Shown: positions 1-64,000 of the stretch, one piece after another
Numbering within the stretch: the stretch's first letter is position 1
Layout of the letters: every line of letters begins with the position of its first letter
Assembly: GCF_037023725.1 (NCBI RefSeq)
Contig: NZ_CP146077.1
Coordinates: 5,056,501-5,120,500, forward strand
Direction: 5' to 3'
From: Pseudomonas bubulae
GTDB taxonomy: Bacteria; Pseudomonadota; Gammaproteobacteria; Pseudomonadales; Pseudomonadaceae
Length of the DNA stretch: 64,000 nt
Made by a program: the position numbers and the translations under genes
Notes under the pieces: generated by a model
Told to the model about the DNA's origin: nothing
The model's database searches: none
What the model saw: the letters and a program-made list of their open reading frames with translations, nothing else

Positions 1-2
1 GG

Positions 3-704
3 CATCGTCATCGCGAACACCGGCGCTTCGGTCAGGCCCCCATCGAGCACGATCAGCGCTACCGCCAGGCCGACGAATTTATCCGCGTGGTGCAGGAACT
101 GTGGCACAGCCCGGACAACGTCGATTTCAGCGGCGATCATTACAAGCTCGAAGAGGCCTATGTCAGCGTCAAACCGTCCTTTGGCCGTCCGGTGCTGGTC
201 AACGCCACCGGCTCACCCGCCGGTATCGACTTCGCGGCACGGCATTCCGACATTGTGTTCACCACCAGCCCCGGCAGTGCCGAGATCGAAAACGCGCTGG
301 AGAAACTGCCCGAGCATTTGCAGCGCACCAAACACGCCGCCCGTGGCTATGGCCGTCAGGTGCGCACCCTGATCAACCCGCTGGTGATTTGCCGCGACAG
401 CGATGCCGAAGCCTGGGAAGTCCACGCCGCGATCACGGCCGCAGGTGACCCCGGTGCACTGGAGGGCCATGCCCGTGAAGCCAGTGATGCCCATGCCTGG
501 CGCGGCCATCAACCGGCCGAGCGTTATGTGGGCGGCAATATCCAGCTGGTCGGCAGCCCCGAGACCGTGGTGCGCGACATCATCCGCCTCAAAGAGGCCG
601 GTATCGACGGCTTGCAACTGAGCTTCTTCGACTTTGCCCCCGACCTTGAACAGTTTGGCGAGCGCGTGTTGCCCCTTTTGCGCCAGGCCGGCCTGCGCCG
701 CTAA
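3..704 (+). CDS. LLM-class flavin-dependent monooxygenase (NtaA/SnaA/DszA type), C-terminal part
   Basis: The gene starts before the window; the open frame runs from base 3 and only about the last 233 residues are present. The visible part begins near the conserved block HDQRY..ADEFI..V..LW, followed by GSPAGIDFAA and a C-terminal GIDGLQLSFFDF segment. These are typical of the FMNH2-dependent two-component monooxygenases that open sulfonates, sulfones, nitrilotriacetate or dibenzothiophene sulfone. It sits 20 bases before an ABC importer operon and upstream of a DszC/SfnB-like enzyme, which suggests oxidative release of sulfur from an imported organosulfur compound. The family is clear from sequence; the substrate is inference. 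Confidence 0.85.
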   Translation, partial: HRHREHRRFGQAPIEHDQRYRQADEFIRVVQELWHSPDNVDFSGDHYKLEEAYVSVKPSFGRPVLVNATGSPAGIDFAARHSDIVFTTSPGSAEIENALEKLPEHLQRTKHAARGYGRQVRTLINPLVICRDSDAEAWEVHAAITAAGDPGALEGHAREASDAHAWRGHQPAERYVGGNIQLVGSPETVVRDIIRLKEAGIDGLQLSFFDFAPDLEQFGERVLPLLRQAGLRR

Positions 705-724
705 CCCACCCCAGGAAGACCGCC

Positions 725-2353
725 ATGCCCTTTACCCGTCGTCAATTTGTTGTTGGCCTGTCTGCCCTGTCCGCGCTCGGCGCCAGCGTGCCGTTCCTGC
801 CCACTGCCCTGGCCGATGCCACGGGGCAGGCCGTCAGCGGACGCCGGGTGTTCAACTTGCTGATCAATCCCGAGCCGCCTTCGCTGAGCTCTTTCAACAC
901 CACCGCTGGTACCAGCGTCACCGCCAGCAGCAAGGTGCTGGAGGGGCTGCTGACTTACGATGAAGCCCTCAATGCCCGCCCTGCACTGGCCACCGCCTGG
1001 GAGGCCGCACCCGATGGCTTGAGCTACCGCTTCACCCTGCGCGAAGGGGTCAAATGGCATGACGGCGAGCCGTTCACCTCGGCCGACGTGGCGTTCTCCC
1101 TGGACCTGATCAAGCGTTTTCACCCCCGGGGTTCCAGTACCTTTGCCAACCTGGAGCGGGTCGACACCCCCGACGACCACACTGCCATCGTTCATTTGAG
1201 CAAGCCGGCGCCGTACTTGATTCGCGGTTTTGCCGGCGGTGAAACGCCGATCCTGCCCAAGCACCTGTATGCCTCGGGCGACCCGCTGAGCAATCTGCAC
1301 AACAACGCCCCGGTGGGCACCGGCCCCTTCCGTTTCAAGCGCTGGGAGCGCGGCAGTTTTATCGAGTACGAACGCAACCCGAACTACTGGGACCCGGCGG
1401 CAACGGTGGTCGATACGCTGATTCTCAAAGTCATCCCCGACGGTGCCGCGCGCCTGGCCGCGTTTGAAAACGGCACGCTGGATGCAGGCGGGCAAAGCCC
1501 GGTGCCGCTAAGCGAGCTGGAGCGCCTGACCAAATCCGGCCGATTAAAAGCCACCACCCGCGGCTATCGCTACACCATTACCCCGACCATGCTCGAGTTC
1601 AACCTCGATAACCCGCTGTTGTCTCGCCTCGAGGTGCGCCAGGCAATTGCCCATGCCCTGGACCGCGAAGTGATCCGCAAGGTGGTGTACTACGGCTACG
1701 CCGAAGCCAGCTATTCACCGATCCCGAAAAGCTTCGCCAACTACGTCTACGAGGGCCCCAACCCGTATCCCTTCGACACCGAGGCAGCCAATGCATTGCT
1801 GGACAAGGCCGGGCTGGTAAAAAAAGGTCCCTGGCGTTTCAGCCTGACCCTCGACCCGCTGCCCTACGGCGACAGCTACAGCCGCACTGCCACCTATGTG
1901 CGCAGTGCCCTGGCACGCATTGGCATCGAAGTGAAACTGCGCGCCCAGGATTTTCCCACCTATATCAAACGTATCTACACCGACCGCGACTTTGACTTTG
2001 CCGTGGTCGGCATGGGCACCCTGTATGACCCCACGGTGGGTGTGCAACGCCTGTTCTGGTCGAAGAATTTTCGCCAGGGCGTGCCGTTTTCCAATGGCAC
2101 CCACTACAACAATCCCGAAGTCGACCGCCTGCTGGAAAGCGCCGCAGTAGAGACCGACGAACAAAAACGCGGCGAGCTGTTCAAGGCGTTCCAGAAGATC
2201 GTGATTGAAGAAGTGCCTTCGATCACCCTGGTCATGCAGCAACAGGTCTCGGTGTACAACGCCCGGGTCAGCGGTTTCGAAGATGACGCCAACGGCCTGG
2301 ACAGCAGCCTGGCCAATATCAGCCTGGCTGACACCGGAGGCGCCCATGCTTGA
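725..2353 (+). CDS. Peptide/nickel-type ABC transporter substrate-binding protein, Tat signal
   Basis: 542 residues, family 5 solute-binding protein (DppA/OppA/NikA type). The N-terminus carries a twin-arginine motif, TRRQF at residues 4-8, followed by a hydrophobic stretch and an AxA-like site near residue 30, so export through Tat is likely. The body shows family blocks such as EGLLTYDE, WHDGEPFTSADV and GTGPFRF. An AGGAAG stretch precedes the ATG. Its stop overlaps the next permease gene by 8 bases, giving a complete importer with the following three genes. Family members bind peptides, metals or other small molecules. The flanking monooxygenases suggest an organosulfur ligand here, but this cannot be read from the sequence. 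Confidence 0.9.
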   Translation: MPFTRRQFVVGLSALSALGASVPFLPTALADATGQAVSGRRVFNLLINPEPPSLSSFNTTAGTSVTASSKVLEGLLTYDEALNARPALATAWEAAPDGLSYRFTLREGVKWHDGEPFTSADVAFSLDLIKRFHPRGSSTFANLERVDTPDDHTAIVHLSKPAPYLIRGFAGGETPILPKHLYASGDPLSNLHNNAPVGTGPFRFKRWERGSFIEYERNPNYWDPAATVVDTLILKVIPDGAARLAAFENGTLDAGGQSPVPLSELERLTKSGRLKATTRGYRYTITPTMLEFNLDNPLLSRLEVRQAIAHALDREVIRKVVYYGYAEASYSPIPKSFANYVYEGPNPYPFDTEAANALLDKAGLVKKGPWRFSLTLDPLPYGDSYSRTATYVRSALARIGIEVKLRAQDFPTYIKRIYTDRDFDFAVVGMGTLYDPTVGVQRLFWSKNFRQGVPFSNGTHYNNPEVDRLLESAAVETDEQKRGELFKAFQKIVIEEVPSITLVMQQQVSVYNARVSGFEDDANGLDSSLANISLADTGGAHA

Positions 2354-3332
2354 ACGGCGCAGAATGTGGCGCCTGTCACGGCGCACCTTGTGGCAGGCCA
2401 TCCCCACCGTAGTCGGCATCCTGTTGCTGAATTTTTTGCTGCTGCGGCTGATCCCCGGTGACGCCGTGGATGTGCTGGCCGGTGAGTCCGGCGGCGCCAG
2501 TGCCGAAACCCTGCTGCAGTGGCGCAGCCATTTTGGCCTGGACTTGAGCCTGCTGGAGCAATTGCAACGCTACCTCGGCCAACTGGCCCATCTGGACCTC
2601 GGCCTGTCGCCACGCTTCAACCTGCCAGTCAGCCACCTGGTACTCGATCGCCTGCCCAATACCCTGGTGCTGATGGTCGGCGCATTGGGGCTGGCGCTGG
2701 CCATCGGCATCGCCGCCGGTACGGCAATGGCCACCTGGGTCGGTCGCTGGCCTGACCGCGTGTTGTCACTGGCGGTGTTGCTGCTGTATTCCACGCCGGG
2801 GTTCTGGATCGGCTTGATGGCGGTGCTGCTATTTTCGGTCAAGCTCGGCTGGTTGCCCAGCAACGGTTTTCAGACCCTGGGCCTCGATCTGCGCGGCACG
2901 GCCTGGCTGCTCGACCGCCTGCAGCACGCCGTGCTGCCAGTGCTGGCGCTGGCCACGTTCTATATCGCCCTGTATGCCCGCCTGACCCGTGCCGCGATGC
3001 TCGAAGTGCAACGTCAGGACTACGTGCGCACCGCACGGGCCAAGGGCCTGGCGCCATGGCGAGTGGTGTCACGGCATGTGCTGCGCAATGCCCTGCTGCC
3101 GGTTTCGACCCTGGCCGGGCTGCATTTCGCCGCCCTGCTCGGCGGCGCCGCCGTCACCGAAACCCTGTTCGGCTGGCCCGGCCTGGGCCGTCTCACCCTC
3201 GAGGCGGTGATGTCCCGTGACTACAACCTGCTGCTGGGCATCCTGCTGCTGTCATCGATGCTGGTGGTGGTGATCAATATCGCCGTCGACCTGCTGCAAG
3301 CCTGGCTCGACCCGCGCATCCAGGCCGACTGA
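2346..3332 (+). CDS. ABC transporter permease (DppB type)
   Basis: 328 residues, inner-membrane permease of the peptide/nickel importer family. The ATG at 2346 overlaps the end of the binding-protein gene by 8 bases, and the product begins MLERRRMWRLSRR before the first membrane segment. An open frame extends further upstream, but that part only shadows the binding-protein gene. The EAA loop that docks with the ATPase is visible near residues 225-245 (ARAKGLAPWRVVSRHVLRN). The first membrane helix is followed by the usual LIPGDAV block of DppB-type proteins. It should pair with the next permease in a heterodimeric channel. Confidence 0.9.
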   Translation: MLERRRMWRLSRRTLWQAIPTVVGILLLNFLLLRLIPGDAVDVLAGESGGASAETLLQWRSHFGLDLSLLEQLQRYLGQLAHLDLGLSPRFNLPVSHLVLDRLPNTLVLMVGALGLALAIGIAAGTAMATWVGRWPDRVLSLAVLLLYSTPGFWIGLMAVLLFSVKLGWLPSNGFQTLGLDLRGTAWLLDRLQHAVLPVLALATFYIALYARLTRAAMLEVQRQDYVRTARAKGLAPWRVVSRHVLRNALLPVSTLAGLHFAALLGGAAVTETLFGWPGLGRLTLEAVMSRDYNLLLGILLLSSMLVVVINIAVDLLQAWLDPRIQAD

Positions 3333-3346
3333 AAAGGAGCTGCCCC

Positions 3347-4225
3347 ATGACCACTGCCGTACTGCCAAACGCTCCGACCGGCTACAGCGAAAGCGTCTGG
3401 ACGGCCCTGTTGCGCAATCCCTCGGCGCTGATTGGCGCGACCATGCTGGCACTGGTGCTGACCCTGGCACTGCTGGCGGGCACGCTCTACCCCGGTGATC
3501 CGCTGGATATGGTCGCCATGCCGATGCTGTGGCCCGGCGACGATCCGGGCTACTTTCTGGGCAGCGACTCACTGGGCCGCGACGTAGCTGCCGGGATCGC
3601 CCACGGGGCCCGCGGGTCTTTACTGATTGCCGCCAGCGCCACCCTGATCAGCGTACTGATCGGCGGGCTGGTCGGGGCTCTGGCCGGCTACCACGGCGGC
3701 AAGCTGGGGGATGTGCTGATGCGCCTCTGCGAAGTGTTCCAGACCGTGCCGTCTTTTTTGCTGGTGATCGTGATCGTGGCCATCGGCAACCCGACGCTGG
3801 GGGTTATCGCGCTGGCGATCGGTATCTCCTCATGGCCCACGGTGGCACGCCTGGTACGCGCCGAGTTCCGTACCCTGCGTGAAGCCGACTTTGTCACTGC
3901 CGCGCGCAGCCTGGGCTTCGGCAACAGCGCGATTATCCTGCGCGAAATCCTGCCCAACGCCCTCGCGCCGCTGGTGGTCACCACCTCGATCCTGATCGCC
4001 CAGGCGATTCTGGTGGAAGCCGGGCTCGCCTTTCTGGGGATGAGCGACCCGAATCAGGCCAGTTGGGGCGCCATGCTCGGCAGTGGCCGCGAGCAGATCG
4101 CCAGCGGCTGGTACCTCACCGCCCTGCCGGGGCTGGCAATCATCTTCGTGGTGCTGGCCCTCAACCTTCTGGGCGACGGTCTCAATGACGCCCTCAACCC
4201 TCGCCTGCGACGGTATATCCCATGA
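3347..4225 (+). CDS. ABC transporter permease (DppC type)
   Basis: 292 residues, the second permease of the peptide/nickel-type importer. An AAGGAG ribosome site lies 8-13 bases before the ATG. The product has the DppC signature LGSDSLGRDV after the first helix and an EAA loop near residues 184-207 (AARSLGFGNSAII). Its end overlaps the ATPase start by 4 bases (ATGA), so translation is probably coupled. It forms the membrane channel together with the preceding DppB-type protein. Confidence 0.9.
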   Translation: MTTAVLPNAPTGYSESVWTALLRNPSALIGATMLALVLTLALLAGTLYPGDPLDMVAMPMLWPGDDPGYFLGSDSLGRDVAAGIAHGARGSLLIAASATLISVLIGGLVGALAGYHGGKLGDVLMRLCEVFQTVPSFLLVIVIVAIGNPTLGVIALAIGISSWPTVARLVRAEFRTLREADFVTAARSLGFGNSAIILREILPNALAPLVVTTSILIAQAILVEAGLAFLGMSDPNQASWGAMLGSGREQIASGWYLTALPGLAIIFVVLALNLLGDGLNDALNPRLRRYIP

Positions 4226-5928
4226 GCCTGCTGGACGTACGCGGTTTGCGCGTGAGCTACGACAACGCCGATGCCGTCAAAGACCTGAGTTTCACCCTGC
4301 AAGCCGGCGAGACACTGGCGCTGGTGGGTGAGTCCGGCTGCGGTAAATCCACCACGGCTCTGGCCCTGATGGGCCTGCTGCCGGACAACGCCCGGCTGGG
4401 CGGTCAGGTCTTGTTCGAAGGCCGCGACCTGCTGGTCATGCCCCCCCGCCAACGGCGCCAATTGCAGGGCAGCGCACAGGGCATGATCTTTCAGGACCCG
4501 CTGTCGAGCCTCAACCCCGTACTCACCCTGGGTGAGCAAGTCAGCGAAATCCTGCTGACCCACACTGACCTGACCCGGCGCCAGGCCTGGCAGCGGGCCG
4601 AAGAACTGTTCGCCCTGGTGCAATTGCCGCGCCCGGCAGCGCATTTGCGTGAGTACCCACAGCACTTGTCGGGCGGCCAGCGCCAGCGGGTGGTGATCGC
4701 CATGGCGATTGCCTGCCAGCCCCGACTGTTGATCGCCGACGAGCCGACCACGGCGCTGGATGTCAGCGTGCAGGCGCAGATCCTTGAGTTGCTGGCTCGT
4801 TTGCGGGGCGAGCTGGGCATGGGTCTGCTGCTGATTACCCATGATCTGGGCGTGGTCGGCCAGCACGCCGACCGGGTCATCGTGATGCACGATGGCCACG
4901 CCCTGGAAAGCCGGTCGACCCGCGACCTGATCGAGCACCCGCAACACCCCTACAGTCGCGGCCTGCTGCAGGCGTCGCTGGGGGCTGAACATAAGCAGCA
5001 TTACTTGAGTAACCGTCTGGCTGAAATCAATGTCGAGCGCCAGCCGGAGCAGGCCACCCGCTATGGCGTCAAGTCCACCCTCTACGCGCCGGGCCGCCAG
5101 CCTCGGGCACCCACGGGCAACCCGGCGCTGCTCAAGGTCAGCGACCTGACCACCGGCTATGGCAACAGCACCGTACTTGACCGCATCAGCCTTGAAGTGG
5201 GCGAGCGCGAGAGCGTGGGCCTGGTGGGCGAGTCGGGTTGCGGCAAGTCGACCCTCAGTCGCACCCTGCTGCGTTTACTGCCCGCACGCAGTGGCACAAT
5301 CGAATTCGACGGACGCGATATCGCCAGCCTCAAGGACGAGTCGCTGCTGGGCTGGCGCCGTCAGGTGCAAATGATTTTTCAGGATCCCTACGCGGCGCTT
5401 AACCCGCGCCACAGCGTGGAGAGCATTCTCGATCGTGTGCAGCGCCTGCACGGGCAGACCGACCCGGGCCAACGCCAGCAGGCCCGCTTCGCAATGCTCG
5501 ATGCCGTGGGGTTGGCGCGCAGCAGCCTGGCGCGCTTGCCCCATCAGTTTTCCGGTGGCCAGCGCCAACGCATCGGCATTGCCCGGGCGTTGATCCTCAA
5601 GCCGCGGCTGGTGATCTGCGACGAACCGGTGTCGGCGCTGGATGTTTCGACCCAGGCGCAGATCCTCAACCTGCTGGTGGAGCTGCGCGAAGAGCTGGGC
5701 CTGTCCTATCTGTTTATCTCCCACGACCTGTCGGTAGTGCGCTATTTCGCCGACCGGATTCTGGTGATGGAGCAAGGGCAAATCGTCGAACAGGCCACCC
5801 CGCAAACCCTCTGGCATTCACCCCGGCACCCCTACACCCGTCGCCTGCTGGCGGCGATCCCCGGCGCCGCTGCGCCGGAACCGGCCCCTCAACCTGTATC
5901 CGGCCTGCGCTTTGCCGTCGGCTGGTAA
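4222..5928 (+). CDS. Fused DppD-DppF-type ABC transporter ATP-binding protein
   Basis: 568 residues with two complete ABC ATPase domains in one chain. Domain 1 has Walker A GESGCGKST near residues 36-44, signature LSGGQRQR near 148 and Walker B LLIADEP near 170. Domain 2 has Walker A near 336-344, signature FSGGQRQR near 443 and Walker B LVICDEP near 463. In the best-known dipeptide systems these are separate DppD and DppF proteins; here a single polypeptide of about twice the usual length supplies both. It overlaps the preceding permease gene by ATGA. The C-terminus of each half carries the SRHPYTRxLL-like oligopeptide-transporter tail. Confidence 0.92.
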   Translation: MSLLDVRGLRVSYDNADAVKDLSFTLQAGETLALVGESGCGKSTTALALMGLLPDNARLGGQVLFEGRDLLVMPPRQRRQLQGSAQGMIFQDPLSSLNPVLTLGEQVSEILLTHTDLTRRQAWQRAEELFALVQLPRPAAHLREYPQHLSGGQRQRVVIAMAIACQPRLLIADEPTTALDVSVQAQILELLARLRGELGMGLLLITHDLGVVGQHADRVIVMHDGHALESRSTRDLIEHPQHPYSRGLLQASLGAEHKQHYLSNRLAEINVERQPEQATRYGVKSTLYAPGRQPRAPTGNPALLKVSDLTTGYGNSTVLDRISLEVGERESVGLVGESGCGKSTLSRTLLRLLPARSGTIEFDGRDIASLKDESLLGWRRQVQMIFQDPYAALNPRHSVESILDRVQRLHGQTDPGQRQQARFAMLDAVGLARSSLARLPHQFSGGQRQRIGIARALILKPRLVICDEPVSALDVSTQAQILNLLVELREELGLSYLFISHDLSVVRYFADRILVMEQGQIVEQATPQTLWHSPRHPYTRRLLAAIPGAAAPEPAPQPVSGLRFAVGW

Positions 5929-5953
5929 TCCGTTCAACGCCAAGGAGCACGAC

Positions 5954-7180
5954 ATGTCGCAAATTGACTCTGCCTGGGGCGCCGTCCCGTCGGCGCGATA
6001 CGAAGCATTGGCGGCCCGTTATCGGCCGGTCTTTGCGCAGATTCGTCAAGGAGCCGTAGATCGCGAACTGGAACGGCGCTTGCCGCTCCAGGAGTTGCAA
6101 TGGCTCAAGGAGGCAGGCTTCACCACCCTGCGTGTGCCCAAGGAATATGGCGGTGCCGGCGCCAGCCTGCCGGAACTGTTCAACCTGCTGATCGAACTCG
6201 CCGAGGCCGATTCAAACCTGGTGCAATCATTGCGCGGGCACTTCGGTTTTTGTGAAAACCTGCTTAACAGCCGCGACCCTGAGTATCAGGGCGTGTGGCT
6301 GGAGCGCCTGGGTCGTGGCGAAACCGTCAGCCCGGCGTCCGGCGAAGTGGGCAATGCCAAACAGCTTGAATTCGGCACCCGCCTGAGCCTGCACGGCGGC
6401 CACTGGCAATTGAGTGGCAGCAAGTTCTACACCACCGGTGCGCTGTATGCCGACTGGGTCGATGTCAGCGCCAACAACCCGGATGAACAGCGCGTATCGG
6501 TGACGGTGCGCACCAATGATCCGGGGGTGGAAATCATCGACGACTGGAATGGCTTTGGCCAGACACTGACCGCCAGTGGTACTGCGCATTTTCGCGAAGT
6601 GCCGGTGGACCCGCTCAATGTGATCCTGGCTGAAAACCGTTTTCGCTATTCACCGGCTTTTTTCCAGTCTGTGCACACGGCAACCCTGACCGGGATTGGC
6701 CGCGCGCTGGCCGACGAAACTGCCGGGCATGTGGCCAGGCGCACCCGCAGCTTCAGCAGCGGCAATGCACCGCGCGTGGCCCACGACCCGCAAGTGCTGC
6801 AAGTGGTGGGCAACCTGCGCAGCGCGGCCTATGCCGCCGGCGCTATTGCAGCGCAGAACTTCCAGGCGCTGGAGCGAGTCCATCAGGCCCATTTGAGCGA
6901 TGATGAACACGCCCTGAGCCACGCCGTGAATATTGCCGAACTGGAAGTGGCGCAGTCGCAAACCATAGTCTCGGACTTGATCATCAAGGCCAGTGGCGAT
7001 CTGTTTGATGCACTGAGTGCATCGGCCACCCTCAAGCCCTTGGGACTGGACCGTTTCTGGCGCAATGCGCGCACGCTGTCGTCGCATAACCCGCGTATTT
7101 ACAAGAGTCGCATCGTGGGGGATTTTGCGGTGAACGGCACACCGCCACCGGCGCAATGGCGCATTGGTGTGGCGGAGTAA
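5954..7180 (+). CDS. Acyl-CoA dehydrogenase-fold flavin monooxygenase (DszC/SfnB-like)
   Basis: 408 residues. The ATG at 5954 is preceded by AAGGAG at the right spacing; an upstream in-frame start would include only non-conserved residues. The protein has the acyl-CoA dehydrogenase fold: an N-terminal helical domain ending in VPKEYGG, a beta domain with SGSKFYTTGA and a C-terminal four-helix domain. The SGSKFYTTG block and the YKSRIVGDFAVNGTPPP end resemble the DszC/SfnB group, which hydroxylates sulfur or nitrogen atoms with FMNH2 rather than oxidising acyl-CoA. It is the last gene of the operon, so the operon contains importer plus two reduced-flavin monooxygenases, a layout common in sulfate-starvation islands. 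The exact substrate is unknown. Confidence 0.85.
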   Translation: MSQIDSAWGAVPSARYEALAARYRPVFAQIRQGAVDRELERRLPLQELQWLKEAGFTTLRVPKEYGGAGASLPELFNLLIELAEADSNLVQSLRGHFGFCENLLNSRDPEYQGVWLERLGRGETVSPASGEVGNAKQLEFGTRLSLHGGHWQLSGSKFYTTGALYADWVDVSANNPDEQRVSVTVRTNDPGVEIIDDWNGFGQTLTASGTAHFREVPVDPLNVILAENRFRYSPAFFQSVHTATLTGIGRALADETAGHVARRTRSFSSGNAPRVAHDPQVLQVVGNLRSAAYAAGAIAAQNFQALERVHQAHLSDDEHALSHAVNIAELEVAQSQTIVSDLIIKASGDLFDALSASATLKPLGLDRFWRNARTLSSHNPRIYKSRIVGDFAVNGTPPPAQWRIGVAE

Positions 7181-7185
7181 ACCCT

Positions 7186-7270
7186 GTGGGAGCGGGCTTG
7201 CTCGCGATGGCATCGACGCGGTTTGCCTGACAGACCTCACCGTTTGCATCGCGAGCAAGCCCGCTCCCAC
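7186..7270. repeat. REP pair (BIME) between operons
   Basis: Two inverted REP units, GTGGGAGCGGGCTTGCTCGC on the left and its complement on the right, separated by about 40 bases. They lie between the plus-strand operon ending at 7180 and the minus-strand gene ending at 7287. They probably act as a bidirectional end-of-transcript structure. Confidence 0.9.
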
Positions 7271-7286
7271 CGTGGCGTGGTATCGC

Positions 7287-8102
7287 TCAGTGACACACCA
7301 GCCCGTCGCCGATCTTCAGGCTGTCCACCAGCAACGCATTGCTGCGCAGCTCCCATGCACGGTTCTGGCCGCCACGGGCCTGCCAGTCGCGCAGTGCCGC
7401 ATTGATCAACGCGCGGCTTTGCCTGTCGACTACGGGCAGGTAAACCCGCAGGTCGCTGCTTGCTTTCAAGGTTTGCGGTAGCAGCGCATAGAAGCGCCAG
7501 TCCGGTGCCTGTGCCAGCGCCTGCAAGCTGTTGCGTTCTTCAGCCAGCAGGTTGCACTCGCCCGCCATAAACGCCACCGCGGCACGGATCGACGACACAT
7601 AAGTGCGCAGCTCGGCGCCCTGTTGCTGCAGGGTTTGCGCCCACGGGCTACCCATCGCCAGGCATACGCTTTGCCCGCGCACAGGACGGGCGGGAGCATT
7701 GCGCAAGCCAATCAACGCCCCCGCACGGTACTGCACCGGTAAATCCCGCAAGCTCGCCACCCGGTCAGCTTCGACCGGCAGTTTCAGACTGCCGGCAATG
7801 ACCAGGTCGACGTGGCCGTCACTCAACGGGCCACTCTGCGGCAATGCCTGCAACTGCACCTTCAGTCCAAGGTAAGCCCCCAGGGCCTCGGCCAACTGAC
7901 TGTCCAGTTCATCCGGCTCAGCCACCAGCGCCTCTTGCCCCAGGCTCGGCCGTGGGTAACTGCGTACGCCCACACGCAAGACCTGGCGCTGTTCGGCTGC
8001 CTGCAACAGCGGCCCACGAGGCATCTCACCCGGTGCCAATGGCCATTGCCAGGCGACCAGCGACACAGCGCCAACCACCACTGCTGCCAGCCACCTAACC
8101 AC
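7287..8102 (-). CDS. Family 3-like transporter substrate-binding domain protein
   Basis: 271 residues, with a single N-terminal hydrophobic segment (residues 4-20) that looks like a signal anchor or signal peptide. The core resembles amino-acid-type periplasmic binding proteins: LRVGVRSYPRP, then ELDSQLAEALGAYLGLKVQLQ, then a VDLVIAGS segment. It overlaps the preceding permease gene by 8 bases and is the last gene of a sulfonate-type ABC operon that already has its own binding protein at 9743-10774. It may be an accessory binding protein with a different ligand range. The fold assignment is moderate; the role is inference from context. Confidence 0.65.
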   Translation of the reverse strand: MVRWLAAVVVGAVSLVAWQWPLAPGEMPRGPLLQAAEQRQVLRVGVRSYPRPSLGQEALVAEPDELDSQLAEALGAYLGLKVQLQALPQSGPLSDGHVDLVIAGSLKLPVEADRVASLRDLPVQYRAGALIGLRNAPARPVRGQSVCLAMGSPWAQTLQQQGAELRTYVSSIRAAVAFMAGECNLLAEERNSLQALAQAPDWRFYALLPQTLKASSDLRVYLPVVDRQSRALINAALRDWQARGGQNRAWELRSNALLVDSLKIGDGLVCH

Positions 8103-8874
8103 CGTGGCGCAAGCCCCGGCGCCAGTAGGTAAAGCGCCGTTCCAGCAAGGCCAGCAAAAAGTTGAGCAGCAAACCCACCACCGCCAGCAGCAAAATGCCT
8201 GCGTACATGCTGGGAATCTGGAACACCTCCTGGGAGTTCAGCGTGAGGAAGCCCAACCCGGAATGAGCACCAATCATCTCGGCAGCCACCAGTGCCGTGA
8301 TGCAATACGCCCCCGCCAGACGAATCCCGGTAAAGATCGACGGCGACGCCGCCGGCAGCACTATTTTGGTAAACAGAAACCAGCGGTTCGCGCCCATCGA
8401 CAGCGCCGAGTTGATCAGCAACCCGTCGACCTGCTTAACGCCGCTGATGGTACTCAACAGGATCGGCCAGAACGACGCCCAGAAAATGATCGCGATTTTC
8501 GACAGTTCACCGATACCCAGAAACAGAATAAACACCGGAAACAATGCCAGCGCCGAGGTCTGGCGGAAGAACTGCAACAACGGATCAAGCACATGTTCGA
8601 CCCGTGCAAACCAGCCCATTATCAACCCCAGGCTGACACCGCAGGCAATCGCCAGCAGCAGTCCGGCAAAGGAACGAAACAGGCTGGCCTGCAAGTGCTT
8701 GATCAGATCGCCACTGCTGGCCAGGTCCAGCACCGCACCCAGCACCGCCGATGGCGGGCTCAGGTAGCCGGGGTTGACCACGCCCAATTGCGGCAAGGCC
8801 TCCCAGAGGGCGAGGAACAGGACGATACCCACCGAGCTGTCGATCACCCGTCGTGAAGTCAATTTAAAGCCCAT
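8095..8874 (-). CDS. ABC transporter permease (SsuC/TauC type)
   Basis: 259 residues, inner-membrane permease of the nitrate/sulfonate/taurine importer family. The EAA loop region reads near GANRWFLFTKIVLPAASPSIFTG, typical of SsuC/TauC proteins. It is encoded 2 bases after the ATPase gene and overlaps the following small binding-protein gene by 8 bases. Its partners are the ATPase at 8877-9743 and the lipoprotein binding protein at 9743-10774. Confidence 0.9.
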   Translation of the reverse strand: MGFKLTSRRVIDSSVGIVLFLALWEALPQLGVVNPGYLSPPSAVLGAVLDLASSGDLIKHLQASLFRSFAGLLLAIACGVSLGLIMGWFARVEHVLDPLLQFFRQTSALALFPVFILFLGIGELSKIAIIFWASFWPILLSTISGVKQVDGLLINSALSMGANRWFLFTKIVLPAASPSIFTGIRLAGAYCITALVAAEMIGAHSGLGFLTLNSQEVFQIPSMYAGILLLAVVGLLLNFLLALLERRFTYWRRGLRHGG

Positions 8875-8876
8875 GT

Positions 8877-9743
8877 TTACACTCCAATCCGATAACCACC
8901 CAGGGTCGCGATGCTCTGCCAGTTCTGAGGCACTGGCAGAGCAACGGGCTCACGGGCCACGTCTGTGACCTCGTCGCGCAGGGCTTCCCAGGCACGCTGG
9001 CGGTAGTGCACAAAGGCCTGGGTATTACGCAATTCCGGCTGGCGCGGGCGCGGCAGGTCGATGTCGAAGATCTCCTTGATCCGCCCCGGGCGCTGGGTCA
9101 TCACCGCCACCCGGTCCGACAGGAAAATCGCCTCATCCAGGCTGTGGGTAATAAACACGATGGTTTTTTTGTGCGTATCCCAAATGCGCAGCAACTCACT
9201 CTGCAGGGTCTCGCGGGTTTGCGCGTCGAGGGCGGCGAAAGGTTCGTCCATCAGCAGCACATCCGGGTTGTAGGCCAGCGAGCGGGCAATCGCTACGCGC
9301 TGGCGCATGCCGCCGGACAACTCGTGAGGGTAGCGCGAGGCGAAGCCATTGAGGCCCACCAGCTCCAGGTATTCGCGGGCAGTTTCCAGCCGCCGGGCCT
9401 TGGCCACCCCGCGGATCTCCAGGCCCACGGCAATGTTGTCGAGCACCGTGCGCCAGGGCAGCAATGCATAGCCCTGGAACACAACACCCTGGTTACGGTT
9501 GATGCCCTGCAGGGGCCGGCCATCGACCAGAAGGTCGCCGCCGGTCTTGTGCGCAAGCCCTGCAAGGATATTCATAAAGGTCGACTTGCCGCAGCCCGAA
9601 GGCCCGAGGATGGACAGGAACTCGCCCTCGCGTACCTGCAGGTCAAACCCCTCCAGCACGGGCACCCGCTCCTCTCGCCCCGCTTCATTCAAGGCCCGGT
9701 ACTCCATGCTCAGGTCACGGGCGACGATCTTGTGTTCCGGCAT
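8877..9743 (-). CDS. ABC transporter ATP-binding protein (SsuB/TauB type)
   Basis: 288 residues, a single ABC ATPase domain with Walker A GPSGCGKST, signature LSGGMRQR and Walker B LLMDEPFAALD followed by a switch histidine (FITHSLDEA). The start overlaps the stop of the binding-protein gene by ATGA. A C-terminal extension of about 40 residues follows the ATPase core. It energises the sulfonate-type importer encoded by the neighbouring genes. Confidence 0.92.
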   Translation of the reverse strand: MPEHKIVARDLSMEYRALNEAGREERVPVLEGFDLQVREGEFLSILGPSGCGKSTFMNILAGLAHKTGGDLLVDGRPLQGINRNQGVVFQGYALLPWRTVLDNIAVGLEIRGVAKARRLETAREYLELVGLNGFASRYPHELSGGMRQRVAIARSLAYNPDVLLMDEPFAALDAQTRETLQSELLRIWDTHKKTIVFITHSLDEAIFLSDRVAVMTQRPGRIKEIFDIDLPRPRQPELRNTQAFVHYRQRAWEALRDEVTDVAREPVALPVPQNWQSIATLGGYRIGV

Positions 9744-10774
9744 CAGGCATGCCCCCGGGCGAACGGGTTGAAGTCGTTGGTGTAGACATCCTTGACCCCT
9801 ATCGAACCTTTTTTGATCTTGCCTTCGTTTTCAAGAATGTCGATGTAGTACTGAATCGGCGGCTCGGTCACTACCAGGTCATCGACATAGGCAAAGCGCT
9901 CCACCAGCTCGAGCTTCATGCCGATGCGCTCGGAGGTGATTTTGCGCGCGTCGTCGGGGTTGGCATTGACCCAGTTGGCCGCGCGGGCGATCGCGTTTAC
10001 AACGTCGCGGGTAGCCTCCGGGTTCTCGCGGCTGAACTTGCCATACACACTGTAGGGCGCCATGCCGCCCAATCCGCCATCCAGATCGTAGTCGCTCCAC
10101 AGCTTGCGTAATGCCGGGTTGTGCTCGGCACCGCCGGACGATGGCGGATGAATGATTGCAATGTCGATATTGCCGGTGGCCAGGGTCTGCTCGGCCTGGT
10201 TGTCCGGCACCACCACCCAGTTGATCTTGTCGACATTGACGCCCTGCTCGCGCAGGTATTTTTTGGTGACAAATTCGGCGCAGGCGCCAAAGCTGTTGAA
10301 GCCTACGGTCTTGCCTTCCAGGTCTTTGGGCTTGACGATGCCGGAGTCGTCGCGCACGAAGTATTTCATGTGCGGAGCTTCTTGCAGGGTCTTGCCGCCG
10401 GCGGCCACCACCTTGAGGTCAAGACCACTGGCGATGGCTGAAATCACCAGCGGTACCATGCGCGCGCCGAAGTCTATTTCGCCGGTGCCGGTCAATGGAA
10501 TGATCTGGGGCGCGGCAATACGGCCGATGTACTTGGGCCGTGCCCGCGAGCCTTCGAAATAGCCGAGGGAGTCGGCGACATAGACCAGATCGAATGAGGG
10601 GTTGTCGGGGTATTTGAAGTCCACCACCTGATCGGCGCGGCTCTTGATCACGGCGGCGCTTTTAGCGCCGCTGTCCTTTTTTTCGCAGCCGGGCAGCAGA
10701 ATGCCCGCAGCGCCGACCGCACCCAATACCGCGCAACTACGCAGGAATGCTCTTCTGTTGTTGATCGGGTTCAT
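9743..10774 (-). CDS. ABC transporter substrate-binding lipoprotein, nitrate/sulfonate/taurine family
   Basis: 343 residues from the ATG at 10774, chosen because an AAGGAG site lies just upstream; the open frame extends 23 codons further into REP-derived sequence. The N-terminus has NRRAFLRSC (Tat-like twin arginine) followed by a hydrophobic stretch and the lipobox LLPGC. This predicts a membrane-anchored lipoprotein. The body contains GKTVGFNSFGACAEFVTKKYL and is related to SsuA/TauA-type proteins that bind alkanesulfonates or similar oxyanions. It is the first gene of a four-gene operon running to 7287. Confidence 0.88.
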   Translation of the reverse strand: MNPINNRRAFLRSCAVLGAVGAAGILLPGCEKKDSGAKSAAVIKSRADQVVDFKYPDNPSFDLVYVADSLGYFEGSRARPKYIGRIAAPQIIPLTGTGEIDFGARMVPLVISAIASGLDLKVVAAGGKTLQEAPHMKYFVRDDSGIVKPKDLEGKTVGFNSFGACAEFVTKKYLREQGVNVDKINWVVVPDNQAEQTLATGNIDIAIIHPPSSGGAEHNPALRKLWSDYDLDGGLGGMAPYSVYGKFSRENPEATRDVVNAIARAANWVNANPDDARKITSERIGMKLELVERFAYVDDLVVTEPPIQYYIDILENEGKIKKGSIGVKDVYTNDFNPFARGHA

Positions 10775-10799
10775 GCCCGCTCCTTGTGGGTTTTGAATT

Positions 10800-10843
10800 G
10801 TGGGAGCGAGCCTGCTCGCGAAGGCATCAAGGCTCGCTCCCAC
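10800..10843. repeat. REP palindrome
   Basis: A single REP hairpin with arms GTGGGAGCGAGCCTGCTCGC and GGCTCGCTCCCAC. It lies between the monooxygenase gene that ends at 10858 and the binding-protein gene that starts at 10774, both on the minus strand. It may separate the two transcription units. Confidence 0.88.
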
Positions 10844-10857
10844 TAGGGTGGGGGGAG

Positions 10858-12189
10858 TCAGGCGGTTTTCAGGGTGTAGCGCGACTCCGGGCGAGTCAGG
10901 CCGTAGTGTTCGCGCAAGGTGCTGCCCGCATATTCACTGCGGAACAAGCCGCGCTGGCGCAAGATCGGCAGCACTTCGTCGAGGAACACGTCAAAACCAT
11001 CGGGGAATGCCGGCGGCATCACGTTGAAACCATCCGCCGCACCGCTGCGGAACCACTGCTCAATCAAGTCGGCAATCTGCACCGGGGTACCCACCGGCAC
11101 CCAATGCCCGCGCGCCCCCGCCAGGCGGTTGATCAGCTGGCGCAAGGTGACGTTTTCGCGGTCGACAATATCGATGATCAGCTTGAAGCGGCTGGACTGG
11201 CTTTCGACGCCTTCGAAGTTGATCAGATGGCGCGGAAACGGGGCGTCCAGATCCTGACCCGACAAGTCCACACCCAACATGCGCCGCAATTGGCCCAGGG
11301 ACACGTGGGGCAATACCAGTTCATTGAGTTCATCAAACTTGCGCTGCGCTTCGGCTTCGGTGCTGGCGATATACGGGCTGATGCCCGGAAGAATTTTCAG
11401 CTGGCGCGGGTCGCGGCCCACGGCTTTCGCCCGGGCGCGGATGTCATTGGCAAATTCCGTGGCGCTTTGCAGCGTCTGGTGCGCGGTAAAGATGGCTTCA
11501 GCATGCCTGGCGGCAAAATCACGACCATCCTCGGATGAGCCGGCCTGCACCTGCACCGGTCGCCCCTGGGGCGAACGCGGCGAGTTCAGCGGGCCCTTGA
11601 CCTTGTAGTAAGCGCCGACGTGGTTGATCGAGTGCACCTTGCCGCTGTCGGCAAATACCCCGGCGGTTTTATCCAGCACCAGCGCATCGTCTTCCCAGCT
11701 GTCCCACAGGTCACCGACCACCTGTACGAACTCTTCGGCCTGGGCGTAGCGATCATGGGCCGAAGGGTGTTCATCAAGCCCAAAGTTGGCCGCTGCGGCA
11801 GCCATTGACGTGGTGACAATGTTCCAGCCCGCACGGCCCTTGCTCAGGTGATCCAGCGCGCTGAACGAACGCGCCAGGTTGTAAGGTTCGCTGTAGGTGG
11901 TGCTGGCCGTGGCAATCAGGCCGATGCGCTGGGTAACCGCCGCAATGGCTGCCAGCCAGGTCACCGGCTCGAAGCGGATGCGCAGGCCTTCGCGGCCGCT
12001 TTCGGCCAGTGACGGCGAGTCGGCAAAGAAAATCGCATCGAGCTTTTCGCGCTCGGCGCGTAACGCCAGCTGCTGGTAGTAGCCAATGTCCATTGACGAC
12101 TCCGGCACTGACTGCGGGTGGCGCCAGGCGGCTTCGTGATGGCCGTTGGGGTAGATAAACAGGTTGAGGCTGAGCTGACGTTCGGACAT
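10858..12189 (-). CDS. LLM-class flavin-dependent monooxygenase (NtaA/SnaA/DszA family)
   Basis: 443 residues from the ATG at 12189; upstream in-frame codons are non-conserved. The protein has the TIM-barrel bacterial luciferase-like fold of the NtaA/SnaA/DszA subgroup: LNLFIYPNGHHEAAWRHP at the N-terminus, DAIFFADSPS, ITTSMAAAAANFG-like FMN block and GRPVQVQAGSSEDGRDFAA. The family uses FMNH2 from a separate reductase to oxidise sulfur- or nitrogen-containing compounds; no reductase gene is visible in the window. It follows the sulfonate importer genes at 12221-15873 and probably acts on what they import. It is full length for the family and is a paralogue of the partial gene at 3-704. Confidence 0.88.
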   Translation of the reverse strand: MSERQLSLNLFIYPNGHHEAAWRHPQSVPESSMDIGYYQQLALRAEREKLDAIFFADSPSLAESGREGLRIRFEPVTWLAAIAAVTQRIGLIATASTTYSEPYNLARSFSALDHLSKGRAGWNIVTTSMAAAAANFGLDEHPSAHDRYAQAEEFVQVVGDLWDSWEDDALVLDKTAGVFADSGKVHSINHVGAYYKVKGPLNSPRSPQGRPVQVQAGSSEDGRDFAARHAEAIFTAHQTLQSATEFANDIRARAKAVGRDPRQLKILPGISPYIASTEAEAQRKFDELNELVLPHVSLGQLRRMLGVDLSGQDLDAPFPRHLINFEGVESQSSRFKLIIDIVDRENVTLRQLINRLAGARGHWVPVGTPVQIADLIEQWFRSGAADGFNVMPPAFPDGFDVFLDEVLPILRQRGLFRSEYAGSTLREHYGLTRPESRYTLKTA

Positions 12190-12220
12190 GTTCTGTTCTC
12201 TGAAATCAGGTGGCAGGGGT

Positions 12221-12985
<765 letters not shown>

Positions 12986-13010
12986 GCTGCAATCCTTTTG
13001 AAAGTGCCGA

Positions 13011-13799
13011 TTAACGCGGTTCAATGCCGTACAGGCGTTGCATGCGTCGCTCAAAAATTCGGGCCAGGGCATTGAGGCTCCAGCCCACCAGGCCGATGAC
13101 CACCATGCCGAACAGCACCAGGTCCATCATGAAATGCTCGCTGCCATCGATCAGCGTGTTGCCGATGCCCTCCCCCGACACCAGCAGATATTCGGCGCCG
13201 ATGGTCGCCAGCCACGAGTACACCAGCGCCAGATACAGCCCGGTGAAAATCGAGGGCAAGGCGGCGGGCAGCATGACTCCGACGATGGTCTGCCAACGGC
13301 TGAAGCGGTAGACCCGCGCCACTTCCAGCAGGTTGGGCGGCACATTGCGCAGGCCGTCGCAGGTATTGACCACCACCGGCACCAGGGCCGCCAGTGACAA
13401 AAACACCACCTTGGCCACATCGCCCAGGCCGAACCACACCGAGATCAGCGGGATCCAGGCGAACAGCGAAATCTGTTTGAAGGTGTTGAAGCTCGGGCCT
13501 ACCAAACGCTCGAAATAGTGCGACAGGCCCAGCAGGCAACCCAGCACCAGGCCCAGGGCGGTGCCGATAAAAAAGCCGCTCAGGTTGCGCGTCAGGCTGG
13601 CGCTGATGGCCCGCCAGAACTTGCCCGAAGCGATCTGGTCCCAGGCCGTGGCCGCCACTTTCTCCGGTGAAACCAGCAGCCCGGACTGGCTCCAGCCCAA
13701 ATGCGAAGCCAGCCACCACAGGGCGACGGCACTGATCGGCAACACCCAGCCGCGATAGCGACGGCTGCAGCCATGACTGATAGCCAATGCGCTGCTCAT
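13011..13799 (-). CDS. ABC transporter permease (SsuC/TauC type)
   Basis: 262 residues. The start codon overlaps the end of the preceding permease gene by ATGA. The EAA loop region reads near RVYRFSRWQTIVGVMLPAAL, typical of sulfonate/nitrate permeases. Two successive permease genes in this operon suggest a heterodimeric channel, unlike E. coli SsuC or TauC, which are encoded by one gene each. Confidence 0.9.
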   Translation of the reverse strand: MSSALAISHGCSRRYRGWVLPISAVALWWLASHLGWSQSGLLVSPEKVAATAWDQIASGKFWRAISASLTRNLSGFFIGTALGLVLGCLLGLSHYFERLVGPSFNTFKQISLFAWIPLISVWFGLGDVAKVVFLSLAALVPVVVNTCDGLRNVPPNLLEVARVYRFSRWQTIVGVMLPAALPSIFTGLYLALVYSWLATIGAEYLLVSGEGIGNTLIDGSEHFMMDLVLFGMVVIGLVGWSLNALARIFERRMQRLYGIEPR

Positions 13800-14698
13800 G
13801 ACAGGCGCCCCGCTACCGATGCGCGGCCACGATTAAGGCGGCGCTCGGCATAATCAAAACCACGGTCGATCACCAGGCCGATCGCCCCGACCACCACCAC
13901 GGCGGCCATCACCAGATCCAGCTGGAACAGTTGGCGACCATAGACAATCAGGTAACCCAGCCCTTCGCTCGACGCCACCAGCTCAACCACTACCAGCGAC
14001 AGCCAGGCCTTGGTGAAGCCCAGGCGCAGGCCGGTAAACAGGGTCGGGATAGCCGCCGGCAACACGATAAACACCACACTTTGCCAGCGGCTGAAACCAT
14101 AGGCCCGCCCTGCTTCCAGCAAGCCCTTGGGCGCCTGGTGGAAAGCCTGCAAGGTGCACAGGGTGATCGGCACCATCGCCGCCTTGGCAATCAGCACGTA
14201 CTTGAGCGGCTCGCCGATGCCGAACAGCAACAAGGCAAACGGCAACCAGCCCAAGACCGGGATTTGCACAATGGCATTGAAGGTGGGCAGCAGATAATCC
14301 TCGACGGTTTTCGACAACCCCATCGCCAGCCCCAGCGCCACACCGATAGCGCCCCCCAGGGCAAACCCGACGACTACCCGCTGCAGGCTGGCGGCAGCAT
14401 TTATCCACAGGTCGCCAGAAGCAAAGAGATCCGACAGGGTTTCGTAAACATAGGCTGGCGGCGGCAAGACCTGCTCTGACAGCCAGCCCTGCTCAACCCC
14501 CAGATACCACAGGCCCAGCAGGGTCAGCGGCAAGAGCCAGGGCAAGCTCCGGTCACCCAGGGTCGTGGCCCAGGCCGAGGTGCGCGGCACTTCGACCTTG
14601 CGTACCGGGCGTGCCGGGGCCGGTGGCAAACGCTTGACGTTGCCCTTGGGTAGCGCCGGTGCGTACTGCTGCGGTATGACGGTCTGTGCCCTGGCCAT
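13796..14698 (-). CDS. ABC transporter permease (SsuC/TauC type)
   Basis: 300 residues from the ATG at 14698, which has GGAGCC just upstream. A hydrophilic N-terminal extension of about 55 residues, rich in Pro and Arg, precedes the first membrane helix. The EAA loop reads near RAYGFSRWQSVVFIVLPAAI, closely similar to that of the next permease, so the two genes probably arose by duplication. It follows the binding-protein gene by 80 bases. Confidence 0.9.
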   Translation of the reverse strand: MARAQTVIPQQYAPALPKGNVKRLPPAPARPVRKVEVPRTSAWATTLGDRSLPWLLPLTLLGLWYLGVEQGWLSEQVLPPPAYVYETLSDLFASGDLWINAAASLQRVVVGFALGGAIGVALGLAMGLSKTVEDYLLPTFNAIVQIPVLGWLPFALLLFGIGEPLKYVLIAKAAMVPITLCTLQAFHQAPKGLLEAGRAYGFSRWQSVVFIVLPAAIPTLFTGLRLGFTKAWLSLVVVELVASSEGLGYLIVYGRQLFQLDLVMAAVVVVGAIGLVIDRGFDYAERRLNRGRASVAGRLS

Positions 14699-14778
14699 AT
14701 TCCTGGCTCCTTTGTTGCTACTACAAAAAACGGATTCCCTGTGGGCTCCCACAGGGGTATCCCCATAAGGGTATGCAG

Positions 14779-15873
14779 CTACTTGCCCGCTACCGCATTG
14801 CCGGCGGGCTGTTTGCCATCCACGCCATAGGCCGTCCAGAAGCTCTCCAAGCCCTTGGCTTTCAACGCGGTCTGCAAATAGTTCGGCTCAAACCAGCCTT
14901 CGATACTCACCGGGCGGCGGATCAGCTTTTCGTCCTTGGCCTGCTCTGCCACTGCCTGGTAGCGACTCACCAGAAAGGTGTCGATCAGCGGCGAATTCCG
15001 GTCCCGCAAACTGACCCCGGTAAAGTCGGCGCGCAGTGAGTCCACCGGGTCGTTGCTCTTGGCCCACTCGCTGAACACCTCATCACGATGGCTGTCTTCG
15101 GACGCCCATTTCGCCGCATCCACCAGGGTATCGACGACTTTTTGCACATTGCCCGGGTGCTCTTTTTCATAGGCACCGCGCACCACCAAGGCGGTCTGAC
15201 GGGTGTAGCGCACATCCTGGGCAGGGTTGTCGTAAACGATGTCGATCAGGCCCTTGTCACGCAGCTTGAACAGCTCACGACCACCGAAGGCCGCATCCAC
15301 GCCATTGGAAACCAGGGCTGCCTGGGTACTGCCGGCATCGAGGTTGATCACCTTGATATCGCGCTCGCTCATGCCGTGCGCTGCCAGCAGGTTGATCGAC
15401 ACCAGATGACCGTTGGTGCCGCGAAACACCGCGACCTTCTTGCCTTTGAGGTCTTCGATGGTCTTGATGTCAGAGCCCTTTGGCACCGCCAGATACAGGT
15501 TGGCCCGCACCCCCAGTGCTGCCAGCAGTTTGGTGTCCAGCCCGTTGGAGCGCCCGACCACCGCCGGCAGATCACCCTGATAGGCGAAGTCCAGCTGCTG
15601 GTTGGACAACGCTTCGTTGACCGCAGGGCCAGCGCCTTTGAAGAAGAACCACTGCACCTCGGTGCCGGTACCGGCGAAGGCTTTTTCCAGCAGTTGCTGG
15701 TTGCGCACGATGCCCAGCGGCGAGCCACTGAACGTGACCGGATCACCGCCACCGGCGCTCGCCACACCGACGCGCAACACATCGGCCTCGGCCAGCGGAA
15801 CAGCCATGACCGCCGCCAGCACGGCGGCAATGCGGGTCTTGCGCAACAGGGCATTTACTTTGAATGTGGCCAT
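14779..15873 (-). CDS. ABC transporter substrate-binding protein, aliphatic sulfonate family
   Basis: 364 residues with an N-terminal signal peptide (hydrophobic residues 14-28, cleavage expected near VPLAEA). The mature part begins LRVGVASAGGGDPVTFSGSP and contains KKVAVFRGTNGHLVSINLLAAHG, a layout typical of SsuA-like proteins. Ligands in this family are alkanesulfonates, sulfate esters or taurine. It lies 36 bases after the AtsK-like dioxygenase gene in the same transcription direction, so uptake and cleavage are probably co-expressed. Sulfate-ester uptake is an attractive inference (compare AtsR next to AtsK), but the ligand cannot be read from sequence. Confidence 0.88.
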   Translation of the reverse strand: MATFKVNALLRKTRIAAVLAAVMAVPLAEADVLRVGVASAGGGDPVTFSGSPLGIVRNQQLLEKAFAGTGTEVQWFFFKGAGPAVNEALSNQQLDFAYQGDLPAVVGRSNGLDTKLLAALGVRANLYLAVPKGSDIKTIEDLKGKKVAVFRGTNGHLVSINLLAAHGMSERDIKVINLDAGSTQAALVSNGVDAAFGGRELFKLRDKGLIDIVYDNPAQDVRYTRQTALVVRGAYEKEHPGNVQKVVDTLVDAAKWASEDSHRDEVFSEWAKSNDPVDSLRADFTGVSLRDRNSPLIDTFLVSRYQAVAEQAKDEKLIRRPVSIEGWFEPNYLQTALKAKGLESFWTAYGVDGKQPAGNAVAGK

Positions 15874-15909
15874 GGGCAGGTCTTCCTTGAAGCAATAAGG
15901 CGCGGCCCG

Positions 15910-16821
15910 TCAGGCGGCGAGGTGTTTTTTGTCGGCTTCGGTTTTCGGCGAGCGGGTGTCCGGGGTCGGCTTGAGCGCCTGGCTCAGGCGGCCGTCGACA
16001 CCCACCGGCACATCGCCGTCGATGGTGGTGCGACGTACGATGCGCGGGGCATCGCCGTAGTCGTTGATCGCAATATGCTGGGTGGCGCGGTTATCCCAGA
16101 TCACCACATCACCTTCCTGCCAGCGCCAGCGCACGGTGTTGTCGACATGGGTAATGCGGTCATGGAACAGGCGAATCAGTTGCTTGGAATCGTTGCTGCT
16201 CACACCCTGAATATCTTTGACAAAGTGGCCCAGCAACAAACTTCTTTCCCCCGATTCCGGGTGAACGCGAACCAGCGGATGTTCAGTTTCATAAACTTCG
16301 GCAGTGAACTGTTCGCGATAGCGCTTGAGACCGGACTCATCGGTACCGCGAGGCGTCGCATAGTCATAAACATTGGTGTGCAGGGCGCGCAAGTTGTCCG
16401 CAAGTTGCTTTAACGGCTCGGGTAAATCGTTATAAGCCGATGCGGTATTGGCCCACACTGTATCGCCGCCATAGGGTGGAATGACCACACCGCGCAAGAT
16501 GGAGATTTTCGGGTAATTGGCCACAAAGGTCACATCGGTATGCCAGGAGTTGGCGCGGGTTTCCTTGGCGTCCAGGTGCAGGATGGCGGAACTTTGCTCG
16601 GCAGAGCGCACGGTCGGGTGGGGCACCTGATCACCGAAGCGGCGGGAAAATGCTTCGTGCTCGGCGTCGCTTAAATGCTGGTCGCGAAAGAACAGGACTT
16701 TATATTTCAACAAGGCCTGATGAATAAACTCGAATGTTTCGCCACTGATATCACCGCCCAGTTTTACGCCTTCAAGTTGTGCACCAATTCGACCCGCTAC
16801 GGGTTTTACTTGAATAGTCAT
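15910..16821 (-). CDS. atsK: Fe(II)/2-oxoglutarate-dependent alkylsulfatase (AtsK/TauD family)
   Basis: 303 residues, the usual length for AtsK. The iron ligands are visible as H94-T-D96 (SWHTD) and H249 (ATQH). Arg260 and Arg264 sit where TauD-family proteins bind 2-oxoglutarate and the sulfo group. The blocks YDYATP, VYETEHPLVRVHP and GEVPVG-like GDVPVGVDG match the AtsK/Rv3406 branch better than taurine dioxygenase itself. The enzyme would oxidise the carbon next to a sulfate ester and release sulfate plus an aldehyde. An AGGAG site precedes the ATG. It is the first gene of the minus-strand operon, followed by a sulfonate-type importer. Confidence 0.85.
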   Translation of the reverse strand: MTIQVKPVAGRIGAQLEGVKLGGDISGETFEFIHQALLKYKVLFFRDQHLSDAEHEAFSRRFGDQVPHPTVRSAEQSSAILHLDAKETRANSWHTDVTFVANYPKISILRGVVIPPYGGDTVWANTASAYNDLPEPLKQLADNLRALHTNVYDYATPRGTDESGLKRYREQFTAEVYETEHPLVRVHPESGERSLLLGHFVKDIQGVSSNDSKQLIRLFHDRITHVDNTVRWRWQEGDVVIWDNRATQHIAINDYGDAPRIVRRTTIDGDVPVGVDGRLSQALKPTPDTRSPKTEADKKHLAA

Positions 16822-17230
16822 CGCCCCACTCCTGCTTCACGAGTTGTTGTGAACAGATCATAAAGGCATAAAAACTCGGGCAGCCAATCACTTTTTAGTC
16901 TAACGATAGATGAGCAGTTTTATAGAACATGTCCGGTGTTAGCGGCGTTAAAGGGTTATAAACTTTTCAGTTGTAAGTTAATAACCCTTTCAATTATTCA
17001 CCTGTTTGCCTGGCTCGCGCATAACCGCTTTACGACGTGGCAACCGGCCATTGAGCAGCGGTGGAGCGAGACTCTTCCCCGATTTGGACAGGCGCAAGCG
17101 AGCGGAATTACGCTCGGATGTTTCACGGGAATGAAAGCGAATCGTCGTACGAATCACCTGATTATCTCTAGCTAGGCTCACAGAACTGACCACCCTTCTT
17201 TGGTTTGGTGGCTTAAATTCAGGAGCGCAT
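16822..17230. other. Intergenic region between atsK-like gene and relBE
   Basis: About 410 bases with no convincing gene. It is AT-richer near 16860-17000 than the surrounding coding sequence, consistent with a promoter for the minus-strand sulfur operon. It contains one strong inverted repeat (16950-16990, listed separately). Short open frames on both strands have no family features. An AGGAG sequence at its right end belongs to the relB-like gene. Confidence 0.6.
16950..16990. repeat. Near-perfect 16-bp inverted repeat
   Basis: The left arm is AAAGGGTTAT-A-AACTT and the right arm is AAGTT-A-ATAACCCTTT, with one mismatch in 16 positions and a 9-base loop. It lies about 130 bases upstream of the atsK-like start. 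There is no clear T-tract on either side, so it does not look like a simple terminator. It could be a regulatory hairpin, an operator or the scar of a small mobile element. Confidence 0.75.
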
Positions 17231-17566
17231 ATGAACAACGCAGAACACTTAACCGCCCAATGGCACTTGCAAAAGAAACGGGCAGAGGTCAGCGTAATGA
17301 CAAACGTCATTACACGAGTCAAAGCCATGGCCTCCATCAACATTCGCATTGACGATGAACTCAAAGCCCGCGCTTACCAGGAACTTGAGCGCCTGGGTGT
17401 CACCCCCTCTGAACTGGTCCGCCAGGCATTTCAGTACGTAGCCGAACGCGGCCAACTGCCCTTTCGCCCCATGCTGGTAACCGAAGAAGACGAAGCCCTC
17501 ATCAACACTGTGCGCGAACGCCTGGCGGCACCACAAAGGGTCAAGGTAACACTGGATGACCTTTGA
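17231..17566 (+). CDS. relB: RelB/DinJ-type antitoxin
   Basis: 111 residues from the ATG at 17231, which has a good AGGAG site. The conserved ribbon-helix-helix antitoxin domain begins only at MASINIRIDDELKARA (ATG at 17327, 79 residues), followed by LGVTPSELVRQAFQYV and a C-terminal toxin-binding tail ending in LAAPQRVKVTLDDL. The shorter form matches the family length better, and a perfect palindrome lies just upstream of that start, so the true start is uncertain. The stop overlaps the toxin start by 11 bases. The antitoxin should bind and neutralise RelE and repress its own promoter. Confidence 0.82.
   Translation: MNNAEHLTAQWHLQKKRAEVSVMTNVITRVKAMASINIRIDDELKARAYQELERLGVTPSELVRQAFQYVAERGQLPFRPMLVTEEDEALINTVRERLAAPQRVKVTLDDL
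17294..17313. promoter_or_regulatory. Palindrome, possible RelB operator
   Basis: Perfect inverted repeat with 8-base arms GTAATGAC and GTCATTAC and the spacer AAAC. It lies 13 bases upstream of the internal ATG at 17327. Ribbon-helix-helix antitoxins bind such palindromes for autorepression, which would favour the shorter RelB protein. If the long form is used, the palindrome lies within its codons 22-28. Confidence 0.45.
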
Positions 17567-17848
17567 TCTTGAGTTTGAGTTTGACCAGCGCGCACTCAAG
17601 GAATGGCACAAGCTCGCAGACCGGTCAGGCAGCAATTCAAGAGCAAACTGTCAGAGGTGTTGCTCAACCCCCGCGTTGAAGCCAACCGGCTGCGCAAGCT
17701 GCCCGATTGCTACAAAATCAAGTTACGCAGCGCGGGTTACCGACTGATCTATCAGGTCATTGATCAAGAGGTTGTGGTGTTCGTCGTCGCCGTTGACAAG
17801 CGCGAACACGAGACCGCGTATCGCAAGGCGCAAGACCGCTTGAAGTAA
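17556..17848 (+). pseudogene. relE: RelE-type toxin broken by a one-base deletion
   Basis: The frame starts at 17556 with MTFDLEFEFDQRALKEWHKLADR, then leaves the RelE frame. The rest of a normal RelE toxin, from VRQQFKSKLSEVLLNP through LPDCYKIKLRSAGYRLIYQV to the end at 17848, is read in the +1-shifted frame. One base is missing between 17621 and 17624, where the sequence goes from the GAC codon directly into CG-GTC. Both halves are otherwise intact, so the change is recent or a sequencing error. RelE toxins cleave mRNA at the ribosome; the truncated product would lack the catalytic region. The matching antitoxin gene remains open. Confidence 0.85.
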
Positions 17849-17919
17849 GCCACCCCATTAAAGGCAAGCGCAAATCCAAAGCCCTGTAAAATCCAGGTTT
17901 TCAACTGGGTCAACACCTC

Positions 17920-17935
17920 TGGCATATGCCTTGCA
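17920..17935 (+). promoter_or_regulatory. Sigma-54 promoter of nasST
   Basis: The sequence TGGCATATGCCTTGCA matches the sigma-54 consensus, with the invariant GG and GC separated by exactly 10 bases. It lies 36 bases before the nasS ATG. This predicts NtrC-type, nitrogen-limited expression of the nitrate sensor pair. Confidence 0.75.
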
Positions 17936-17971
17936 CCCTCGCAGTATGCTTTTGCCAAGGTGCTGCCTCCC

Positions 17972-19183
17972 ATGAACGAATCACTCGCCGGGCCTCTGGC
18001 CTGGGTCAACGGCAGCGATGCCCCGGAAAAAACCGAAATCAATCTCGGTTTTATGGCCCTCAGCGATTGTGCCTCGGTGGTGGTGGCCGCCACTCAAGGG
18101 TTCGCCCAGCCCTTCGGGCTGACGCTGAACCTCAAGCGCCAGTCGTCCTGGGCCAGCCTGCGGGACAATCTGGTGAACGGCCAGCTCGACGCCGCCCACA
18201 GCCTCTACGGGCTGATCTACGCCGTGCACCTGGGCATTGGCGGCGTGGCGGCCACCGACATGAGCGTACTCATGGGGCTTAACCAAAACGGCCAGAGCCT
18301 CAACCTCTCCCACGGTTTGCAGGCCCTGGGCGTGACCCGTCCTGAGGCGCTGCAACAACACGTGCACCAAAGTCGATCGAAACTGACCTTCGCCCAGACT
18401 TTTCCCACGGGCACTCATGCCATGTGGCTGTATTACTGGCTGGCGAGTCAGGGCATTCATCCGCTGCAAGACGTCAACAGCGTAGTGGTACCACCGCAAC
18501 AGATGGTTGCGCACTTGCTGGCAGGTCGCATTGACGGCTTTTGCGTCGGCGAGCCTTGGGCCGACAGCGCGGTCAAACAAAATATGGGGTTCACCCTCAC
18601 CACTACTCAGGCCCTGTGGCCCGACCACCCGGAGAAGGTCCTCGGCTGCACCCGCGCGTTTGTCGAGCAATACCCCAATACCGCCCGGGCGCTGGTGATG
18701 GCAATTCTCGAAGCCAGCCGTTTTATCGAACAAAATCACGAAAACCGTCGCAGTACCGCACAATTGCTGAGCGCCCCCGAGTACCTGAATGCACCCGTAG
18801 AGTGCATCGCGCCGCGCCTCCTCGGCGACTACAACGACGGCCTGGGCAAGCACTGGCAAGACCCGCACGCCCTGCGTTTTTATGGTGACGGCGAGGTCAA
18901 CCTGCCGTACCTGTCCGATGGCATGTGGTTTATGACCCAGTTCCGCCGCTGGGGCTTGCTGCGCGAAGACCCGGACTACCTCGGTGTTGCCCGTCAGGTT
19001 CAGCAATTGGCCCTGTACCGCGACGCGGCCAACGCCGTTAACGTGCCGGCAGGTGCCGCAAACATGCGCAGCAGCCAGTTGCTCGATGGCAAGGTGTGGG
19101 ACGGCTCGGATCCCGCAGGCTATGCCCGAAGCTTTGCGCTGCATGCCATGAGCACCCGCGCTCCTCTTGCTGCCCGTCGTTGA
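17972..19183 (+). CDS. nasS: Nitrate/nitrite sensor protein NasS
   Basis: 403 residues from the ATG at 17972 (a GTG four codons upstream is also in frame). The protein is related to the periplasmic nitrate-binding protein NrtA (TEINLGFMALSDCASVVVAATQGF, then QSSWASLRDNL, then a CVGEPW block) but has no signal peptide. NasS is therefore cytoplasmic and acts as sensor: without nitrate or nitrite it holds NasT inactive. The next gene encodes NasT 14 bases later, and the regulated nitrate genes follow on the same strand. A sigma-54 promoter lies directly upstream. Confidence 0.92.
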   Translation: MNESLAGPLAWVNGSDAPEKTEINLGFMALSDCASVVVAATQGFAQPFGLTLNLKRQSSWASLRDNLVNGQLDAAHSLYGLIYAVHLGIGGVAATDMSVLMGLNQNGQSLNLSHGLQALGVTRPEALQQHVHQSRSKLTFAQTFPTGTHAMWLYYWLASQGIHPLQDVNSVVVPPQQMVAHLLAGRIDGFCVGEPWADSAVKQNMGFTLTTTQALWPDHPEKVLGCTRAFVEQYPNTARALVMAILEASRFIEQNHENRRSTAQLLSAPEYLNAPVECIAPRLLGDYNDGLGKHWQDPHALRFYGDGEVNLPYLSDGMWFMTQFRRWGLLREDPDYLGVARQVQQLALYRDAANAVNVPAGAANMRSSQLLDGKVWDGSDPAGYARSFALHAMSTRAPLAARR

Positions 19184-19197
19184 CCGGAGCCACCCCC

Positions 19198-19773
19198 ATG
19201 CTGCGTATCTTGCTGATCAACGACACGGCGAAAAAAGTCGGCCGCCTGAAAGCCGCGCTGAGTGAAGCCGGATTTGAGGTAATCGATGAGTCGGGCCTGA
19301 CCATCGACCTGCCTGCTCGCGTCGAAACGGTGCGCCCGGACGTGATCCTGATCGATACCGAGTCGCCAAGCCGCGATGTGATGGAGCAAGTGGTGTTGGT
19401 GTCTAGGGACCAACCACGACCGATTGTCATGTTCACCGACGAGCACGACCCAGGCGTGATGCGTCAGGCGATCAAGTCAGGGGTTAGCGCCTACATTGTC
19501 GAAGGCATTCACGCACAGCGCTTGCAGCCAATTCTCGATGTGGCCATGGCTCGCTTCGAGAGCGACCAGGCCCTGCGCGCCCAACTGCATGCCCGCGACC
19601 AGCAACTGGCCGAGCGCAAGCGCATCGAACTGGCCAAGGGTCTGCTGATGAAGATGAAAAGCTGCAACGAAGAAGAGGCTTACACCCTGATGCGCCGCCA
19701 GGCCATGAGCCGCCAACAAAAACTGATACAGGTGGCGGAACAGATCATAGCCATGAGTGAGCTTCTGGGTTGA
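19198..19773 (+). CDS. nasT: Nitrate-responsive antiterminator NasT (ANTAR domain)
   Basis: 191 residues from the ATG at 19198; the longer open frame only overlaps nasS. Residues 1-120 form a receiver-like domain (LRILLINDTAKKV, then PDVILIDTESPSRD, then GVSAYIVEGI). The C-terminal part, about 130-190, is an ANTAR RNA-binding domain with the conserved AKGLLM and EEAYTLMRRQAM blocks. ANTAR proteins bind paired hexaloop hairpins in leader RNAs and prevent termination. Two such leaders are present in this window, before the transporter and before nirB, making both likely NasT targets. Its activity is expected to be controlled by NasS through protein binding. Confidence 0.93.
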   Translation: MLRILLINDTAKKVGRLKAALSEAGFEVIDESGLTIDLPARVETVRPDVILIDTESPSRDVMEQVVLVSRDQPRPIVMFTDEHDPGVMRQAIKSGVSAYIVEGIHAQRLQPILDVAMARFESDQALRAQLHARDQQLAERKRIELAKGLLMKMKSCNEEEAYTLMRRQAMSRQQKLIQVAEQIIAMSELLG

Positions 19774-19791
19774 CCCATGATCCTCCTCAAT

Positions 19792-19807
19792 TGGCACAGT
19801 TTTCGCT
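19792..19807 (+). promoter_or_regulatory. Sigma-54 promoter of the nitrate transporter operon
   Basis: The sequence TGGCACAGTTTTCGCT has GG and GC separated by exactly 10 bases and a perfect TGGCAC -24 element. It lies 18 bases after the nasT stop and just upstream of the leader RNA. Transcription should start near 19818, just before the first leader hairpin. Confidence 0.75.
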
Positions 19808-19821
19808 AAGCAATCCTTACC

Positions 19822-19862
19822 GGTAACCAACGGCGGTTGCCCCATCTACGACAGAGACGTCG
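19822..19862 (+). promoter_or_regulatory. NasT-binding (ANTAR) double hexaloop leader, transporter operon
   Basis: Two hairpins with six-base loops. P1 pairs GGTAACC (19822-19828) with GGTTGCC (19835-19841), with one G-U pair and the loop AACGGC. P2 pairs CGAC (19849-19852) with GTCG (19859-19862) around the loop AGAGAC. Both loops have A at position 1 and G at position 4, the known ANTAR target rule. The 3' arm of P2 overlaps the 5' arm of the following terminator, so the two structures exclude each other. Confidence 0.8.
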
Positions 19863-19905
19863 CTCCCCTGATTCGCCCATGGCGGATCCGGCAGCGGCGT
19901 TTTTT
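19858..19905 (+). terminator. Regulated intrinsic terminator in the transporter leader
   Basis: The outer stem pairs CGTCGCT (19858-19864) with AGCGGCG (19893-19899), with one G-U pair. An inner stem pairs GATTCGCC with GGCGGATC around a CAT loop. Six T residues follow at 19900-19905. It would stop transcription about 95 bases before the transporter start unless the NasT-bound P2 hairpin captures its 5' arm. Confidence 0.8.
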
Positions 19906-19999
19906 CGTTTTGGCCCCAGCGACCGGGGCCGGTGGTGCGGCCGTTACGGCGCCCCATCGCAACTCTTCTTCTAAAAACGATCAACCGTTGAGGTGCGCG

Positions 20000-21211
20000 A
20001 TGAATTCAAGCTTCTGGAAGTCCGGCCATACTCCAACCCTGTTCGCGGCGTTTCTGTATTTCGACCTGAGTTTTATGGTCTGGTATCTGCTCGGCCCACT
20101 GGCCGTGCAAATCGCCACCGACCTGCACCTGACCACGCAACAGCGTGGGCTGGTGGTGGCCACGCCGATCCTCGCGGGGGCCGTGCTGCGCTTTGTGATG
20201 GGCCTGCTGGCTGATCGCCTGTCTCCCAAAACCGCCGGGCTGATCGGTCAGGTCATTGTTATTGGTGCGCTGTTTGTGGCCTGGAAGCACGGTATTCACA
20301 GCTACGAGCAGGCTCTTTTGCTGGGACTGTTTCTGGGCATGGCTGGCGCCTCGTTTGCCGTTGCGTTGCCGCTGGCCTCGCAGTGGTATCCACCGCAACA
20401 CCAGGGCAAGGCAATGGGCATCGCCGGTGCAGGCAACTCTGGCACGGTGTTCGCTGCGCTACTGGCCCCGGTGCTGGCAGCGGCCTATGGCTGGAGCAAT
20501 GTGTTCGGCTTTGCCCTGATCCCGCTGGTGCTGTGCATTTTCGTGTTTGCCTGGTTGGCCAAAAACGCCCCGGAACGGCCCGTGGCCAAGTCCATGAGTG
20601 ATTACTTCAAGGCCCTGGGCGACCGCGACAGTTGGTGGTTCATGTTTTTCTACAGCGTGACGTTCGGCGGCTTTATCGGCCTGGCCAGCGCCCTGCCCGG
20701 CTACTTCAATGATCAATACGGCCTGAGCCCGGTGACTGCCGGCTACTACACCGCGGCCTGTGTGTTTGGCGGTAGTTTGATGCGGCCGCTGGGCGGTGCG
20801 CTGGCGGATCGCTTCGGCGGTATTCGTACCCTGTTGGGGATGTACACCCTGGCGACCATCAGCATCGCCGCCGTAGGTTTCAACCTGCCAAGCTCCTATG
20901 CAGCACTGGCGCTTTTCGTCTGCACAATGCTGGGATTGGGTGCAGGTAACGGGGCAGTTTTCCAATTGGTGCCTCAGCGCTTTCGTCGTGAAATTGGCGT
21001 TATGACGGGCTTGATCGGCATGGCAGGCGGCATCGGTGGTTTCGCCCTCGCAGCAGGCATGGGCGCGATTAAACAAAGCACCGGCAGCTATCAATTGGCC
21101 TTGTGGTTATTTGCCAGCCTTGGCGTACTGGCCTGGTTCGGCCTGCACGGGGTCAAGCGCCGCTGGAGAACAACCTGGGGCTCGGCTGCCGTGACCGCTG
21201 CCCGAGTGTGA
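20000..21211 (+). CDS. nasA: Nitrate/nitrite transporter (NarK/NasA-type MFS)
   Basis: 403 residues from the ATG at 20000 (upstream in-frame codons lie in the leader). It is a twelve-helix MFS protein of the nitrate/nitrite porter group, starting with FWKSGHTPTLFAAFLYFDLSFMVWYLLGPL. The two nitrate-signature glycine-rich segments are visible as GIAGAGNSGTVFAA and GLIGMAGGIGGFALA. It lies in the inner membrane and imports nitrate for assimilation. The following PP2C/kinase gene starts 7 bases after its stop. Expression is predicted to depend on sigma-54 and on NasT antitermination. Confidence 0.93.
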   Translation: MNSSFWKSGHTPTLFAAFLYFDLSFMVWYLLGPLAVQIATDLHLTTQQRGLVVATPILAGAVLRFVMGLLADRLSPKTAGLIGQVIVIGALFVAWKHGIHSYEQALLLGLFLGMAGASFAVALPLASQWYPPQHQGKAMGIAGAGNSGTVFAALLAPVLAAAYGWSNVFGFALIPLVLCIFVFAWLAKNAPERPVAKSMSDYFKALGDRDSWWFMFFYSVTFGGFIGLASALPGYFNDQYGLSPVTAGYYTAACVFGGSLMRPLGGALADRFGGIRTLLGMYTLATISIAAVGFNLPSSYAALALFVCTMLGLGAGNGAVFQLVPQRFRREIGVMTGLIGMAGGIGGFALAAGMGAIKQSTGSYQLALWLFASLGVLAWFGLHGVKRRWRTTWGSAAVTAARV

Positions 21212-21218
21212 GGCTGCG

Positions 21219-22889
21219 ATGAGTCTGCAACTGAGTTTCGCCCACGCCAGCGCCATCGGCCCTCGCGCAGAGAATCAGGACGCACTGCGCGAAGTCACGC
21301 CTGTGCCCATGCTGGCGGCAAGCAAGGGGCATTTATTTGCCATTGCCGATGGCGTCAGCCAATGCGCCGATGGCGGCCTGGCCGCCCGTTCGACGTTGCA
21401 GGCACTGGCGCTGGACTACTACGCCACACCAGAAACCTGGAGCGTCGCCCAGGCACTGGAACGTTTGCTGCAAGCGCAAAATAGCTGGCTGCGGGTCAAT
21501 GGCGGCGGGCAACCGCTGCTGACCACGGTAAGTGCTGTGGTCATGCGCGGCAGGCGTTTTACGTTGGCCCATGTGGGTGATTGCCGGGTCTACCGCTGGC
21601 ACGCCACAACCTTGCAGCGCATCAGTGAAGACCACGTCTGGGACCAGCCGGGTATGCAGCATGTGCTCAAGCGGGCGCTGGGGCTGGATCAGTATCTGGT
21701 GGTGGATTTTCTGGACGGCGAACTGCAACAGGGCGAGACCTTTGTGCTGCTTAGTGACGGTATATGGTCGACCCTGGGCGATACCGCCATAGCCGCCCTG
21801 TTGCGTGACCTTCCCGACCTGCAAAGCGCCGCCAGCACGCTGGTGAATGCCGCGCATCGGGCAGGCAGTCAGGACAATGCCAGCGCTCTGCTGGTGAGGG
21901 TCGACGCTCTGGGGGAAAGCGCCATCGGCGACGCCCTGGCGCAACTGCAGCAATGGCCACTACCGCCCGCGCTCAAACCGGGGCAACACTTTGAAAACTG
22001 GCAGGTCGAAAGCCATGTTGGCCAGAGCCAGCAATCACTGCTCTACCGGGTGCGGGATGCGCAGCAACAGCCCTGGCTACTGAAAACCCTGCCGGCCCAT
22101 CTGCACGACGATCACCTGGCAGGGCAAGCGCTGCTATCGGAAGAATGGTTCCTCAAGCGCGTGGCGGGTCGTCATTTCCCCGAGGTGCACCCCGCCAGCC
22201 AGCGTCAGCATTTGTACTACGTGATGCGTGAATACCCAGGCACCACCCTGGAAAATCTCTATACCAAGCGCGGGCCTCTGCCCCTGGCACAATGGCTGGA
22301 TCTGGCCGAGCGCCTGTTGCGAGCTGTGGGCCTGTTACACCGACGGCAGATTTTTCATCGCGATATCAAACCGCACAATCTGTTGCTGGGTGACGACGGT
22401 GAATTGCGCTTGCTGGACTTTGGGCTGGCCTACTGCCCCGGTCTGTCGGAGGATCTGCCATCAACGTTGCCCGGCACACCCAGTTATCTCTCCCCGGAAG
22501 CCTTTCGCGGCGAAAAACCCAGCCCCGGACAGGATCTCTACGCCGTGGGCGTGACGCTGTATTACCTGCTGACCGGGCATTACCCCTACGGAGAAATCGA
22601 AGCCTTCCAGCGCCCGCGCTTTGGTATGCCTGTCAGCGCCAGTCGTTATCGACCCGATCTGCCGGAGTGGATTGCCCATAACCTTGAGCGCGGGGTTGCC
22701 GCCGATCCGGCGCAACGCTTTGAAACGGCCGAAGAATGGCTGCTACAACTGGAGCAGGGTGAGCGCCAGAGCTTGAGCGTGCGCCCGCGGCCTTTGCTGG
22801 AGCGCGAGCCGTTAAAGGTATGGCGGACGGTGGCATCAGTGTCGTTGTTGATAAATCTGGTGCTGATATTTTTGCTGTCTCACCCATAA
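21219..22889 (+). CDS. Bifunctional PP2C-type phosphatase / serine-threonine protein kinase
   Basis: 556 residues. Residues 1 to about 235 form a PP2C-type phosphatase domain (SAIGPRAENQDALRE, FAIADGVSQCADGG, LAHVGDCRVYRW, LLSDGIWSTL). Residues about 260-515 form a protein kinase domain with HRDIKPHNLLL near residue 379 and DFGLAYCPG as the DFG motif. A single hydrophobic C-terminal segment (about 534-554) would anchor it in the inner membrane. It is co-transcribed with the nitrate transporter. The same gene order occurs in other Pseudomonas nas clusters, but its substrates are not established; control of nitrate uptake or reduction is only an inference. Confidence 0.9.
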   Translation: MSLQLSFAHASAIGPRAENQDALREVTPVPMLAASKGHLFAIADGVSQCADGGLAARSTLQALALDYYATPETWSVAQALERLLQAQNSWLRVNGGGQPLLTTVSAVVMRGRRFTLAHVGDCRVYRWHATTLQRISEDHVWDQPGMQHVLKRALGLDQYLVVDFLDGELQQGETFVLLSDGIWSTLGDTAIAALLRDLPDLQSAASTLVNAAHRAGSQDNASALLVRVDALGESAIGDALAQLQQWPLPPALKPGQHFENWQVESHVGQSQQSLLYRVRDAQQQPWLLKTLPAHLHDDHLAGQALLSEEWFLKRVAGRHFPEVHPASQRQHLYYVMREYPGTTLENLYTKRGPLPLAQWLDLAERLLRAVGLLHRRQIFHRDIKPHNLLLGDDGELRLLDFGLAYCPGLSEDLPSTLPGTPSYLSPEAFRGEKPSPGQDLYAVGVTLYYLLTGHYPYGEIEAFQRPRFGMPVSASRYRPDLPEWIAHNLERGVAADPAQRFETAEEWLLQLEQGERQSLSVRPRPLLEREPLKVWRTVASVSLLINLVLIFLLSHP

Positions 22890-22934
22890 AGGTGTTCGCT
22901 ACAGGGCAAGCGGCGCCCCAATAACGGGCGAGGC

Positions 22935-22949
22935 GCATTGCATCGGTGC
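22935..22949 (+). promoter_or_regulatory. Possible NtrC-binding site upstream of nirB
   Basis: The sequence GCATTGCATCGGTGC resembles the NtrC dyad GCAC-N5-TGGTGC with two differences. It lies 56 bases upstream of the nirB sigma-54 promoter. It fits a nitrogen-limitation activator but is a single weak site. Confidence 0.4.
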
Positions 22950-23004
22950 ACAAAAACACCCCGCGAATATCCAGACATCGTGTAAACACGGGCTCTTGTC
23001 AACT

Positions 23005-23020
23005 TGGCACAACCACTGCA
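23005..23020 (+). promoter_or_regulatory. Sigma-54 promoter of the nirB operon
   Basis: The sequence TGGCACAACCACTGCA has a perfect TGGCAC -24 element, and its GG and GC are separated by exactly 10 bases. It lies about 30 bases before the nirB leader hairpins and 188 bases before the nirB start. Confidence 0.8.
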
Positions 23021-23047
23021 TTAGCTAATCCATCAAACATAAAACCC

Positions 23048-23088
23048 GGTCTTCAACGACGAATACCAGGTTTCCCGAGAGAACGGGA
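23048..23088 (+). promoter_or_regulatory. NasT-binding (ANTAR) double hexaloop leader, nirB operon
   Basis: P1 pairs GGTCTTC (23048-23054) with GAATACC (23061-23067), with one mismatch and the loop AACGAC. P2 pairs TCCCG (23073-23077) with CGGGA (23084-23088) around the loop AGAGAA. Both loops again have A at position 1 and G at position 4. Compared with the transporter leader, the loop sequences are nearly the same (AACG.C and AGAGA.) while the stems differ, which supports selection for the loops. Here P2 and the terminator do not overlap. Confidence 0.82.
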
Positions 23089-23095
23089 CAAGGAC

Positions 23096-23136
23096 AAAGG
23101 CGTCCTCGCTAGGCAACTAGCGGGACGCCTTTTTTT
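23096..23136 (+). terminator. Regulated intrinsic terminator in the nirB leader
   Basis: A strong hairpin pairs AAAGGCGTCC with GGACGCCTTT, continues with CGCTAG/CTAGCG and closes on a GCAA loop. A T-tract runs to 23136. It sits 72 bases before the nirB ATG, downstream of the ANTAR hairpins. Without antitermination it should prevent expression of the whole nirBD-nitrate reductase-cobA operon. Confidence 0.88.
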
Positions 23137-23207
23137 GTTTTTGCACAATGTGTCGAACAAGGCCGCAATGCCCCCCCAGAAGGCCGGCCTTGCTCGCGGA
23201 GAACCTG

Positions 23208-25661
23208 ATGAAAAAACTCAAACTGGTGATGATCGGCAACGGCATGGCCGGGGTTCGCACCCTGGAAGAGTTGCTCAAACTGAGCAACGAGCTGTACGAG
23301 ATTACGGTCTTCGGCGCCGAACCTCACGCCAACTACAACCGTATCCTGCTCTCGCCCGTTCTGGCCGGGGAACAGACCTTCGAGGAGATAGTGCTCAACG
23401 ATCTGGACTGGTACCTGGACAACAACATCAAGCTGCTGCTCAACCGCAAGGTGGTGCAGATCGACCGGGCCAAGCGCCGGGTTATCGCCGAAGACGGTAC
23501 CGAAGCCGAGTACGACCGTCTGCTGATTGCCACCGGCTCTACGCCCTTTATCCTGCCGATCCCCGGCAACACCCTGGACGGTGTGATCGGCTACCGCGAT
23601 ATTGCTGATACCCAGGCGATGATCGATACCGCCAAAACCCATAAACACGCGGTGGTCATCGGTGGCGGACTGCTGGGGCTGGAGGCAGCCAATGGCCTGA
23701 TGCTGCGCGGCATGCATGTGACCGTGGTGCATATCGGCGAATGGCTGCTGGATCGCCAACTCGACCCGATCAGCGGCCAACTGCTGCAAAATGCTCTTGA
23801 AGCACGCGGCCTGCATTTTCGCCTGCGCGAACAGACCAATGCCCTGCACGATGCTGGCAATGGCCGGGTGGGCTCGGTGGAGTTCAAGAACGGCGAGATC
23901 ATCCCTGCAGATCTGGTAGTGATGGCTGCCGGTATTCGGCCCAATACCGAGCTTGCCGAGCAGGCGGGCATCCCCTGCAATCGCGGCATTCTCGTCAACG
24001 ACACCCTGCAAACCTACGACCCGCGCATTTACGCCATCGGCGAATGCGCCAGCCATCGCGGCATCGCTTACGGCCTGGTGGCGCCACTGTTCGAGCAGGC
24101 CAAGGTCTGCGCCAACCACCTCGCACAACTGGGTTTTGCCCGCTATCAGGGCTCGGTCACGTCGACCAAACTGAAGGTCACCGGCATCGATCTGTTCTCG
24201 GCAGGCGACTTTATGGGCGGTGAAGGCACTGAAATCATCACCCTCAGCGACCCGATCGGCGGGGTCTACAAAAAGCTGGTGATCAAGGACGACATTCTGG
24301 TGGGAGCCTGCCTGTACGGCGACACCGCAGACGGCGGCTGGTACTTCCGACAAATCCGTGAGAATCACGCCATCGGTGAGATCCGCGATCATTTGATGTT
24401 TGGTGAAAATGCCATAGGCGATGTCGGCCATCAGGGCCAGGACAAGGCCATGAGCATGGCCGACACCGCCGAAATCTGCGGTTGCAATGGCGTGTGCAAG
24501 GGCACCATCGTCAAAGCTATTCAAGAGCACGGGCTGTTCAGCGTTGATGAGGTCAAAAAGCACACCAAGGCGGCCAGCTCCTGCGGTTCATGCGCGGGGT
24601 TGGTGGAGCAGATTTTGATCAACACCGTGGGGGGCGCGGCGGACGTCAAACCCAAAAGCGAAAAAGCCATCTGCGGCTGCAGCGACCTGAACCACGGACA
24701 AATCCGCCGGGCCATTCGCGAGCAACATTTGCTGACCATCGCCGACACCCAGCGCTACCTGAACTGGCGCTCGCCCAACGGCTGCGCCACCTGCCGCCCG
24801 GCGCTCAACTACTACCTGATTTCCACCTGGCCGGGAGAGGCCCGCGATGATCCGCAATCACGGCTAATAAACGAAAGGGCCCACGCAAACATTCAAAAAG
24901 ACGGCACCTATTCCGTCGTCCCGCGGATGTGGGGCGGCGTCACCAACCCCTCCGAGCTGAGGCGTATTGCCGATGTGGCCGACAAGTACAACGTGCCGAT
25001 GGTCAAGGTTACCGGCGGGCAGCGCATCGATCTGCTGGGGATAAAAAAACACGACCTGCCGGGCGTGTGGAAGGATCTGGACATGCCCTCGGGGCATGCC
25101 TACGGCAAATCCATCCGCACGGTAAAGACCTGTGTGGGCAGCGAGTTCTGCCGCTTCGGCACGCAAAACTCGACGCAACTGGGCATCGAACTGGAACACG
25201 ATCTGTTCAATATGTGGTCGCCGCACAAGGTGAAGTTGGCAGTGTCCGGTTGCCCGCGCAACTGTTCGGAAGCAGGCATCAAGGACGTAGGAATTATCGG
25301 CGTGGACTCCGGCTGGGAGATGTATATCGGCGGTAATGGCGGGATCAAAACCGAGGTTGCCGAGTTCTTCGTCAAACTCAAAACGGCTGAAGAAGTCCGC
25401 GAGTACAACGGTGCCTTTTTACAGTTGTATCGCGAAGAGGCCTTCTACCTCGAGCGCACCGTGCATTACCTGCAACGGGTCGGTATGGAGCACATCAAAA
25501 AGGCTGTGCTTGAAGACCCCGAACGGCGCAAGGCGCTCAATGATCGCCTGCAGTTTTCCCTGTCGTTTGAGCAAGACCCGTGGAAAGAGCGCCTGGTGCA
25601 GCCGTTGCTGAAAAAAGAGTTCGAGGTCATCCCCGTGAACAATCTGGAGGTGCCGGCATGA
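23208..25661 (+). CDS. nirB: Assimilatory nitrite reductase large subunit NirB
   Basis: 817 residues from the ATG at 23208. The N-terminal half is a pyridine-nucleotide-disulfide reductase module (MIGNGMAGVRTLEEL, ATGSTPFILPIPG, VVIGGGLLGLEAANGLMLRG). A BFD-like [2Fe-2S] segment follows near residues 421-472 (CGCNGVCKG ... SCGSCAG), with a second related CGCSDLN...CATC segment near 488-540. The C-terminal siroheme/[4Fe-4S] domain has TCVGSEFCRFG near 640 and SGCPRNCSEA near 678. It reduces nitrite to ammonium with NADH. The stop overlaps nirD by ATGA. Confidence 0.96.
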   Translation: MKKLKLVMIGNGMAGVRTLEELLKLSNELYEITVFGAEPHANYNRILLSPVLAGEQTFEEIVLNDLDWYLDNNIKLLLNRKVVQIDRAKRRVIAEDGTEAEYDRLLIATGSTPFILPIPGNTLDGVIGYRDIADTQAMIDTAKTHKHAVVIGGGLLGLEAANGLMLRGMHVTVVHIGEWLLDRQLDPISGQLLQNALEARGLHFRLREQTNALHDAGNGRVGSVEFKNGEIIPADLVVMAAGIRPNTELAEQAGIPCNRGILVNDTLQTYDPRIYAIGECASHRGIAYGLVAPLFEQAKVCANHLAQLGFARYQGSVTSTKLKVTGIDLFSAGDFMGGEGTEIITLSDPIGGVYKKLVIKDDILVGACLYGDTADGGWYFRQIRENHAIGEIRDHLMFGENAIGDVGHQGQDKAMSMADTAEICGCNGVCKGTIVKAIQEHGLFSVDEVKKHTKAASSCGSCAGLVEQILINTVGGAADVKPKSEKAICGCSDLNHGQIRRAIREQHLLTIADTQRYLNWRSPNGCATCRPALNYYLISTWPGEARDDPQSRLINERAHANIQKDGTYSVVPRMWGGVTNPSELRRIADVADKYNVPMVKVTGGQRIDLLGIKKHDLPGVWKDLDMPSGHAYGKSIRTVKTCVGSEFCRFGTQNSTQLGIELEHDLFNMWSPHKVKLAVSGCPRNCSEAGIKDVGIIGVDSGWEMYIGGNGGIKTEVAEFFVKLKTAEEVREYNGAFLQLYREEAFYLERTVHYLQRVGMEHIKKAVLEDPERRKALNDRLQFSLSFEQDPWKERLVQPLLKKEFEVIPVNNLEVPA

Positions 25662-25975
25662 ACTGGCTCGATATCTGTTCACTTGAAGAAATCAACACCC
25701 TGGGCTCACGGATCATCAGCGGACCGAAGGGTGATATCGCGATTTTTCGCACAAGCGACGACGAAGTGTTCGCCCTCGACGACCGCTGCCCGCACAAGGG
25801 CGGCCCGTTGTCCCAGGGCTTGATCTACGGCAAGCGCGTCGCCTGCCCGCTGCACAACTGGCAGATCGATCTGCAAAGCGGTGAAGCCCAGGCCCCGGAT
25901 ATCGGTTGCGCCCACCACCATAAGGCTCGGGTGGAAAATGGCCGTGTGCAGTTGGCCTTGCGGGATGCAGGCTGA
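25658..25975 (+). CDS. nirD: Nitrite reductase small subunit NirD (Rieske type)
   Basis: 105 residues from the ATG at 25658, overlapping the nirB stop by ATGA. The Rieske ligands are complete: C44-x-H46 (CPHKGG) and C63-x2-H66 (CPLHNW). This protein should therefore carry a [2Fe-2S] cluster, unlike the enterobacterial NirD proteins that have lost these residues. It partners NirB in cytoplasmic nitrite reduction. Its last base is shared with the next ATG. Confidence 0.95.
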   Translation: MNWLDICSLEEINTLGSRIISGPKGDIAIFRTSDDEVFALDDRCPHKGGPLSQGLIYGKRVACPLHNWQIDLQSGEAQAPDIGCAHHHKARVENGRVQLALRDAG

Positions 25976-28692
25976 TGAGCCGCCAGATCACCGCCTCCAC
26001 CTGCTGCTACTGCGGGGTCGGCTGCGGCGTGCTGATCGAACATGATGGCGAGCGTATTCTCGGCGTCAGCGGCGATCCGGCGCATCCGGCCAACTTTGGC
26101 AAGCTGTGCAGCAAAGGCTCGACCCTGCACCTGACCGGCGACCTCAATGCCCGCGCGCTGTACCCGCAACTGCGCCTGGGCAAGGCGCTGGCCCGTGGTC
26201 GCAGCGACTGGGACAGCGCCCTTGATCACGCGGCCAATGTGTTCGCCGCCACCATCGCCGAGCACGGCCCCGACAGCGTGGCGTTTTATATCTCGGGGCA
26301 GTTGCTGACCGAGGATTACTACGCCTTCAACAAACTGGCCCGGGCGCTGGTGGGCACCAACAATATCGACAGCAATTCGCGGCTGTGCATGTCCTCGGCC
26401 GTGGTCGGCTACAAACGAAGCCTGGGCGCCGATGCGCCGCCTTGCAGCTATGAAGACCTGGAGCTGAGCGATTGCGTGATGATCGTCGGCAGCAATATGG
26501 CCTACGCACATCCGGTACTGTTTCGCCGCCTGGAGGAGGCAAAAGCCCGACGTCCGCAGATGAAAGTCATCGTTATCGACCCGCGGCGTACCGATACCTG
26601 CGATCTGGCCGACCTGCATCTGGCAATTTTACCGGGCACCGACGTCGCGTTGTTTCACGGGATTTTGCATTTATTGCTGTGGGAAGACTGGGTCGATCGC
26701 GACTTTATCCAGGCCCACACTCAGGGCCTGCCCGAGCTGAAAAGCCTGGTGCGCGATTACACCCCACAGATGGTCTCGCAATTGTGCGGCATCAGCGTCG
26801 AGCAACTGCAGCAATGCGCCGAATGGGTGGGCACCTCGCCAAGTTTTTTATCGCTGTGGTGCATGGGCCTGAACCAGTCCACCGCCGGCAGCGCGAAAAA
26901 CAGCGCCCTGATCAATCTGCATCTGGCCACTGGGCAAATCGGCCGACCGGGTTCCGGACCGTTCTCCCTGACCGGTCAGCCCAATGCCATGGGCGGGCGC
27001 GAAACCGGTAGCCTGTCCAACTTGTTACCCGGCCATCGTGATGCGGCCAATGCCGAACACCGGGCCGAAGTCGCCGCTTACTGGGGTGTTGAGCAACTGC
27101 CACAGAACACCGGCCTGAGCGCCATCGAACTCTTTGAGCAAATGGCCAGCGGCAAGGTCAAGGCCGTGTGGATCGCCTGCACCAACCCCGCGCAATCCAT
27201 GCCGGACCAGACTGCCGTGCGGGCGGCGTTGCAGGCCTGCCCGTTTGTGGTGCTGCAAGAGGCGTTTCACACCACCGAAACCGCGGCCTTCGCCGACCTG
27301 TTGTTACCCGCCGCCAGTTGGGGGGAAAAGGACGGCACAGTGACAAACTCTGAACGGCGTATTTCCCATGTACGCAAAGCCATCCCGGCACCAGGCGAAG
27401 CCCGTTCAGACTGGGCAATTACGGTGGATTTCGCACAGCGCCTGGAAAAACATCTGCGTCCCGAGCACAGCAGCCTGTTTGCATTTGAAACTGAAGCCCA
27501 GGTGTTCGACGAATACAAGCACCTGACCTCTGGCCGTGATCTGGACCTGTCGGGTATCAGCCATGCAGTGCTCGATGCCATCGGCCCGCAACAGTGGCCC
27601 TTCCCGACGGGGGCTCGTGAAGGCACAGCGCGGCTGTATCTGGACAGGGCATTCCCTACCGCCACCGGTCGTGCGCAGTTCGTGGCCGAGCCCTACCGCG
27701 CCGCCAAGGAGCAGCGCGACGCACGCTTCCCCCTCACGCTGATCACTGGTCGCCTGCGCGACCAATGGCACGGCATGAGCCGTACCGGTACGGCCGCGCA
27801 ATTGTTCGGTCACGTCAGCGAAGCGGTGTTGAGCCTGCACCCGGACGAGTTGCGCCGTCATCGCCTGCAGCCCGGAGATCTGGTCAGCCTCAAGAGTCGG
27901 CGCGGCGCCGTGATTGTTCCAGTCAGCAGCGACGACAGCGTGCGCCCGGGGCAGGCGTTTTTGCCGATGCACTGGGGTGACCGCTTCCTCAAGGGCGGGG
28001 TCAACACCTTGACCGTGCCAGCGTTTGACCCGCTGTCCAAACAACCGGAACTCAAACACAGCGCCGTGCGCCTGGAACCGGCGCAATTACCTTGGCACCT
28101 TTTCGCCCTGATCGAGGGTGATGTTCAACAGAACTTCGAGACACTGCGCCAGCTCTGCGAAACCTTTTCGTACGTCAGTTTCAGCCTGACTGGCCGCGAG
28201 CGCCCTGCGTTACTGATCCGTGCCGCCAGCGCCAGCGCACCCGATCCGCAACTGCTACGCGAGATTGATCAATGCCTGGGGCTCAACGAGGGGCCGGTAC
28301 TGGCTTACGACGACCCGCGCCGCGCCATTGGCAAGCGGGTGCGCATCGAGCACGGAAGCATCACTGCGATTCGTCTGGCGGGCGAAACCCTGGCACGGCA
28401 CTGGCTGCAAAACCTGTGGCAGGAAGGCCGCGCCGACGAGCAATTGCGCCGCTGGCTGCTGGCGCCACTGAGCGCGCCACCGGGCAACGCCAACGCCCCG
28501 ACCGCTGGCAACTCGATTGTGTGCAATTGCAAGAACGTCAGTCAGAGCGTGATTGAGGCTGGCATCGCCCAAGGGCTGGACTTGCAGGGACTGAAAAGAT
28601 CGTTGGGCTGCGGGACGCAATGCGGCTCCTGTGTCCCGCAAATCAAGCGCTTGCTGACTGCCCAGGCGCAGCCGGTCGCCATTAACCCGTGA
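25975..28692 (+). CDS. Assimilatory nitrate reductase catalytic subunit
   Basis: 905 residues, a molybdopterin oxidoreductase of the NasA/NasC type (one-base overlap with nirD). The N-terminus carries a [4Fe-4S] motif beginning STCCYCGVGCG (C10, C13, C17 and a fourth Cys near residue 44 in LCSKGS). The middle shows Mo-bisMGD domain blocks such as SNSRLCMSSAV and GRETGSLSNLLPGH. The C-terminus (about 847-895) adds a BFD-like [2Fe-2S] domain, IVCNCKNVSQ ... GCGTQCGSC. There is no Tat signal, so it works in the cytoplasm. No separate NAD(P)H-dependent electron-transfer subunit is encoded here; the C-terminal cluster may accept electrons from another donor. Confidence 0.94.
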   Translation: MSRQITASTCCYCGVGCGVLIEHDGERILGVSGDPAHPANFGKLCSKGSTLHLTGDLNARALYPQLRLGKALARGRSDWDSALDHAANVFAATIAEHGPDSVAFYISGQLLTEDYYAFNKLARALVGTNNIDSNSRLCMSSAVVGYKRSLGADAPPCSYEDLELSDCVMIVGSNMAYAHPVLFRRLEEAKARRPQMKVIVIDPRRTDTCDLADLHLAILPGTDVALFHGILHLLLWEDWVDRDFIQAHTQGLPELKSLVRDYTPQMVSQLCGISVEQLQQCAEWVGTSPSFLSLWCMGLNQSTAGSAKNSALINLHLATGQIGRPGSGPFSLTGQPNAMGGRETGSLSNLLPGHRDAANAEHRAEVAAYWGVEQLPQNTGLSAIELFEQMASGKVKAVWIACTNPAQSMPDQTAVRAALQACPFVVLQEAFHTTETAAFADLLLPAASWGEKDGTVTNSERRISHVRKAIPAPGEARSDWAITVDFAQRLEKHLRPEHSSLFAFETEAQVFDEYKHLTSGRDLDLSGISHAVLDAIGPQQWPFPTGAREGTARLYLDRAFPTATGRAQFVAEPYRAAKEQRDARFPLTLITGRLRDQWHGMSRTGTAAQLFGHVSEAVLSLHPDELRRHRLQPGDLVSLKSRRGAVIVPVSSDDSVRPGQAFLPMHWGDRFLKGGVNTLTVPAFDPLSKQPELKHSAVRLEPAQLPWHLFALIEGDVQQNFETLRQLCETFSYVSFSLTGRERPALLIRAASASAPDPQLLREIDQCLGLNEGPVLAYDDPRRAIGKRVRIEHGSITAIRLAGETLARHWLQNLWQEGRADEQLRRWLLAPLSAPPGNANAPTAGNSIVCNCKNVSQSVIEAGIAQGLDLQGLKRSLGCGTQCGSCVPQIKRLLTAQAQPVAINP

Positions 28693-28702
28693 GGAAATCA
28701 CA

Positions 28703-29479
28703 ATGAGTGCAAAAGTCTGGCTGGTGGGCGCAGGGCCGGGTGATCCCGAACTGCTGACGCTCAAGGCCGTGCGCGCCCTGCGCGAAGCAGATGTCGTATT
28801 GATTGACGATCTGGTCAATGACGCGGTGCTGGAGCATTGCCCCGCTGCGCGGGTGATTTCGGTGGGCAAACGCGGAGGGTGCCGTTCGACTCCACAGGCG
28901 TTTATTCATCGCCTGATGCTGCGTTATGCCCGCCACGGCAAATGCGTGGTTCGACTCAAGGGCGGCGACCCATGCATTTTCGGCCGTGGCGGCGAAGAGG
29001 CACAGTGGTTGCGTGAACACGGGGTTGAGGTGGAACTGGTCAATGGCATCACGGCCGGCCTGGCTGGCGCGACGCAATGCGCTATCCCCCTGACCCTGCG
29101 CGGCGTGGCCCGTGGCGTGACGCTGGTGACGGCACACACCCAGGATGACAGCCAGGTGAACTGGCAGGCGCTGGCGCAAAGCGGCACCACGCTGGTGGTG
29201 TATATGGGGGTGGCAAAGTTGAGCGAGATCCGCGAACAATTGCTGGCGGGCGGCATGACGGCGGACATGCCGGTGGCCATGATCGAAAATGCCTCCCTGC
29301 CCCACCAGCGCGAATGCCGCAGCGACCTGACGGCGATGGAGAAAGATGCTCAGGCGTTTGAACTCAAGAGCCCGGCGATTCTGGTGATTGGTCGCGTGGC
29401 GGCATCCAGCGCGGCACAACCATCACGGGAGGAGAATGTGTGGGAGCCGGGCTTGCCCGCGATGCAGGCAACCCGCTAG
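28703..29479 (+). CDS. cobA: Uroporphyrinogen-III C-methyltransferase CobA
   Basis: 258 residues, a SUMT-family methyltransferase with GAGPGDPELLTLKA at the N-terminus, RLKGGDPCIFGRGGEE, then VVYMG. It methylates uroporphyrinogen III to precorrin-2, the precursor of siroheme needed by NirB, which explains its place at the end of the operon. GAGGAAA precedes the ATG. The last 14 or so codons are unusual: they read through a REP sequence (GTGGGAGCCGGGCTTGCCCG) before the stop, giving a tail WEPGLPAMQATR that is not part of the enzyme family. Confidence 0.93.
   Translation: MSAKVWLVGAGPGDPELLTLKAVRALREADVVLIDDLVNDAVLEHCPAARVISVGKRGGCRSTPQAFIHRLMLRYARHGKCVVRLKGGDPCIFGRGGEEAQWLREHGVEVELVNGITAGLAGATQCAIPLTLRGVARGVTLVTAHTQDDSQVNWQALAQSGTTLVVYMGVAKLSEIREQLLAGGMTADMPVAMIENASLPHQRECRSDLTAMEKDAQAFELKSPAILVIGRVAASSAAQPSREENVWEPGLPAMQATR
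29440..29465. repeat. REP unit inside the cobA 3' end
   Basis: A REP-type sequence GTGGGAGCCGGGCTTGCCCG lies within the reading frame of cobA and provides its last codons. It is a single unit, different from the GCGAGC-type BIME 33 bases further on. Confidence 0.8.
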
Positions 29480-29497
29480 TTCTGAAGGGAATTTTAA

Positions 29498-29552
29498 CTG
29501 TGGGAGCGAGCCTGCTCGCGAACGACTTTCGCGAGCAGGCTCGCTCCCACAG
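29498..29552. repeat. BIME (perfect 25-bp REP hairpin)
   Basis: Perfect inverted repeat with 25-base arms starting CTGTGGGAGCGAGCCTGCTC and a 5-base loop CGACT. It is nearly identical to the element at 31186-31236 on the other side of the metallophosphatase gene. It probably serves as an end structure for the nirB-cobA transcript. Confidence 0.93.
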
Positions 29553-29695
29553 GGAGGGTTGACCGGCAACAGAGTATCTACAGAAATGGCGCAGAAGGGG
29601 TGATCTCAAACGACCCCCTTCGCCTCAACGTTTACCCCGCTGCGGGCCACAAGCCACGCGCAAAGCGACTTGTGACTGAGCCAAATCGACCCCCG

Positions 29696-29713
29696 CCGTC
29701 ATCCCGGTGTCAT
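29696..29713 (+). promoter_or_regulatory. Pho-box-like direct repeat
   Basis: Two 7-base repeats, CCGTCAT and GTGTCAT, start 11 bases apart; each matches the PhoB half-site CTGTCAT at six of seven positions. The pair lies 46 bases upstream of the ATG of a secreted phosphatase-type gene. This suggests phosphate-starvation control but is short and untested. Confidence 0.4.
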
Positions 29714-29758
29714 GGGGCTTTGTTTCCTTGACGGGCATTCAGCCCTCAAGGAGCCCCC

Positions 29759-31159
29759 ATGATTCGCCCCACATTACTGGCCCTCGCGCTTTTTTCCGTG
29801 ATCAACAGCGCTTGCGCCGCCCCCGACACGCCGCTGCCCCACTCCCCCGGCGCGCCTTATGCCGCCAGTGGCCTGGCCGACCGTATCGTGCTGACCCCCG
29901 GGGCCGATCCTGCCAGGGAAATGGCCGTAACATTCCGCACCGATACCCGCCAGCAGGCCAGCCAGCTGCAACTGGCTCCTGCCCTCGATGGCCCGCAACT
30001 GGCCAAGGCGGCGCATGAGGTCCAGGGCACAAGCATCAGCCTGGACAACGAGAACGGCGCGGCGTTGTTCCACCAGGTACGCCTGCACGACCTGCAGCCG
30101 GGCACGGCCTATGTGTACCGGGTCAAGGGCAGCGACGGCTGGAGTGAGTGGTTGCAGTTCCACACTGCGACCAAGAGTTTCAAGCCGTTCAACTTTATTT
30201 ATATGGGCGATGTGCAGAACGACATTCTGTCACTGGCCTCGCGCAGCATTCGCCAGGCCTTGCAGAGCGTGGCCAACCCCGCGTTGATCGTGCATGCCGG
30301 GGACCTGGTGTCGCAACGCGAAGACCTGGTACACGACGATCAATGGGGCGAATGGAACCAGGCAGGTGGTTTCAATTACGGGATGATTCCCCAGCTAGTG
30401 GCCGCCGGCAACCACGAATACCTCGACGGCCTCAACCCCGACGGAAGCGAAACCCGCACTCTCGGGCCGCACTGGAGCCGCCAGTTCGCCCTGCCGCAAA
30501 ACGGTGTTGATGGGCTCAAAGACACCACCTACTTTGTCGACTATCAGGGTGTGCGGTTTATCGTCCTTGATGGCACCTCGGCGCTCGATATGGGCACCCT
30601 TGATCAACAGACCCGCTGGCTTGAGCAGAGCCTGAAAACCAGCCCCGCACGCTGGAATATCGTGGTCACTCACCAGCCGGTCTACACCTGCGCCCGCCCC
30701 GAAGATACCGAGCCGTTGAAAACTGCCTGGAAGCCGCTGTTCGAGCGTTATGCGGTGGACCTGGTGTTGCAGGGCCATGATCACTGCTACAGCCGTGTCA
30801 GCAACGAGGCCGGGCGTGTTGCGTCCAAAGCCGCACAAGCCGGCGGCAAGATTCAGGGACCGGTGTATATGGTCTCGGTGGCGGGTTCGAAGATGTATGG
30901 CCTCAATGACCGAGCCCGGCAGCAACCGGATCGCAGTGCTGAAGAAACCCAGCTGTACCAGACGGTCGACGTACAGGACTCAAGGCTGAAGGTGCGCAGC
31001 TACACCGCCGCTGGCAAGTTGTATGACGCCTTTGACCTGGAGCGCGACGGCAAAAATCGTAACCACTTGCGCGAGCCGGTGAAAAACCTGCCCGCCGAAC
31101 GCGCCTGCACGCAAACGGCTGGCCCCGACGGCTTCGCCTGCAGCTCAAGGGCCAAGTAA
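29759..31159 (+). CDS. Secreted purple-acid-phosphatase-like metallophosphatase
   Basis: 466 residues with a signal peptide (MIRPTLLALALFSVINSACA, cleavage near residue 20). Residues about 35-135 look like the fibronectin-III-like N-terminal domain of purple acid phosphatases (DRIVLTPGADPAREMAVTFRTD ... GTAYVYRVK). The metallophosphatase core follows with metal-ligand motifs GDVQND (about 150), GDLVSQ (181), GNHEY (about 217), THQP (304) and GHDHC (338). It should hydrolyse phosphomonoesters outside the cytoplasm. It stands alone between two BIMEs and has a Pho-box-like site upstream. Confidence 0.88.
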   Translation: MIRPTLLALALFSVINSACAAPDTPLPHSPGAPYAASGLADRIVLTPGADPAREMAVTFRTDTRQQASQLQLAPALDGPQLAKAAHEVQGTSISLDNENGAALFHQVRLHDLQPGTAYVYRVKGSDGWSEWLQFHTATKSFKPFNFIYMGDVQNDILSLASRSIRQALQSVANPALIVHAGDLVSQREDLVHDDQWGEWNQAGGFNYGMIPQLVAAGNHEYLDGLNPDGSETRTLGPHWSRQFALPQNGVDGLKDTTYFVDYQGVRFIVLDGTSALDMGTLDQQTRWLEQSLKTSPARWNIVVTHQPVYTCARPEDTEPLKTAWKPLFERYAVDLVLQGHDHCYSRVSNEAGRVASKAAQAGGKIQGPVYMVSVAGSKMYGLNDRARQQPDRSAEETQLYQTVDVQDSRLKVRSYTAAGKLYDAFDLERDGKNRNHLREPVKNLPAERACTQTAGPDGFACSSRAK

Positions 31160-31185
31160 CCCGCTGCTACGGGAAAACTTCAACT

Positions 31186-31236
31186 GTGGGAGCGAGCCTG
31201 CTCGCGAACGACCTTCGCGAGCAGGCTCGCTCCCAC
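31186..31236. repeat. BIME (perfect 23-bp REP hairpin)
   Basis: Inverted repeat with 23-base arms GTGGGAGCGAGCCTGCTCGC... and loop CGACC. It differs from the element at 29498-29552 only in the last loop base and the outermost pairs. It lies between the convergent metallophosphatase and garD genes and probably terminates both. Confidence 0.93.
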
Positions 31237-31274
31237 TGGAAGGTATCTACGGGGTTCGGCGGCACCTCACTGCT

Positions 31275-32828
31275 CTAGGTGATCGGCGCCGGATTGAACA
31301 GGGTGATGTCGTTGTGCAATTTGTGCTGCTCGGCCCAGGTGTGTTGTTTACCGCTGGCCACGTCCAGGTAGTAATGGAACAGTTCCCAGCCCAGTTCCTC
31401 GATGCTCGCCCGCCCGGTGGCGATGCGCCCGGCGTCGATATCGATCAGGTCCGGCCAGCGTCGGGCCAGCTCAGTGCGGGTCGAGACTTTCACCACCGGT
31501 GCCATCGCCAACCCATAAGGCGTGCCGCGACCTGTGGTGAATACGTGCAGGTTCATACCGGCGGCCAGTTGCAAAGTACCGCAGACAAAATCGCTGGCAG
31601 GCGTGGCACAAAAGATCAGGCCCTTGCCCTTGACCCGTTCGCCCGGCCCCAGCACGCCATTGATCGCGCTGCTGCCGGATTTGACGATGGAGCCCAGGGA
31701 CTTTTCGACAATATTCGACAGCCCGCCTTTCTTGTTCCCCGGCGTGGTGTTGGCGCTGCGATCCGCCTCACCCTTGGCCAGGTAACGGTCGTACCAGTCC
31801 ATTTCACGCACCAGTTCTCGGGCGACGGTTTCGTTGGCAGCACGGGAAGTCAGCAGGTAGATGGCGTCGCGCACTTCGGTGACTTCGGAAAACAGCACCG
31901 TCGCCCCTGCCCGCAGCAGCAGATCCGAGGCAAAGCCCAACGCCGGGTTGGCAGTGATGCCGGAGAACGCATCGCTGCCACCGCACTGCATACCCAAAAT
32001 CAGCTCGGACGCAGGCACGGTTTCGCGGCGACGTTGATCGAGTTTTTTCAACCGCACTTCGGCCAGCGCCATGATCTGTTCGATCATTTCGGTAAAGCCG
32101 TGGCTGGAGTCCTGCAAGCGGTACAACCACGGCTCGCTCAAGTCCACTGAGCTGTCGTTTTCGTGCATCACCTGGCCGGCCTGGAGCTTTTCGCAGCCCA
32201 GACTGATCACCAGCGCTTCGCCACCCAGGTTGGGGTTGCGCGCCAGGTTGCGCACGGTACGGATCGGGATATAGGCGTCGGTGGCGCTGATCGCCACACC
32301 GCAGCCGTAGCTGTGGGTCAGAGCCACCACATCATCGACATGCGGGTAACGGGGCAACAACTCGTCCTTGATGCGCTTGACCGCATGGTCCAGCACGCCG
32401 GTCACACACTGCACGGTGGTGGTGATGCCGAGGATATTGCGCGTCCCGACCGTGCCATCGGCGTTGCGATAACCCTCGAAGGTGAAGCCCTCAAGTGGCA
32501 CTTGCGGTGCGGGAACATCAGTGGCCAGTGGCAGGCTATCGAGCGGCGGTGCGGTGGGCATGCGCAGTTGGTCCTCATTGACCCAACTGCCCCGCGCAAT
32601 GGCTTGCAGGGCATAGCCGATCACCTGACCGTAGCGGATCACCTCGCCACCTTCGGCAATAGCCGCCAGCGTGACCTTGTGGCTCTGGGGGACAAAATCC
32701 ACCGTCACCAGCCCGTCGGCAAACACAGTACCCGCCGGTACGCCCTGGTCGTTGACCACCACCGCGACATTATCCCGCGGGTGCAGGCGGATCGAGCGCG
32801 GTGAGTCGGAATGTTCAATCAACGTCAT
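31275..32828 (-). CDS. garD: Galactarate dehydratase
   Basis: 517 residues from the ATG at 32828, which has GAGGAG upstream. The sequence follows the GarD/UxaA family: an N-terminal SAF-like domain ([29 protein letters not shown]) and a large catalytic domain ([53 protein letters not shown]). It dehydrates galactarate to 5-dehydro-4-deoxy-D-glucarate, the substrate of KdgD encoded nearby. The length and the GNKKGGL block fit GarD better than altronate dehydratase. It follows the transporter gene by 11 bases in one operon. Confidence 0.9.
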
Positions 32829-32839
32829 GACGCCGCTCC

Positions 32840-34195
32840 TCAAATATGGACAGGTAAAATGTCAGCGATTTTCGGGTCGCTGGTCGGTGGTTCTTTAAGT
32901 ACCACACGCTTGATCGGGCCGACGATCACCAGATAGCTGAAGACCGCCACCAGTGCGTTGCAACCGACAAACACCAGCGCCCATTTGAACGAGCCGGTGG
33001 CACTGATGATGTAGCCAATGACGATCGGGGTAGTGATGGAGGCGATGTTACCGAAGGTATTGAACAGGCCGCCGCTCAAGCCGGCGATCTGCTTGGGCGA
33101 GGTGTCGGAAACCACGGCCCAGCCCAGTGCGCCCACGCCCTTGCCGAAGAAGGCCAGGGCCATAAAGCCCACCACCATCCATTCAATGTCCACATAGTTG
33201 CAGGCCACGATACTGCTCGATACCAGCAGGCCGGCGATGATCGGCGCCTTGCGGGCGAAGGTCAGGGAGTGGCCCTTGCGCAGCAGGTAATCGGAAATGA
33301 CCCCGCCCAGCACGCCGCCGATAAACCCGCAGACCGCCGGCAGTGAGGCAATAAAACCGGCCTTGAGGATGGTCATGCCGCGATCCTGCACCAGGTACAC
33401 CGGGAACCAGGTCAGAAAGAAATAAGTGATGCCATTAATGCAGTACTGACCCAGGTAAACGCCGAGCATCATGCGATTGGTCAGCAGTTGGCGTATGTAG
33501 TCCCACTTGGGGCCGTCGGCCTTTTTGCCTTTCTGGTCCATGTCGACCATGCCGCCGTTGTCGGCGATGTGTTTGAACTCCGCTTCGTTGATGCGCGGGT
33601 GCTCACGCGGGCTGTAGATCACTTTGAGCCAGATGCCCGAGAAGACGATGCCGAACACACCCATCACGATAAAGACGTGCTCCCAACCGTAGGAATACAC
33701 GATCCAGCCCATCAACGGTGCAAACAGCACGGTGGCAAAGTATTGCGCCGAGTTGAAAATAGCTGAGGCCGTGCCACGTTCGGCGGTGGGGAACCAGGCG
33801 GCCACGATGCGGGCGTTGCCGGGAAAGGACGGCGCTTCGGCCAGCCCCACCAGAAAACGCAGCATGAAGAGCGCCACCACGGCCGTGGACATGCCGAATT
33901 CACCGACAAAGCCTTGCAGCACGGTGAACAGGGACCAGGTAAAGATGCTCAGGGCATAGATTTTTTTCGAGCCGAACCGGTCGAGCAACCAGCCACCGGG
34001 GATTTGCCCGGCCACATAGGCCCAGCCAAATGCGGAGAAGATATAGCCCAGGGTCACGGCGTCGATGCCGAGGTCTTTTTGCAGGCTGGAACCTGCGATG
34101 GCGATAGTGGCACGGTCGGCATAATTGATCGTGGTCACCAGAAAAAGCATGAGCAAAATCAAATAACGGACATGCGTCGGCTTGGTCGCTTGCAT
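32840..34195 (-). CDS. gudP: MFS transporter for galactarate/glucarate
   Basis: 451 residues, a twelve-helix anion:cation symporter-family MFS protein. Motifs include [15 protein letters not shown] in the first helix region, [14 protein letters not shown] and [20 protein letters not shown], typical of hexuronate and glucarate permeases. A GGAG site precedes the ATG. It is 11 bases upstream of garD and in the same regulatory neighbourhood as kdgD, which supports aldarate uptake as its role. Glucarate versus galactarate preference cannot be told from sequence. Confidence 0.85.
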
Positions 34196-34308
34196 GTAGT
34201 ACTACTCCCACTGATTATTTTTATGTGCGGGTTAATCTGTTTTGGCTGTAGCTGACGGGTGGAACTTATGTGGGAGCTGCGTGAGCCACCGATCGTATTC
34301 CTTTACGT

Positions 34309-34333
34309 AAAAAGCCGCTGATTACTCAGCGGC
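34309..34333 (-). terminator. Intrinsic terminator after kdgD
   Basis: On the minus strand GCCGCTGA and TCAGCGGC form an 8-bp stem with a 4-base loop, followed by five T residues. It lies 13 bases after the kdgD stop and separates kdgD from the transporter-garD unit. Confidence 0.8.
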
Positions 34334-34345
34334 CTTGGTCATTGC

Positions 34346-35257
34346 TTACTGCGGACCTTGCTTGTCGATCAAGGCTGCCAGCGCCTCGTACTCGTCCGGC
34401 AGCAGATCGGTCAACGGGGTACGCACCGGGCCTGCGCCGTAACCGGAAATGGTGGCCCCGGCCTTGACGATGCTGACCGCGTAGCCGGCTTTGCGGTTGC
34501 GGATGTCCAGGTACGGCAGGAAGAACTCATCGATGATCTTGCCGATCGTGCCGTGATCGTCACGGGCCACCGCACGGTAGAACTCCATCGCGGTTTTCGG
34601 GATAAAGTTGAACACCGCCGAAGAGTAAACCGGAACGCCCAGTGCCTTGTAGGCCGCGGCGTACACTTCGGCCGTCGGCAAGCCGCCCAGATAGCTGAAG
34701 CGATCACCCAGGCGGCGACGGATCGACACCATCAATTCGATATCGCCCAGGCCATCCTTGTAGCCGATCAGGTTGGGGCAGCGCTCGGCCAGACGTTCCA
34801 GCAGCGGTGCGGTCAGACGGCAAACGTTGCGGTTGTAGACGATCACGCCGATGTTTACCGACTTGCACACTGCCTCAACGTGGGCGGCAACGCCGTCCTG
34901 GCTGGCTTCAGTCAGGTAATGCGGTAACAGCAGCAGGCCTTTGGCGCCCAGGCGCTCGGCTTCTTGAGCGTATTCGATGGCCTGGCGGGTCGAACCACCG
35001 ACACCGGCCAGGATCGGCACGCTGGTAGCGCAGGTATCGACTGCGGTTTTGATCACTTGCGAGTATTCGCTGGCTGCCAGGGAGAAGAACTCACCCGTGC
35101 CGCCAGCGGCAAACAGGGCCGAAGCGCCGTACGGAGCCAGCCATTCCAGACGTTTGATGTAACCCTCAGGGTGGAAATCACCTTGAGCATTGAAGTCGGT
35201 TATCGGAAAGGACAACAGACCGGAAGAGAGGATGGACTTCAGTTCTTGTGGATTCAT
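34346..35257 (-). CDS. kdgD: 5-dehydro-4-deoxyglucarate dehydratase
   Basis: 303 residues, a DapA/NanA-family TIM-barrel enzyme of the usual KdgD length. Visible features are the N-terminal [14 protein letters not shown], the GGTGEFFSL loop, YNRN with the catalytic tyrosine region, and the Schiff-base lysine in [10 protein letters not shown]. It dehydrates and decarboxylates 5-dehydro-4-deoxy-D-glucarate to 2,5-dioxopentanoate (2-oxoglutarate semialdehyde). No semialdehyde dehydrogenase gene is seen here, so the last step is encoded elsewhere. Confidence 0.93.
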
Positions 35258-35313
35258 TATTCGAACACCCTGGGAGCACGTTGTGATGAGAAATACGTTA
35301 GCGATTCGTTGCG

Positions 35314-35350
35314 TCGTACGTCATCGTACAACTTAAAAAAAGAACGTCAA
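35314..35350 (-). promoter_or_regulatory. kdgD promoter with overlapping GntR-type operator
   Basis: On the minus strand TTGACG (35345-35350) and TACGAT (35323-35328) form a -35/-10 pair with a 16-base spacer. An imperfect palindrome, TTGTACG-ATGA-CGTACGA (35314-35331), covers the -10 element. The core TTGTACGAT recurs upstream of the GntR gene at 36490. This arrangement fits repression of kdgD by the neighbouring FadR-type regulator. Confidence 0.55.
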
Positions 35351-35403
35351 TCTCATTTCTTGAAATCGTGGCTGCCCTGGGGCGAATCAGTTTCGATAAA
35401 AAC

Positions 35404-35429
35404 AAAAAAGCCCGTCTAGTACGGGCTTT
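35404..35429 (-). terminator. Intrinsic terminator after the GntR-family gene
   Basis: AAAGCCCGT and ACGGGCTTT form a 9-bp stem with a 5-base loop. On the minus strand it ends in a run of T residues. It lies between the GntR gene and kdgD, so the two are separate units. Confidence 0.85.
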
Positions 35430-35512
35430 GGTGGAGTGTGGTGAAAGTGAAATTTAATTTTTGGTAAGTGACAGGTTGTCGTAGAACAGCTCATCTTACG
35501 CAGCAATACCCG

Positions 35513-35597
35513 GTGGGAGCGGGCTTGTTCGCGATGCAAGCGCCGCGTTCTGTCAGGCCATCCGCGTCGATACGATCGCGGGCAAGCCCGCTCCCAC
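35513..35597. repeat. REP pair (BIME)
   Basis: Two inverted REP units with GTGGGAGCGGGCTTG on the left and CAAGCCCGCTCCCAC on the right, about 40 bases apart. It lies just downstream of the GntR-family gene. Confidence 0.9.
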
Positions 35598-35611
35598 AGG
35601 TGGAGGACGCC

Positions 35612-36361
35612 CTACCCGCGCTGCGCCTCTGCCTCTTCATGGGCATGGCGCAGGCGCTCGCGGCTGTTGGTCAGGTGCAGGCGCATGGCAGCGCGGGCCG
35701 CTTCCGAATCCTGACGGGCAATGGCCTGGTAGATTTCTTCGTGTTCACGGTTCAGGCGGTCCATGTACTGCTGCTGGTCATCATGGGCCAGACGCGCCGA
35801 ATTGAGCCGGGTTCGCGGGATAATGCTGGTGCCCAGGTGAGTCATGATATCCGTGAAGTAGCGGTTGCCGGTCGACAGTGCAATCTGCAAATGGAACTGA
35901 AAATCCGAGGCCACGGCATCACCGTTACGCGCGGTATTTTCATTCAGGGCATCCAGCGCCGCGCGCATTGCGGCCAGTTGTTCGGCACTGCGCCGCTGCG
36001 CCGCCAGCCCTGCAGATTCAACCTCCAGGCTGATGCGCAACTCAAGAATCGCCAGCACATCGCGCAATGTGACGACAGTTGCCGGATCGATGCGAAAACC
36101 GCTCGGGCTCGGTGTATCCAGCACAAAGGTGCCGATGCCGTGTCGCGTCTCGACTTGCCCTGCGGCCTGCAGTCGGGAAATGGCCTCGCGCACCACCGTA
36201 CGGCTAACACCATGGGCTTCCATGATCGCCGACTCGGTGGGCAACTTGTCGCCGCGCTTGAGCATGCCGTCGCGGATCTGCTCGGACAGCACCGTCACCA
36301 ACTCTTGCGCCAGGCTGCGGCGCTTGCGAGGGAGGCGGGGTACGTCGTTGTGGTTTTCCAT
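35612..36361 (-). CDS. FadR-type GntR transcriptional regulator of aldarate catabolism
   Basis: 249 residues from the ATG at 36361; ATG 36370 is an equally weak alternative, since neither has a strong ribosome site. The N-terminal winged helix reads SLAQELVTVLSEQIRDGMLKRGDKLPTES followed by GVSRTVVREAISRLQAAG. The C-terminal FCD domain has LELRISLEVESAGLAA and FHLQIALSTGN with likely metal-ligand histidines. Its position next to kdgD, and a shared TTGTACGAT sequence in both control regions, suggest it represses the galactarate genes and itself. The effector is unknown. Confidence 0.87.
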   Translation of the reverse strand: MENHNDVPRLPRKRRSLAQELVTVLSEQIRDGMLKRGDKLPTESAIMEAHGVSRTVVREAISRLQAAGQVETRHGIGTFVLDTPSPSGFRIDPATVVTLRDVLAILELRISLEVESAGLAAQRRSAEQLAAMRAALDALNENTARNGDAVASDFQFHLQIALSTGNRYFTDIMTHLGTSIIPRTRLNSARLAHDDQQQYMDRLNREHEEIYQAIARQDSEAARAAMRLHLTNSRERLRHAHEEAEAQRG

Positions 36362-36489
36362 GGTGAACATTTTTCTCGAAATCAAAAGGATCGGAAGCAT
36401 TGATGATTAAAGCAGCTGATCTATCGCCTTGGCCGACCTGAACACTGCGAAATCGCGCCCCCGTAGGGACGCATCATAGCTCAAGGTGG

Positions 36490-36500
36490 TTGTACGATCA
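36490..36500. promoter_or_regulatory. Second copy of the TTGTACGAT operator core
   Basis: TTGTACGATCA lies about 130 bases upstream of the GntR-family start and repeats the core of the kdgD operator. It is a candidate autoregulatory site. Only one half is well conserved. Confidence 0.35.
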
Positions 36501-36585
36501 CCTGCTGACACATGACAACGCAAAACCCCAAGGGGCTGGCCTGCCTGTAATACGGGCGCTGCGGTCTGGCTGGCCGGGTCACGAT

Positions 36586-36609
36586 ATCGCGAGCAGGCTC
36601 GCGCCTACT
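36586..36609. repeat. Single REP unit
   Basis: ATCGCGAGCAGGCTCGCGCC forms a short hairpin just downstream of the helicase stop codon. It is an isolated, diverged REP and may help end the helicase transcript. Confidence 0.7.
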
Positions 36610-36624
36610 GTTCCCCGGCGAGCA

Positions 36625-39600
36625 TCAGACGGTCAGTGGCAAAGACTGCTCAGCCTCGACATCGCTCACGGCCAATGTGTCGTCCGGTACCCAGAACAAA
36701 AACGGATCTTTGGCCGGACGGTTATCATGGGCCCGCACACGGCCCTCCTCGGTGACTGTTCCTGCGCGTTCAAAGCCATATACCTGACGTCGCTCGACAT
36801 GAATGCTCGGCGCCGCGCCTTCGCCGCTGGCAGGTTCGATGTTCATTGCCTTCAAGGTAGCCAGCAAATCATCAATGATCTGCTGACGATCAAGGGTAAA
36901 AGCCGATGCAAAGCAACGCCAGAAACGCCAGCCTGCCCGCTCCAGAATACGCTGGCGACGCATGTCGCTGTCCCAGCGGTCCGGGCCGTGGAAGCGGTCG
37001 CCGTCACATTCGATGGCCAGGCGACTGTCGTTGTCGCCCTCGACCACCATGTCGATGCGATACGCGCCAACGCCCACCTGCGGAATCACCCGATAGCCAC
37101 GCTGGGTCAGCTCATCGTACATCTCCTGCTCGAAGCCGGATTCGCACAACTCGCGCAGATCACTGACCTGCGCAGCATCCTGGGTAAAAGGGGTTTCAAA
37201 GTGCTCAATCAGGCCGCGGCGCAAACTGTCCACAGGGCTGAGATCGGTCAGCTCGACACTGCGCACCAGGTACATGCGATCCCGTGCCCGCGAAGCGGCC
37301 ACGTTGAAGCGCTGGGCTATCGAGTCGCGGCTGTTGGCAAAGCAATCGCCGGGAGAGGCCACCATGCTCAGGAACATGATGTCGCGCTCCTTGCCCTGGA
37401 ACGTGCGGGCATCGCCACAGCTGATCTGGAACTGGGTAATAGCCTCTTCACCCAGCTCCTTGGTCAGCATCTGCATGATCTTTTGCGCTTGCTCGGCGCC
37501 CAGCAGCGAGACCACGCCGATGCTGCGTCCAGTGATCTGCGGCAGGGCGATCAGGCGGCGAATTTCCTCGACGATCACCTGGGCTTCGCCAAGGTTGAAC
37601 TTGCCTTTCTTCTCCCCGTCCATCACCAGCAGATCCACCAGCGGCGGGTCCAGACGCTCAGTCATCAACGGCAGGCGCAGCGGTTTGAGTTCGTGGTTGT
37701 AGAACTCTCGCTTGGAGTATTCGATGATCGGCGCCACACAGCGAAAATGCTCGCGCAGCATGGTGCCGCTCTTGGCAAATACCACTTTGAACAGGTCATA
37801 CAGCGAACGCTCGGGCGACATCAAGGGTCGAAACAGGCCCACCTGATTGCCCAGAAAGCGCGCCATCATGTTCTGCACGCGCTCTTCTTCCATGCCGATA
37901 CCATCGGGCGATACTTGTTTGTCATCGCCCACCACCAGCACTTTTTTCGCCCGCAGCAACGCCGGCAATGCACTGAGATCCGACTGCGACGCTTCGTCGA
38001 TAATCACCAGGTCAAAGGCACCGTACTGCGCGGGCAGGCTTTCGCAAATGCGGTAATGCGGCATGATCCAGCACGGGATGGCCGAGATCGCCACATCGGC
38101 CGCCAGTCGCGCATCCTGACGATAACGCCCGGCGCGTACGCCGGTGCCCTTGCCGATCTTGCGGATTGCGGTGCGGTACAGCTCAAGGGCTGCCCTGACA
38201 CTCGGCGTGGCGTTTTCCGACAGCCGCAGCCAGGTTCGTTTGACCACCGCATCCTGATAAAGACGCGACAGACTCAGCTCCAGCTCACCGCGTAACTTGA
38301 ACAATCGCTTGAGGTCTTCGCGTCCGTCGATGCTTTCGAGGTAGCGGGCCAGACGGCTCAGGCGCCACACATCCAGGCAGTTGTCCGGGAGCAGGCCGTC
38401 GACCGGCCCGACGACCGGCTCTTCACGCAAACGGGCGGCCCAAAGCAGGCCGCCGCTTTGCGCGATCAGGTCGGTTACCCGCTGTACGGTCTCAAGGGCA
38501 CTGGCCAGGGCCATCACCCGGCGCAACTCGTCCATCAGCGCGGACCACCGGGTTTGCAGTAAGGCGGTATCAACCTGAGGCTGACCAAGGCTCAAATCCA
38601 GAAAGCCTTGCAACTGCTCACTGATATCGCCACCACACCCGGCCAGCGCTTTGTTGAAGGTTTCCTTGATGGCCCAGGTGGCCGCCAGGCGATGGCGTAT
38701 CAGGTAGTGTCGCAGGATGCTTTCGGCCTCGGCCAATACCGGTGCGTTGCTGCGCAACTGGCTAACCTCGGCCCAGTCCGGGAGCAGCTGCTTGAGTTCG
38801 CGGTGGGCACGGGCTTCGCCCTGCTCGGTGAGCACAATGGCATCGAACTGCTCGATCGCCCGGGCCGCTGCCATCAGTTGCTCGGCGTCGGTTTCCAGCG
38901 TCGGCAAGGGTATTTCGGCGGCCAGCGCATTCCAGCGCAGCAGCAAGGTACGGCTGTGTTGCTGGAAGTGCACAAAGGCTTGCACATGCTGCCAGTCCTG
39001 GTCGCTTTGCGGCTTGCTGCCCAACACCACAATGGTGTCCAGCAACTGTTTTTGCGTGCCCTTGCCAAGCAGGCCGGACAAGCCGAACGGGCGTCGCCCC
39101 TGGGCCAGGTTATCGATAGCTGCCACCACCTCGGGTTGCGCATGCAACTCGAACGACAGGCTTACCGGTCGTGCCACAAAGGCCTTGCGCCCTGCCAGCG
39201 CGTCTTCGATCTCGCCCTTGAGGCTGGCAAACAGCGCCAGCACATCATCGTTGCCACCACGCATCAGACAAGCCTGCATGGGCGCGGCCCAGCTGTGGGC
39301 CGAGGTGCTGATCTGTGTGCGCAGGGTTTGCAGTTGGCCCAAATGCTCGACCAGCGCCTGGGCCTGCTCCAGGGTTTCGGCACTGTTATCCAGCAGGCGC
39401 GGCACTTCGCCGGTGCTTTCCTTGAGCTGCAGCTGGCTTTCCTGAGCCAGATCCTGATGCACCTGAATCAGTGTCTGCGCGTCCGGGAAGTCAGCCAGCT
39501 GCGGCAGTTTCTGGCCCAGGTAGGCCAGTGAGTCCTTGAGTTCAAGCCGGGCTTCGCGCAAGGCGATGATGTCTTGCAACGTAAAGCGCGGACGATACGC

Positions 39601-41337
39601 TTCGTCCACGCCGATCCGGTCGGTAAAACCGCTGATTTCATCTTGGGCCGCCGCAACCTGCAAGGCCGCATGGGTAGGGCTCAGGCGCTCACCGTCGATC
39701 TCCAGGTCCGACAGATTACGCTCGGCCCAATGAGTGATCTCACGATCAACGCCGGCCATCTGACCATGAAGGGTGTTGATTTCGTCGTCAATCTGCCCGA
39801 TTTCGCGCTTATACAGCGCACGATCGATGCGCTGTACTTCAGCTGAGATCTTTTGAATGGCGAACTCGAACTGCTTCATGCCGTCCGCTTCACTGCTCAA
39901 CAAACTGATTGCCAGCGGACGTATGGCTTCCGGGAGTTTTTCCTGCAGCACCGCCAGGGCCGGGTCTTTCATCGACGTCACCAGCACCCGCTTGCCATTG
40001 GCCAGGTAATGGCTGATGACGTTGGCGATGGTATGGGTCTTGCCCGTACCGGGCGGGCCCTGCACCACAACGCCATCGTGCACTTGCAGCAGCTGGATGA
40101 TTTGCACCTGCTCATCGTTGTACGGTTTGGGGAAATACAGCTCCTGCGCTTTTGCCGCCGGCGCATCATCCCCCTGGGTACCGCTGACGTAGGACAAACC
40201 ACGAAACGGTGGCAGGACCACATCTTCCAGCACACTGGACGGTTCGGTGAGAATGGCCCGCAAGGCCGCCGGCAGCTCACCGGCCTCCTCGATCCCGGCT
40301 TCAAAGCGACCCAGGTCTTCAATAAACATATTGCTGTCGCGGGCGCGGGCAAACAGGCACCAGGTATCGGTGACACACAAGAACTCGGCAGCCTTGGGGA
40401 CGGATCGATCACCCTCGGCCAGCGTCACCGGCAAAAACTGACCATGGGCATCGAGCAGGGTCGATGCTGAACGAATCACCGGCTCGTAGCTGGCGGCGTT
40501 GAACGGGCTGATGCCGGCCTGATCCTGTTTGAAAAAATCCTTGGCCAGGGTTGCCAGCGGCCCGACACCGGCAATATCGGCCGCCACATAGGCATCCACT
40601 TCCAGACGTGGCTCGGCAGCGCGCGGACGCACTTCAATGGCCATGCTGTCGGGGTTGATGGCGATCTCCACCAACTGGCTAATTAACGGGTAATGGATGA
40701 CACCGACCACGGGATGTTCCCACGTCGAAACCCCCAGGCCCCACACCAGTTCCAGCTGCGCATCCCCCAGGTTGCCCTGCATCTGTTGCACCAGCATAAA
40801 AAGCTCGGCATACAGTTCGATGCTTTTGCGCCGCTGTTTTTCCTCAGCGGCCCACAGGCGCCAGGCCGTTTGGCTGTAAGACTTGAATTGCGCACGGATC
40901 TCGCCAGCATCCAGGCAGTCTTCCAGATTGACCCACTCTTCGACAGCGACGTCTTCCCCGATCTGCAGAGCTACAGGCATCAAGCGCGAGCGTTCGTCCT
41001 CGGAGATCGCCGTGCTGTTGATCAGGACCTCCCGTGCCAGGCGGACCTTGAGTGCCGGTTCGATCTGCGGCGTGCCCTTGAGTTCGATCCACAACCCCAG
41101 CAGCGGGCTGAGGGGCGCCGGTGGCTTGCGCTCATGCAGACGTTCGAGCTGCAGCCAGACTTCGTCTTCCTCGCCGTTGTGCAGATCCAGGCTGACCCCG
41201 GGCAACGCCCGCAATTTTTCTTCGCTGGCACTGAAGGCGCTGTGTTGGCTAAGGGTTAACGCCGGCCGCTTTTGCATCAGCGCGGTCTGTTTAACAAATT
41301 CAATCAGGCCGGCAAGACGGGCACGTACTGTTTCCAT
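36625..41337 (-). CDS. Very large SF1 helicase with C-terminal restriction-endonuclease-like domain
   Basis: 1570 residues. A long N-terminal region (about 1-400) has no recognisable motif. An SF1 helicase core follows: Walker A VVQGPPGTGKTHTI near residue 423 and, after a long helical insert of about 650 residues, Walker B DLVIIDEASQ near 1110 with VVGDDKQVSP. Later come the motifs TFQGKERDIMFLS and NVAASRARDRMYLVR. The C-terminal 100 or so residues look like a PD-(D/E)xK nuclease of the Vsr/MTES_1575 type: RIDMVVEGD...LAIECDGDRFHG near 1440, then RQRILERAGWRFWR. Such helicase-nuclease fusions occur in genomic-defence settings. Here it stands alone between a GntR gene and an autotransporter; a defence role is inference. 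Confidence 0.82.
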   Translation of the reverse strand: METVRARLAGLIEFVKQTALMQKRPALTLSQHSAFSASEEKLRALPGVSLDLHNGEEDEVWLQLERLHERKPPAPLSPLLGLWIELKGTPQIEPALKVRLAREVLINSTAISEDERSRLMPVALQIGEDVAVEEWVNLEDCLDAGEIRAQFKSYSQTAWRLWAAEEKQRRKSIELYAELFMLVQQMQGNLGDAQLELVWGLGVSTWEHPVVGVIHYPLISQLVEIAINPDSMAIEVRPRAAEPRLEVDAYVAADIAGVGPLATLAKDFFKQDQAGISPFNAASYEPVIRSASTLLDAHGQFLPVTLAEGDRSVPKAAEFLCVTDTWCLFARARDSNMFIEDLGRFEAGIEEAGELPAALRAILTEPSSVLEDVVLPPFRGLSYVSGTQGDDAPAAKAQELYFPKPYNDEQVQIIQLLQVHDGVVVQGPPGTGKTHTIANVISHYLANGKRVLVTSMKDPALAVLQEKLPEAIRPLAISLLSSEADGMKQFEFAIQKISAEVQRIDRALYKREIGQIDDEINTLHGQMAGVDREITHWAERNLSDLEIDGERLSPTHAALQVAAAQDEISGFTDRIGVDEAYRPRFTLQDIIALREARLELKDSLAYLGQKLPQLADFPDAQTLIQVHQDLAQESQLQLKESTGEVPRLLDNSAETLEQAQALVEHLGQLQTLRTQISTSAHSWAAPMQACLMRGGNDDVLALFASLKGEIEDALAGRKAFVARPVSLSFELHAQPEVVAAIDNLAQGRRPFGLSGLLGKGTQKQLLDTIVVLGSKPQSDQDWQHVQAFVHFQQHSRTLLLRWNALAAEIPLPTLETDAEQLMAAARAIEQFDAIVLTEQGEARAHRELKQLLPDWAEVSQLRSNAPVLAEAESILRHYLIRHRLAATWAIKETFNKALAGCGGDISEQLQGFLDLSLGQPQVDTALLQTRWSALMDELRRVMALASALETVQRVTDLIAQSGGLLWAARLREEPVVGPVDGLLPDNCLDVWRLSRLARYLESIDGREDLKRLFKLRGELELSLSRLYQDAVVKRTWLRLSENATPSVRAALELYRTAIRKIGKGTGVRAGRYRQDARLAADVAISAIPCWIMPHYRICESLPAQYGAFDLVIIDEASQSDLSALPALLRAKKVLVVGDDKQVSPDGIGMEEERVQNMMARFLGNQVGLFRPLMSPERSLYDLFKVVFAKSGTMLREHFRCVAPIIEYSKREFYNHELKPLRLPLMTERLDPPLVDLLVMDGEKKGKFNLGEAQVIVEEIRRLIALPQITGRSIGVVSLLGAEQAQKIMQMLTKELGEEAITQFQISCGDARTFQGKERDIMFLSMVASPGDCFANSRDSIAQRFNVAASRARDRMYLVRSVELTDLSPVDSLRRGLIEHFETPFTQDAAQVSDLRELCESGFEQEMYDELTQRGYRVIPQVGVGAYRIDMVVEGDNDSRLAIECDGDRFHGPDRWDSDMRRQRILERAGWRFWRCFASAFTLDRQQIIDDLLATLKAMNIEPASGEGAAPSIHVERRQVYGFERAGTVTEEGRVRAHDNRPAKDPFLFWVPDDTLAVSDVEAEQSLPLTV

Positions 41338-41486
41338 GGGTGAGCTGAACCACTTCGATAAGGGGGCACTTCGACAGAATCTGGAAGCGCCGAGTAAAAG
41401 CGAAATTTCTTACAATGGCCGACACGATACAGAGGTTCTGGTGGTATTCGGATACATCATTTTGTAAAACCTGTTCGCTATACATG

Positions 41487-41514
41487 ACGACCTTATTATT
41501 ACAAAAAAGGTCGT
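41487..41514 (+). promoter_or_regulatory. Hairpin covering the ribosome site of the autotransporter gene
   Basis: ACGACCT (41487-41493) and AGGTCGT (41508-41514) form a 7-bp stem with an AT-rich 14-base loop. The AAAAAGG sequence that would serve as ribosome site for the ATG at 41520 is partly inside the right arm. It may slow or condition translation. Confidence 0.4.
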
Positions 41515-41519
41515 TCGTC

Positions 41520-44489
41520 ATGCCCGCCTCACCCCAGCGTCTTGCGCTCACCCTTGCACTGCTGAGTACCAGCTGTTTATCCCCTGTGGCGTTTGCCAAA
41601 GCGGCCCTCCTCAGCACCGCCAGCACCGACAGCCTGACCCTCAATGGCAACGACACCCTGACGTTGACGCCCAGCGGCAGCCTGACCACCACCAAGGTGG
41701 CGGTCACTCTGAAAGACGACACCCGCGGCTCAGGTGTCGTCATCGACAACGCCGGCAGCTTGATCTCGACAGGCGGGCGAGCCATCGATACCAGCGGCAG
41801 TACCCGTGGTGAACGCAACTACAGCATTATCAATCGCAGCGGCGCGACGATTCAGGGCAGTAAAGATGCTTTGCGAATCGACACCAATTTCACCAGTGGC
41901 AGTGTGTTGATCGACAACAGTGGCACTGTGCGCTCGACCGGCAGTGGCCAGGCCATCGACCTCGACTCGCTGCGCAGCGAAGGTGTCCAGACCACCCTTA
42001 TCAACCGCGAGGGTGGGCTGATCCGCGGCGAATTCAGTGACGGCATGAAAACCGGTTCCAACGCCACAATCCTCAACTACGGCGAGATTTCATCGGGTGA
42101 TGCCCTGACCGACGACAACAAATTCGACGGCATCGATATTGACTCGGCAACCGGCGTGACCGTGACCAACCACGGCACCCTTTCAGGTGGTCGCCACGGC
42201 ATGACCACCGATCTGGGCGCAACCCTGGTCAACTACGGCGAAGTCACCGGGCGCAACGGTTCGGGCTTTGGTTCGGACGGCAACGGCACCGTGATCAATT
42301 ACGGCACCATCACCGGCGCCTACTCCGGGCTCAAGCCCAACGGTGACGGCGATGGCGTGGATATCGACCTGATCGCCCATATCGAAAACTATGGGGTGAT
42401 TCAGGGCACCGGCGCCGGTGGCGTCGATAAAAACGGCTTTGCCAATGGCAGCGAAGGTATCGCCCTTGGCGGGGGTTATCTCTACAACGCCGCAGGTGCA
42501 CTCATCAGTGGCGCCAACAATGCGGTGCTGGTGGATGACGGCAGCGATGGCCCCGGGGTCGCGACCACCCGACTGATCAATAACGGCACAATCAAAGGGC
42601 TGGACGGTTTTGCCGTCAGATTTGTGGGAGAGTTCGATGATGTGGTCAGCAACAAGGGTCTGATCAGTGGCAGCAATGGTCTGGCCCTGGACCTCGGCGG
42701 CGGCGATGACCACCTGACCCTGGGCAGCGCCAGCCGCTTCGACGGCCTGGTGGACGGCGGTAGCGGCTACGACCGGGTGACATTGGATGACCCGGCCGGT
42801 GGCCGCTTCGGCAATAGCCAGAACGTTGAATGGCTGGATGTGAAGTCCGGCAGCTGGATCCTCACCAGCCACAACGACTTCAGTGACGGCGGCGAGGTGT
42901 TCAGCGGCGCCCGCCTGGTCAACCTGGGAGCCATCAGCGGCGCTATCACTGTCGATGAAGGTGGCATGTATGCCGGTGGTGGCAGCGTCGGCAACCTGCA
43001 GGTCAACGGCACGCTGCAAACCGACACGCAGCTGGGCAGCGCCACCATCAGCCATGACTTGACCCTGAGCAGCGGCGCGACCCTGGCCTATGGCGTCAAT
43101 GCCGATGGCAGCAGCGCACCGGTGCAGGTTGGCGGCACCGTCCACCTCAATGGCTCGACCCTGGCCATCAATGCCGGTAGCGGTACCTATCCGTGGCTAA
43201 GCCAGTACAGGGTGCTGAACGCAGCGGCCATCGACGGCACCTTTGGCAAAGTCACCAGCGATTACGCCTTCCTCACCCCGACCCTCAACTACACCCCCAC
43301 CAGCGTCGAGCTGACCTATGCGCGCAATGACGTAGCATTTACCGATTATGCCAGCAGCGCCAACGGCCACAGTGCGGCCATCGGCCTGAGCCAGCTAAAG
43401 GCAGGCAACGCGCTGTATAACGCCCTGCTCAACACCTCGGCACAGACGGCGGGCGCCGCCATCGAGCAGCTATCCGCCAGCAGCAATGCGAGCCTGGGCA
43501 GCGCCACACTGGGCGCCTCTTTGCAGGTGGGCAGCAGCATGCTGGCGGCCATGCAGTCGTTGGGCGCAGGCGGTGGCCTACAGGTTGCCAGTGCCGCCAG
43601 TGATGCCCCTGCCCTGGCCGCCACGGGCCTGGTGCCGGGCGTGCGCAACCTCAACGACCCGAATGCCCGGGGCAGGCTCTGGCTGCAGGGCCTGGGCAGC
43701 TATGGCCGGCTGGACGCAATCCACGGCAACAGCGACCTGACCCAACGTACCAAAGGCGGTGTACTGGGTGCCGACTGGGCGCTAACCCCGGACTGGCGCA
43801 TGGGTGTACTGGGCGGCTACTCAAAAACCGACGTGGACAGCACCGGCATGGAGGGCAGGGTCAACAGCTGGCACGCGGGCGCCTATGCCATTCACCAGAG
43901 CGGTGCGCTGGCCCTGCGCCTGGGGGCGGCGTATAGCGGCCATAACGGCGACAGCAAACGCAACGTGATATTCAACGGCTTCAGCGATCAGCCCAAGGGG
44001 GACTACCACGCCAGCAGCCAGCAGGTTTTTGCCGAACTGGGCTACGCCCTGGGCAGCGGTCGTCTGAGTGCCGAGCCGTATGCCAACCTGGGTTATCAGC
44101 GTTATCAACGTAACAGCTACACCGAAAAAGGCGGTGCCGCGGCGTTGCAGGTTGACCGGCAAACCCAGGACAACTTCAGTAGCACCCTGGGTGTACGGCT
44201 GGCGCATCTGAACCAGCTCGAAAACGGCATGAGCATCACACCCCGCCTGAGCGCTGGCTGGAAACACCTCTATGGTGATGTCGGCAGCTCAACTACCCAG
44301 GCCTTTGTGCTGGGCGGATCGGCCTTTGATGTCGAAGGCAGTGCGCTGGATCGCAACTCGCTGGTGCTGGAGGCCGGGCTGGATCTTGGCGTCTCTGCCA
44401 GGCAGACCCTGGGGGTGGGCTATACCGGCGATATCGGCAGCAACAGCCGCAACCACGGGCTGATGGGGCAGTGGCAGATGCGGTTTTGA
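41520..44489 (+). CDS. Autotransporter with beta-helix passenger and C-terminal beta-barrel
   Basis: 989 residues from the ATG at 41520, chosen because a normal signal peptide follows (RLALTLALLSTSCLSPVAFAKA); ATG 41484 would add 12 residues. The passenger (about 30-690) is rich in short turns such as NYGTIT, NHGTLS and NNGTIKG repeated at roughly regular intervals, typical of a right-handed beta-helix. The C-terminal 270 residues form a type V barrel beginning near RGRLWLQGLGSYGRLDAI and ending in WQMRF with a terminal Phe. The protein should be secreted and displayed at the cell surface. Its binding target or enzymatic role, if any, cannot be read; no lipase or protease motif was seen. Confidence 0.9.
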   Translation: MPASPQRLALTLALLSTSCLSPVAFAKAALLSTASTDSLTLNGNDTLTLTPSGSLTTTKVAVTLKDDTRGSGVVIDNAGSLISTGGRAIDTSGSTRGERNYSIINRSGATIQGSKDALRIDTNFTSGSVLIDNSGTVRSTGSGQAIDLDSLRSEGVQTTLINREGGLIRGEFSDGMKTGSNATILNYGEISSGDALTDDNKFDGIDIDSATGVTVTNHGTLSGGRHGMTTDLGATLVNYGEVTGRNGSGFGSDGNGTVINYGTITGAYSGLKPNGDGDGVDIDLIAHIENYGVIQGTGAGGVDKNGFANGSEGIALGGGYLYNAAGALISGANNAVLVDDGSDGPGVATTRLINNGTIKGLDGFAVRFVGEFDDVVSNKGLISGSNGLALDLGGGDDHLTLGSASRFDGLVDGGSGYDRVTLDDPAGGRFGNSQNVEWLDVKSGSWILTSHNDFSDGGEVFSGARLVNLGAISGAITVDEGGMYAGGGSVGNLQVNGTLQTDTQLGSATISHDLTLSSGATLAYGVNADGSSAPVQVGGTVHLNGSTLAINAGSGTYPWLSQYRVLNAAAIDGTFGKVTSDYAFLTPTLNYTPTSVELTYARNDVAFTDYASSANGHSAAIGLSQLKAGNALYNALLNTSAQTAGAAIEQLSASSNASLGSATLGASLQVGSSMLAAMQSLGAGGGLQVASAASDAPALAATGLVPGVRNLNDPNARGRLWLQGLGSYGRLDAIHGNSDLTQRTKGGVLGADWALTPDWRMGVLGGYSKTDVDSTGMEGRVNSWHAGAYAIHQSGALALRLGAAYSGHNGDSKRNVIFNGFSDQPKGDYHASSQQVFAELGYALGSGRLSAEPYANLGYQRYQRNSYTEKGGAAALQVDRQTQDNFSSTLGVRLAHLNQLENGMSITPRLSAGWKHLYGDVGSSTTQAFVLGGSAFDVEGSALDRNSLVLEAGLDLGVSARQTLGVGYTGDIGSNSRNHGLMGQWQMRF

Positions 44490-44510
44490 TCAAGCGGTGC
44501 GTGGAATACT

Positions 44511-44657
44511 TGTAGCAGCTGCCGAGGAACGAAGGCTGCGTTCGAGGGCGAAGACCTCGTAAAACCTGAGCGTTCAATCTATCTGATGCAGCGAAGTGTC
44601 TGATTTCACGACGGCTTCGCCGCCGAACGCAGCCTTCGTTCCTCGGCAGCTGCTACA
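44511..44657. repeat. Intergenic inverted-repeat element with perfect 34-bp arms
   Basis: The left arm (44511-44544) starts TGTAGCAGCTGCCGAGGAAC and the right arm (44624-44657) is its exact reverse complement. Partial pairing continues inward for about nine more bases. The 79 bases between the arms have no open frame of note. It resembles non-coding REP/MITE-like elements of Pseudomonas; no transposase is present. It sits between the convergent autotransporter and terE genes. Confidence 0.88.
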
Positions 44658-44670
44658 GGTGTTTATACAC

Positions 44671-44707
44671 AAAAAAAAGGCCCTCCCCGATACCGGGGAG
44701 GGCCTTT
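44671..44707 (-). terminator. Intrinsic terminator at the end of the ter cluster
   Basis: AAAGGCCCTCCCCG and CGGGGAGGGCCTTT form a 14-bp stem with loop ATAC. On the minus strand it is followed by a run of T residues, 17 bases after the terE stop. It also has a shorter T-rich end on the plus strand, so it may work in both directions. Confidence 0.9.
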
Positions 44708-44723
44708 CGTTTAACGCTGGGGG

Positions 44724-45302
44724 TTAGCCCAGGTTAACGCCAAAGTTCGAAGCCAATGGCGCCAGGCCACCGGCAAAGCCCTGACCAATTGCCTTGAACT
44801 TCCACTCTTCGCCATTGCGATACAGCTCGCCGAAAACCATCGCGGTTTCGGTCGAAGCGTCTTCGCTCAGGTCAAAACGTGCCAGCTCCTTGCCGTCAGC
44901 CTTGTTCAGAACGCGAATGTAAGCGTTGGATACCTGACCGAAGTTTTGCTTGCGGCCATCCGCTTCGTGAATGGTCACCGCGAAAGCCAGTTTTTTGGCT
45001 TCTTGCGACAGACCCGACAGGTTGACGTTTACTTGCTCATCATCACCGTCGCCGGCGCCCGAGCGGTTGTCGCCCTGGTGCACAACGTTGCCGTCGGGCG
45101 AAGTCTTGTTGTTGTAGAACACAAAGCTGCCGTCGTTCAGCACTTTGCCGTTCTCACCAACGATAAACACCGAGGCGTCCAGGTCGAACTCCTGACCGTC
45201 AGTAACCCGTGGGTCCCAACCCAGGCCTACAACCACTTCGGTCAGGCCAGGTGCTTCTTTGGTCAGGGAGACGTTGCCGCCTTTACTCAGACTTACTGCC
45301 AT
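44724..45302 (-). CDS. terE: TerE, TerD-family stress protein
   Basis: 192 residues, a full-length single-domain TerD-family protein. It begins [20 protein letters not shown] and contains [21 protein letters not shown]. The calcium-binding loop [13 protein letters not shown] near residues 76-88 is complete, as is the C-terminal [14 protein letters not shown]...[10 protein letters not shown]. The [17 protein letters not shown] variant is typical of TerE rather than TerD. It is the last gene of the ter cluster, 39 bases after terD, and is followed by a strong terminator. Family proteins are cytoplasmic and may gather at the membrane with TerC and TerB. Confidence 0.92.
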
Positions 45303-45341
45303 GTTCGTGAACCCTTATATGAAAAGTTGATGGGGTGCAGA

Positions 45342-45917
45342 TTAAAACTTCAGGCCGTAGCTTTCCGCCAATGGCTTGAGACCGCCAGCAAAGCCCTGGC
45401 CCACAGCGCGGAACTTCCACTCGGCGCCATTGCGATACAGCTCGGCAAAGATCATCGCGGTTTCGGTGCTGGCGTCTTCTGCCAGGTCATAACGCGCCAC
45501 TTCACTGTTGTTGTCCTGGTTCACAATGCGGATGAAAGCATTGCGCACCTGACCGAAGTTTTGACGGCGAGCGTCAGCTTCGTGAATGGTCACGGTAAAC
45601 GCGATCCGGTCGATGTCAGCGGGTACTTTGGACAGGTCGACCTTGATCGCCTCGTCATCACCGTCGCCTTCACCGGTACGGTTGTCGCCCGTGTGTTCAA
45701 CCGAGCCGTCCACGCTTTTGAGCTGGTTGTAAAAAATGAAATCGGAGTCAGCGCGTACTTTACCGTCAGCCTTGAGCAAGAAAGCGCTCGCATCCAGGTC
45801 GAAGTCTTGACCATCGGTGGAGCGAGCATCCCAGCCCAGACCCACGAGGACTTTGGTCATCCCGGGGGCTTCTTTGGACAGAGACAGGTTGCCGCCTTTG
45901 GAAAGGGAAAGTGCCAT
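45342..45917 (-). CDS. terD: TerD, tellurite/chemical stress protein
   Basis: 191 residues with [23 protein letters not shown] and the complete calcium-binding loop [13 protein letters not shown] near residues 76-88, as in enterobacterial TerD. AAGGAG lies just upstream. It is a close paralogue of the neighbouring terE product. TerD proteins bind calcium and contribute to resistance to tellurite, colicins and phage in characterised clusters; their exact activity is unsettled. Confidence 0.94.
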
Positions 45918-45943
45918 GTGTAATTCTCCTTAGTAATGTGCGA

Positions 45944-46990
45944 TCAAGCTTTCGTGTCGTTGTTAACGTCGGATTGCTCTTCTTCCTTACCGGGAAAGAT
46001 GATGCTGGCCACGATACCGATAGCCAAGACCACCAACACCACAATCAGACTGGTGTTTGGATCAATTTCATAACCATGGCCAAACAGGTGATCGGTTGCG
46101 TTCAGGGCCAGCTTGCCGGCGATAAAGAACAGCAGGGCGATAACCGCTTTTTCCAGGTGCACCAGGTAGCGTTTCAGTGCTTCGAGAACGAAGTACATGG
46201 TCCGCAGACCCAGAATGGCGAACATCATGGCCGAGTACACGATCAAGGGTTCACGGCTCACGGCAATCACTGCCGGTACGGAGTCGAAGGCAAACAGAAT
46301 GTCTGAAACCTCAACCACCACCACACACAAAAACAGTGGGGTAGCAAAAAGAGCGCCCTTGCCTACAAGAGTCATTCCCTTGTTCTGCGGCTTCGTGATC
46401 TCTTTTTCAAGCTCTTTGCGTGAAACAAAGAAATTATGCCCGTGCAGCTTCGGCCAGACCGGGAACAGTTTTTTCGCAAAACGGTAGGCGATGTGCTTGG
46501 AGTAATCCTCCTCCTCATCCTCTTCCTTGCTGCGCAACATCATCACTGCGGTCCAGGCCACGACCACGGCAAACAGCACTTCGACCCAAGGGCCAAACGC
46601 CAGCAGGCCAGTACCGATCGCCACGAAAATCAGGCGGAACACAATGGCGCCGATGATGCCCCAGTACAGAACCCGGTGACGCAATGCGTCCGGGATCTTG
46701 AACCAGGCAAAGATCGCCATGAACACGAACAGGTTGTCGACGCTGAGTACTTTCTCCAGCGCATAACCGGTAACGAACAGGCTGGCCACACTTGGGCCGT
46801 GGGCCACATACAGGTAGCCCGCAAACATGAGCGAGATCACCACCCAGAACACCGACCAGACGGCGGCGTTGGTCAGCGAGACCGGTTTATCGCTTTTGTG
46901 GGTAAACAGGTCGATTGCCAGAGCAATGACCGCCAGAGCCACAAATACAGCGATGGTAGTTGGCGGAAAGCCAATTGCCGTGTTTTCCAT
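45944..46990 (-). CDS. terC: TerC, integral membrane protein
   Basis: 348 residues from the ATG at 46990 (GAGG five bases upstream); an in-frame start six codons earlier is less well placed. The protein has about nine hydrophobic segments, with the TerC-family acidic residues in membrane helices visible in EKVLSVDNLFVFMAIF and DILFAFDSVPAVIAVSREPLIVY. A charged loop EDEEEDYSKHIAYR lies in the cytoplasm. It is thought to anchor the Ter complex and may move metal ions. It lies between terB and terD in the usual gene order. Confidence 0.94.
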   Translation of the reverse strand: MENTAIGFPPTTIAVFVALAVIALAIDLFTHKSDKPVSLTNAAVWSVFWVVISLMFAGYLYVAHGPSVASLFVTGYALEKVLSVDNLFVFMAIFAWFKIPDALRHRVLYWGIIGAIVFRLIFVAIGTGLLAFGPWVEVLFAVVVAWTAVMMLRSKEEDEEEDYSKHIAYRFAKKLFPVWPKLHGHNFFVSRKELEKEITKPQNKGMTLVGKGALFATPLFLCVVVVEVSDILFAFDSVPAVIAVSREPLIVYSAMMFAILGLRTMYFVLEALKRYLVHLEKAVIALLFFIAGKLALNATDHLFGHGYEIDPNTSLIVVLVVLAIGIVASIIFPGKEEEQSDVNNDTKA

Positions 46991-46997
46991 GATGTCC

Positions 46998-47447
46998 TCA
47001 GAGATCAAAATCGCCAGGGTTCAGCCCCAGCTCATTGCAGATAGTGCGGCAGGCAGCCCGCTCACTTTCATCGAAGTTGCCGTCGGCGCTACCGATTGCG
47101 CAGCAAACACGCACCAGCAGGCGGGCGGCATCTTCTTTTTTACGTAGCTGACCGATAGATTTCAGCGCTTCAGCGCGACCGATCTGCTGGTCAAATTCAA
47201 ACTTTTCACACACGGCGTTGAAAGCTTTGATCACGTCCTTGACGTCAAAGACCTTCAACTCATTGGAGTTTTGAATAAATCCGACCATTTTCTGTTTTTC
47301 GTCACTGCTGATATTGCCATCGGCAGCGGCCACCAGTGCGCAACCGGAAACCACGGCTTCCATAAACTCACGGTTCTTGAATTTGCTGACTTCCGCCGAG
47401 AGCTTGTCACGGGCGGCGCTTGCGTTGGTTTTGAGCCATTCGAGCAT
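46998..47447 (-). CDS. terB: TerB, cytoplasmic stress protein
   Basis: 149 residues from the ATG at 47447, which has AAGGTG upstream (a GTG three codons earlier is also open). The helical TerB domain contains two metal-binding motifs with acidic residues, AAADGNISSDEKQKM and GSADGNFDESERAA. TerB is known to link the TerC membrane protein to TerD-family proteins. The stop lies 7 bases before the terC start. Confidence 0.93.
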   Translation of the reverse strand: MLEWLKTNASAARDKLSAEVSKFKNREFMEAVVSGCALVAAADGNISSDEKQKMVGFIQNSNELKVFDVKDVIKAFNAVCEKFEFDQQIGRAEALKSIGQLRKKEDAARLLVRVCCAIGSADGNFDESERAACRTICNELGLNPGDFDL

Positions 47448-47513
47448 TGGAGTCACCTTGTCAGAAATTGCAGGTACGGCGCCTGTTTCATCAGGCGGCC
47501 ACTTACAGAGCGC

Positions 47514-48719
47514 TCATTTGGAGCCGGCAGCCCAGCGCATACCCCAACCAAACGCTTTATCCATGTCAGAGTGGCCCTTGAAGAATTCAACCCGACGGTT
47601 GACCTTCACACTGCCACCGACGTTTTCGAGCAAAGCAATGGCGCACATGCCTTTGGTCCCGCCCTCTTCGCTCAGGCGCACTTCTATCGGCGGCTCACCC
47701 GGGATGTACAAGGTGATGACACCGTCAGTCGCCTGCCAGTTCGGGGCACCTTCGTAGATGAACGCGTAAACCAGCACGCGACGCATCTTGCGCCACTCCT
47801 TGCCATTGATGCGCAACCACTCGCCGTCACTTACCGAGCCGGTGCGGTCGTCGCCCATCAACTGGATAAACGGCTCGTCACGGAAATCACCGAAGGCATT
47901 GCCCAGGGCCTGTACCGCGCCTTTGCGGCCGTTCTCCATTTCGTACAGGCAGCCCACGTCCAGGTCGATCCCGCCCGACTTGCCGCGCAGCGAAGCAAAG
48001 AAGCCGCCGCCCCCGGCGTTGGGGTTGGTACGGTTCCAGTTGAGGTTGATCTTGATCTCGCCGAAGTCACCGTCCTTTTTCTCAAGGCTGATGGACGGAC
48101 GCTGCTTGTCCAGGGTGATCTTCGACAGATTGATTTTCGCTGCCGGTGCCGGTGCTGGTGCTGGAGGCGCTGGAGGTGGCGTCGGCGCTGCTGCCGGAGC
48201 AGGAGCAGGAGCAGGAGCCGCAATATCAACCCCAAAGTGCTCGGCCAAGGGCGCAAGGCCACCGGCAAAGCCCTGTGCTACGCAGCGGAACTTCCACACG
48301 CCCTGACGGCGATAGAACTCGCCAAGGATCAACGCGGTTTCCTGCATGCCCTGGGTCGGAATCGGTGCTTCGATGCCGCCGCTCACCGTTACGGTCAACT
48401 GCGGGAAGGCGTCGAAACGGGCCTTGTTCTCATAGATGGTTGCGGTGAGGGCGACTTTTTCGATGGCCTGATCAATGGCGTCCAGATTGACGCTGAACAC
48501 ACTGCGACCTGCAGCCGATTCCACCAGCTTGACCGCGCCATTGTTGACGCTTTGCTGGCCGAAGAAGCACATGTCGTTGTCGCCACGCACCTTGCCCGAC
48601 TCATTGAGCAAAAACGCAGAAACGTCCAGGTCCGCGCCGGTTACCGGGGTATAGCTGACGGTGACGCTCAGGGTACCGCTGGCAACGCCGGTGTTGGCGC
48701 CCGGGGTCAATGTGGTCAT
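47514..48719 (-). CDS. terA: TerA, two-domain TerD-related protein
   Basis: 401 residues with two TerD-like domains separated by an Ala/Pro-rich linker (about residues 165-193). The first domain (about 1-160) has GADLDVSAFLLNESGKVRGD. The second (about 200-395) has GGIDLDVGCLYEMENGRKGA and a changed ion loop beginning GDDRTGSVSDG. The start overlaps the terZ stop by ATGA. The repeated Ala-Pro codons of the linker create a local low-complexity DNA stretch near 48140-48225. Confidence 0.92.
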   Translation of the reverse strand: MTTLTPGANTGVASGTLSVTVSYTPVTGADLDVSAFLLNESGKVRGDNDMCFFGQQSVNNGAVKLVESAAGRSVFSVNLDAIDQAIEKVALTATIYENKARFDAFPQLTVTVSGGIEAPIPTQGMQETALILGEFYRRQGVWKFRCVAQGFAGGLAPLAEHFGVDIAAPAPAPAPAAAPTPPPAPPAPAPAPAAKINLSKITLDKQRPSISLEKKDGDFGEIKINLNWNRTNPNAGGGGFFASLRGKSGGIDLDVGCLYEMENGRKGAVQALGNAFGDFRDEPFIQLMGDDRTGSVSDGEWLRINGKEWRKMRRVLVYAFIYEGAPNWQATDGVITLYIPGEPPIEVRLSEEGGTKGMCAIALLENVGGSVKVNRRVEFFKGHSDMDKAFGWGMRWAAGSK

Positions 48720-49306
48720 GAGCGCACCGCCTGGGCTGCGTCAGTGGCCAGATCCTGGGCGGTACGGCCATTGGCCACGGTGCCGATGGCGGTCAGGTCC
48801 CAGCCCGCCGATGTGCGGCTGATGTATGCCATGACCACGCCGGTGTGACGGCCCTTGTCCGACAGGTTGAAGCGCGCCAGCTCTTTGCCGGTCAGCTCGT
48901 CAACGATACGGCAGTAGGCGTTTTCTACCGCTTCGAAATTTTGCCCGGTAAACGAGTTCACGGTAAACACCAGGTGTTTGACCCCGGCTGGCAGCTGCTC
49001 CAGGTTGACCTGGATCGACTCGTCGTCGCCATCGCCCTCACCCGTGCGGTTGTCGCCGGAGTGCACGATGGAGCCGTCTTTGGACTTGAGCTGGCGAAAC
49101 CACACCAGGTCCAGCGGTTGTTTGGCACTGTCGAGCAGGATGCACGAAGCATCCAGGTCGATGGCGGTATCACTGCTCAGCAGCTTGGCGAAAAAACCGC
49201 TGGGCTTGACCGGATCCCAGCCCAGGCCCATGCGAATTTTCTTGAGACCGGCTCCCGCTTCTTTCTCGAGAGAGATGGTTTGATTCTTGGACAGCGAAAT
49301 GGCCAT
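48716..49306 (-). CDS. terZ: TerZ, TerD-family stress protein
   Basis: 196 residues from the ATG at 49306, which has AAGGAG upstream. It contains GLGWDPVKPSGFFAKL, DLDASCILLD and the calcium-binding loop [13 protein letters not shown]. The longer insertion after the first strand and the VVMAYISRTSAGWDLTAIG end are typical of TerZ. It is the first of six structural ter genes and follows the biosynthetic module after 73 bases, where a separate promoter could lie. Confidence 0.92.
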   Translation of the reverse strand: MAISLSKNQTISLEKEAGAGLKKIRMGLGWDPVKPSGFFAKLLSSDTAIDLDASCILLDSAKQPLDLVWFRQLKSKDGSIVHSGDNRTGEGDGDDESIQVNLEQLPAGVKHLVFTVNSFTGQNFEAVENAYCRIVDELTGKELARFNLSDKGRHTGVVMAYISRTSAGWDLTAIGTVANGRTAQDLATDAAQAVRS

Positions 49307-49379
49307 GAAACGTCTCCTTGTCTGCACTGAAGCACGATAGGTAATTACTGATTATTGACATGCTTTGCTTGCGCCTGGC

Positions 49380-50057
49380 TTACAGCTCCTCGCGCAAGCA
49401 CACGTCAAGTGGCCGCTTGCGACGCCACAGTGCGTGAAATTCACGCCAATGCGGCTCTTGAGCGGCTCCGAGCATCTGTTCATCGCCCCGGGTGTCACCC
49501 CAGGCACGCAGTGTGTATTGGTCCAGAGGCCCGTATTGCGCCTCCAGCCGAATGACTTTTTGTTCACAGCGACAGTTGGTGCCCTCGATATCCCCGGTCA
49601 GCACGCCATCGACTGAGGCCAGCCGTGTACCGATCAAGCCGATACCGAGTTTTTTGGCAAAAGGTGTGAGCACCAGTTCAGGGGACGCCGAGCAAATTGT
49701 TACCTTGGCGCCCTGCTCAATCTGGTTGGCGACGGATGTTAAGCCCAAAGGCCGCATCAGACGCTGCCAGGAAACGTCACAAAATGCTTCAGCGCGCTCC
49801 TTTACCCAGGCCTCTTTGGCGCCGGTCAGGTAGACCGCGATCAGTTTCTCTTTCAAATCATTGCGAGAAATCCTGCCCAGCAGGTAGCACGCCGTGGCCG
49901 GAATCATCCGCAACAGGCGCATCGCGAACAGGCGATTGCCAAAGGCAAAGCGCAAAAACGGCACAAAGCTGTCGTGATAGGTCAGTGTGCCATCGAAGTC
50001 GAACGCTGACAGAACCTGCTTGTTGCCTTTGTCCGATGTATTCAAAACGTCGTTCAA
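49380..50057 (-). CDS. HAD-superfamily (HAD-IB type) hydrolase of the ter module
   Basis: 225 residues. The start is a TTG at 50057, because the previous in-frame codons contain a stop and no ATG precedes the active site; the TTG overlaps the CitE-like gene stop (TTGA). HAD motif I is DFDGTL (nucleophile D20, acid D22), motif II lies in TICSASPE, the motif III lysine is probably in EQKVIRL and motif IV is WGDTRGDEQML. It resembles phosphoserine-phosphatase-type enzymes. Ter-linked HAD proteins are predicted to dephosphorylate an intermediate made by the neighbouring PRTase and CitE-like enzymes. Confidence 0.85.
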   Translation of the reverse strand: MNDVLNTSDKGNKQVLSAFDFDGTLTYHDSFVPFLRFAFGNRLFAMRLLRMIPATACYLLGRISRNDLKEKLIAVYLTGAKEAWVKERAEAFCDVSWQRLMRPLGLTSVANQIEQGAKVTICSASPELVLTPFAKKLGIGLIGTRLASVDGVLTGDIEGTNCRCEQKVIRLEAQYGPLDQYTLRAWGDTRGDEQMLGAAQEPHWREFHALWRRKRPLDVCLREEL

Positions 50058-51013
50058 CCCACTAATTCAGCCAATCTCAGGCTGCCTCCAAAAGTGTCTG
50101 TCGGGCAGGCGACTTCAGGGCGAACCCCTTGCCAATGTGCCCGTTCAATAATTGTTTGCGCCCATTTGTAATGGGTCGCAGGCTCGCACATGGCGTCGTT
50201 GAACTTGAACACCGCAGGCGCCGCCTCACTCAATATTTGGCGTGCGCTGTTGAGATCTTCAAGGCTGACTTGCAACGCCCTGTGGATAACTGCAATTTGT
50301 GACGGGTGAATCGCAGTTTTCCCTACAAGCCCGTGAGCCATATCCAGCGCCAGTTCCTGATCCAGCACGTGTGGCGTATTGAGCTGCTCGAACACCGGTG
50401 CGGTCAGGGCAAAACCTGCCGAGCCCATGATCCCGCACAACATGGGAATCACATAGCTCATGGGCGTGCTGTACAGGGTCATGGTTTGTGGACGACGCAA
50501 ACCCAGGCAGCCCATCAGGTCGTTGCCACCGATGCGCAGGGCAATAATGCGCTCAGGCAACAGCTCCAGCATGGCGCTGCGCAGCTCTACCATGGCATTG
50601 GGCACAAAGACTTCCGGGGTTTCCAGAGTGGGCATCAGCATCAGGTCGTCGCGGGTCACCGCCTGCTGCCACTCGCGGATATTGCCCAGGCTGAGTTTGG
50701 GCACCACAAAACCGTCGACATGGCGCATCAGCGACCAATCATTAAGCACCGCTGCCATTGCCGCATCACGCGGGCGCACAAACAGGATCGGCCCCGCCGA
50801 CGGGCGGCCACCACCGGCTTCGATGCCCAGCAGCAGATTCTTGAGGTTGTTCAGCCCCTGCTGCACGTCGATTTCGGCCACGGCGTCTTCCAGGCACACC
50901 ACCAGCGAGCGTAAACCCTGGATCTTCTCGCCCAGCACCACATCCAGAATATCGGAACGGGTGGCCGGCATATAAAGTGTGGCGCCCAAGGCATAGGCTG
51001 AATGCTTGATCAT
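50054..51013 (-). CDS. CitE-like HpcH/HpaI-family lyase of the ter module
   Basis: 319 residues, a TIM-barrel protein of the citrate-lyase beta / HpcH family. It shows LRSLVVCLEDAVAE with the metal-ligand acidic residues, LFVRPRD with the conserved arginine, MPTLETPEVF and LRIGGNDLMG. The start overlaps the PRTase gene stop (ATGA). Enzymes of this fold make or break C-C bonds on acyl or keto-acid substrates. In Ter clusters it belongs to the conserved set predicted to build a small metabolite; its substrate is unknown. Confidence 0.88.
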   Translation of the reverse strand: MIKHSAYALGATLYMPATRSDILDVVLGEKIQGLRSLVVCLEDAVAEIDVQQGLNNLKNLLLGIEAGGGRPSAGPILFVRPRDAAMAAVLNDWSLMRHVDGFVVPKLSLGNIREWQQAVTRDDLMLMPTLETPEVFVPNAMVELRSAMLELLPERIIALRIGGNDLMGCLGLRRPQTMTLYSTPMSYVIPMLCGIMGSAGFALTAPVFEQLNTPHVLDQELALDMAHGLVGKTAIHPSQIAVIHRALQVSLEDLNSARQILSEAAPAVFKFNDAMCEPATHYKWAQTIIERAHWQGVRPEVACPTDTFGGSLRLAELVG

Positions 51014-52107
51014 CAGCGAACACTCCTGATTACGGTCACAGCGCGATACGGCCCCAGTTCATCACCGACTTCCTGGACCTCGATATTGGCCTGGCGCGTC
51101 AGGTGCAACAGCAGTTGCACGTCCTGATCGTCAAGGTTGCGCACCAGCACGTGGTCCGGTACCCGGCGCATCACGGCGCGGGTGGCCTCGGCGATCCCCG
51201 GTTTGACCCGGTTGGGGTTGGTCACCGCAAACCGCGTCGAGATACGTTCGACCGCGGCTACCGCCGAGTGTTGCAAGGCTGCGGCCTGCTCCAGTGTCCA
51301 GGGTTGCGCAGCGGCCAACGGGGCAAGCTGTGCCCGCTCGGTTTCGATGCTGTGGATAAAACTCATGGTCACGTCGTGTTCCGCCAAATGGTCATACACC
51401 ACGCAACCATGCAGGCCCGGGGTTTGCGGCCAGATGGAACGAGAAACCAGCCCGGAAACCGTAGCCCCCAGAATGCCCGAGGGGATCAGCCAGTCTTCAG
51501 CGGACGCCGCCAGCCAGGCGCGGCCACAAGGGTCCGCCAACACCACCAGGCGTGGGTCTGCCGGGAAACGCGAGTCTCCCGCCAGGCTGTCGCGGATCTG
51601 GCCGCTGATCGCGCCCTTGCCGGTCCAGCCATCGACAAACACGATGTTTTCGGCACCGTGGCTCTTGATGATAGCTTCGAGTGCGACGTTGTCGATTCCA
51701 CGGTCACGAATAATGCTGATGCCGTAATGCGCAGCCTCGCGCCCCAGATCAAGCAGCGCCCGGCGCAGCAGTACACCCAGCGGTAAACCGGCGCGCACAA
51801 AGGACACCAGCGCAATCGAGGGGCCGTTGTAGCGCTCATTCAAGGCCAGCGCCAGCGCCTGCACATCGGCCGCCATGCGCGCGCCATTTTGCGTCAGGGC
51901 ACGCTGGTAAAGGCTTTTATGGGTGTCGGACGGCGCATGTTCCTGGCTGATCATCTCGGAGTAATGGCGTTGCCGGGTCTGGATCAGCCGCTCTTTTTCC
52001 TGCACGTCGGTGACTTCAATCTGTAGGGCGCGCAGTAAAAAGTGCACGTCATCGGCGTCATAGCTGCCACTGCCGACGGTTTCCAGGCCTACGAAAGCAT
52101 TACTCAT
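51013..52107 (-). CDS. PRTase-like and PELOTA-domain protein of the ter module (StiP family)
   Basis: 364 residues from the ATG at 52107; the longer open frame shadows the HAD gene. The N-terminal 280 residues look like a phosphoribosyltransferase-related domain, with SFVRAGLPLGVLLRRAL and a PRPP-loop-like ENIVFVDGWTGKGAI at residues 153-167. The last 65 or so residues match a PELOTA-type RNA-binding domain (DHVLVRNLDDQDVQLLLHL). Family members are variously annotated as StiP cysteine proteases or PRTase_1/PELOTA_1 proteins. In Ter operons this protein is thought to take part in making or transferring a nucleoside-like compound. It overlaps the upstream HAD gene by 8 bases. Confidence 0.8.
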   Translation of the reverse strand: MSNAFVGLETVGSGSYDADDVHFLLRALQIEVTDVQEKERLIQTRQRHYSEMISQEHAPSDTHKSLYQRALTQNGARMAADVQALALALNERYNGPSIALVSFVRAGLPLGVLLRRALLDLGREAAHYGISIIRDRGIDNVALEAIIKSHGAENIVFVDGWTGKGAISGQIRDSLAGDSRFPADPRLVVLADPCGRAWLAASAEDWLIPSGILGATVSGLVSRSIWPQTPGLHGCVVYDHLAEHDVTMSFIHSIETERAQLAPLAAAQPWTLEQAAALQHSAVAAVERISTRFAVTNPNRVKPGIAEATRAVMRRVPDHVLVRNLDDQDVQLLLHLTRQANIEVQEVGDELGPYRAVTVIRSVR

Positions 52108-52858
52108 GGTCGACGCTCGCCAGCACATGAGCGGCCAACTGCCCGCGTTTGGGCGTGCCCCACCAGTCGCACTCGGCCATAAAGCCCAGGTCCGACACAC
52201 TGTCACCGAAGCCCAGCAACGGGCGCTTGCCGTTGATCGCCTGATCGCGGCGGATCCACTCACGTACCGCTTCACGCTTTTGCAGGGTGATGGGCAGAAA
52301 CGCCAGGTTGTTGCCATTGCCGTGTACATACAGGCCATCGAGCAACCCGCGCGCCTTGACCTCGGCCAATACGACGAGCAGCGCTTCGTCGGTTTCGTTG
52401 TTGTGCTTGGTGACCACGTAATTGGCCAGGCCCTGCTCTTCAACCACCCAGCCACGCAACGAAAAGCCAAGTTCGGCACCAATGGCCAGGGTTTGCTCGC
52501 TCAGTTGATGCAACCGGGTTTGCTCAAGGGCCAGTTCGTCGCACATGCGCGCATGCCAGACCGGGTCCAGCGAGCCGTCAGGCTTGAGAATCACGCCGCC
52601 GTGGGCACACACCGCGCCGTGGACGAACGGCAATTGCACACGTTGATAGGCCTCGATGCTGCGCGCAGTTACGGGGACGACATCGCTGGTGGCCAGCAGC
52701 CATTCCACAAAGCTCTTTTGTGTTGCGCTCATAAAGCCGTTGGGCTGGCCGTCCACATCCAGGGTGGCGGCAAAGCGTGGCTCATCACCCATTTTGCGGG
52801 CGGTTTGAAACAGGGTGTCGTCCAGATCAACGAACACCAGAGGACGATTACTGCTCAT
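52100..52858 (-). CDS. HAD-superfamily (Cof/sucrose-phosphatase-like) hydrolase of the ter module
   Basis: 252 residues from the ATG at 52858. Motif I is VDLDDTL with D11 and D13, motif II VPVTARS, the motif III lysine is in LQKREAVREW and motif IV is GFGDSVSDLG. The large cap insertion between motifs II and III places it with Cof-type phosphatases. It overlaps the upstream PRTase gene by 11 bases and the downstream StiP-family gene by 8, implying tight co-translation. It is the second HAD enzyme in the module, so two separate dephosphorylation steps are likely. Confidence 0.87.
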   Translation of the reverse strand: MSSNRPLVFVDLDDTLFQTARKMGDEPRFAATLDVDGQPNGFMSATQKSFVEWLLATSDVVPVTARSIEAYQRVQLPFVHGAVCAHGGVILKPDGSLDPVWHARMCDELALEQTRLHQLSEQTLAIGAELGFSLRGWVVEEQGLANYVVTKHNNETDEALLVVLAEVKARGLLDGLYVHGNGNNLAFLPITLQKREAVREWIRRDQAINGKRPLLGFGDSVSDLGFMAECDWWGTPKRGQLAAHVLASVDHE

Positions 52859-53984
52859 CAACGATTACCTGCGCATTCAACGCGCTAACCAGCGCCGGAT
52901 CGACCGCAGCTGCCGGGGTTTCGCTGCAGATCAGCACCCGGTCGAACTGGCCGGGGGCGACGTTATAAAGAAAGTTGGGGATACCCAGGCCATAGTTATC
53001 CGAGAACGACAATGCATGATCGATGCAATGGCCCAAGGCAATGGGCGAGCGGCTGGTGGAGCTGAAGCGCACGTCGGCGCCCGCCCGCTCAAGGCGCTCG
53101 GCCAGCAGAAACGGGCGCCAGACAAATTCGCTGGTGCCGACCACCAAGACCCGTTCACCTGGGGCGACCTGCAGATCGGGCGCCAGGGTATCAAGGTGTT
53201 CGCGAACGCCCATGCGCCCCCAGTCACGGCTGGCATCAAGTGCCCAATCGCCCTGGGCCACGCTGCCCACTTCGGGCATTTGAGGGAGCTCTGCGGTGGT
53301 ATCTTCGTCGAACGTGTAGCGACCATCGAGCAAAGAGACGCTGCTGACATGATCGCCCATGGCCTTGCGCACAGCGTCCCGGGACCAGTCGGTCAGGGTC
53401 GTGGTGACAATACGCTCGACCGAGTTGAGCCCTGCTTCGGCCAGCGCCCGGGACAGATTGATAAAGGTATTGCCGGTAGAGGCTTCATCGTCCACCAGCA
53501 CCAGCGAGCGGGCGTTGAGCATCATCTCGCGGGTGTGTGCGTCTTGCGGCAAATGCAGCAGATGCGAGCTGGCGTGACTGTGCTCTTCTTCAAAACGGGC
53601 AAACAGTTCACTGCCCGTAGGGTGGCGGCTGCTGCACAGGTACAGGCTGTCATCACGGGTCTGGCTGAGCGCACGGTGCACGCCAGCACCCAGGCCAACG
53701 GCGGTTTCAGCCATGCCGATAACCAGCACCGGACCGGGCAGGTCGGCAGGGATTTTTGCAGCCAGGGCATTGAAGCTTTCCGCCATCAGTGACGGCCGTG
53801 CCGGGATATGACGCCCCAATACACGGGAAACGAATAAAAAGGCGCGCTTGGGGTTTCGGCGCTCGGCAAAATCGAAAAGTGCCTGTGGCTCAAAGGTCGA
53901 TGCATTGACCTCTACCTCCAGACGACCGCGCTTGAGGTTTGCATGCAATACCTTGGGTTCGGTCTTGGAATTACCGCTGTTCAT
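52848..53984 (-). CDS. Phosphoribosyltransferase with TRSP domain (ter module)
   Basis: 378 residues. A PRTase domain occupies about residues 20-215; its PRPP-binding loop LVLVDDEASTGNTF is at 161-174 and is close to the classical consensus. The C-terminal half carries the TRSP-type domain seen only with such PRTases, including GERVLVVGTSEFVWRP and a DRVLICSETP block. It probably joins a base-like moiety to phosphoribose. A 77-base gap separates it from the TerD-protease gene upstream, so it may have its own promoter. Confidence 0.85.
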   Translation of the reverse strand: MNSGNSKTEPKVLHANLKRGRLEVEVNASTFEPQALFDFAERRNPKRAFLFVSRVLGRHIPARPSLMAESFNALAAKIPADLPGPVLVIGMAETAVGLGAGVHRALSQTRDDSLYLCSSRHPTGSELFARFEEEHSHASSHLLHLPQDAHTREMMLNARSLVLVDDEASTGNTFINLSRALAEAGLNSVERIVTTTLTDWSRDAVRKAMGDHVSSVSLLDGRYTFDEDTTAELPQMPEVGSVAQGDWALDASRDWGRMGVREHLDTLAPDLQVAPGERVLVVGTSEFVWRPFLLAERLERAGADVRFSSTSRSPIALGHCIDHALSFSDNYGLGIPNFLYNVAPGQFDRVLICSETPAAAVDPALVSALNAQVIVDEQ

Positions 53985-54061
53985 TGATGTTTACTACCTG
54001 AACATACTGAAAAAATGGGGGACGATTAGGGAGACGGGGGGTTAAGACAAGTAAAAAATGG

Positions 54062-55204
54062 TTACTGAAGATGGCTGGCGTCAATCCGCCACAGTCCAGC
54101 CTGCGAAGCGCGTACCAACTCCGGCGTGCTCAACGAACGTTCACTGCACCCGCGCCGGGCCGGTACACGGGCTGCCTCAAGGAACGCCAGTACCAGCGCC
54201 GACTTGACAGCAAAGTTCATGTTCTGCGCATCCGCCATGCTCGAGGTCACCAGGCCACTGACCAATCCTTGCGGGTCAAACACCGGGCTTCCGCTGGAGC
54301 CGGGCTGAATCGGTGCGGTGAACTGCATCAGGCTGGCATCGTCGCGAAGGCCAAACAGGCCCGAAACCACACCTTGGGAAACTTGCACGCCACCGCCTGC
54401 CAGCCCGGCGAGCGGAAACCCCAGGGTGACGACACTTTCGCCCAGCTCACAGCCCACGCCCTCACGAAAAGTCACCGGGTTCAAAGGGGGGGCACCAATG
54501 ACCCGCAGCAAAGCGAGGTCGTTCTTGCGATCGACCACCACAGACTCCGCCTTGTATCGACCCTCAAAGGACGTAATCGACAATTGCTCGAGGCCTTCAA
54601 TGACATGGGCACAGGTCAAAATATGCTGGGTGCTTACGGCAAAACCAGTACCTGTAGCCCCTTGGCGCGCAACGCTGTCGTCTGATGCCTCAGGTCTCAT
54701 GCGTTGCGGATGACGATCATCCAGAGCCAGCCCCAGGCGTCGGGCAAACGCGCTCAAGCCGTAGGCGGACGCTTCGGCGAGTGCGCGGATTTTCCATTGA
54801 TCGCTGCGTCGGTACACCTCGGCAATGACCATTGCGCCATCACCGAACTCATCCAGTGCCAGACTGTGCTCGATCTGCTCACCGACCTTGAGCCGGAACT
54901 GGCCGAGTTCACGTAACGGACCCAGCGCGCCGAACACATAGAGCACCAGCAATACACGCTCACAATCTGCAGGCAATTGTTCCAGCACCAGGCTGAAGCG
55001 TGCCAGGCCGGCGGTGTCATGCCATGCCAGCCAGGGTTGCGGGGCGTGTATCAGCGCAGGCTCCCCGACGGGTTGGCGCTTGCCATCCACGGCCAGCAAC
55101 GCCAGCCCCGCATAGTCACCCAATGCGCCCGCTCGCGAGCAGGTCAGGCTCATCTCACAACGCACAGATTCAAGGGCCGCATTGGCGCCCGGCATCAATA
55201 TCAT
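54062..55204 (-). CDS. TerD-like domain fused to a trypsin-like serine protease
   Basis: 380 residues from the ATG at 55204, which has GGGGAG upstream. Residues 1-160 form a diverged TerD-like domain (DGAMVIAEVYRRSDQWKIRALAEASAYGL) in which the [11 protein letters not shown] ion loop is missing. Residues about 180-345 form a chymotrypsin/trypsin-fold protease with catalytic H200 (CAHVI), D229 (KNDLALL) and S304 (GSSGSPV); the triad is complete. There is no signal peptide, so the protease is cytoplasmic. The fusion suggests that Ter signalling controls proteolysis of some cellular or foreign target, but the target is unknown. Confidence 0.88.
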   Translation of the reverse strand: MILMPGANAALESVRCEMSLTCSRAGALGDYAGLALLAVDGKRQPVGEPALIHAPQPWLAWHDTAGLARFSLVLEQLPADCERVLLVLYVFGALGPLRELGQFRLKVGEQIEHSLALDEFGDGAMVIAEVYRRSDQWKIRALAEASAYGLSAFARRLGLALDDRHPQRMRPEASDDSVARQGATGTGFAVSTQHILTCAHVIEGLEQLSITSFEGRYKAESVVVDRKNDLALLRVIGAPPLNPVTFREGVGCELGESVVTLGFPLAGLAGGGVQVSQGVVSGLFGLRDDASLMQFTAPIQPGSSGSPVFDPQGLVSGLVTSSMADAQNMNFAVKSALVLAFLEAARVPARRGCSERSLSTPELVRASQAGLWRIDASHLQ

Positions 55205-55244
55205 CGCTTGTGACTCCCCTGTGCCCGCGACAAACAAGAGCTGA

Positions 55245-56258
55245 TCACCTTAACAGCTCTTCTCCGCGAACCGGAACCACCACCGTGATTGCCTTGACCT
55301 GCACATTCTCGCGCCATGTACTGGCTGGCACGGGCAGGCCCAGGCGGCGTGCGGCAAAGATACCCGGCAGGTTGACTCCGGCTTCGCGGGTGTAGCCGAT
55401 ACCGCCAGAATAGCGCAGGTTGATCTCCAGCAAATGCGGCTGGCCTGCGGCATCATCCCGGGTCTGCACATTGACGATACCGTCGCACTTGAAGTGCCGC
55501 GCCGCCTTGATCGCCAGTTCGACCGCCGCACCGTCGCGCTCGAATGTCTGCATCAGGCCCTGCTTGCGCCGCCCCACATAGGCCACGGCCTCGCCCGCCT
55601 CACAGACCATGTCCACCGAGCATTCGCTGCCGGGCATATAAGGCATCACCAGCAACGGTTGGGGCGCATCCGATTGACCGTAGGCCTGGGCAAACACCGC
55701 CGCATTGACTTCATGGGCGTCGGCATTGGCAAAACTGCGAAACGGGTCCACGTTATCGGCCAAACGCCAAAAGCCCTGGCCGTAAATACCGCGCGTCGGT
55801 TTTACACACACCTGGCCGTCGCGGGCCAACTGGGCGTAAGCCGTCTCCAGTTCAGCCTGGGTGCTCACCGTCATCGCCGGTATGCACGCCAGCCCGGCCG
55901 CCAAGGCCTCACGGGTAAACGTCGACTTGTCGTCAACCCGCTCAAAGGTTTCCAGGTCCAGCGCCCCGGTAATCAATTGCAACCCGGCTGCTTCGAACTC
56001 GGCGCGGTGCGCTTCATATACCTGACCCACACGCCCGGCCAGCACCACCTTGATCTGCCGGGCGCGGGCCTGCTCGATCACCCAGCCGATGCGCTCCTGA
56101 TTGTCTTGCGGCTCCCGCCAGGCGACATCCGCCAATCCGGTGATTTCAGGGCGATTTTGGCGGTGCGAGGCGAAAATTCGCACGGTGTCCGGCAGCGCCG
56201 CCCGGGCACCTGCAATCACATCGCGTTGGCTCGATTGCCCTTCAAGAAACCAGATCAT
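55245..56258 (-). CDS. ATP-grasp ligase of the ter module
   Basis: 337 residues from the ATG at 56258, six bases after an AAGGG site; the ATG at 56264 is too close to it. It is an ATP-grasp protein with ATP-binding blocks VCVKPTRGIYGQGFWRL and MPYMPGSECSVDMV and the metal-ligand region LEINLRYSGGIGYTREAGVN. ATP-grasp enzymes join a carboxylate to an amine or thiol with ATP. It is the first gene of the 13-gene minus-strand ter cluster. Its substrate is not known. Confidence 0.88.
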   Translation of the reverse strand: MIWFLEGQSSQRDVIAGARAALPDTVRIFASHRQNRPEITGLADVAWREPQDNQERIGWVIEQARARQIKVVLAGRVGQVYEAHRAEFEAAGLQLITGALDLETFERVDDKSTFTREALAAGLACIPAMTVSTQAELETAYAQLARDGQVCVKPTRGIYGQGFWRLADNVDPFRSFANADAHEVNAAVFAQAYGQSDAPQPLLVMPYMPGSECSVDMVCEAGEAVAYVGRRKQGLMQTFERDGAAVELAIKAARHFKCDGIVNVQTRDDAAGQPHLLEINLRYSGGIGYTREAGVNLPGIFAARRLGLPVPASTWRENVQVKAITVVVPVRGEELLR

Positions 56259-56434
56259 GAACATCCCTTGGTACGGATAAACGCGGGAGTCTAGCGGATG
56301 GCCGCTACCAACGCCCTTAGTCATTAGAGGGAGGTCGTGTAACCAAATATGAAATTAATTAACTAAATAGTTCATAATGTGCGGCATCGTGTCGCGCCCC
56401 GTCGCCGACACTTCATATAAAGGAGCTTCTGTAG
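56259..56434. other. Divergent promoter region between the ter cluster and the porin gene
   Basis: 176 bases with AT-rich sequence near 56340-56380. It contains the palindrome AACTAAATAGTT at 56362-56373 and the sequence CATAAT just after it, which may be a -10 element for the porin. A strong AAAGGAG site precedes the porin ATG. No separate promoter for the ter cluster is obvious by eye. Confidence 0.45.
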
Positions 56435-57730
56435 ATGTTTTTCTCTTCCCGCGCCCTGCTGAACACCAGCCTGTGCGGCGGCTTGTCATTGCTGGCCCTG
56501 ACGCCTGCCTGCGTACTGGCCGACACCACCGACAACCTGATGAACCGTTCGACCCTGACCGGCGACTGGGGCGGCGAGCGCCAAAAGCTGATCGACAAGG
56601 GCATCAAGCTGACCGGTGATTACAACTCCGAAACCTTCTCCAACTTGCATGGCGGGATCAAGCACGGCACCCGCTACTCGCAACAAGTGCGTATCGGTGC
56701 CCAGTTCGACCTGAGCAAAATACTGGGTAGCGCCGATGCTGGCCTGGTGCAAATCACCGTCAATGATCGTCGCGGTCACAGCGCCTCCGAAGACCTCGTA
56801 GGCAACCGCCTGCCAATCCAGGAAAACGCCGGCGGCAACTACACCCGCCTGTCCGAGTTCAGCTACCAGCGCACCCTGTTTTCCGAAGACCTGACCACCA
56901 AGGTTGGCTTTATGCCAATGGGCAACGACTTTGGCGGCATGCCGCTGTTGACCAGCTTCGTCAACGCCGGTTTCTGCGCGCATCCGCTGACGCAGTCCAA
57001 TGGCAGCGGCTGGACCAACTACCCCACCGGCCACTGGGGCGGCGAACTGCGCTACACCGTCAGCCCGGCCCTGACCCTGCAAACCGCCGTGTTCCAGGTC
57101 AACCCCGAATACAACAGTCGCTCCTCCGAAGCCTTCAGCATGACCACCAAAGGCACTACCGGAGCGATCATGCCGCTGGAAGCGATCTTCACCAACAACG
57201 CCTGGCTCAATGGCCAATACAAAGTGGGCTGGTACTACGACACCTCCAATACCCGCAAGATTGGCAGCACGCAAAAAGCCAACAACCGCACCGGCGCCTA
57301 TGTGCTGGTCGACCAGGCCATCTGGCGTGATGAGCAAGACCCCGAAAGCGTATTGCGCGCCTTTGGCCAGGCATCCAGCAGCAATGCCGCGACCTCGCCT
57401 ATGCGCCACTGGTACTCGGTAGGCCTGGTCAAACAAAAGCCGTTTGCCAGCCGCCCCAAAGACAGCATCGCCTTTGCCTACGGCCGCGCCGTATTCAACT
57501 CGCGCTCCCGCGACGTGCAGGAAGCGGCAGCCAGCAGCCCGGAACAGGCGGACATGATCGCCAGCCTGGACAGCGGCGAGCAGTTGCTGGAGCTCAACTA
57601 CGGCGCGCAAGTCACGCCGTGGCTGCTGTTGCGCCCGGACCTGCAATACATCATCGAACCAGGGGCTTTCTACGGCGCCAAGCGCAGCAATGCGCTGGTC
57701 GCGGGGCTGCAGGTCAAGGCAACGTTCTGA
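56435..57730 (+). CDS. oprB: OprB-family carbohydrate porin
   Basis: 431 residues with a signal peptide of about 29 residues ending VLA. The mature part starts DTTDNLMNRSTLTGDWGGERQ, the typical OprB beginning, and continues with alternating beta-strand sequence. It ends NALVAGLQVKATF with a C-terminal Phe, as in outer-membrane barrels. OprB porins let glucose and related sugars cross the outer membrane. Here there are no sugar ABC genes beside it, so it is probably a stand-alone paralogue of the glucose-cluster OprB. Confidence 0.9.
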   Translation: MFFSSRALLNTSLCGGLSLLALTPACVLADTTDNLMNRSTLTGDWGGERQKLIDKGIKLTGDYNSETFSNLHGGIKHGTRYSQQVRIGAQFDLSKILGSADAGLVQITVNDRRGHSASEDLVGNRLPIQENAGGNYTRLSEFSYQRTLFSEDLTTKVGFMPMGNDFGGMPLLTSFVNAGFCAHPLTQSNGSGWTNYPTGHWGGELRYTVSPALTLQTAVFQVNPEYNSRSSEAFSMTTKGTTGAIMPLEAIFTNNAWLNGQYKVGWYYDTSNTRKIGSTQKANNRTGAYVLVDQAIWRDEQDPESVLRAFGQASSSNAATSPMRHWYSVGLVKQKPFASRPKDSIAFAYGRAVFNSRSRDVQEAAASSPEQADMIASLDSGEQLLELNYGAQVTPWLLLRPDLQYIIEPGAFYGAKRSNALVAGLQVKATF

Positions 57731-57745
57731 CACAACCGTTTGCGT

Positions 57746-57782
57746 AGCTTTCACAAAGCTTTAAGGTTTGCCCTCCTATACT
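57746..57782 (+). promoter_or_regulatory. Promoter of the ArnT-like gene with palindrome at -35
   Basis: A perfect palindrome AGCTTT-CAC-AAAGCT (57746-57760) is followed by TTAAGG and then the -10 element TATACT (57777-57782). The -35 position falls inside the palindrome edge, which is typical of promoters needing an activator. The regulator cannot be named from sequence; envelope-stress response regulators are one possibility. Confidence 0.45.
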
Positions 57783-57820
57783 CCAGGCAGTACTCCATTC
57801 GATTGCTGCCTGGTAGCCCA

Positions 57821-59281
57821 ATGCGTCTGACTCGTCCTGCCCTGCTGTTACTGCTTCTCGGTTGCGTGCTGTTCTTTTTTGCGCTGGGGAATCACCAATT
57901 GCAGGGCTCGACAGAGTCCCGCGTGGCAGGCATAGCCATGCAGATGCACCTGAGCGACGATTGGGTAACGCCCAATTTGCTCAATGCCCCCTTCCTGGAA
58001 AAACCACCCCTGAGCCTCTGGCTGGATGCAGGAGCCATTCGCGTATTCGGCGGCGAACTGTTCGCCGTACGCCTGGCTTCGGCCTTTGCCGGTCTATTTT
58101 GCGTGTTGTTGCTCTATGCAATGCTGCGCAAGCTGGGCCGCCCCACAGCACTGGCCTGGACAGCCGCCGCCATGCTGGCAACCATGGGCATATTTTGGGG
58201 CAACACCCGCCAGGTGGGCGAAGATGCCTTGCTCACCCTGGGCGTAACCATGGCCTTGCTGGCGTTTTTTCATGCCAACCGTCAACCCGGTTTTGCCCGG
58301 GGCAGCTGGCTGTTATTCGCGACCGGCATCGCCATTGCCACCTTGAGCAAAGGCGTCCTGGGCCTGGCACTGCCGGGCGTGGTGATTTTTGTTTATCTGG
58401 TGTGTGAAAGCCTGCTGGAAAAACGCTTCAAGCCGCGCAACTGGCTACGCCCTGCCCTGCTGACCCTATTGGGGCTTATCCCGCTGACGGTCTGGCTGTG
58501 CATGCTCTATCAGCGCGGCGGCATGCCGTTAGTCAGCGAACTGCTGCTGACCAACAGCGTTGGCCGTTTTAGCGGTTCCTTTGTCGAGGCCGGGCATTAC
58601 GAACCCTTTTACTACTACCTGCGAAAACTGCCCGAAGCCTTCCTGCCGTGGAACCTGCTGACCTATCTGGGCCTGTGGCACTTTCGCAAACAACTGCGCA
58701 GCAACCCCTTCCTGTTGTTTTTCTGTGTATGGCTGGTCGCGCAATTTGTGCTGCTCAACCTCGCCTCCAGCAAGCGGGCGGTGTACATGATGTCGATGGC
58801 CCCTGCGGCTGCAGTGATTGCCGCCGAGTACGCCCGGGTGCTGCTGGGCTGGCTGTACCAAAAAAGCGCGCACTCGACCGTGGCCAAATTCTTCAGCGAC
58901 AACCATCGCCCGCTTGCCATCGCGCTGCTGGCCGCTCTGGTGGGCGCCTACCTGCTGGCGGCCCATCGGGCACCGCTGGCCGACAAGGAACAGTCTTTCC
59001 AGCCCCTCGCCGCTGAGGTCATGAGCCTGCAGGCCAGCGGCAAGCAGGTCGCACTGCTGCGGCCCGACGAACGCCTCGGCGCCGTGGTGTTCTACAGCCA
59101 GCAGTTGCAGCACACCCTCAGTTCAACCGAAGAGTTGCAGGCATTCCTCAGCGCATCCCCCGACAATATCGCCCTGGTAGAAAACCCCGAGATACCGGGC
59201 ATGGCCCTCAAGACTCTCGACAAGCTCAGCGTCGGCCGGCACCACTTCTACCTTGTCAGCCTGGCCGCTTCAGCCCCATAA
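57821..59281 (+). CDS. ArnT-like phospholipid-carrier-dependent glycosyltransferase
   Basis: 486 residues from the ATG at 57821. It is an integral membrane protein of the PMT/ArnT family: a first helix, then an acidic periplasmic loop with STESRVAGIAMQM (E in the catalytic position), EKPPLSLWL, and about 11 further helices. The C-terminal domain (about 400-486) is periplasmic. Such enzymes move a sugar from undecaprenyl phosphate to an envelope target, for instance aminoarabinose to lipid A. It is shorter than E. coli ArnT and no arn operon is nearby, so the donor sugar is uncertain. Confidence 0.85.
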   Translation: MRLTRPALLLLLLGCVLFFFALGNHQLQGSTESRVAGIAMQMHLSDDWVTPNLLNAPFLEKPPLSLWLDAGAIRVFGGELFAVRLASAFAGLFCVLLLYAMLRKLGRPTALAWTAAAMLATMGIFWGNTRQVGEDALLTLGVTMALLAFFHANRQPGFARGSWLLFATGIAIATLSKGVLGLALPGVVIFVYLVCESLLEKRFKPRNWLRPALLTLLGLIPLTVWLCMLYQRGGMPLVSELLLTNSVGRFSGSFVEAGHYEPFYYYLRKLPEAFLPWNLLTYLGLWHFRKQLRSNPFLLFFCVWLVAQFVLLNLASSKRAVYMMSMAPAAAVIAAEYARVLLGWLYQKSAHSTVAKFFSDNHRPLAIALLAALVGAYLLAAHRAPLADKEQSFQPLAAEVMSLQASGKQVALLRPDERLGAVVFYSQQLQHTLSSTEELQAFLSASPDNIALVENPEIPGMALKTLDKLSVGRHHFYLVSLAASAP

Positions 59282-59373
59282 ACTTGATCCCGGGCAACGC
59301 AACCGCAGATACCGTGGCCGATCACGGCACATTGACTACGCTCCTTGGACAATTCCCGACCAAGGAGCCCGCC

Positions 59374-59880
59374 ATGACCATCGGTATATCCAGCAAAACA
59401 CTGAGCGACTACGACGCTCACCTGGCCTTCAATACGGCCACCGCCTTCTTGCGCAAATCCGATCTGGCCAACTATCTGATCGATCAGCTAGAGCAGCAGC
59501 ATGTGAAACTCAATGTCGAGGTCAGCACCGACCCAGCATTGGCCAATCAGGAGGTGTCGAACAACGGCGCGATTCTATGGAACCTGCGCAGCAACCTGTC
59601 ACCCGGTGCGAACCTGCCTGACGTGGCCGCCCTGCTCAACCGCATCCCCGAGCAACAAAAGCCCTACATCACCAGCCTGTGGGCGCTGATGCACTTGCTC
59701 GCCCAGACGTGCCAGCAATTGAACAACCAGCTCAACTTCCGCGATGCGGATGCGACCTGGCCATGGCTCGACGAAAAAGTGCTCAGCGCCAACGATATCG
59801 AAAACGTGGTGGCCCGCGAACTCAGCGACCTGCCATTGCCGGCAGAACAGAACTGGGATCGTTTGTTCAAGCACAATTGA
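59374..59880 (+). CDS. Small protein, possibly a degenerate M91-type (NleD/HopH-like) peptidase fold
   Basis: 168 residues from the ATG at 59374, which has AAGGAG upstream. The family is not firmly recognised. No signal peptide or membrane segment is visible. The middle segment EVSNNGAILWNL and the end ENVVARELSDLPLPAEQNWD recall M91-type effector peptidases, which have a conserved N-G-S-I-WN-like strand and a C-terminal EN..R.E.GLP segment. The HExxH zinc site expected between them is absent (LMHLLAQ instead), so it is unlikely to be an active protease. It stands alone between the glycosyltransferase and a convergent phosphatase gene. Confidence 0.55.
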   Translation: MTIGISSKTLSDYDAHLAFNTATAFLRKSDLANYLIDQLEQQHVKLNVEVSTDPALANQEVSNNGAILWNLRSNLSPGANLPDVAALLNRIPEQQKPYITSLWALMHLLAQTCQQLNNQLNFRDADATWPWLDEKVLSANDIENVVARELSDLPLPAEQNWDRLFKHN

Positions 59881-59900
59881 GGGGGGATGGGTTGACTCTA

Positions 59901-59924
59901 TGGGCGCGAGCCTGCTCGCGCCCA
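59901..59924. terminator. REP-derived bidirectional hairpin
   Basis: A perfect palindrome, TGGGCGCGAGC and its complement with a 2-base loop, fills the 47-base gap between two convergent genes. It looks like a shortened REP unit and probably ends both transcripts. It is not followed by a T-tract. Confidence 0.6.
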
Positions 59925-59927
59925 CGA

Positions 59928-60650
59928 TTAGAACTGCGAGGCTTCAAACCCGTGACGGTTGTTCGGGGTGACCACCGGCACGATATTTTTCCAGTCTTTG
60001 GGCTCGATATAGCCCAGCATCTGCGGATCCTCGTTCGCGCCATCGGTCTTGATAAACAACGAAGCGCCATAGCCAAACGTGGTGCTGGTTGACAGGTTCA
60101 TGTCCATCAACAGTTGGTCCATGCATTCGCTGTGGCTCACCAGAATCAGGTTGTGGCCCGCCACTTTGTGCTTGAGAGCATCACGCAGCATGCTGCCGCG
60201 GCAGTTGAACAGCCAGTCCTGCGCCTCTACCGGGCGGGCAAACATGGCATCGGCGGTTTGTCGGGCCCGGGTCAGCAGGCTGCTGTGAATATCAGTATGG
60301 CTGAGCCCCAACTGCCTGAAGTCTGCGCCCAGCGCCTGAACTGCTGCTTCACCGCGCACCGTCACGCCGTCCATGGGGCCCAGGCACTGGGCCGAGGAAC
60401 GGTCGCAACGCTCGCCGTGTCGAACCAGCGCAATCACATCACCCTTGGCCCAGCTGTCGGTGAGCAACAACACACGATCGGCATGGCTGGGCTGCGCCAG
60501 ATCAGGCGGGGCCGCAGGTGCCAGCAGCCTCAATGTCAGCGCAACGGCCAGCACGCTTGCCACGATCACCACCAGCACATTTTTGTAACGGACCAGAGCA
60601 CGACGCAACAGCGTACGTTTAATTCCGGTCTGATCAAGACTCAACGTCAC
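59928..60650 (-). CDS. Membrane-anchored histidine phosphatase (Ais/PmrG-like)
   Basis: 240 residues from a GTG at 60650, preferred because a GAGGG site lies upstream; the other possible start is a GTG at 60686 without such a site. A single membrane helix lies near residues 25-45, so the catalytic domain is probably periplasmic. The histidine-phosphatase signature RHGE is at residues 77-80 and the second catalytic histidine is in LVSHSECM. The Cys-containing loops (CDRSSAQC) fit an exported protein. Similar proteins remove phosphate from lipopolysaccharide core heptose, which would match the nearby ArnT-like gene, but this role is inference. Confidence 0.8.
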   Translation of the reverse strand: MTLSLDQTGIKRTLLRRALVRYKNVLVVIVASVLAVALTLRLLAPAAPPDLAQPSHADRVLLLTDSWAKGDVIALVRHGERCDRSSAQCLGPMDGVTVRGEAAVQALGADFRQLGLSHTDIHSSLLTRARQTADAMFARPVEAQDWLFNCRGSMLRDALKHKVAGHNLILVSHSECMDQLLMDMNLSTSTTFGYGASLFIKTDGANEDPQMLGYIEPKDWKNIVPVVTPNNRHGFEASQF

Positions 60651-61018
60651 GATGCTTATGCCCTCTGCGCCAGCCAGTGATATCACTGACCGACACCCTA
60701 TAGCGCGAATATGACAACGGGTCGTTTCGCGGCCCGGCGGTATAAACAGACTTGCATAAAGCAGCTCTCTATTAACTGAACATAGGCTAAAAAAAGGGAG
60801 GTCAGAGGCAGGTGAAACGGATGTGAAAAAAAGCGTAAAAGCGCAATCCAGGCACGCTATTCAAATGGATAGGTTGTTATGTGAACTGGCGCCCAACAAA
60901 ACGTTTCAGCTCTGGCGAATGCAGCCGATACCCCTCCAACACAACACTCGGCTGGGTCAAAAAAAATAATTCCCTCCAGCGAACTTAGATCATGCGTGCA
61001 GCGTTCCTGGAGAACTCT
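60651..61018. other. Intergenic region upstream of the chemoreceptor gene
   Basis: About 370 bases without a supported gene. It is AT-richer than its surroundings. The sequence GCCGATAC (60924-60931) resembles the -10 element of flagellar sigma-28 promoters, but no good -35 partner was found at the right distance. A GGAG site precedes the chemoreceptor ATG. Confidence 0.5.
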
Positions 61019-62941
61019 ATGAATAGATGGCTGAGCAATATCAGCGTCAACCTGAAACTGTCCCTGGGCTTTGGCCTGGTACTGGCCCTTACCTGCGTAA
61101 TGGCCGTCAGCAACTGGATCAGTCTGGGCCAGATGATTGATCGCAGTAACTGGATGAGCGACATCACCCGTTTAAACACCGCGTTTACCAACCTGCGGGT
61201 GACGCGTTTGCAATACATGCTGACCGATGGCGACGAAACTGCCGCACAAAGTGTACAGGCCAGCATTGACGCGTTTTCTGCGCAACAAAGTCAGCTGATT
61301 GCCACCTTCCAGAGCCCGGAGAACCTCAAGTTGCTCAAGGAGCAACAAGCCATCATCGGCCGCTACGAGCGTGCACTGGTGAGCATGCGCAAGGCTTACG
61401 TCGAGTCCGCCGCATCCCGTGCCGACATGGACCGCAGCGCCGCTCTGGCCCAGGACGCCATCACGACGTTGCTGAACCGCGCCCTGCAACTGCCCGCAGG
61501 TGACGAAAACCGTTTTGCCATGTACCAGAGCGTGTCTGAAGTACGTGAACAGTTCCTGCTCTCGCGCTATCAGGTGCGCGCTTATATTGCTGCGCCCACC
61601 CCCGCCACGGAAAAGGCCGCACGCCAGCAACTGGACGCGGCCCTTGCCAGCCTTGACCGCCTGAGCTCGCACTTTGCCGCCAATGCCGGCGACACCCTGC
61701 GCACCCTGAACAAAACCATGGAGCAGTACCAGCAGGCGCTGGAGCTGTACACCAGCACCGACAACACCATCATTGCCATGCGCAAGGACATGACCGAATA
61801 CGGCTCCAGCATCCTTGGCCGCAGCGATGAGCTGTACAAGATTCAACTGGAACGCCGCGACATCGAAAGCGCCACGGCCAACAGCATGCAACTGATCACC
61901 ACCTTGCTGGTATTGCTGTTTGGCATCACCGCGGCCGTGATCATCACCCGCCAGATCACCGTGCCCCTGCGTGAAACCCTGGCCGTGGTCGATCGCATCG
62001 CCAGTGGCGACCTGACCCAGAACCTGCGCGTCACCCGTCGCGACGAACTGGGCGTGCTGCAACAAGGTATTGCGCGCATGGGTACGACCCTGCGCGAGTT
62101 GATCAGCGGTATCCGTGATGGCGTCAGCCAGATTGCCAGTGCCGCCGAAGAGCTGTCCGCGGTGACCGAGCAAACCAGCGCCGGGGTCAACAGCCAGAAG
62201 ATCGAGACTGATCAGGTGGCCACCGCCATGCATGAAATGACCGCCACCGTGCAGGAAGTGGCGCGCAATGCCGAGCAAGCCTCGCAAGCCGCCGCGGCCG
62301 CAGACAATGAAGCCCGCGAAGGCGATACCGTGGTCAACCAGGCCATTGACCAGATCGAGCGCCTGGCGGTGGAAGTGGGTCGTTCAACCGAAGCCATGGC
62401 CGTATTGCAACAGGAAAGCGACAAGATCGGCAGCGTGATGGACGTGATCAAGGCCGTGGCCGAGCAGACCAACCTGCTGGCCCTCAACGCCGCAATCGAA
62501 GCAGCCCGTGCCGGTGACGCCGGGCGCGGTTTTGCCGTAGTGGCCGATGAAGTGCGTGGCCTGGCCCAGCGTACGCAAAAATCCACCGAAGAGATTCAAA
62601 CCCTGGTCGCGGCCCTGCAAAGCGGCACCCAGCACGTGGCCACCGTGATGCAAAACAGCCGCACCCTGACCGACAGCAGCGTGACCCTGACCCGCCACGC
62701 AGGCACCTCGCTGCAGGGCATCACGCGCACGGTGTCGAATATTCAGTCGATGAACCAACAGATTGCCGCTGCTGCCGAACAGCAATCTGCGGTCGCCGAA
62801 GAGATCAGCCGCAGCATCGTCAACGTGCGCGACGTGTCCGAGCAAACCGCAGCGGCGAGTGATGAAACGGCCAAGTCCAGTGTTGAACTGGCGCGGCTGG
62901 GTAACCAGCTGCAAGAGATGGTCAGCCACTTCAAGGTGTAG
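61019..62941 (+). CDS. Methyl-accepting chemotaxis protein
   Basis: 640 residues from the ATG at 61019. One membrane helix lies near residues 15-40 and a second near 288-310, enclosing a periplasmic helical-bundle sensor domain of about 250 residues. A HAMP domain follows ([20 protein letters not shown]). The signalling domain has the conserved hairpin tip [32 protein letters not shown] near residues 481-512. No C-terminal CheR-binding pentapeptide is present. The ligand is unknown; four-helix sensors of this type often bind organic acids. Confidence 0.93.
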
Positions 62942-62951
62942 AGCGCTCTGT

Positions 62952-62974
62952 CCCCTCTCCCACCGGGAGAGGGG
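62952..62974. repeat. Stem-loop of the CCCCTCTCCC type
   Basis: CCCCTCTCCC and GGGAGAGGGG form a perfect 10-bp stem with a 3-base loop in the 52-base gap between the chemoreceptor gene and the convergent SulP gene. It probably acts as an end structure for both. Confidence 0.7.
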
Positions 62975-62993
62975 TAGTAAGGGGCTCCTGACC

Positions 62994-64000
62994 TTATTCG
63001 TGCTGAACCCGGGCGCGCTTGAGCAACTTCTTGCTGCGCTCGGACAGGTGCAGCACCCGCAGATGCTTACCCGCTTTGCGATAACGCTCGCGCAGGGTGT
63101 CCAGTGCCGCAATGGCCGAGTAGTCGACCAGGTTCAAATGACGACAATCGAGCGTCACCTGCGCCGGGTCATTACCCGGATCGAACTGTTTGAGAAACGT
63201 CGTAGTCGAGGCAAAAAACAGCGTGCCGTGCACACGGTAAAGCTTGCTGCCATCGCTCTGCAGATCCGCGTCGGCATACATCTGGCGCCCCTGCTGCCAG
63301 GCAAAATTGAGCGCAGCAATAACCACCCCGCACATCACCGCTACCGCCAGATCGGTAAACACGGTAATCACGGTCACCGCGACAATCACCAGCACATCGT
63401 TGAGCGGCACTTTGTTCAGTACTCGCAAAGAGGCCCAGGCAAAGGTCTGCTGCGACACCACAAACATCACACCCACCAGCGCCGCCAGCGGAATGCGTTC
63501 AATAAATGGCGACAGGAACAACACAAACAGCAAAATCATCACACCGGCGGTCACGCCGGACAATCGCCCGCGCCCGCCGGAGCTGAGGTTAACCACGGTC
63601 TGGCCGATCATCGCGCAACCGCCCATGCCGCCGAATGCCCCCGACACCATATTGGCCGCCCCCAGCGCCACGCACTCGCGGTCCGGGTAGCCACGGCTTT
63701 CGGTGATTTCGTCGGTGAGGTTGAGGGTCAGCAGGGTTTCCAGCAAACCCACCACTGCCATCACGATCGCATAGGGCGCAATGATGCCCAGGGTCTCAAG
63801 GGTCCAGGGAATCTGCGGCAGGCTGAAGCTGGGCAAACCACCGGCGATATGCGCCATGTCACCCAGGGTGCGGGTTGGCAAACCCAGCAAGTACACCGCC
63901 AGCCCTACGCCCAAAATGGCCACCAGCGCAGGTGGCGCGGCGCGGGTCAGACGAGGCAACAGATAGACGACGGCCATGGTCACGGCCACCAGCCCGATCA
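62994..64000 (-). CDS. SulP/SLC26-type anion transporter with STAS domain, C-terminal part
   Basis: The gene continues beyond the window; about 335 C-terminal residues are present and the frame is open to the edge. The membrane part shows SulP-family blocks such as VGLLETLLTLNLTDEITESR and GGMGGCAMIGQTVVNLSSGGRGRLSG. The last 100 residues form a STAS domain (QVTLDCRHLNLVDYSAIAALDTL). Family members carry sulfate, bicarbonate or dicarboxylates. The GGMGGCAMIGQ variant is common in bicarbonate/anion transporters of Pseudomonas, but the substrate is not certain. Confidence 0.9.
   Translation of the reverse strand, partial: IGLVAVTMAVVYLLPRLTRAAPPALVAILGVGLAVYLLGLPTRTLGDMAHIAGGLPSFSLPQIPWTLETLGIIAPYAIVMAVVGLLETLLTLNLTDEITESRGYPDRECVALGAANMVSGAFGGMGGCAMIGQTVVNLSSGGRGRLSGVTAGVMILLFVLFLSPFIERIPLAALVGVMFVVSQQTFAWASLRVLNKVPLNDVLVIVAVTVITVFTDLAVAVMCGVVIAALNFAWQQGRQMYADADLQSDGSKLYRVHGTLFFASTTTFLKQFDPGNDPAQVTLDCRHLNLVDYSAIAALDTLRERYRKAGKHLRVLHLSERSKKLLKRARVQHE

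Follow-up and report, generated by a model that had tools for sequence, protein, structure and literature searches.

The 13 genes at positions 56258 to 44724 of the 64-kb window, i.e., the whole stretch of DNA that was analyzed, raise the question of what a set of putative biosynthetic enzymes might make beside the ter genes. The locus is a Ter cluster with a biosynthetic module, a known type for which the literature has suggested a nucleoside-like metabolite as the product, and its preliminary description as such is borne out: terZABCDE-type genes stand beside genes for PRTase_2–TRSP, StiP–PELOTA, lyase, HAD, and ATP-grasp proteins. As described in later papers (PMC7824862 and PMC8115787), the Ter systems of Anantharaman, Iyer, and Aravind (2012) unite PRTases, HADs, biosynthetic genes, and TerB/C/D in one neighborhood, as is the case here; the present locus differs in that its 13 genes, a TerD-trypsin gene among them, form a single putative operon read in one direction, and no TerF-type TerD protein is found in its genome. 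All five TerD-domain matches of this genome in a PF02342 search lie inside the cluster.

Organization of the Cluster

All 13 genes are open and lie on the minus strand, and the 12 intergenic gaps span −14 to +80 bp, in agreement with the earlier account of 13 unidirectional genes, most of which overlap their neighbors or lie within about 80 bases of them. The gene identities then assigned are supported by Pfam and, for HAD1, by solved phosphatase chains; the PRTase/PELOTA protein corresponds to Pfam StiP. The biosynthetic side opens with the ATP-grasp ligase of the Ter module (55245..56258; ATPgrasp_Ter, PF15632, 138.6 bits against a cut-off of 29.1) and a fusion of a TerD-like domain with a trypsin-like protease (54062..55237; Trypsin_2, 87.8 bits; TerD, 27.5 bits). 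These are followed by the PRTase_2–TRSP protein (52848..53984), HAD1 (52100..52861), the StiP–PELOTA_1 protein (51013..52107), a CitE-like C–C bond lyase (50054..51013; C-C_Bond_Lyase, PF15617, 330.7 bits), and HAD2, a HAD-IB phosphatase (49380..50057; Pfam HAD, 100.6 bits; TIGR01490, 106.4 bits against a cut-off of 98.3). The StiP gene most likely starts at 52107 rather than at 52482, the start of a longer ORF. The ter side comprises TerZ (48716..49327; Pfam TerD, 163.9 bits), whose TerD domain carries the GDN..GDGDDE motif, TerA (47514..48719; Pfam TerD, 115.9 bits), whose TerD domain does not, TerB (46998..47456; Pfam TerB, 86.6 bits), the membrane protein TerC (45944..47008; Pfam TerC, 148.7 bits), and, via PF02342, TerD (45342..45917; 298.8 bits) and TerE (44724..45302; 280.2 bits). 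Profile E-values, the best of which reach 1e-98 for cluster proteins in the Pfam search, and a gene order that is repeated in relatives place the cluster far above chance.

Directly after terE, on the same strand, lies a terminator-like hairpin (44675..44708), an inverted repeat of 15 pairs followed by TTTTGTGTAT; its stem is the longest among the 20 terminator-like sites that a consensus scan of the region returned against 13.7 expected. The sigma-70 promoter scan gave 4 sites against 3.5 expected, none of them informative, and no promoter was identified. A recent mobile insertion at this site was considered and rejected, with no tRNA in the window, no Rfam match in 41000–60000, and flanking genes that recur at the loci of the P. 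fragi group (L018–L021). A search with the OprB gene for an empty site returned a best match of 77% outside the module genomes (G015). GC3 is 0.61–0.76 across the 13 cluster genes versus 0.73–0.81 across five flanking genes, and the GC content of terB to terE (0.53–0.57) is somewhat below the 0.61 of the window.

PRTase_2 and StiP

In the predicted models, PRTase_2 shows an APRT-like PRTase fold and StiP an HGPRT/PyrR-like PRTase fold; the structural matches of the PRTase_2–TRSP model barely cover the TRSP domain. The PRTase_2 loop is intact, with V164, D165, D166, E167, S169, T170, G171, and T173 each at least 98% conserved among 81 sequences, and it agrees with what we take to be the canonical PRPP-loop pattern of type I PRTases, by which both proteins were judged. 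The corresponding loop of StiP reads VDGWTGKG in 49 of 49 sequences and is, by eye, shortened and altered relative to that pattern; lacking a standard PRPP loop, StiP may not be catalytic. The structural matches listed for the StiP model are mostly PRTases, with PyrR among the best; in the Foldseek list, the best E-value is only 5.6e-4. That list also includes a PLP aminotransferase and other chains at probabilities of 0.4–0.7 and TM-scores of about 0.2, which were treated as noise.

StiP might be a PyrR-type regulator, a non-catalytic RNA-binding protein that senses PRPP or a nucleotide and controls expression or translation by the PRTase_2 product. The combination of a PRTase fold with an invariant, altered DGWTGKG loop, the rank of PyrR among the structural matches, and the fused PELOTA_1 domain are consistent with such a role, to which we assign a low but appreciable probability.

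Linkage of the Module with ter Genes

A general separation of biosynthetic and ter genes in related genomes, which the preliminary description had named as evidence against its proposal, is refuted. The lyase is present in 29 of the 199 Pseudomonas genomes, and TerD genes lie within about 6 kb of it in every one of the 29. A second sample, obtained with StiP as the query, consisted of the best 80 of 274 relatives, 67–99% identical, and its frequencies thus describe Pseudomonas and Burkholderia kin; seven loci too near a contig end were excluded, which leaves 73 with room. The module and ter genes occur together in 72 of these 73 loci (from the best 80 of 274 relatives), L083 having no ter genes and L066 having them inverted; the gene order was flagged in four loci (L027, L028, L032, and L092), and counts of TerD-family presence over the 73 may be inflated by cross-hits between paralogues. 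Among the same 73 loci from the best 80 of 274, PRTase_2 and HAD1 accompany the query StiP in all, ATP-grasp is found in 61, and HAD2 and TerD-trypsin are found in 59 each; TerD-trypsin is also present in 23 of the 29 module genomes of the genus. HAD2, ATP-grasp, and TerD-trypsin are thus optional members that are often missing, and the route first suggested, in which two dephosphorylations precede a closing ligation by ATP-grasp, is not general.

Farther afield, PRTase_2 and StiP are adjacent or separated by HAD1 alone in all eight other phylum-level loci fetched above the cut-off, with HAD1 between them in six, and the same holds for both phage records examined. HAD1 is missing from between the two genes in L107, L108, and the phage scaffold L112, so that the dephosphorylation step would not be universal. 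In the phylum-wide sample, PRTase_2 above the cut-off is absent from 31 of 39 TerD genomes, and one of nine PRTase_2 genomes (G447) lacks TerD. The constant core narrows to the adjacent PRTase_2–StiP pair, usually accompanied by HAD1 and the lyase.

This constancy bears on whether the locus is an ordinary tellurite resistance cluster in which the enzymes are passengers. According to the accessible portion of one study, terZ–F supplied in trans conferred tellurite resistance in Klebsiella and E. coli MG1655, which indicates that the module is not needed for resistance (PMC8115787). However, passenger genes are hard to reconcile with the presence of PRTase_2 and HAD1 beside StiP throughout the 73 loci, or with the PRTase_2–StiP pairing that phages and the phylum-wide loci also show, and this explanation is unlikely.

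Among known clusters, that of the P. aeruginosa megaplasmid NZ_OL468012.1 (L099) has the full set of 13 genes with the order unchanged; it lies on a 394-kb plasmid, and its proteins are 56–83% identical. All 13 homologues also occur in the same order on IMGVR_UViG_2660238583_000003 (L098), a 65-kb contig catalogued as viral. Acinetobacter jumbo phage ME3 (L111) has PRTase_2, HAD1, and StiP in the same order along with a TerD protein, whereas tblastn found no CitE-like, ATP-grasp, or TerD-trypsin homologue in its 19-kb stretch. The ter locus of E. hormaechei pE5_001 (L110) shares ATP-grasp (44% identity), PRTase_2 (51%), HAD1 (37%), and terZABCDE homologues, with TerC at 70% over 343 residues, TerD at 74%, and TerE at 73%; unlike the present cluster, it is arranged as two divergent operons with a TerD-vWA protein downstream.

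HAD1 and Trehalose-6-Phosphate

HAD1 has no Pfam match but resembles solved phosphatase chains, with 158 of 245 residues (64%) identical to PDB chain 6D3V and an E-value of 4.4e-104. This similarity places HAD1 in one family with the extrachromosomal "trehalose-6-phosphate phosphatase" of P. aeruginosa (PDB 6D3V/6D3W/6CJ0), with both Cys85 and Cys231 present. A HAD1 copy on a P. aeruginosa plasmid, 93% identical to 6D3V (233/251), is located within the same 13-gene cluster. The accessible part of the published report describes an assay on trehalose-6-phosphate, not on a nucleotide, and names the enzyme with no mention of a Ter context (PMC6838324). Enzymes with known unrelated substrates had been named in advance as a second ground against the proposal, and this ground holds by half, through the family membership of HAD1.

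One alternative is that trehalose-6-phosphate is the genuine substrate of HAD1 and that the module serves trehalose metabolism or trehalose-6-phosphate detoxification. In addition to the identities above, some plasmid records name the HAD1 gene "trehalose phosphatase", and the substrate could come from imported trehalose, since the genome under study encodes a trehalose PTS IIBC (705.6 bits). However, the 32 HAD1 matches among 199 genus genomes fall in exactly the 29 that contain the module, and the search for sources of the substrate in these 29, which covered OtsA (PF00982) and the trehalose PTS, found no OtsA in 28, the genome under study among them, and the PTS above the cut-off in eight, i.e., this genome and seven others. 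Neither is above the cut-off in 20 of the 29; one of these 20, G051, contains partial, broken PTS matches of up to 125.5 bits. To our knowledge, trehalose metabolism does not involve PRPP enzymes. The strict association of HAD1 with the module and the 20 genomes lacking both sources weaken trehalose-6-phosphate as the natural substrate, which is probably a stand-in, and make a trehalose-directed module very unlikely.

Lyase, ATP-Grasp, and Protease Components

The motifs expected of the lyase and protease are present, as are those of the phosphatases. The CitE-like motifs LED, RPR, PKL, E131, GGND, and GKTAIHP.Q are at least 98% conserved among 77 lyase sequences, and the signature residues align with those of 1sgj and 3qll. 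Conservation was computed on the sequences extractable by the ORF step, i.e., 45 for ATP-grasp, 61 for HAD2, 77 for the CitE-like lyase, and 81 each for PRTase_2 and HAD1. The final ligation also fares poorly at the genome level: ATP-grasp is missing from the locus in 12 genomes, several of them drafts, and 11 of these have no PF15632 match above 30.1 bits. The remaining one, B. ubonensis (G501), has a 75.8-bit match elsewhere in its genome. Matches in the 11, where there are any, lie mostly in frames of 1076–1081 residues, which look like CarB.

In the TerD-trypsin protein, the catalytic triad H211, D240, and S315 is at least 95% conserved in 41 aligned sequences, with 30 further loci with a match left out. 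The accessible text of a 2008 survey lists P. syringae TerD-Tryp (YP_273108.1) with the same domain order, an N-terminal TerD domain followed by trypsin, as one uncharacterized protein, whereas here it is a frequent cluster member (PMC2605481). A PADLOC scan of ten proteins, nine from the cluster and TerB, TerC, TerD, and TerE not among them, matched TerD-trypsin alone (RT-Protease_XI, 57.3 bits; weakly LmuA, PDC-M35A, and Avs1b), which need reflect no more than the common trypsin fold. That StiP is a cysteine protease, and the module a proteolytic stress system of StiP and TerD-trypsin rather than mainly a biosynthetic one, is suggested by the label "cysteine protease StiP" in Pfam (PF11202) and NCBI names and by the invariance of Cys194, His233, Cys235, and His240 (n = 49), but is highly improbable; the absence of a cysteine protease among the matches listed for the StiP structure excludes nothing, and a literature search found nothing tying StiP to tellurite and TerD.

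Proposed Mechanism

A single-operon Ter stress cluster of Pseudomonas/Burkholderia type is proposed, whose full mechanism we consider to have about an even chance of being correct. PRTase_2, with its constant neighbor StiP, would transfer 5-phosphoribosyl from PRPP to an acceptor; HAD1 would remove the phosphate; and the CitE-like lyase may then remodel a C–C bond, with HAD2 and ATP-grasp, where present, performing further tailoring. The 13 genes would form one transcript, induced by stress or phage, and the product would be sensed by TerD-family proteins seated on a membrane assembly of TerC and TerB, with TerD-trypsin as an optional protease output. A jumbo-phage review citing the 2012 paper, in the part accessible, similarly assigns signal synthesis, TerB/TerD sensing, and a TerC response (PMC7824862), and the product is termed predicted and unclear in the available text of another report (PMC8115787).

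Alternatively, PRTase_2 and StiP may place 5-phosphoribose on a sugar-like acceptor to yield a ribosylated glycoside or pseudo-disaccharide instead of a nucleobase nucleoside. This product would serve TerD-family proteins as an alarm ligand, and TerD-trypsin would be a protease effector under ligand control. In butirosin synthesis, a PRTase–phosphatase pair ribosylates an aminoglycoside precursor, a pairing comparable to that of PRTase_2/StiP and HAD1. A sugar-like acceptor would explain the in vitro use of the disaccharide phosphate trehalose-6-phosphate by HAD1, and, if this speculative and improbable variant were true, Ter would be a signal-and-effector defense system following CBASS logic.

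Implications for Ter Systems

Three additions to the known Ter type emerge, namely the family link of HAD1, the predicted PRTase fold of StiP, and the constant PRTase_2–StiP core, to which, usually with HAD1 and the lyase, the comparison narrows the pathway. Two database names, "cysteine protease StiP" and "trehalose phosphatase", are probably misleading and should be read with caution. By its family link, a P. aeruginosa phosphatase that has been crystallized and assayed is a Ter-module HAD1, and one step of the Ter pathway thereby gains a solved structure, an activity that can be measured, and a test substrate.

Organization of the Ter cluster

The window (5,056,501-5,120,500 of contig C2 in a genome of 5.26 Mb and 3 contigs) carries thirteen co-directional minus-strand genes from 56258 to 44724, in the order ATP-grasp, TerD-trypsin, PRTase_2-TRSP, HAD1 (the first HAD phosphatase), StiP-PELOTA, CitE-like lyase, HAD2, TerZ, TerA, TerB, TerC, TerD and TerE, which bears out the coordinates and gene list of the preliminary description. 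Gap lengths between adjacent genes lie between -14 and +80 bp (12 gaps). Directly 3' of terE, at 44708-44675, is a hairpin of 15 pairs with TTTTGTGTAT after it. The StiP gene most likely starts at 52107; a longer open reading frame opens at a TTG upstream of this position.

A large inverted repeat (44505-44663; its two arms of 65 nt show 86% complementarity and are separated by 29 nt) is located between the ter terminator and an autotransporter of 1024 residues (41415-44489, plus strand), which itself stands between terE and a candidate defence gene. The latter (36625-41337, minus strand) encodes a helicase of 1570 residues with an MTES_1575 restriction-endonuclease domain, whose best PADLOC match is PDC-S37 (197 bits), with Mko and Hhe weaker, and which also adjoins the Ter cluster in the P. 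fragi-group loci L018-L023.

Linkage of the biosynthetic module and the ter genes

The biosynthetic genes upstream of terZABCDE were proposed to belong with the ter genes, and comparison of gene order in related genomes upholds this linkage. Among 199 evenly drawn Pseudomonas genomes, the CitE-like lyase (counted at >300 bits) is present in 29 and TerD in 30, the thirtieth TerD genome (G063) having one weaker match. TerD-family genes lie on the same contig within ~6 kb of the lyase in 29/29 lyase genomes, as judged from positions compared between two result tables, while the 32 HAD1 matches fall in exactly these 29 genomes and in none of the other 170. Since lyase, TerD and HAD1 co-occur in the same 29/199 genomes, the Ter cluster is patchy in the genus but is kept as a block. 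The complete TerD-trypsin protein is found in 23 of the 29; it is missing from G009, G080, G132, G196 and G198, and in G126 it is a fragment containing a stop.

Conserved and optional genes

Named relatives were compared using StiP as the query; 73 of the best 80 of 274 loci had room on both sides, and gene presence was scored by author-set thresholds. The nearest, L018 from Pseudomonas bubulae, has module proteins 98-100% identical to those of the window. Within these 73 loci, PRTase, HAD1 and StiP occur in all (StiP being the query) and the CitE-like lyase in 72, followed by TerZ, TerD and TerE (71 each), TerA (70), TerB (68), TerC (67), ATP-grasp (61), TerD-trypsin (59) and HAD2 (59); the full set of thirteen is present in 50. 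One locus with ter genes inverted nearby (L066) is scored in these counts as lacking them. The reaction order proposed earlier, which ran from ribosylation and lyase chemistry through two dephosphorylations to a final ATP-grasp ligation, therefore does not hold generally, given the frequencies of HAD2 and ATP-grasp. A PF15632 search of 12 genomes with ATP-grasp-less loci gave no match above 30.1 bits in 11, and the clusters of the Burkholderia relatives L087, L088, L091 and L096 are without ATP-grasp, HAD2 and TerC. In Paraburkholderia nodosa (L083), ter genes are absent, the lyase is shortened, and the locus also holds genes for an IS66 transposase and two integrases; thus, this module looks like a decayed copy.

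The protease triad of TerD-trypsin is conserved across 41 aligned sequences, and its TerD part matches the Pfam model in the C-terminal half only. The GDNxxGxGDGDDE motif, which binds calcium, is present in TerZ, TerD and TerE and absent from TerD-trypsin and TerA. Trypsin_2 and TerD were both found in all 120 listed of 440 homologues. The architecture is known, because the fusion was already listed in 2008, in the available portion of that source as one uncharacterised P. syringae protein (PMC2605481), and it is a frequent member of the Pseudomonas and Burkholderia clusters compared here.

In a phylum sample of 299 genomes, PRTase_2 and TerD were above cut-off in 9 and 39, respectively. TerD accompanies PRTase_2 in 8 of the 9, on the same contig in 6 (own genome included) and on separate contigs of drafts in 2; the remaining genome, G447, has no TerD match. 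In its locus L107, PRTase_2 adjoins StiP, so that the pair stands here without a TerD match in the genome. In the 8 loci besides our own, StiP directly follows PRTase_2 in L107 and L108, and HAD1 lies between them in six. The pair also occurs with HAD1 in jumbo phage ME3 (L111) and, with a lyase homologue and without HAD1, in an unannotated phage scaffold. Among the loci examined, the constant unit is thus PRTase_2 plus StiP. A pattern search of a viral collection matched 161 stretches, with homologues of all 13 genes on one contig, L098, a 65-kb IMG/VR contig catalogued as viral.

Upstream of the ME3 Ter genes (L111, 1-2287) are an NAD synthetase and an Appr-1-p processing (macrodomain) gene. 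In an Enterobacter plasmid (L110), a vWA gene closes the ter operon, and CBASS-like genes (SAVED-domain, ThiF-type and Mov34/MPN; 12065-16998) lie ~2.7 kb away from where that gene ends.

Identity of HAD1

HAD1 has no Pfam match; it matches PDB chains 6D3V, 6D3W and 6CJ0 ('Trehalose phosphatase'; E 4e-104), with 158/245 aligned residues identical. A 394-kb P. aeruginosa plasmid carries the same 13 genes in the same order as the window, and its HAD1 is identical to the PDB chain at 233/251 positions; the protein is annotated as hypothetical there, and some further plasmid records give HAD1 the name trehalose phosphatase. The founding paper on the P. aeruginosa extrachromosomal enzyme is reportedly that of Cross (2018, FASEB J). 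The 251 listed residues of the chain contain exactly two cysteines, 85 and 231 (numbered from the start methionine), which the accessible text of PMC6838324 describes as special to the extrachromosomal enzyme. Across 81 HAD1 proteins from Ter modules, each of the two is conserved to at least 98%. Together, the chain matches, the plasmid protein and the shared cysteines identify the assayed trehalose phosphatase, by sequence, as the HAD1 of a Ter module. Of the 20 papers listed among 33 literature matches, none that contains 'trehalose 6-phosphate phosphatase' also contains 'tellurite'.

That trehalose-6-phosphate (T6P) is the real substrate of HAD1 is less likely, although a trehalose PTS IIBC, through which imported trehalose becomes T6P, scored above cut-off in our genome and in seven other module genomes; the T6P synthase OtsA was not found in 28 of the 29 module genomes, ours among them, and neither source is above cut-off in 20. 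The simplest view is that T6P would stand in for a comparable phosphate ester that the module produces.

Proposed pathway

The Ter cluster in the window is of a known kind, as was correctly observed. To this kind, the analysis usefully adds the identification, by sequence, of the T6P phosphatase as a Ter-module HAD1, the HGPRT/PyrR-like PRTase fold predicted for StiP (a 'cysteine protease' in Pfam), the reduction of the constant unit to PRTase_2 and StiP, and figures for which genes are optional. In the published model, as far as the available text of PMC7824862 goes, PRTases and HADs make a signal, TerB/TerD sense it and TerC answers; the corresponding text of PMC8115787 predicts a nucleoside-like metabolite and calls the tie to the TerC complex unclear. 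The component genes and their linkage are shown directly; we infer the reactions, their order and the sensing as follows: PRTase_2 with StiP probably transfers phosphoribosyl, HAD1 would then dephosphorylate and the CitE-like enzyme perform lyase chemistry, with optional tailoring by HAD2 and ATP-grasp; TerD-family proteins would probably sense the product at a membrane assembly containing TerC, with an optional protease output.
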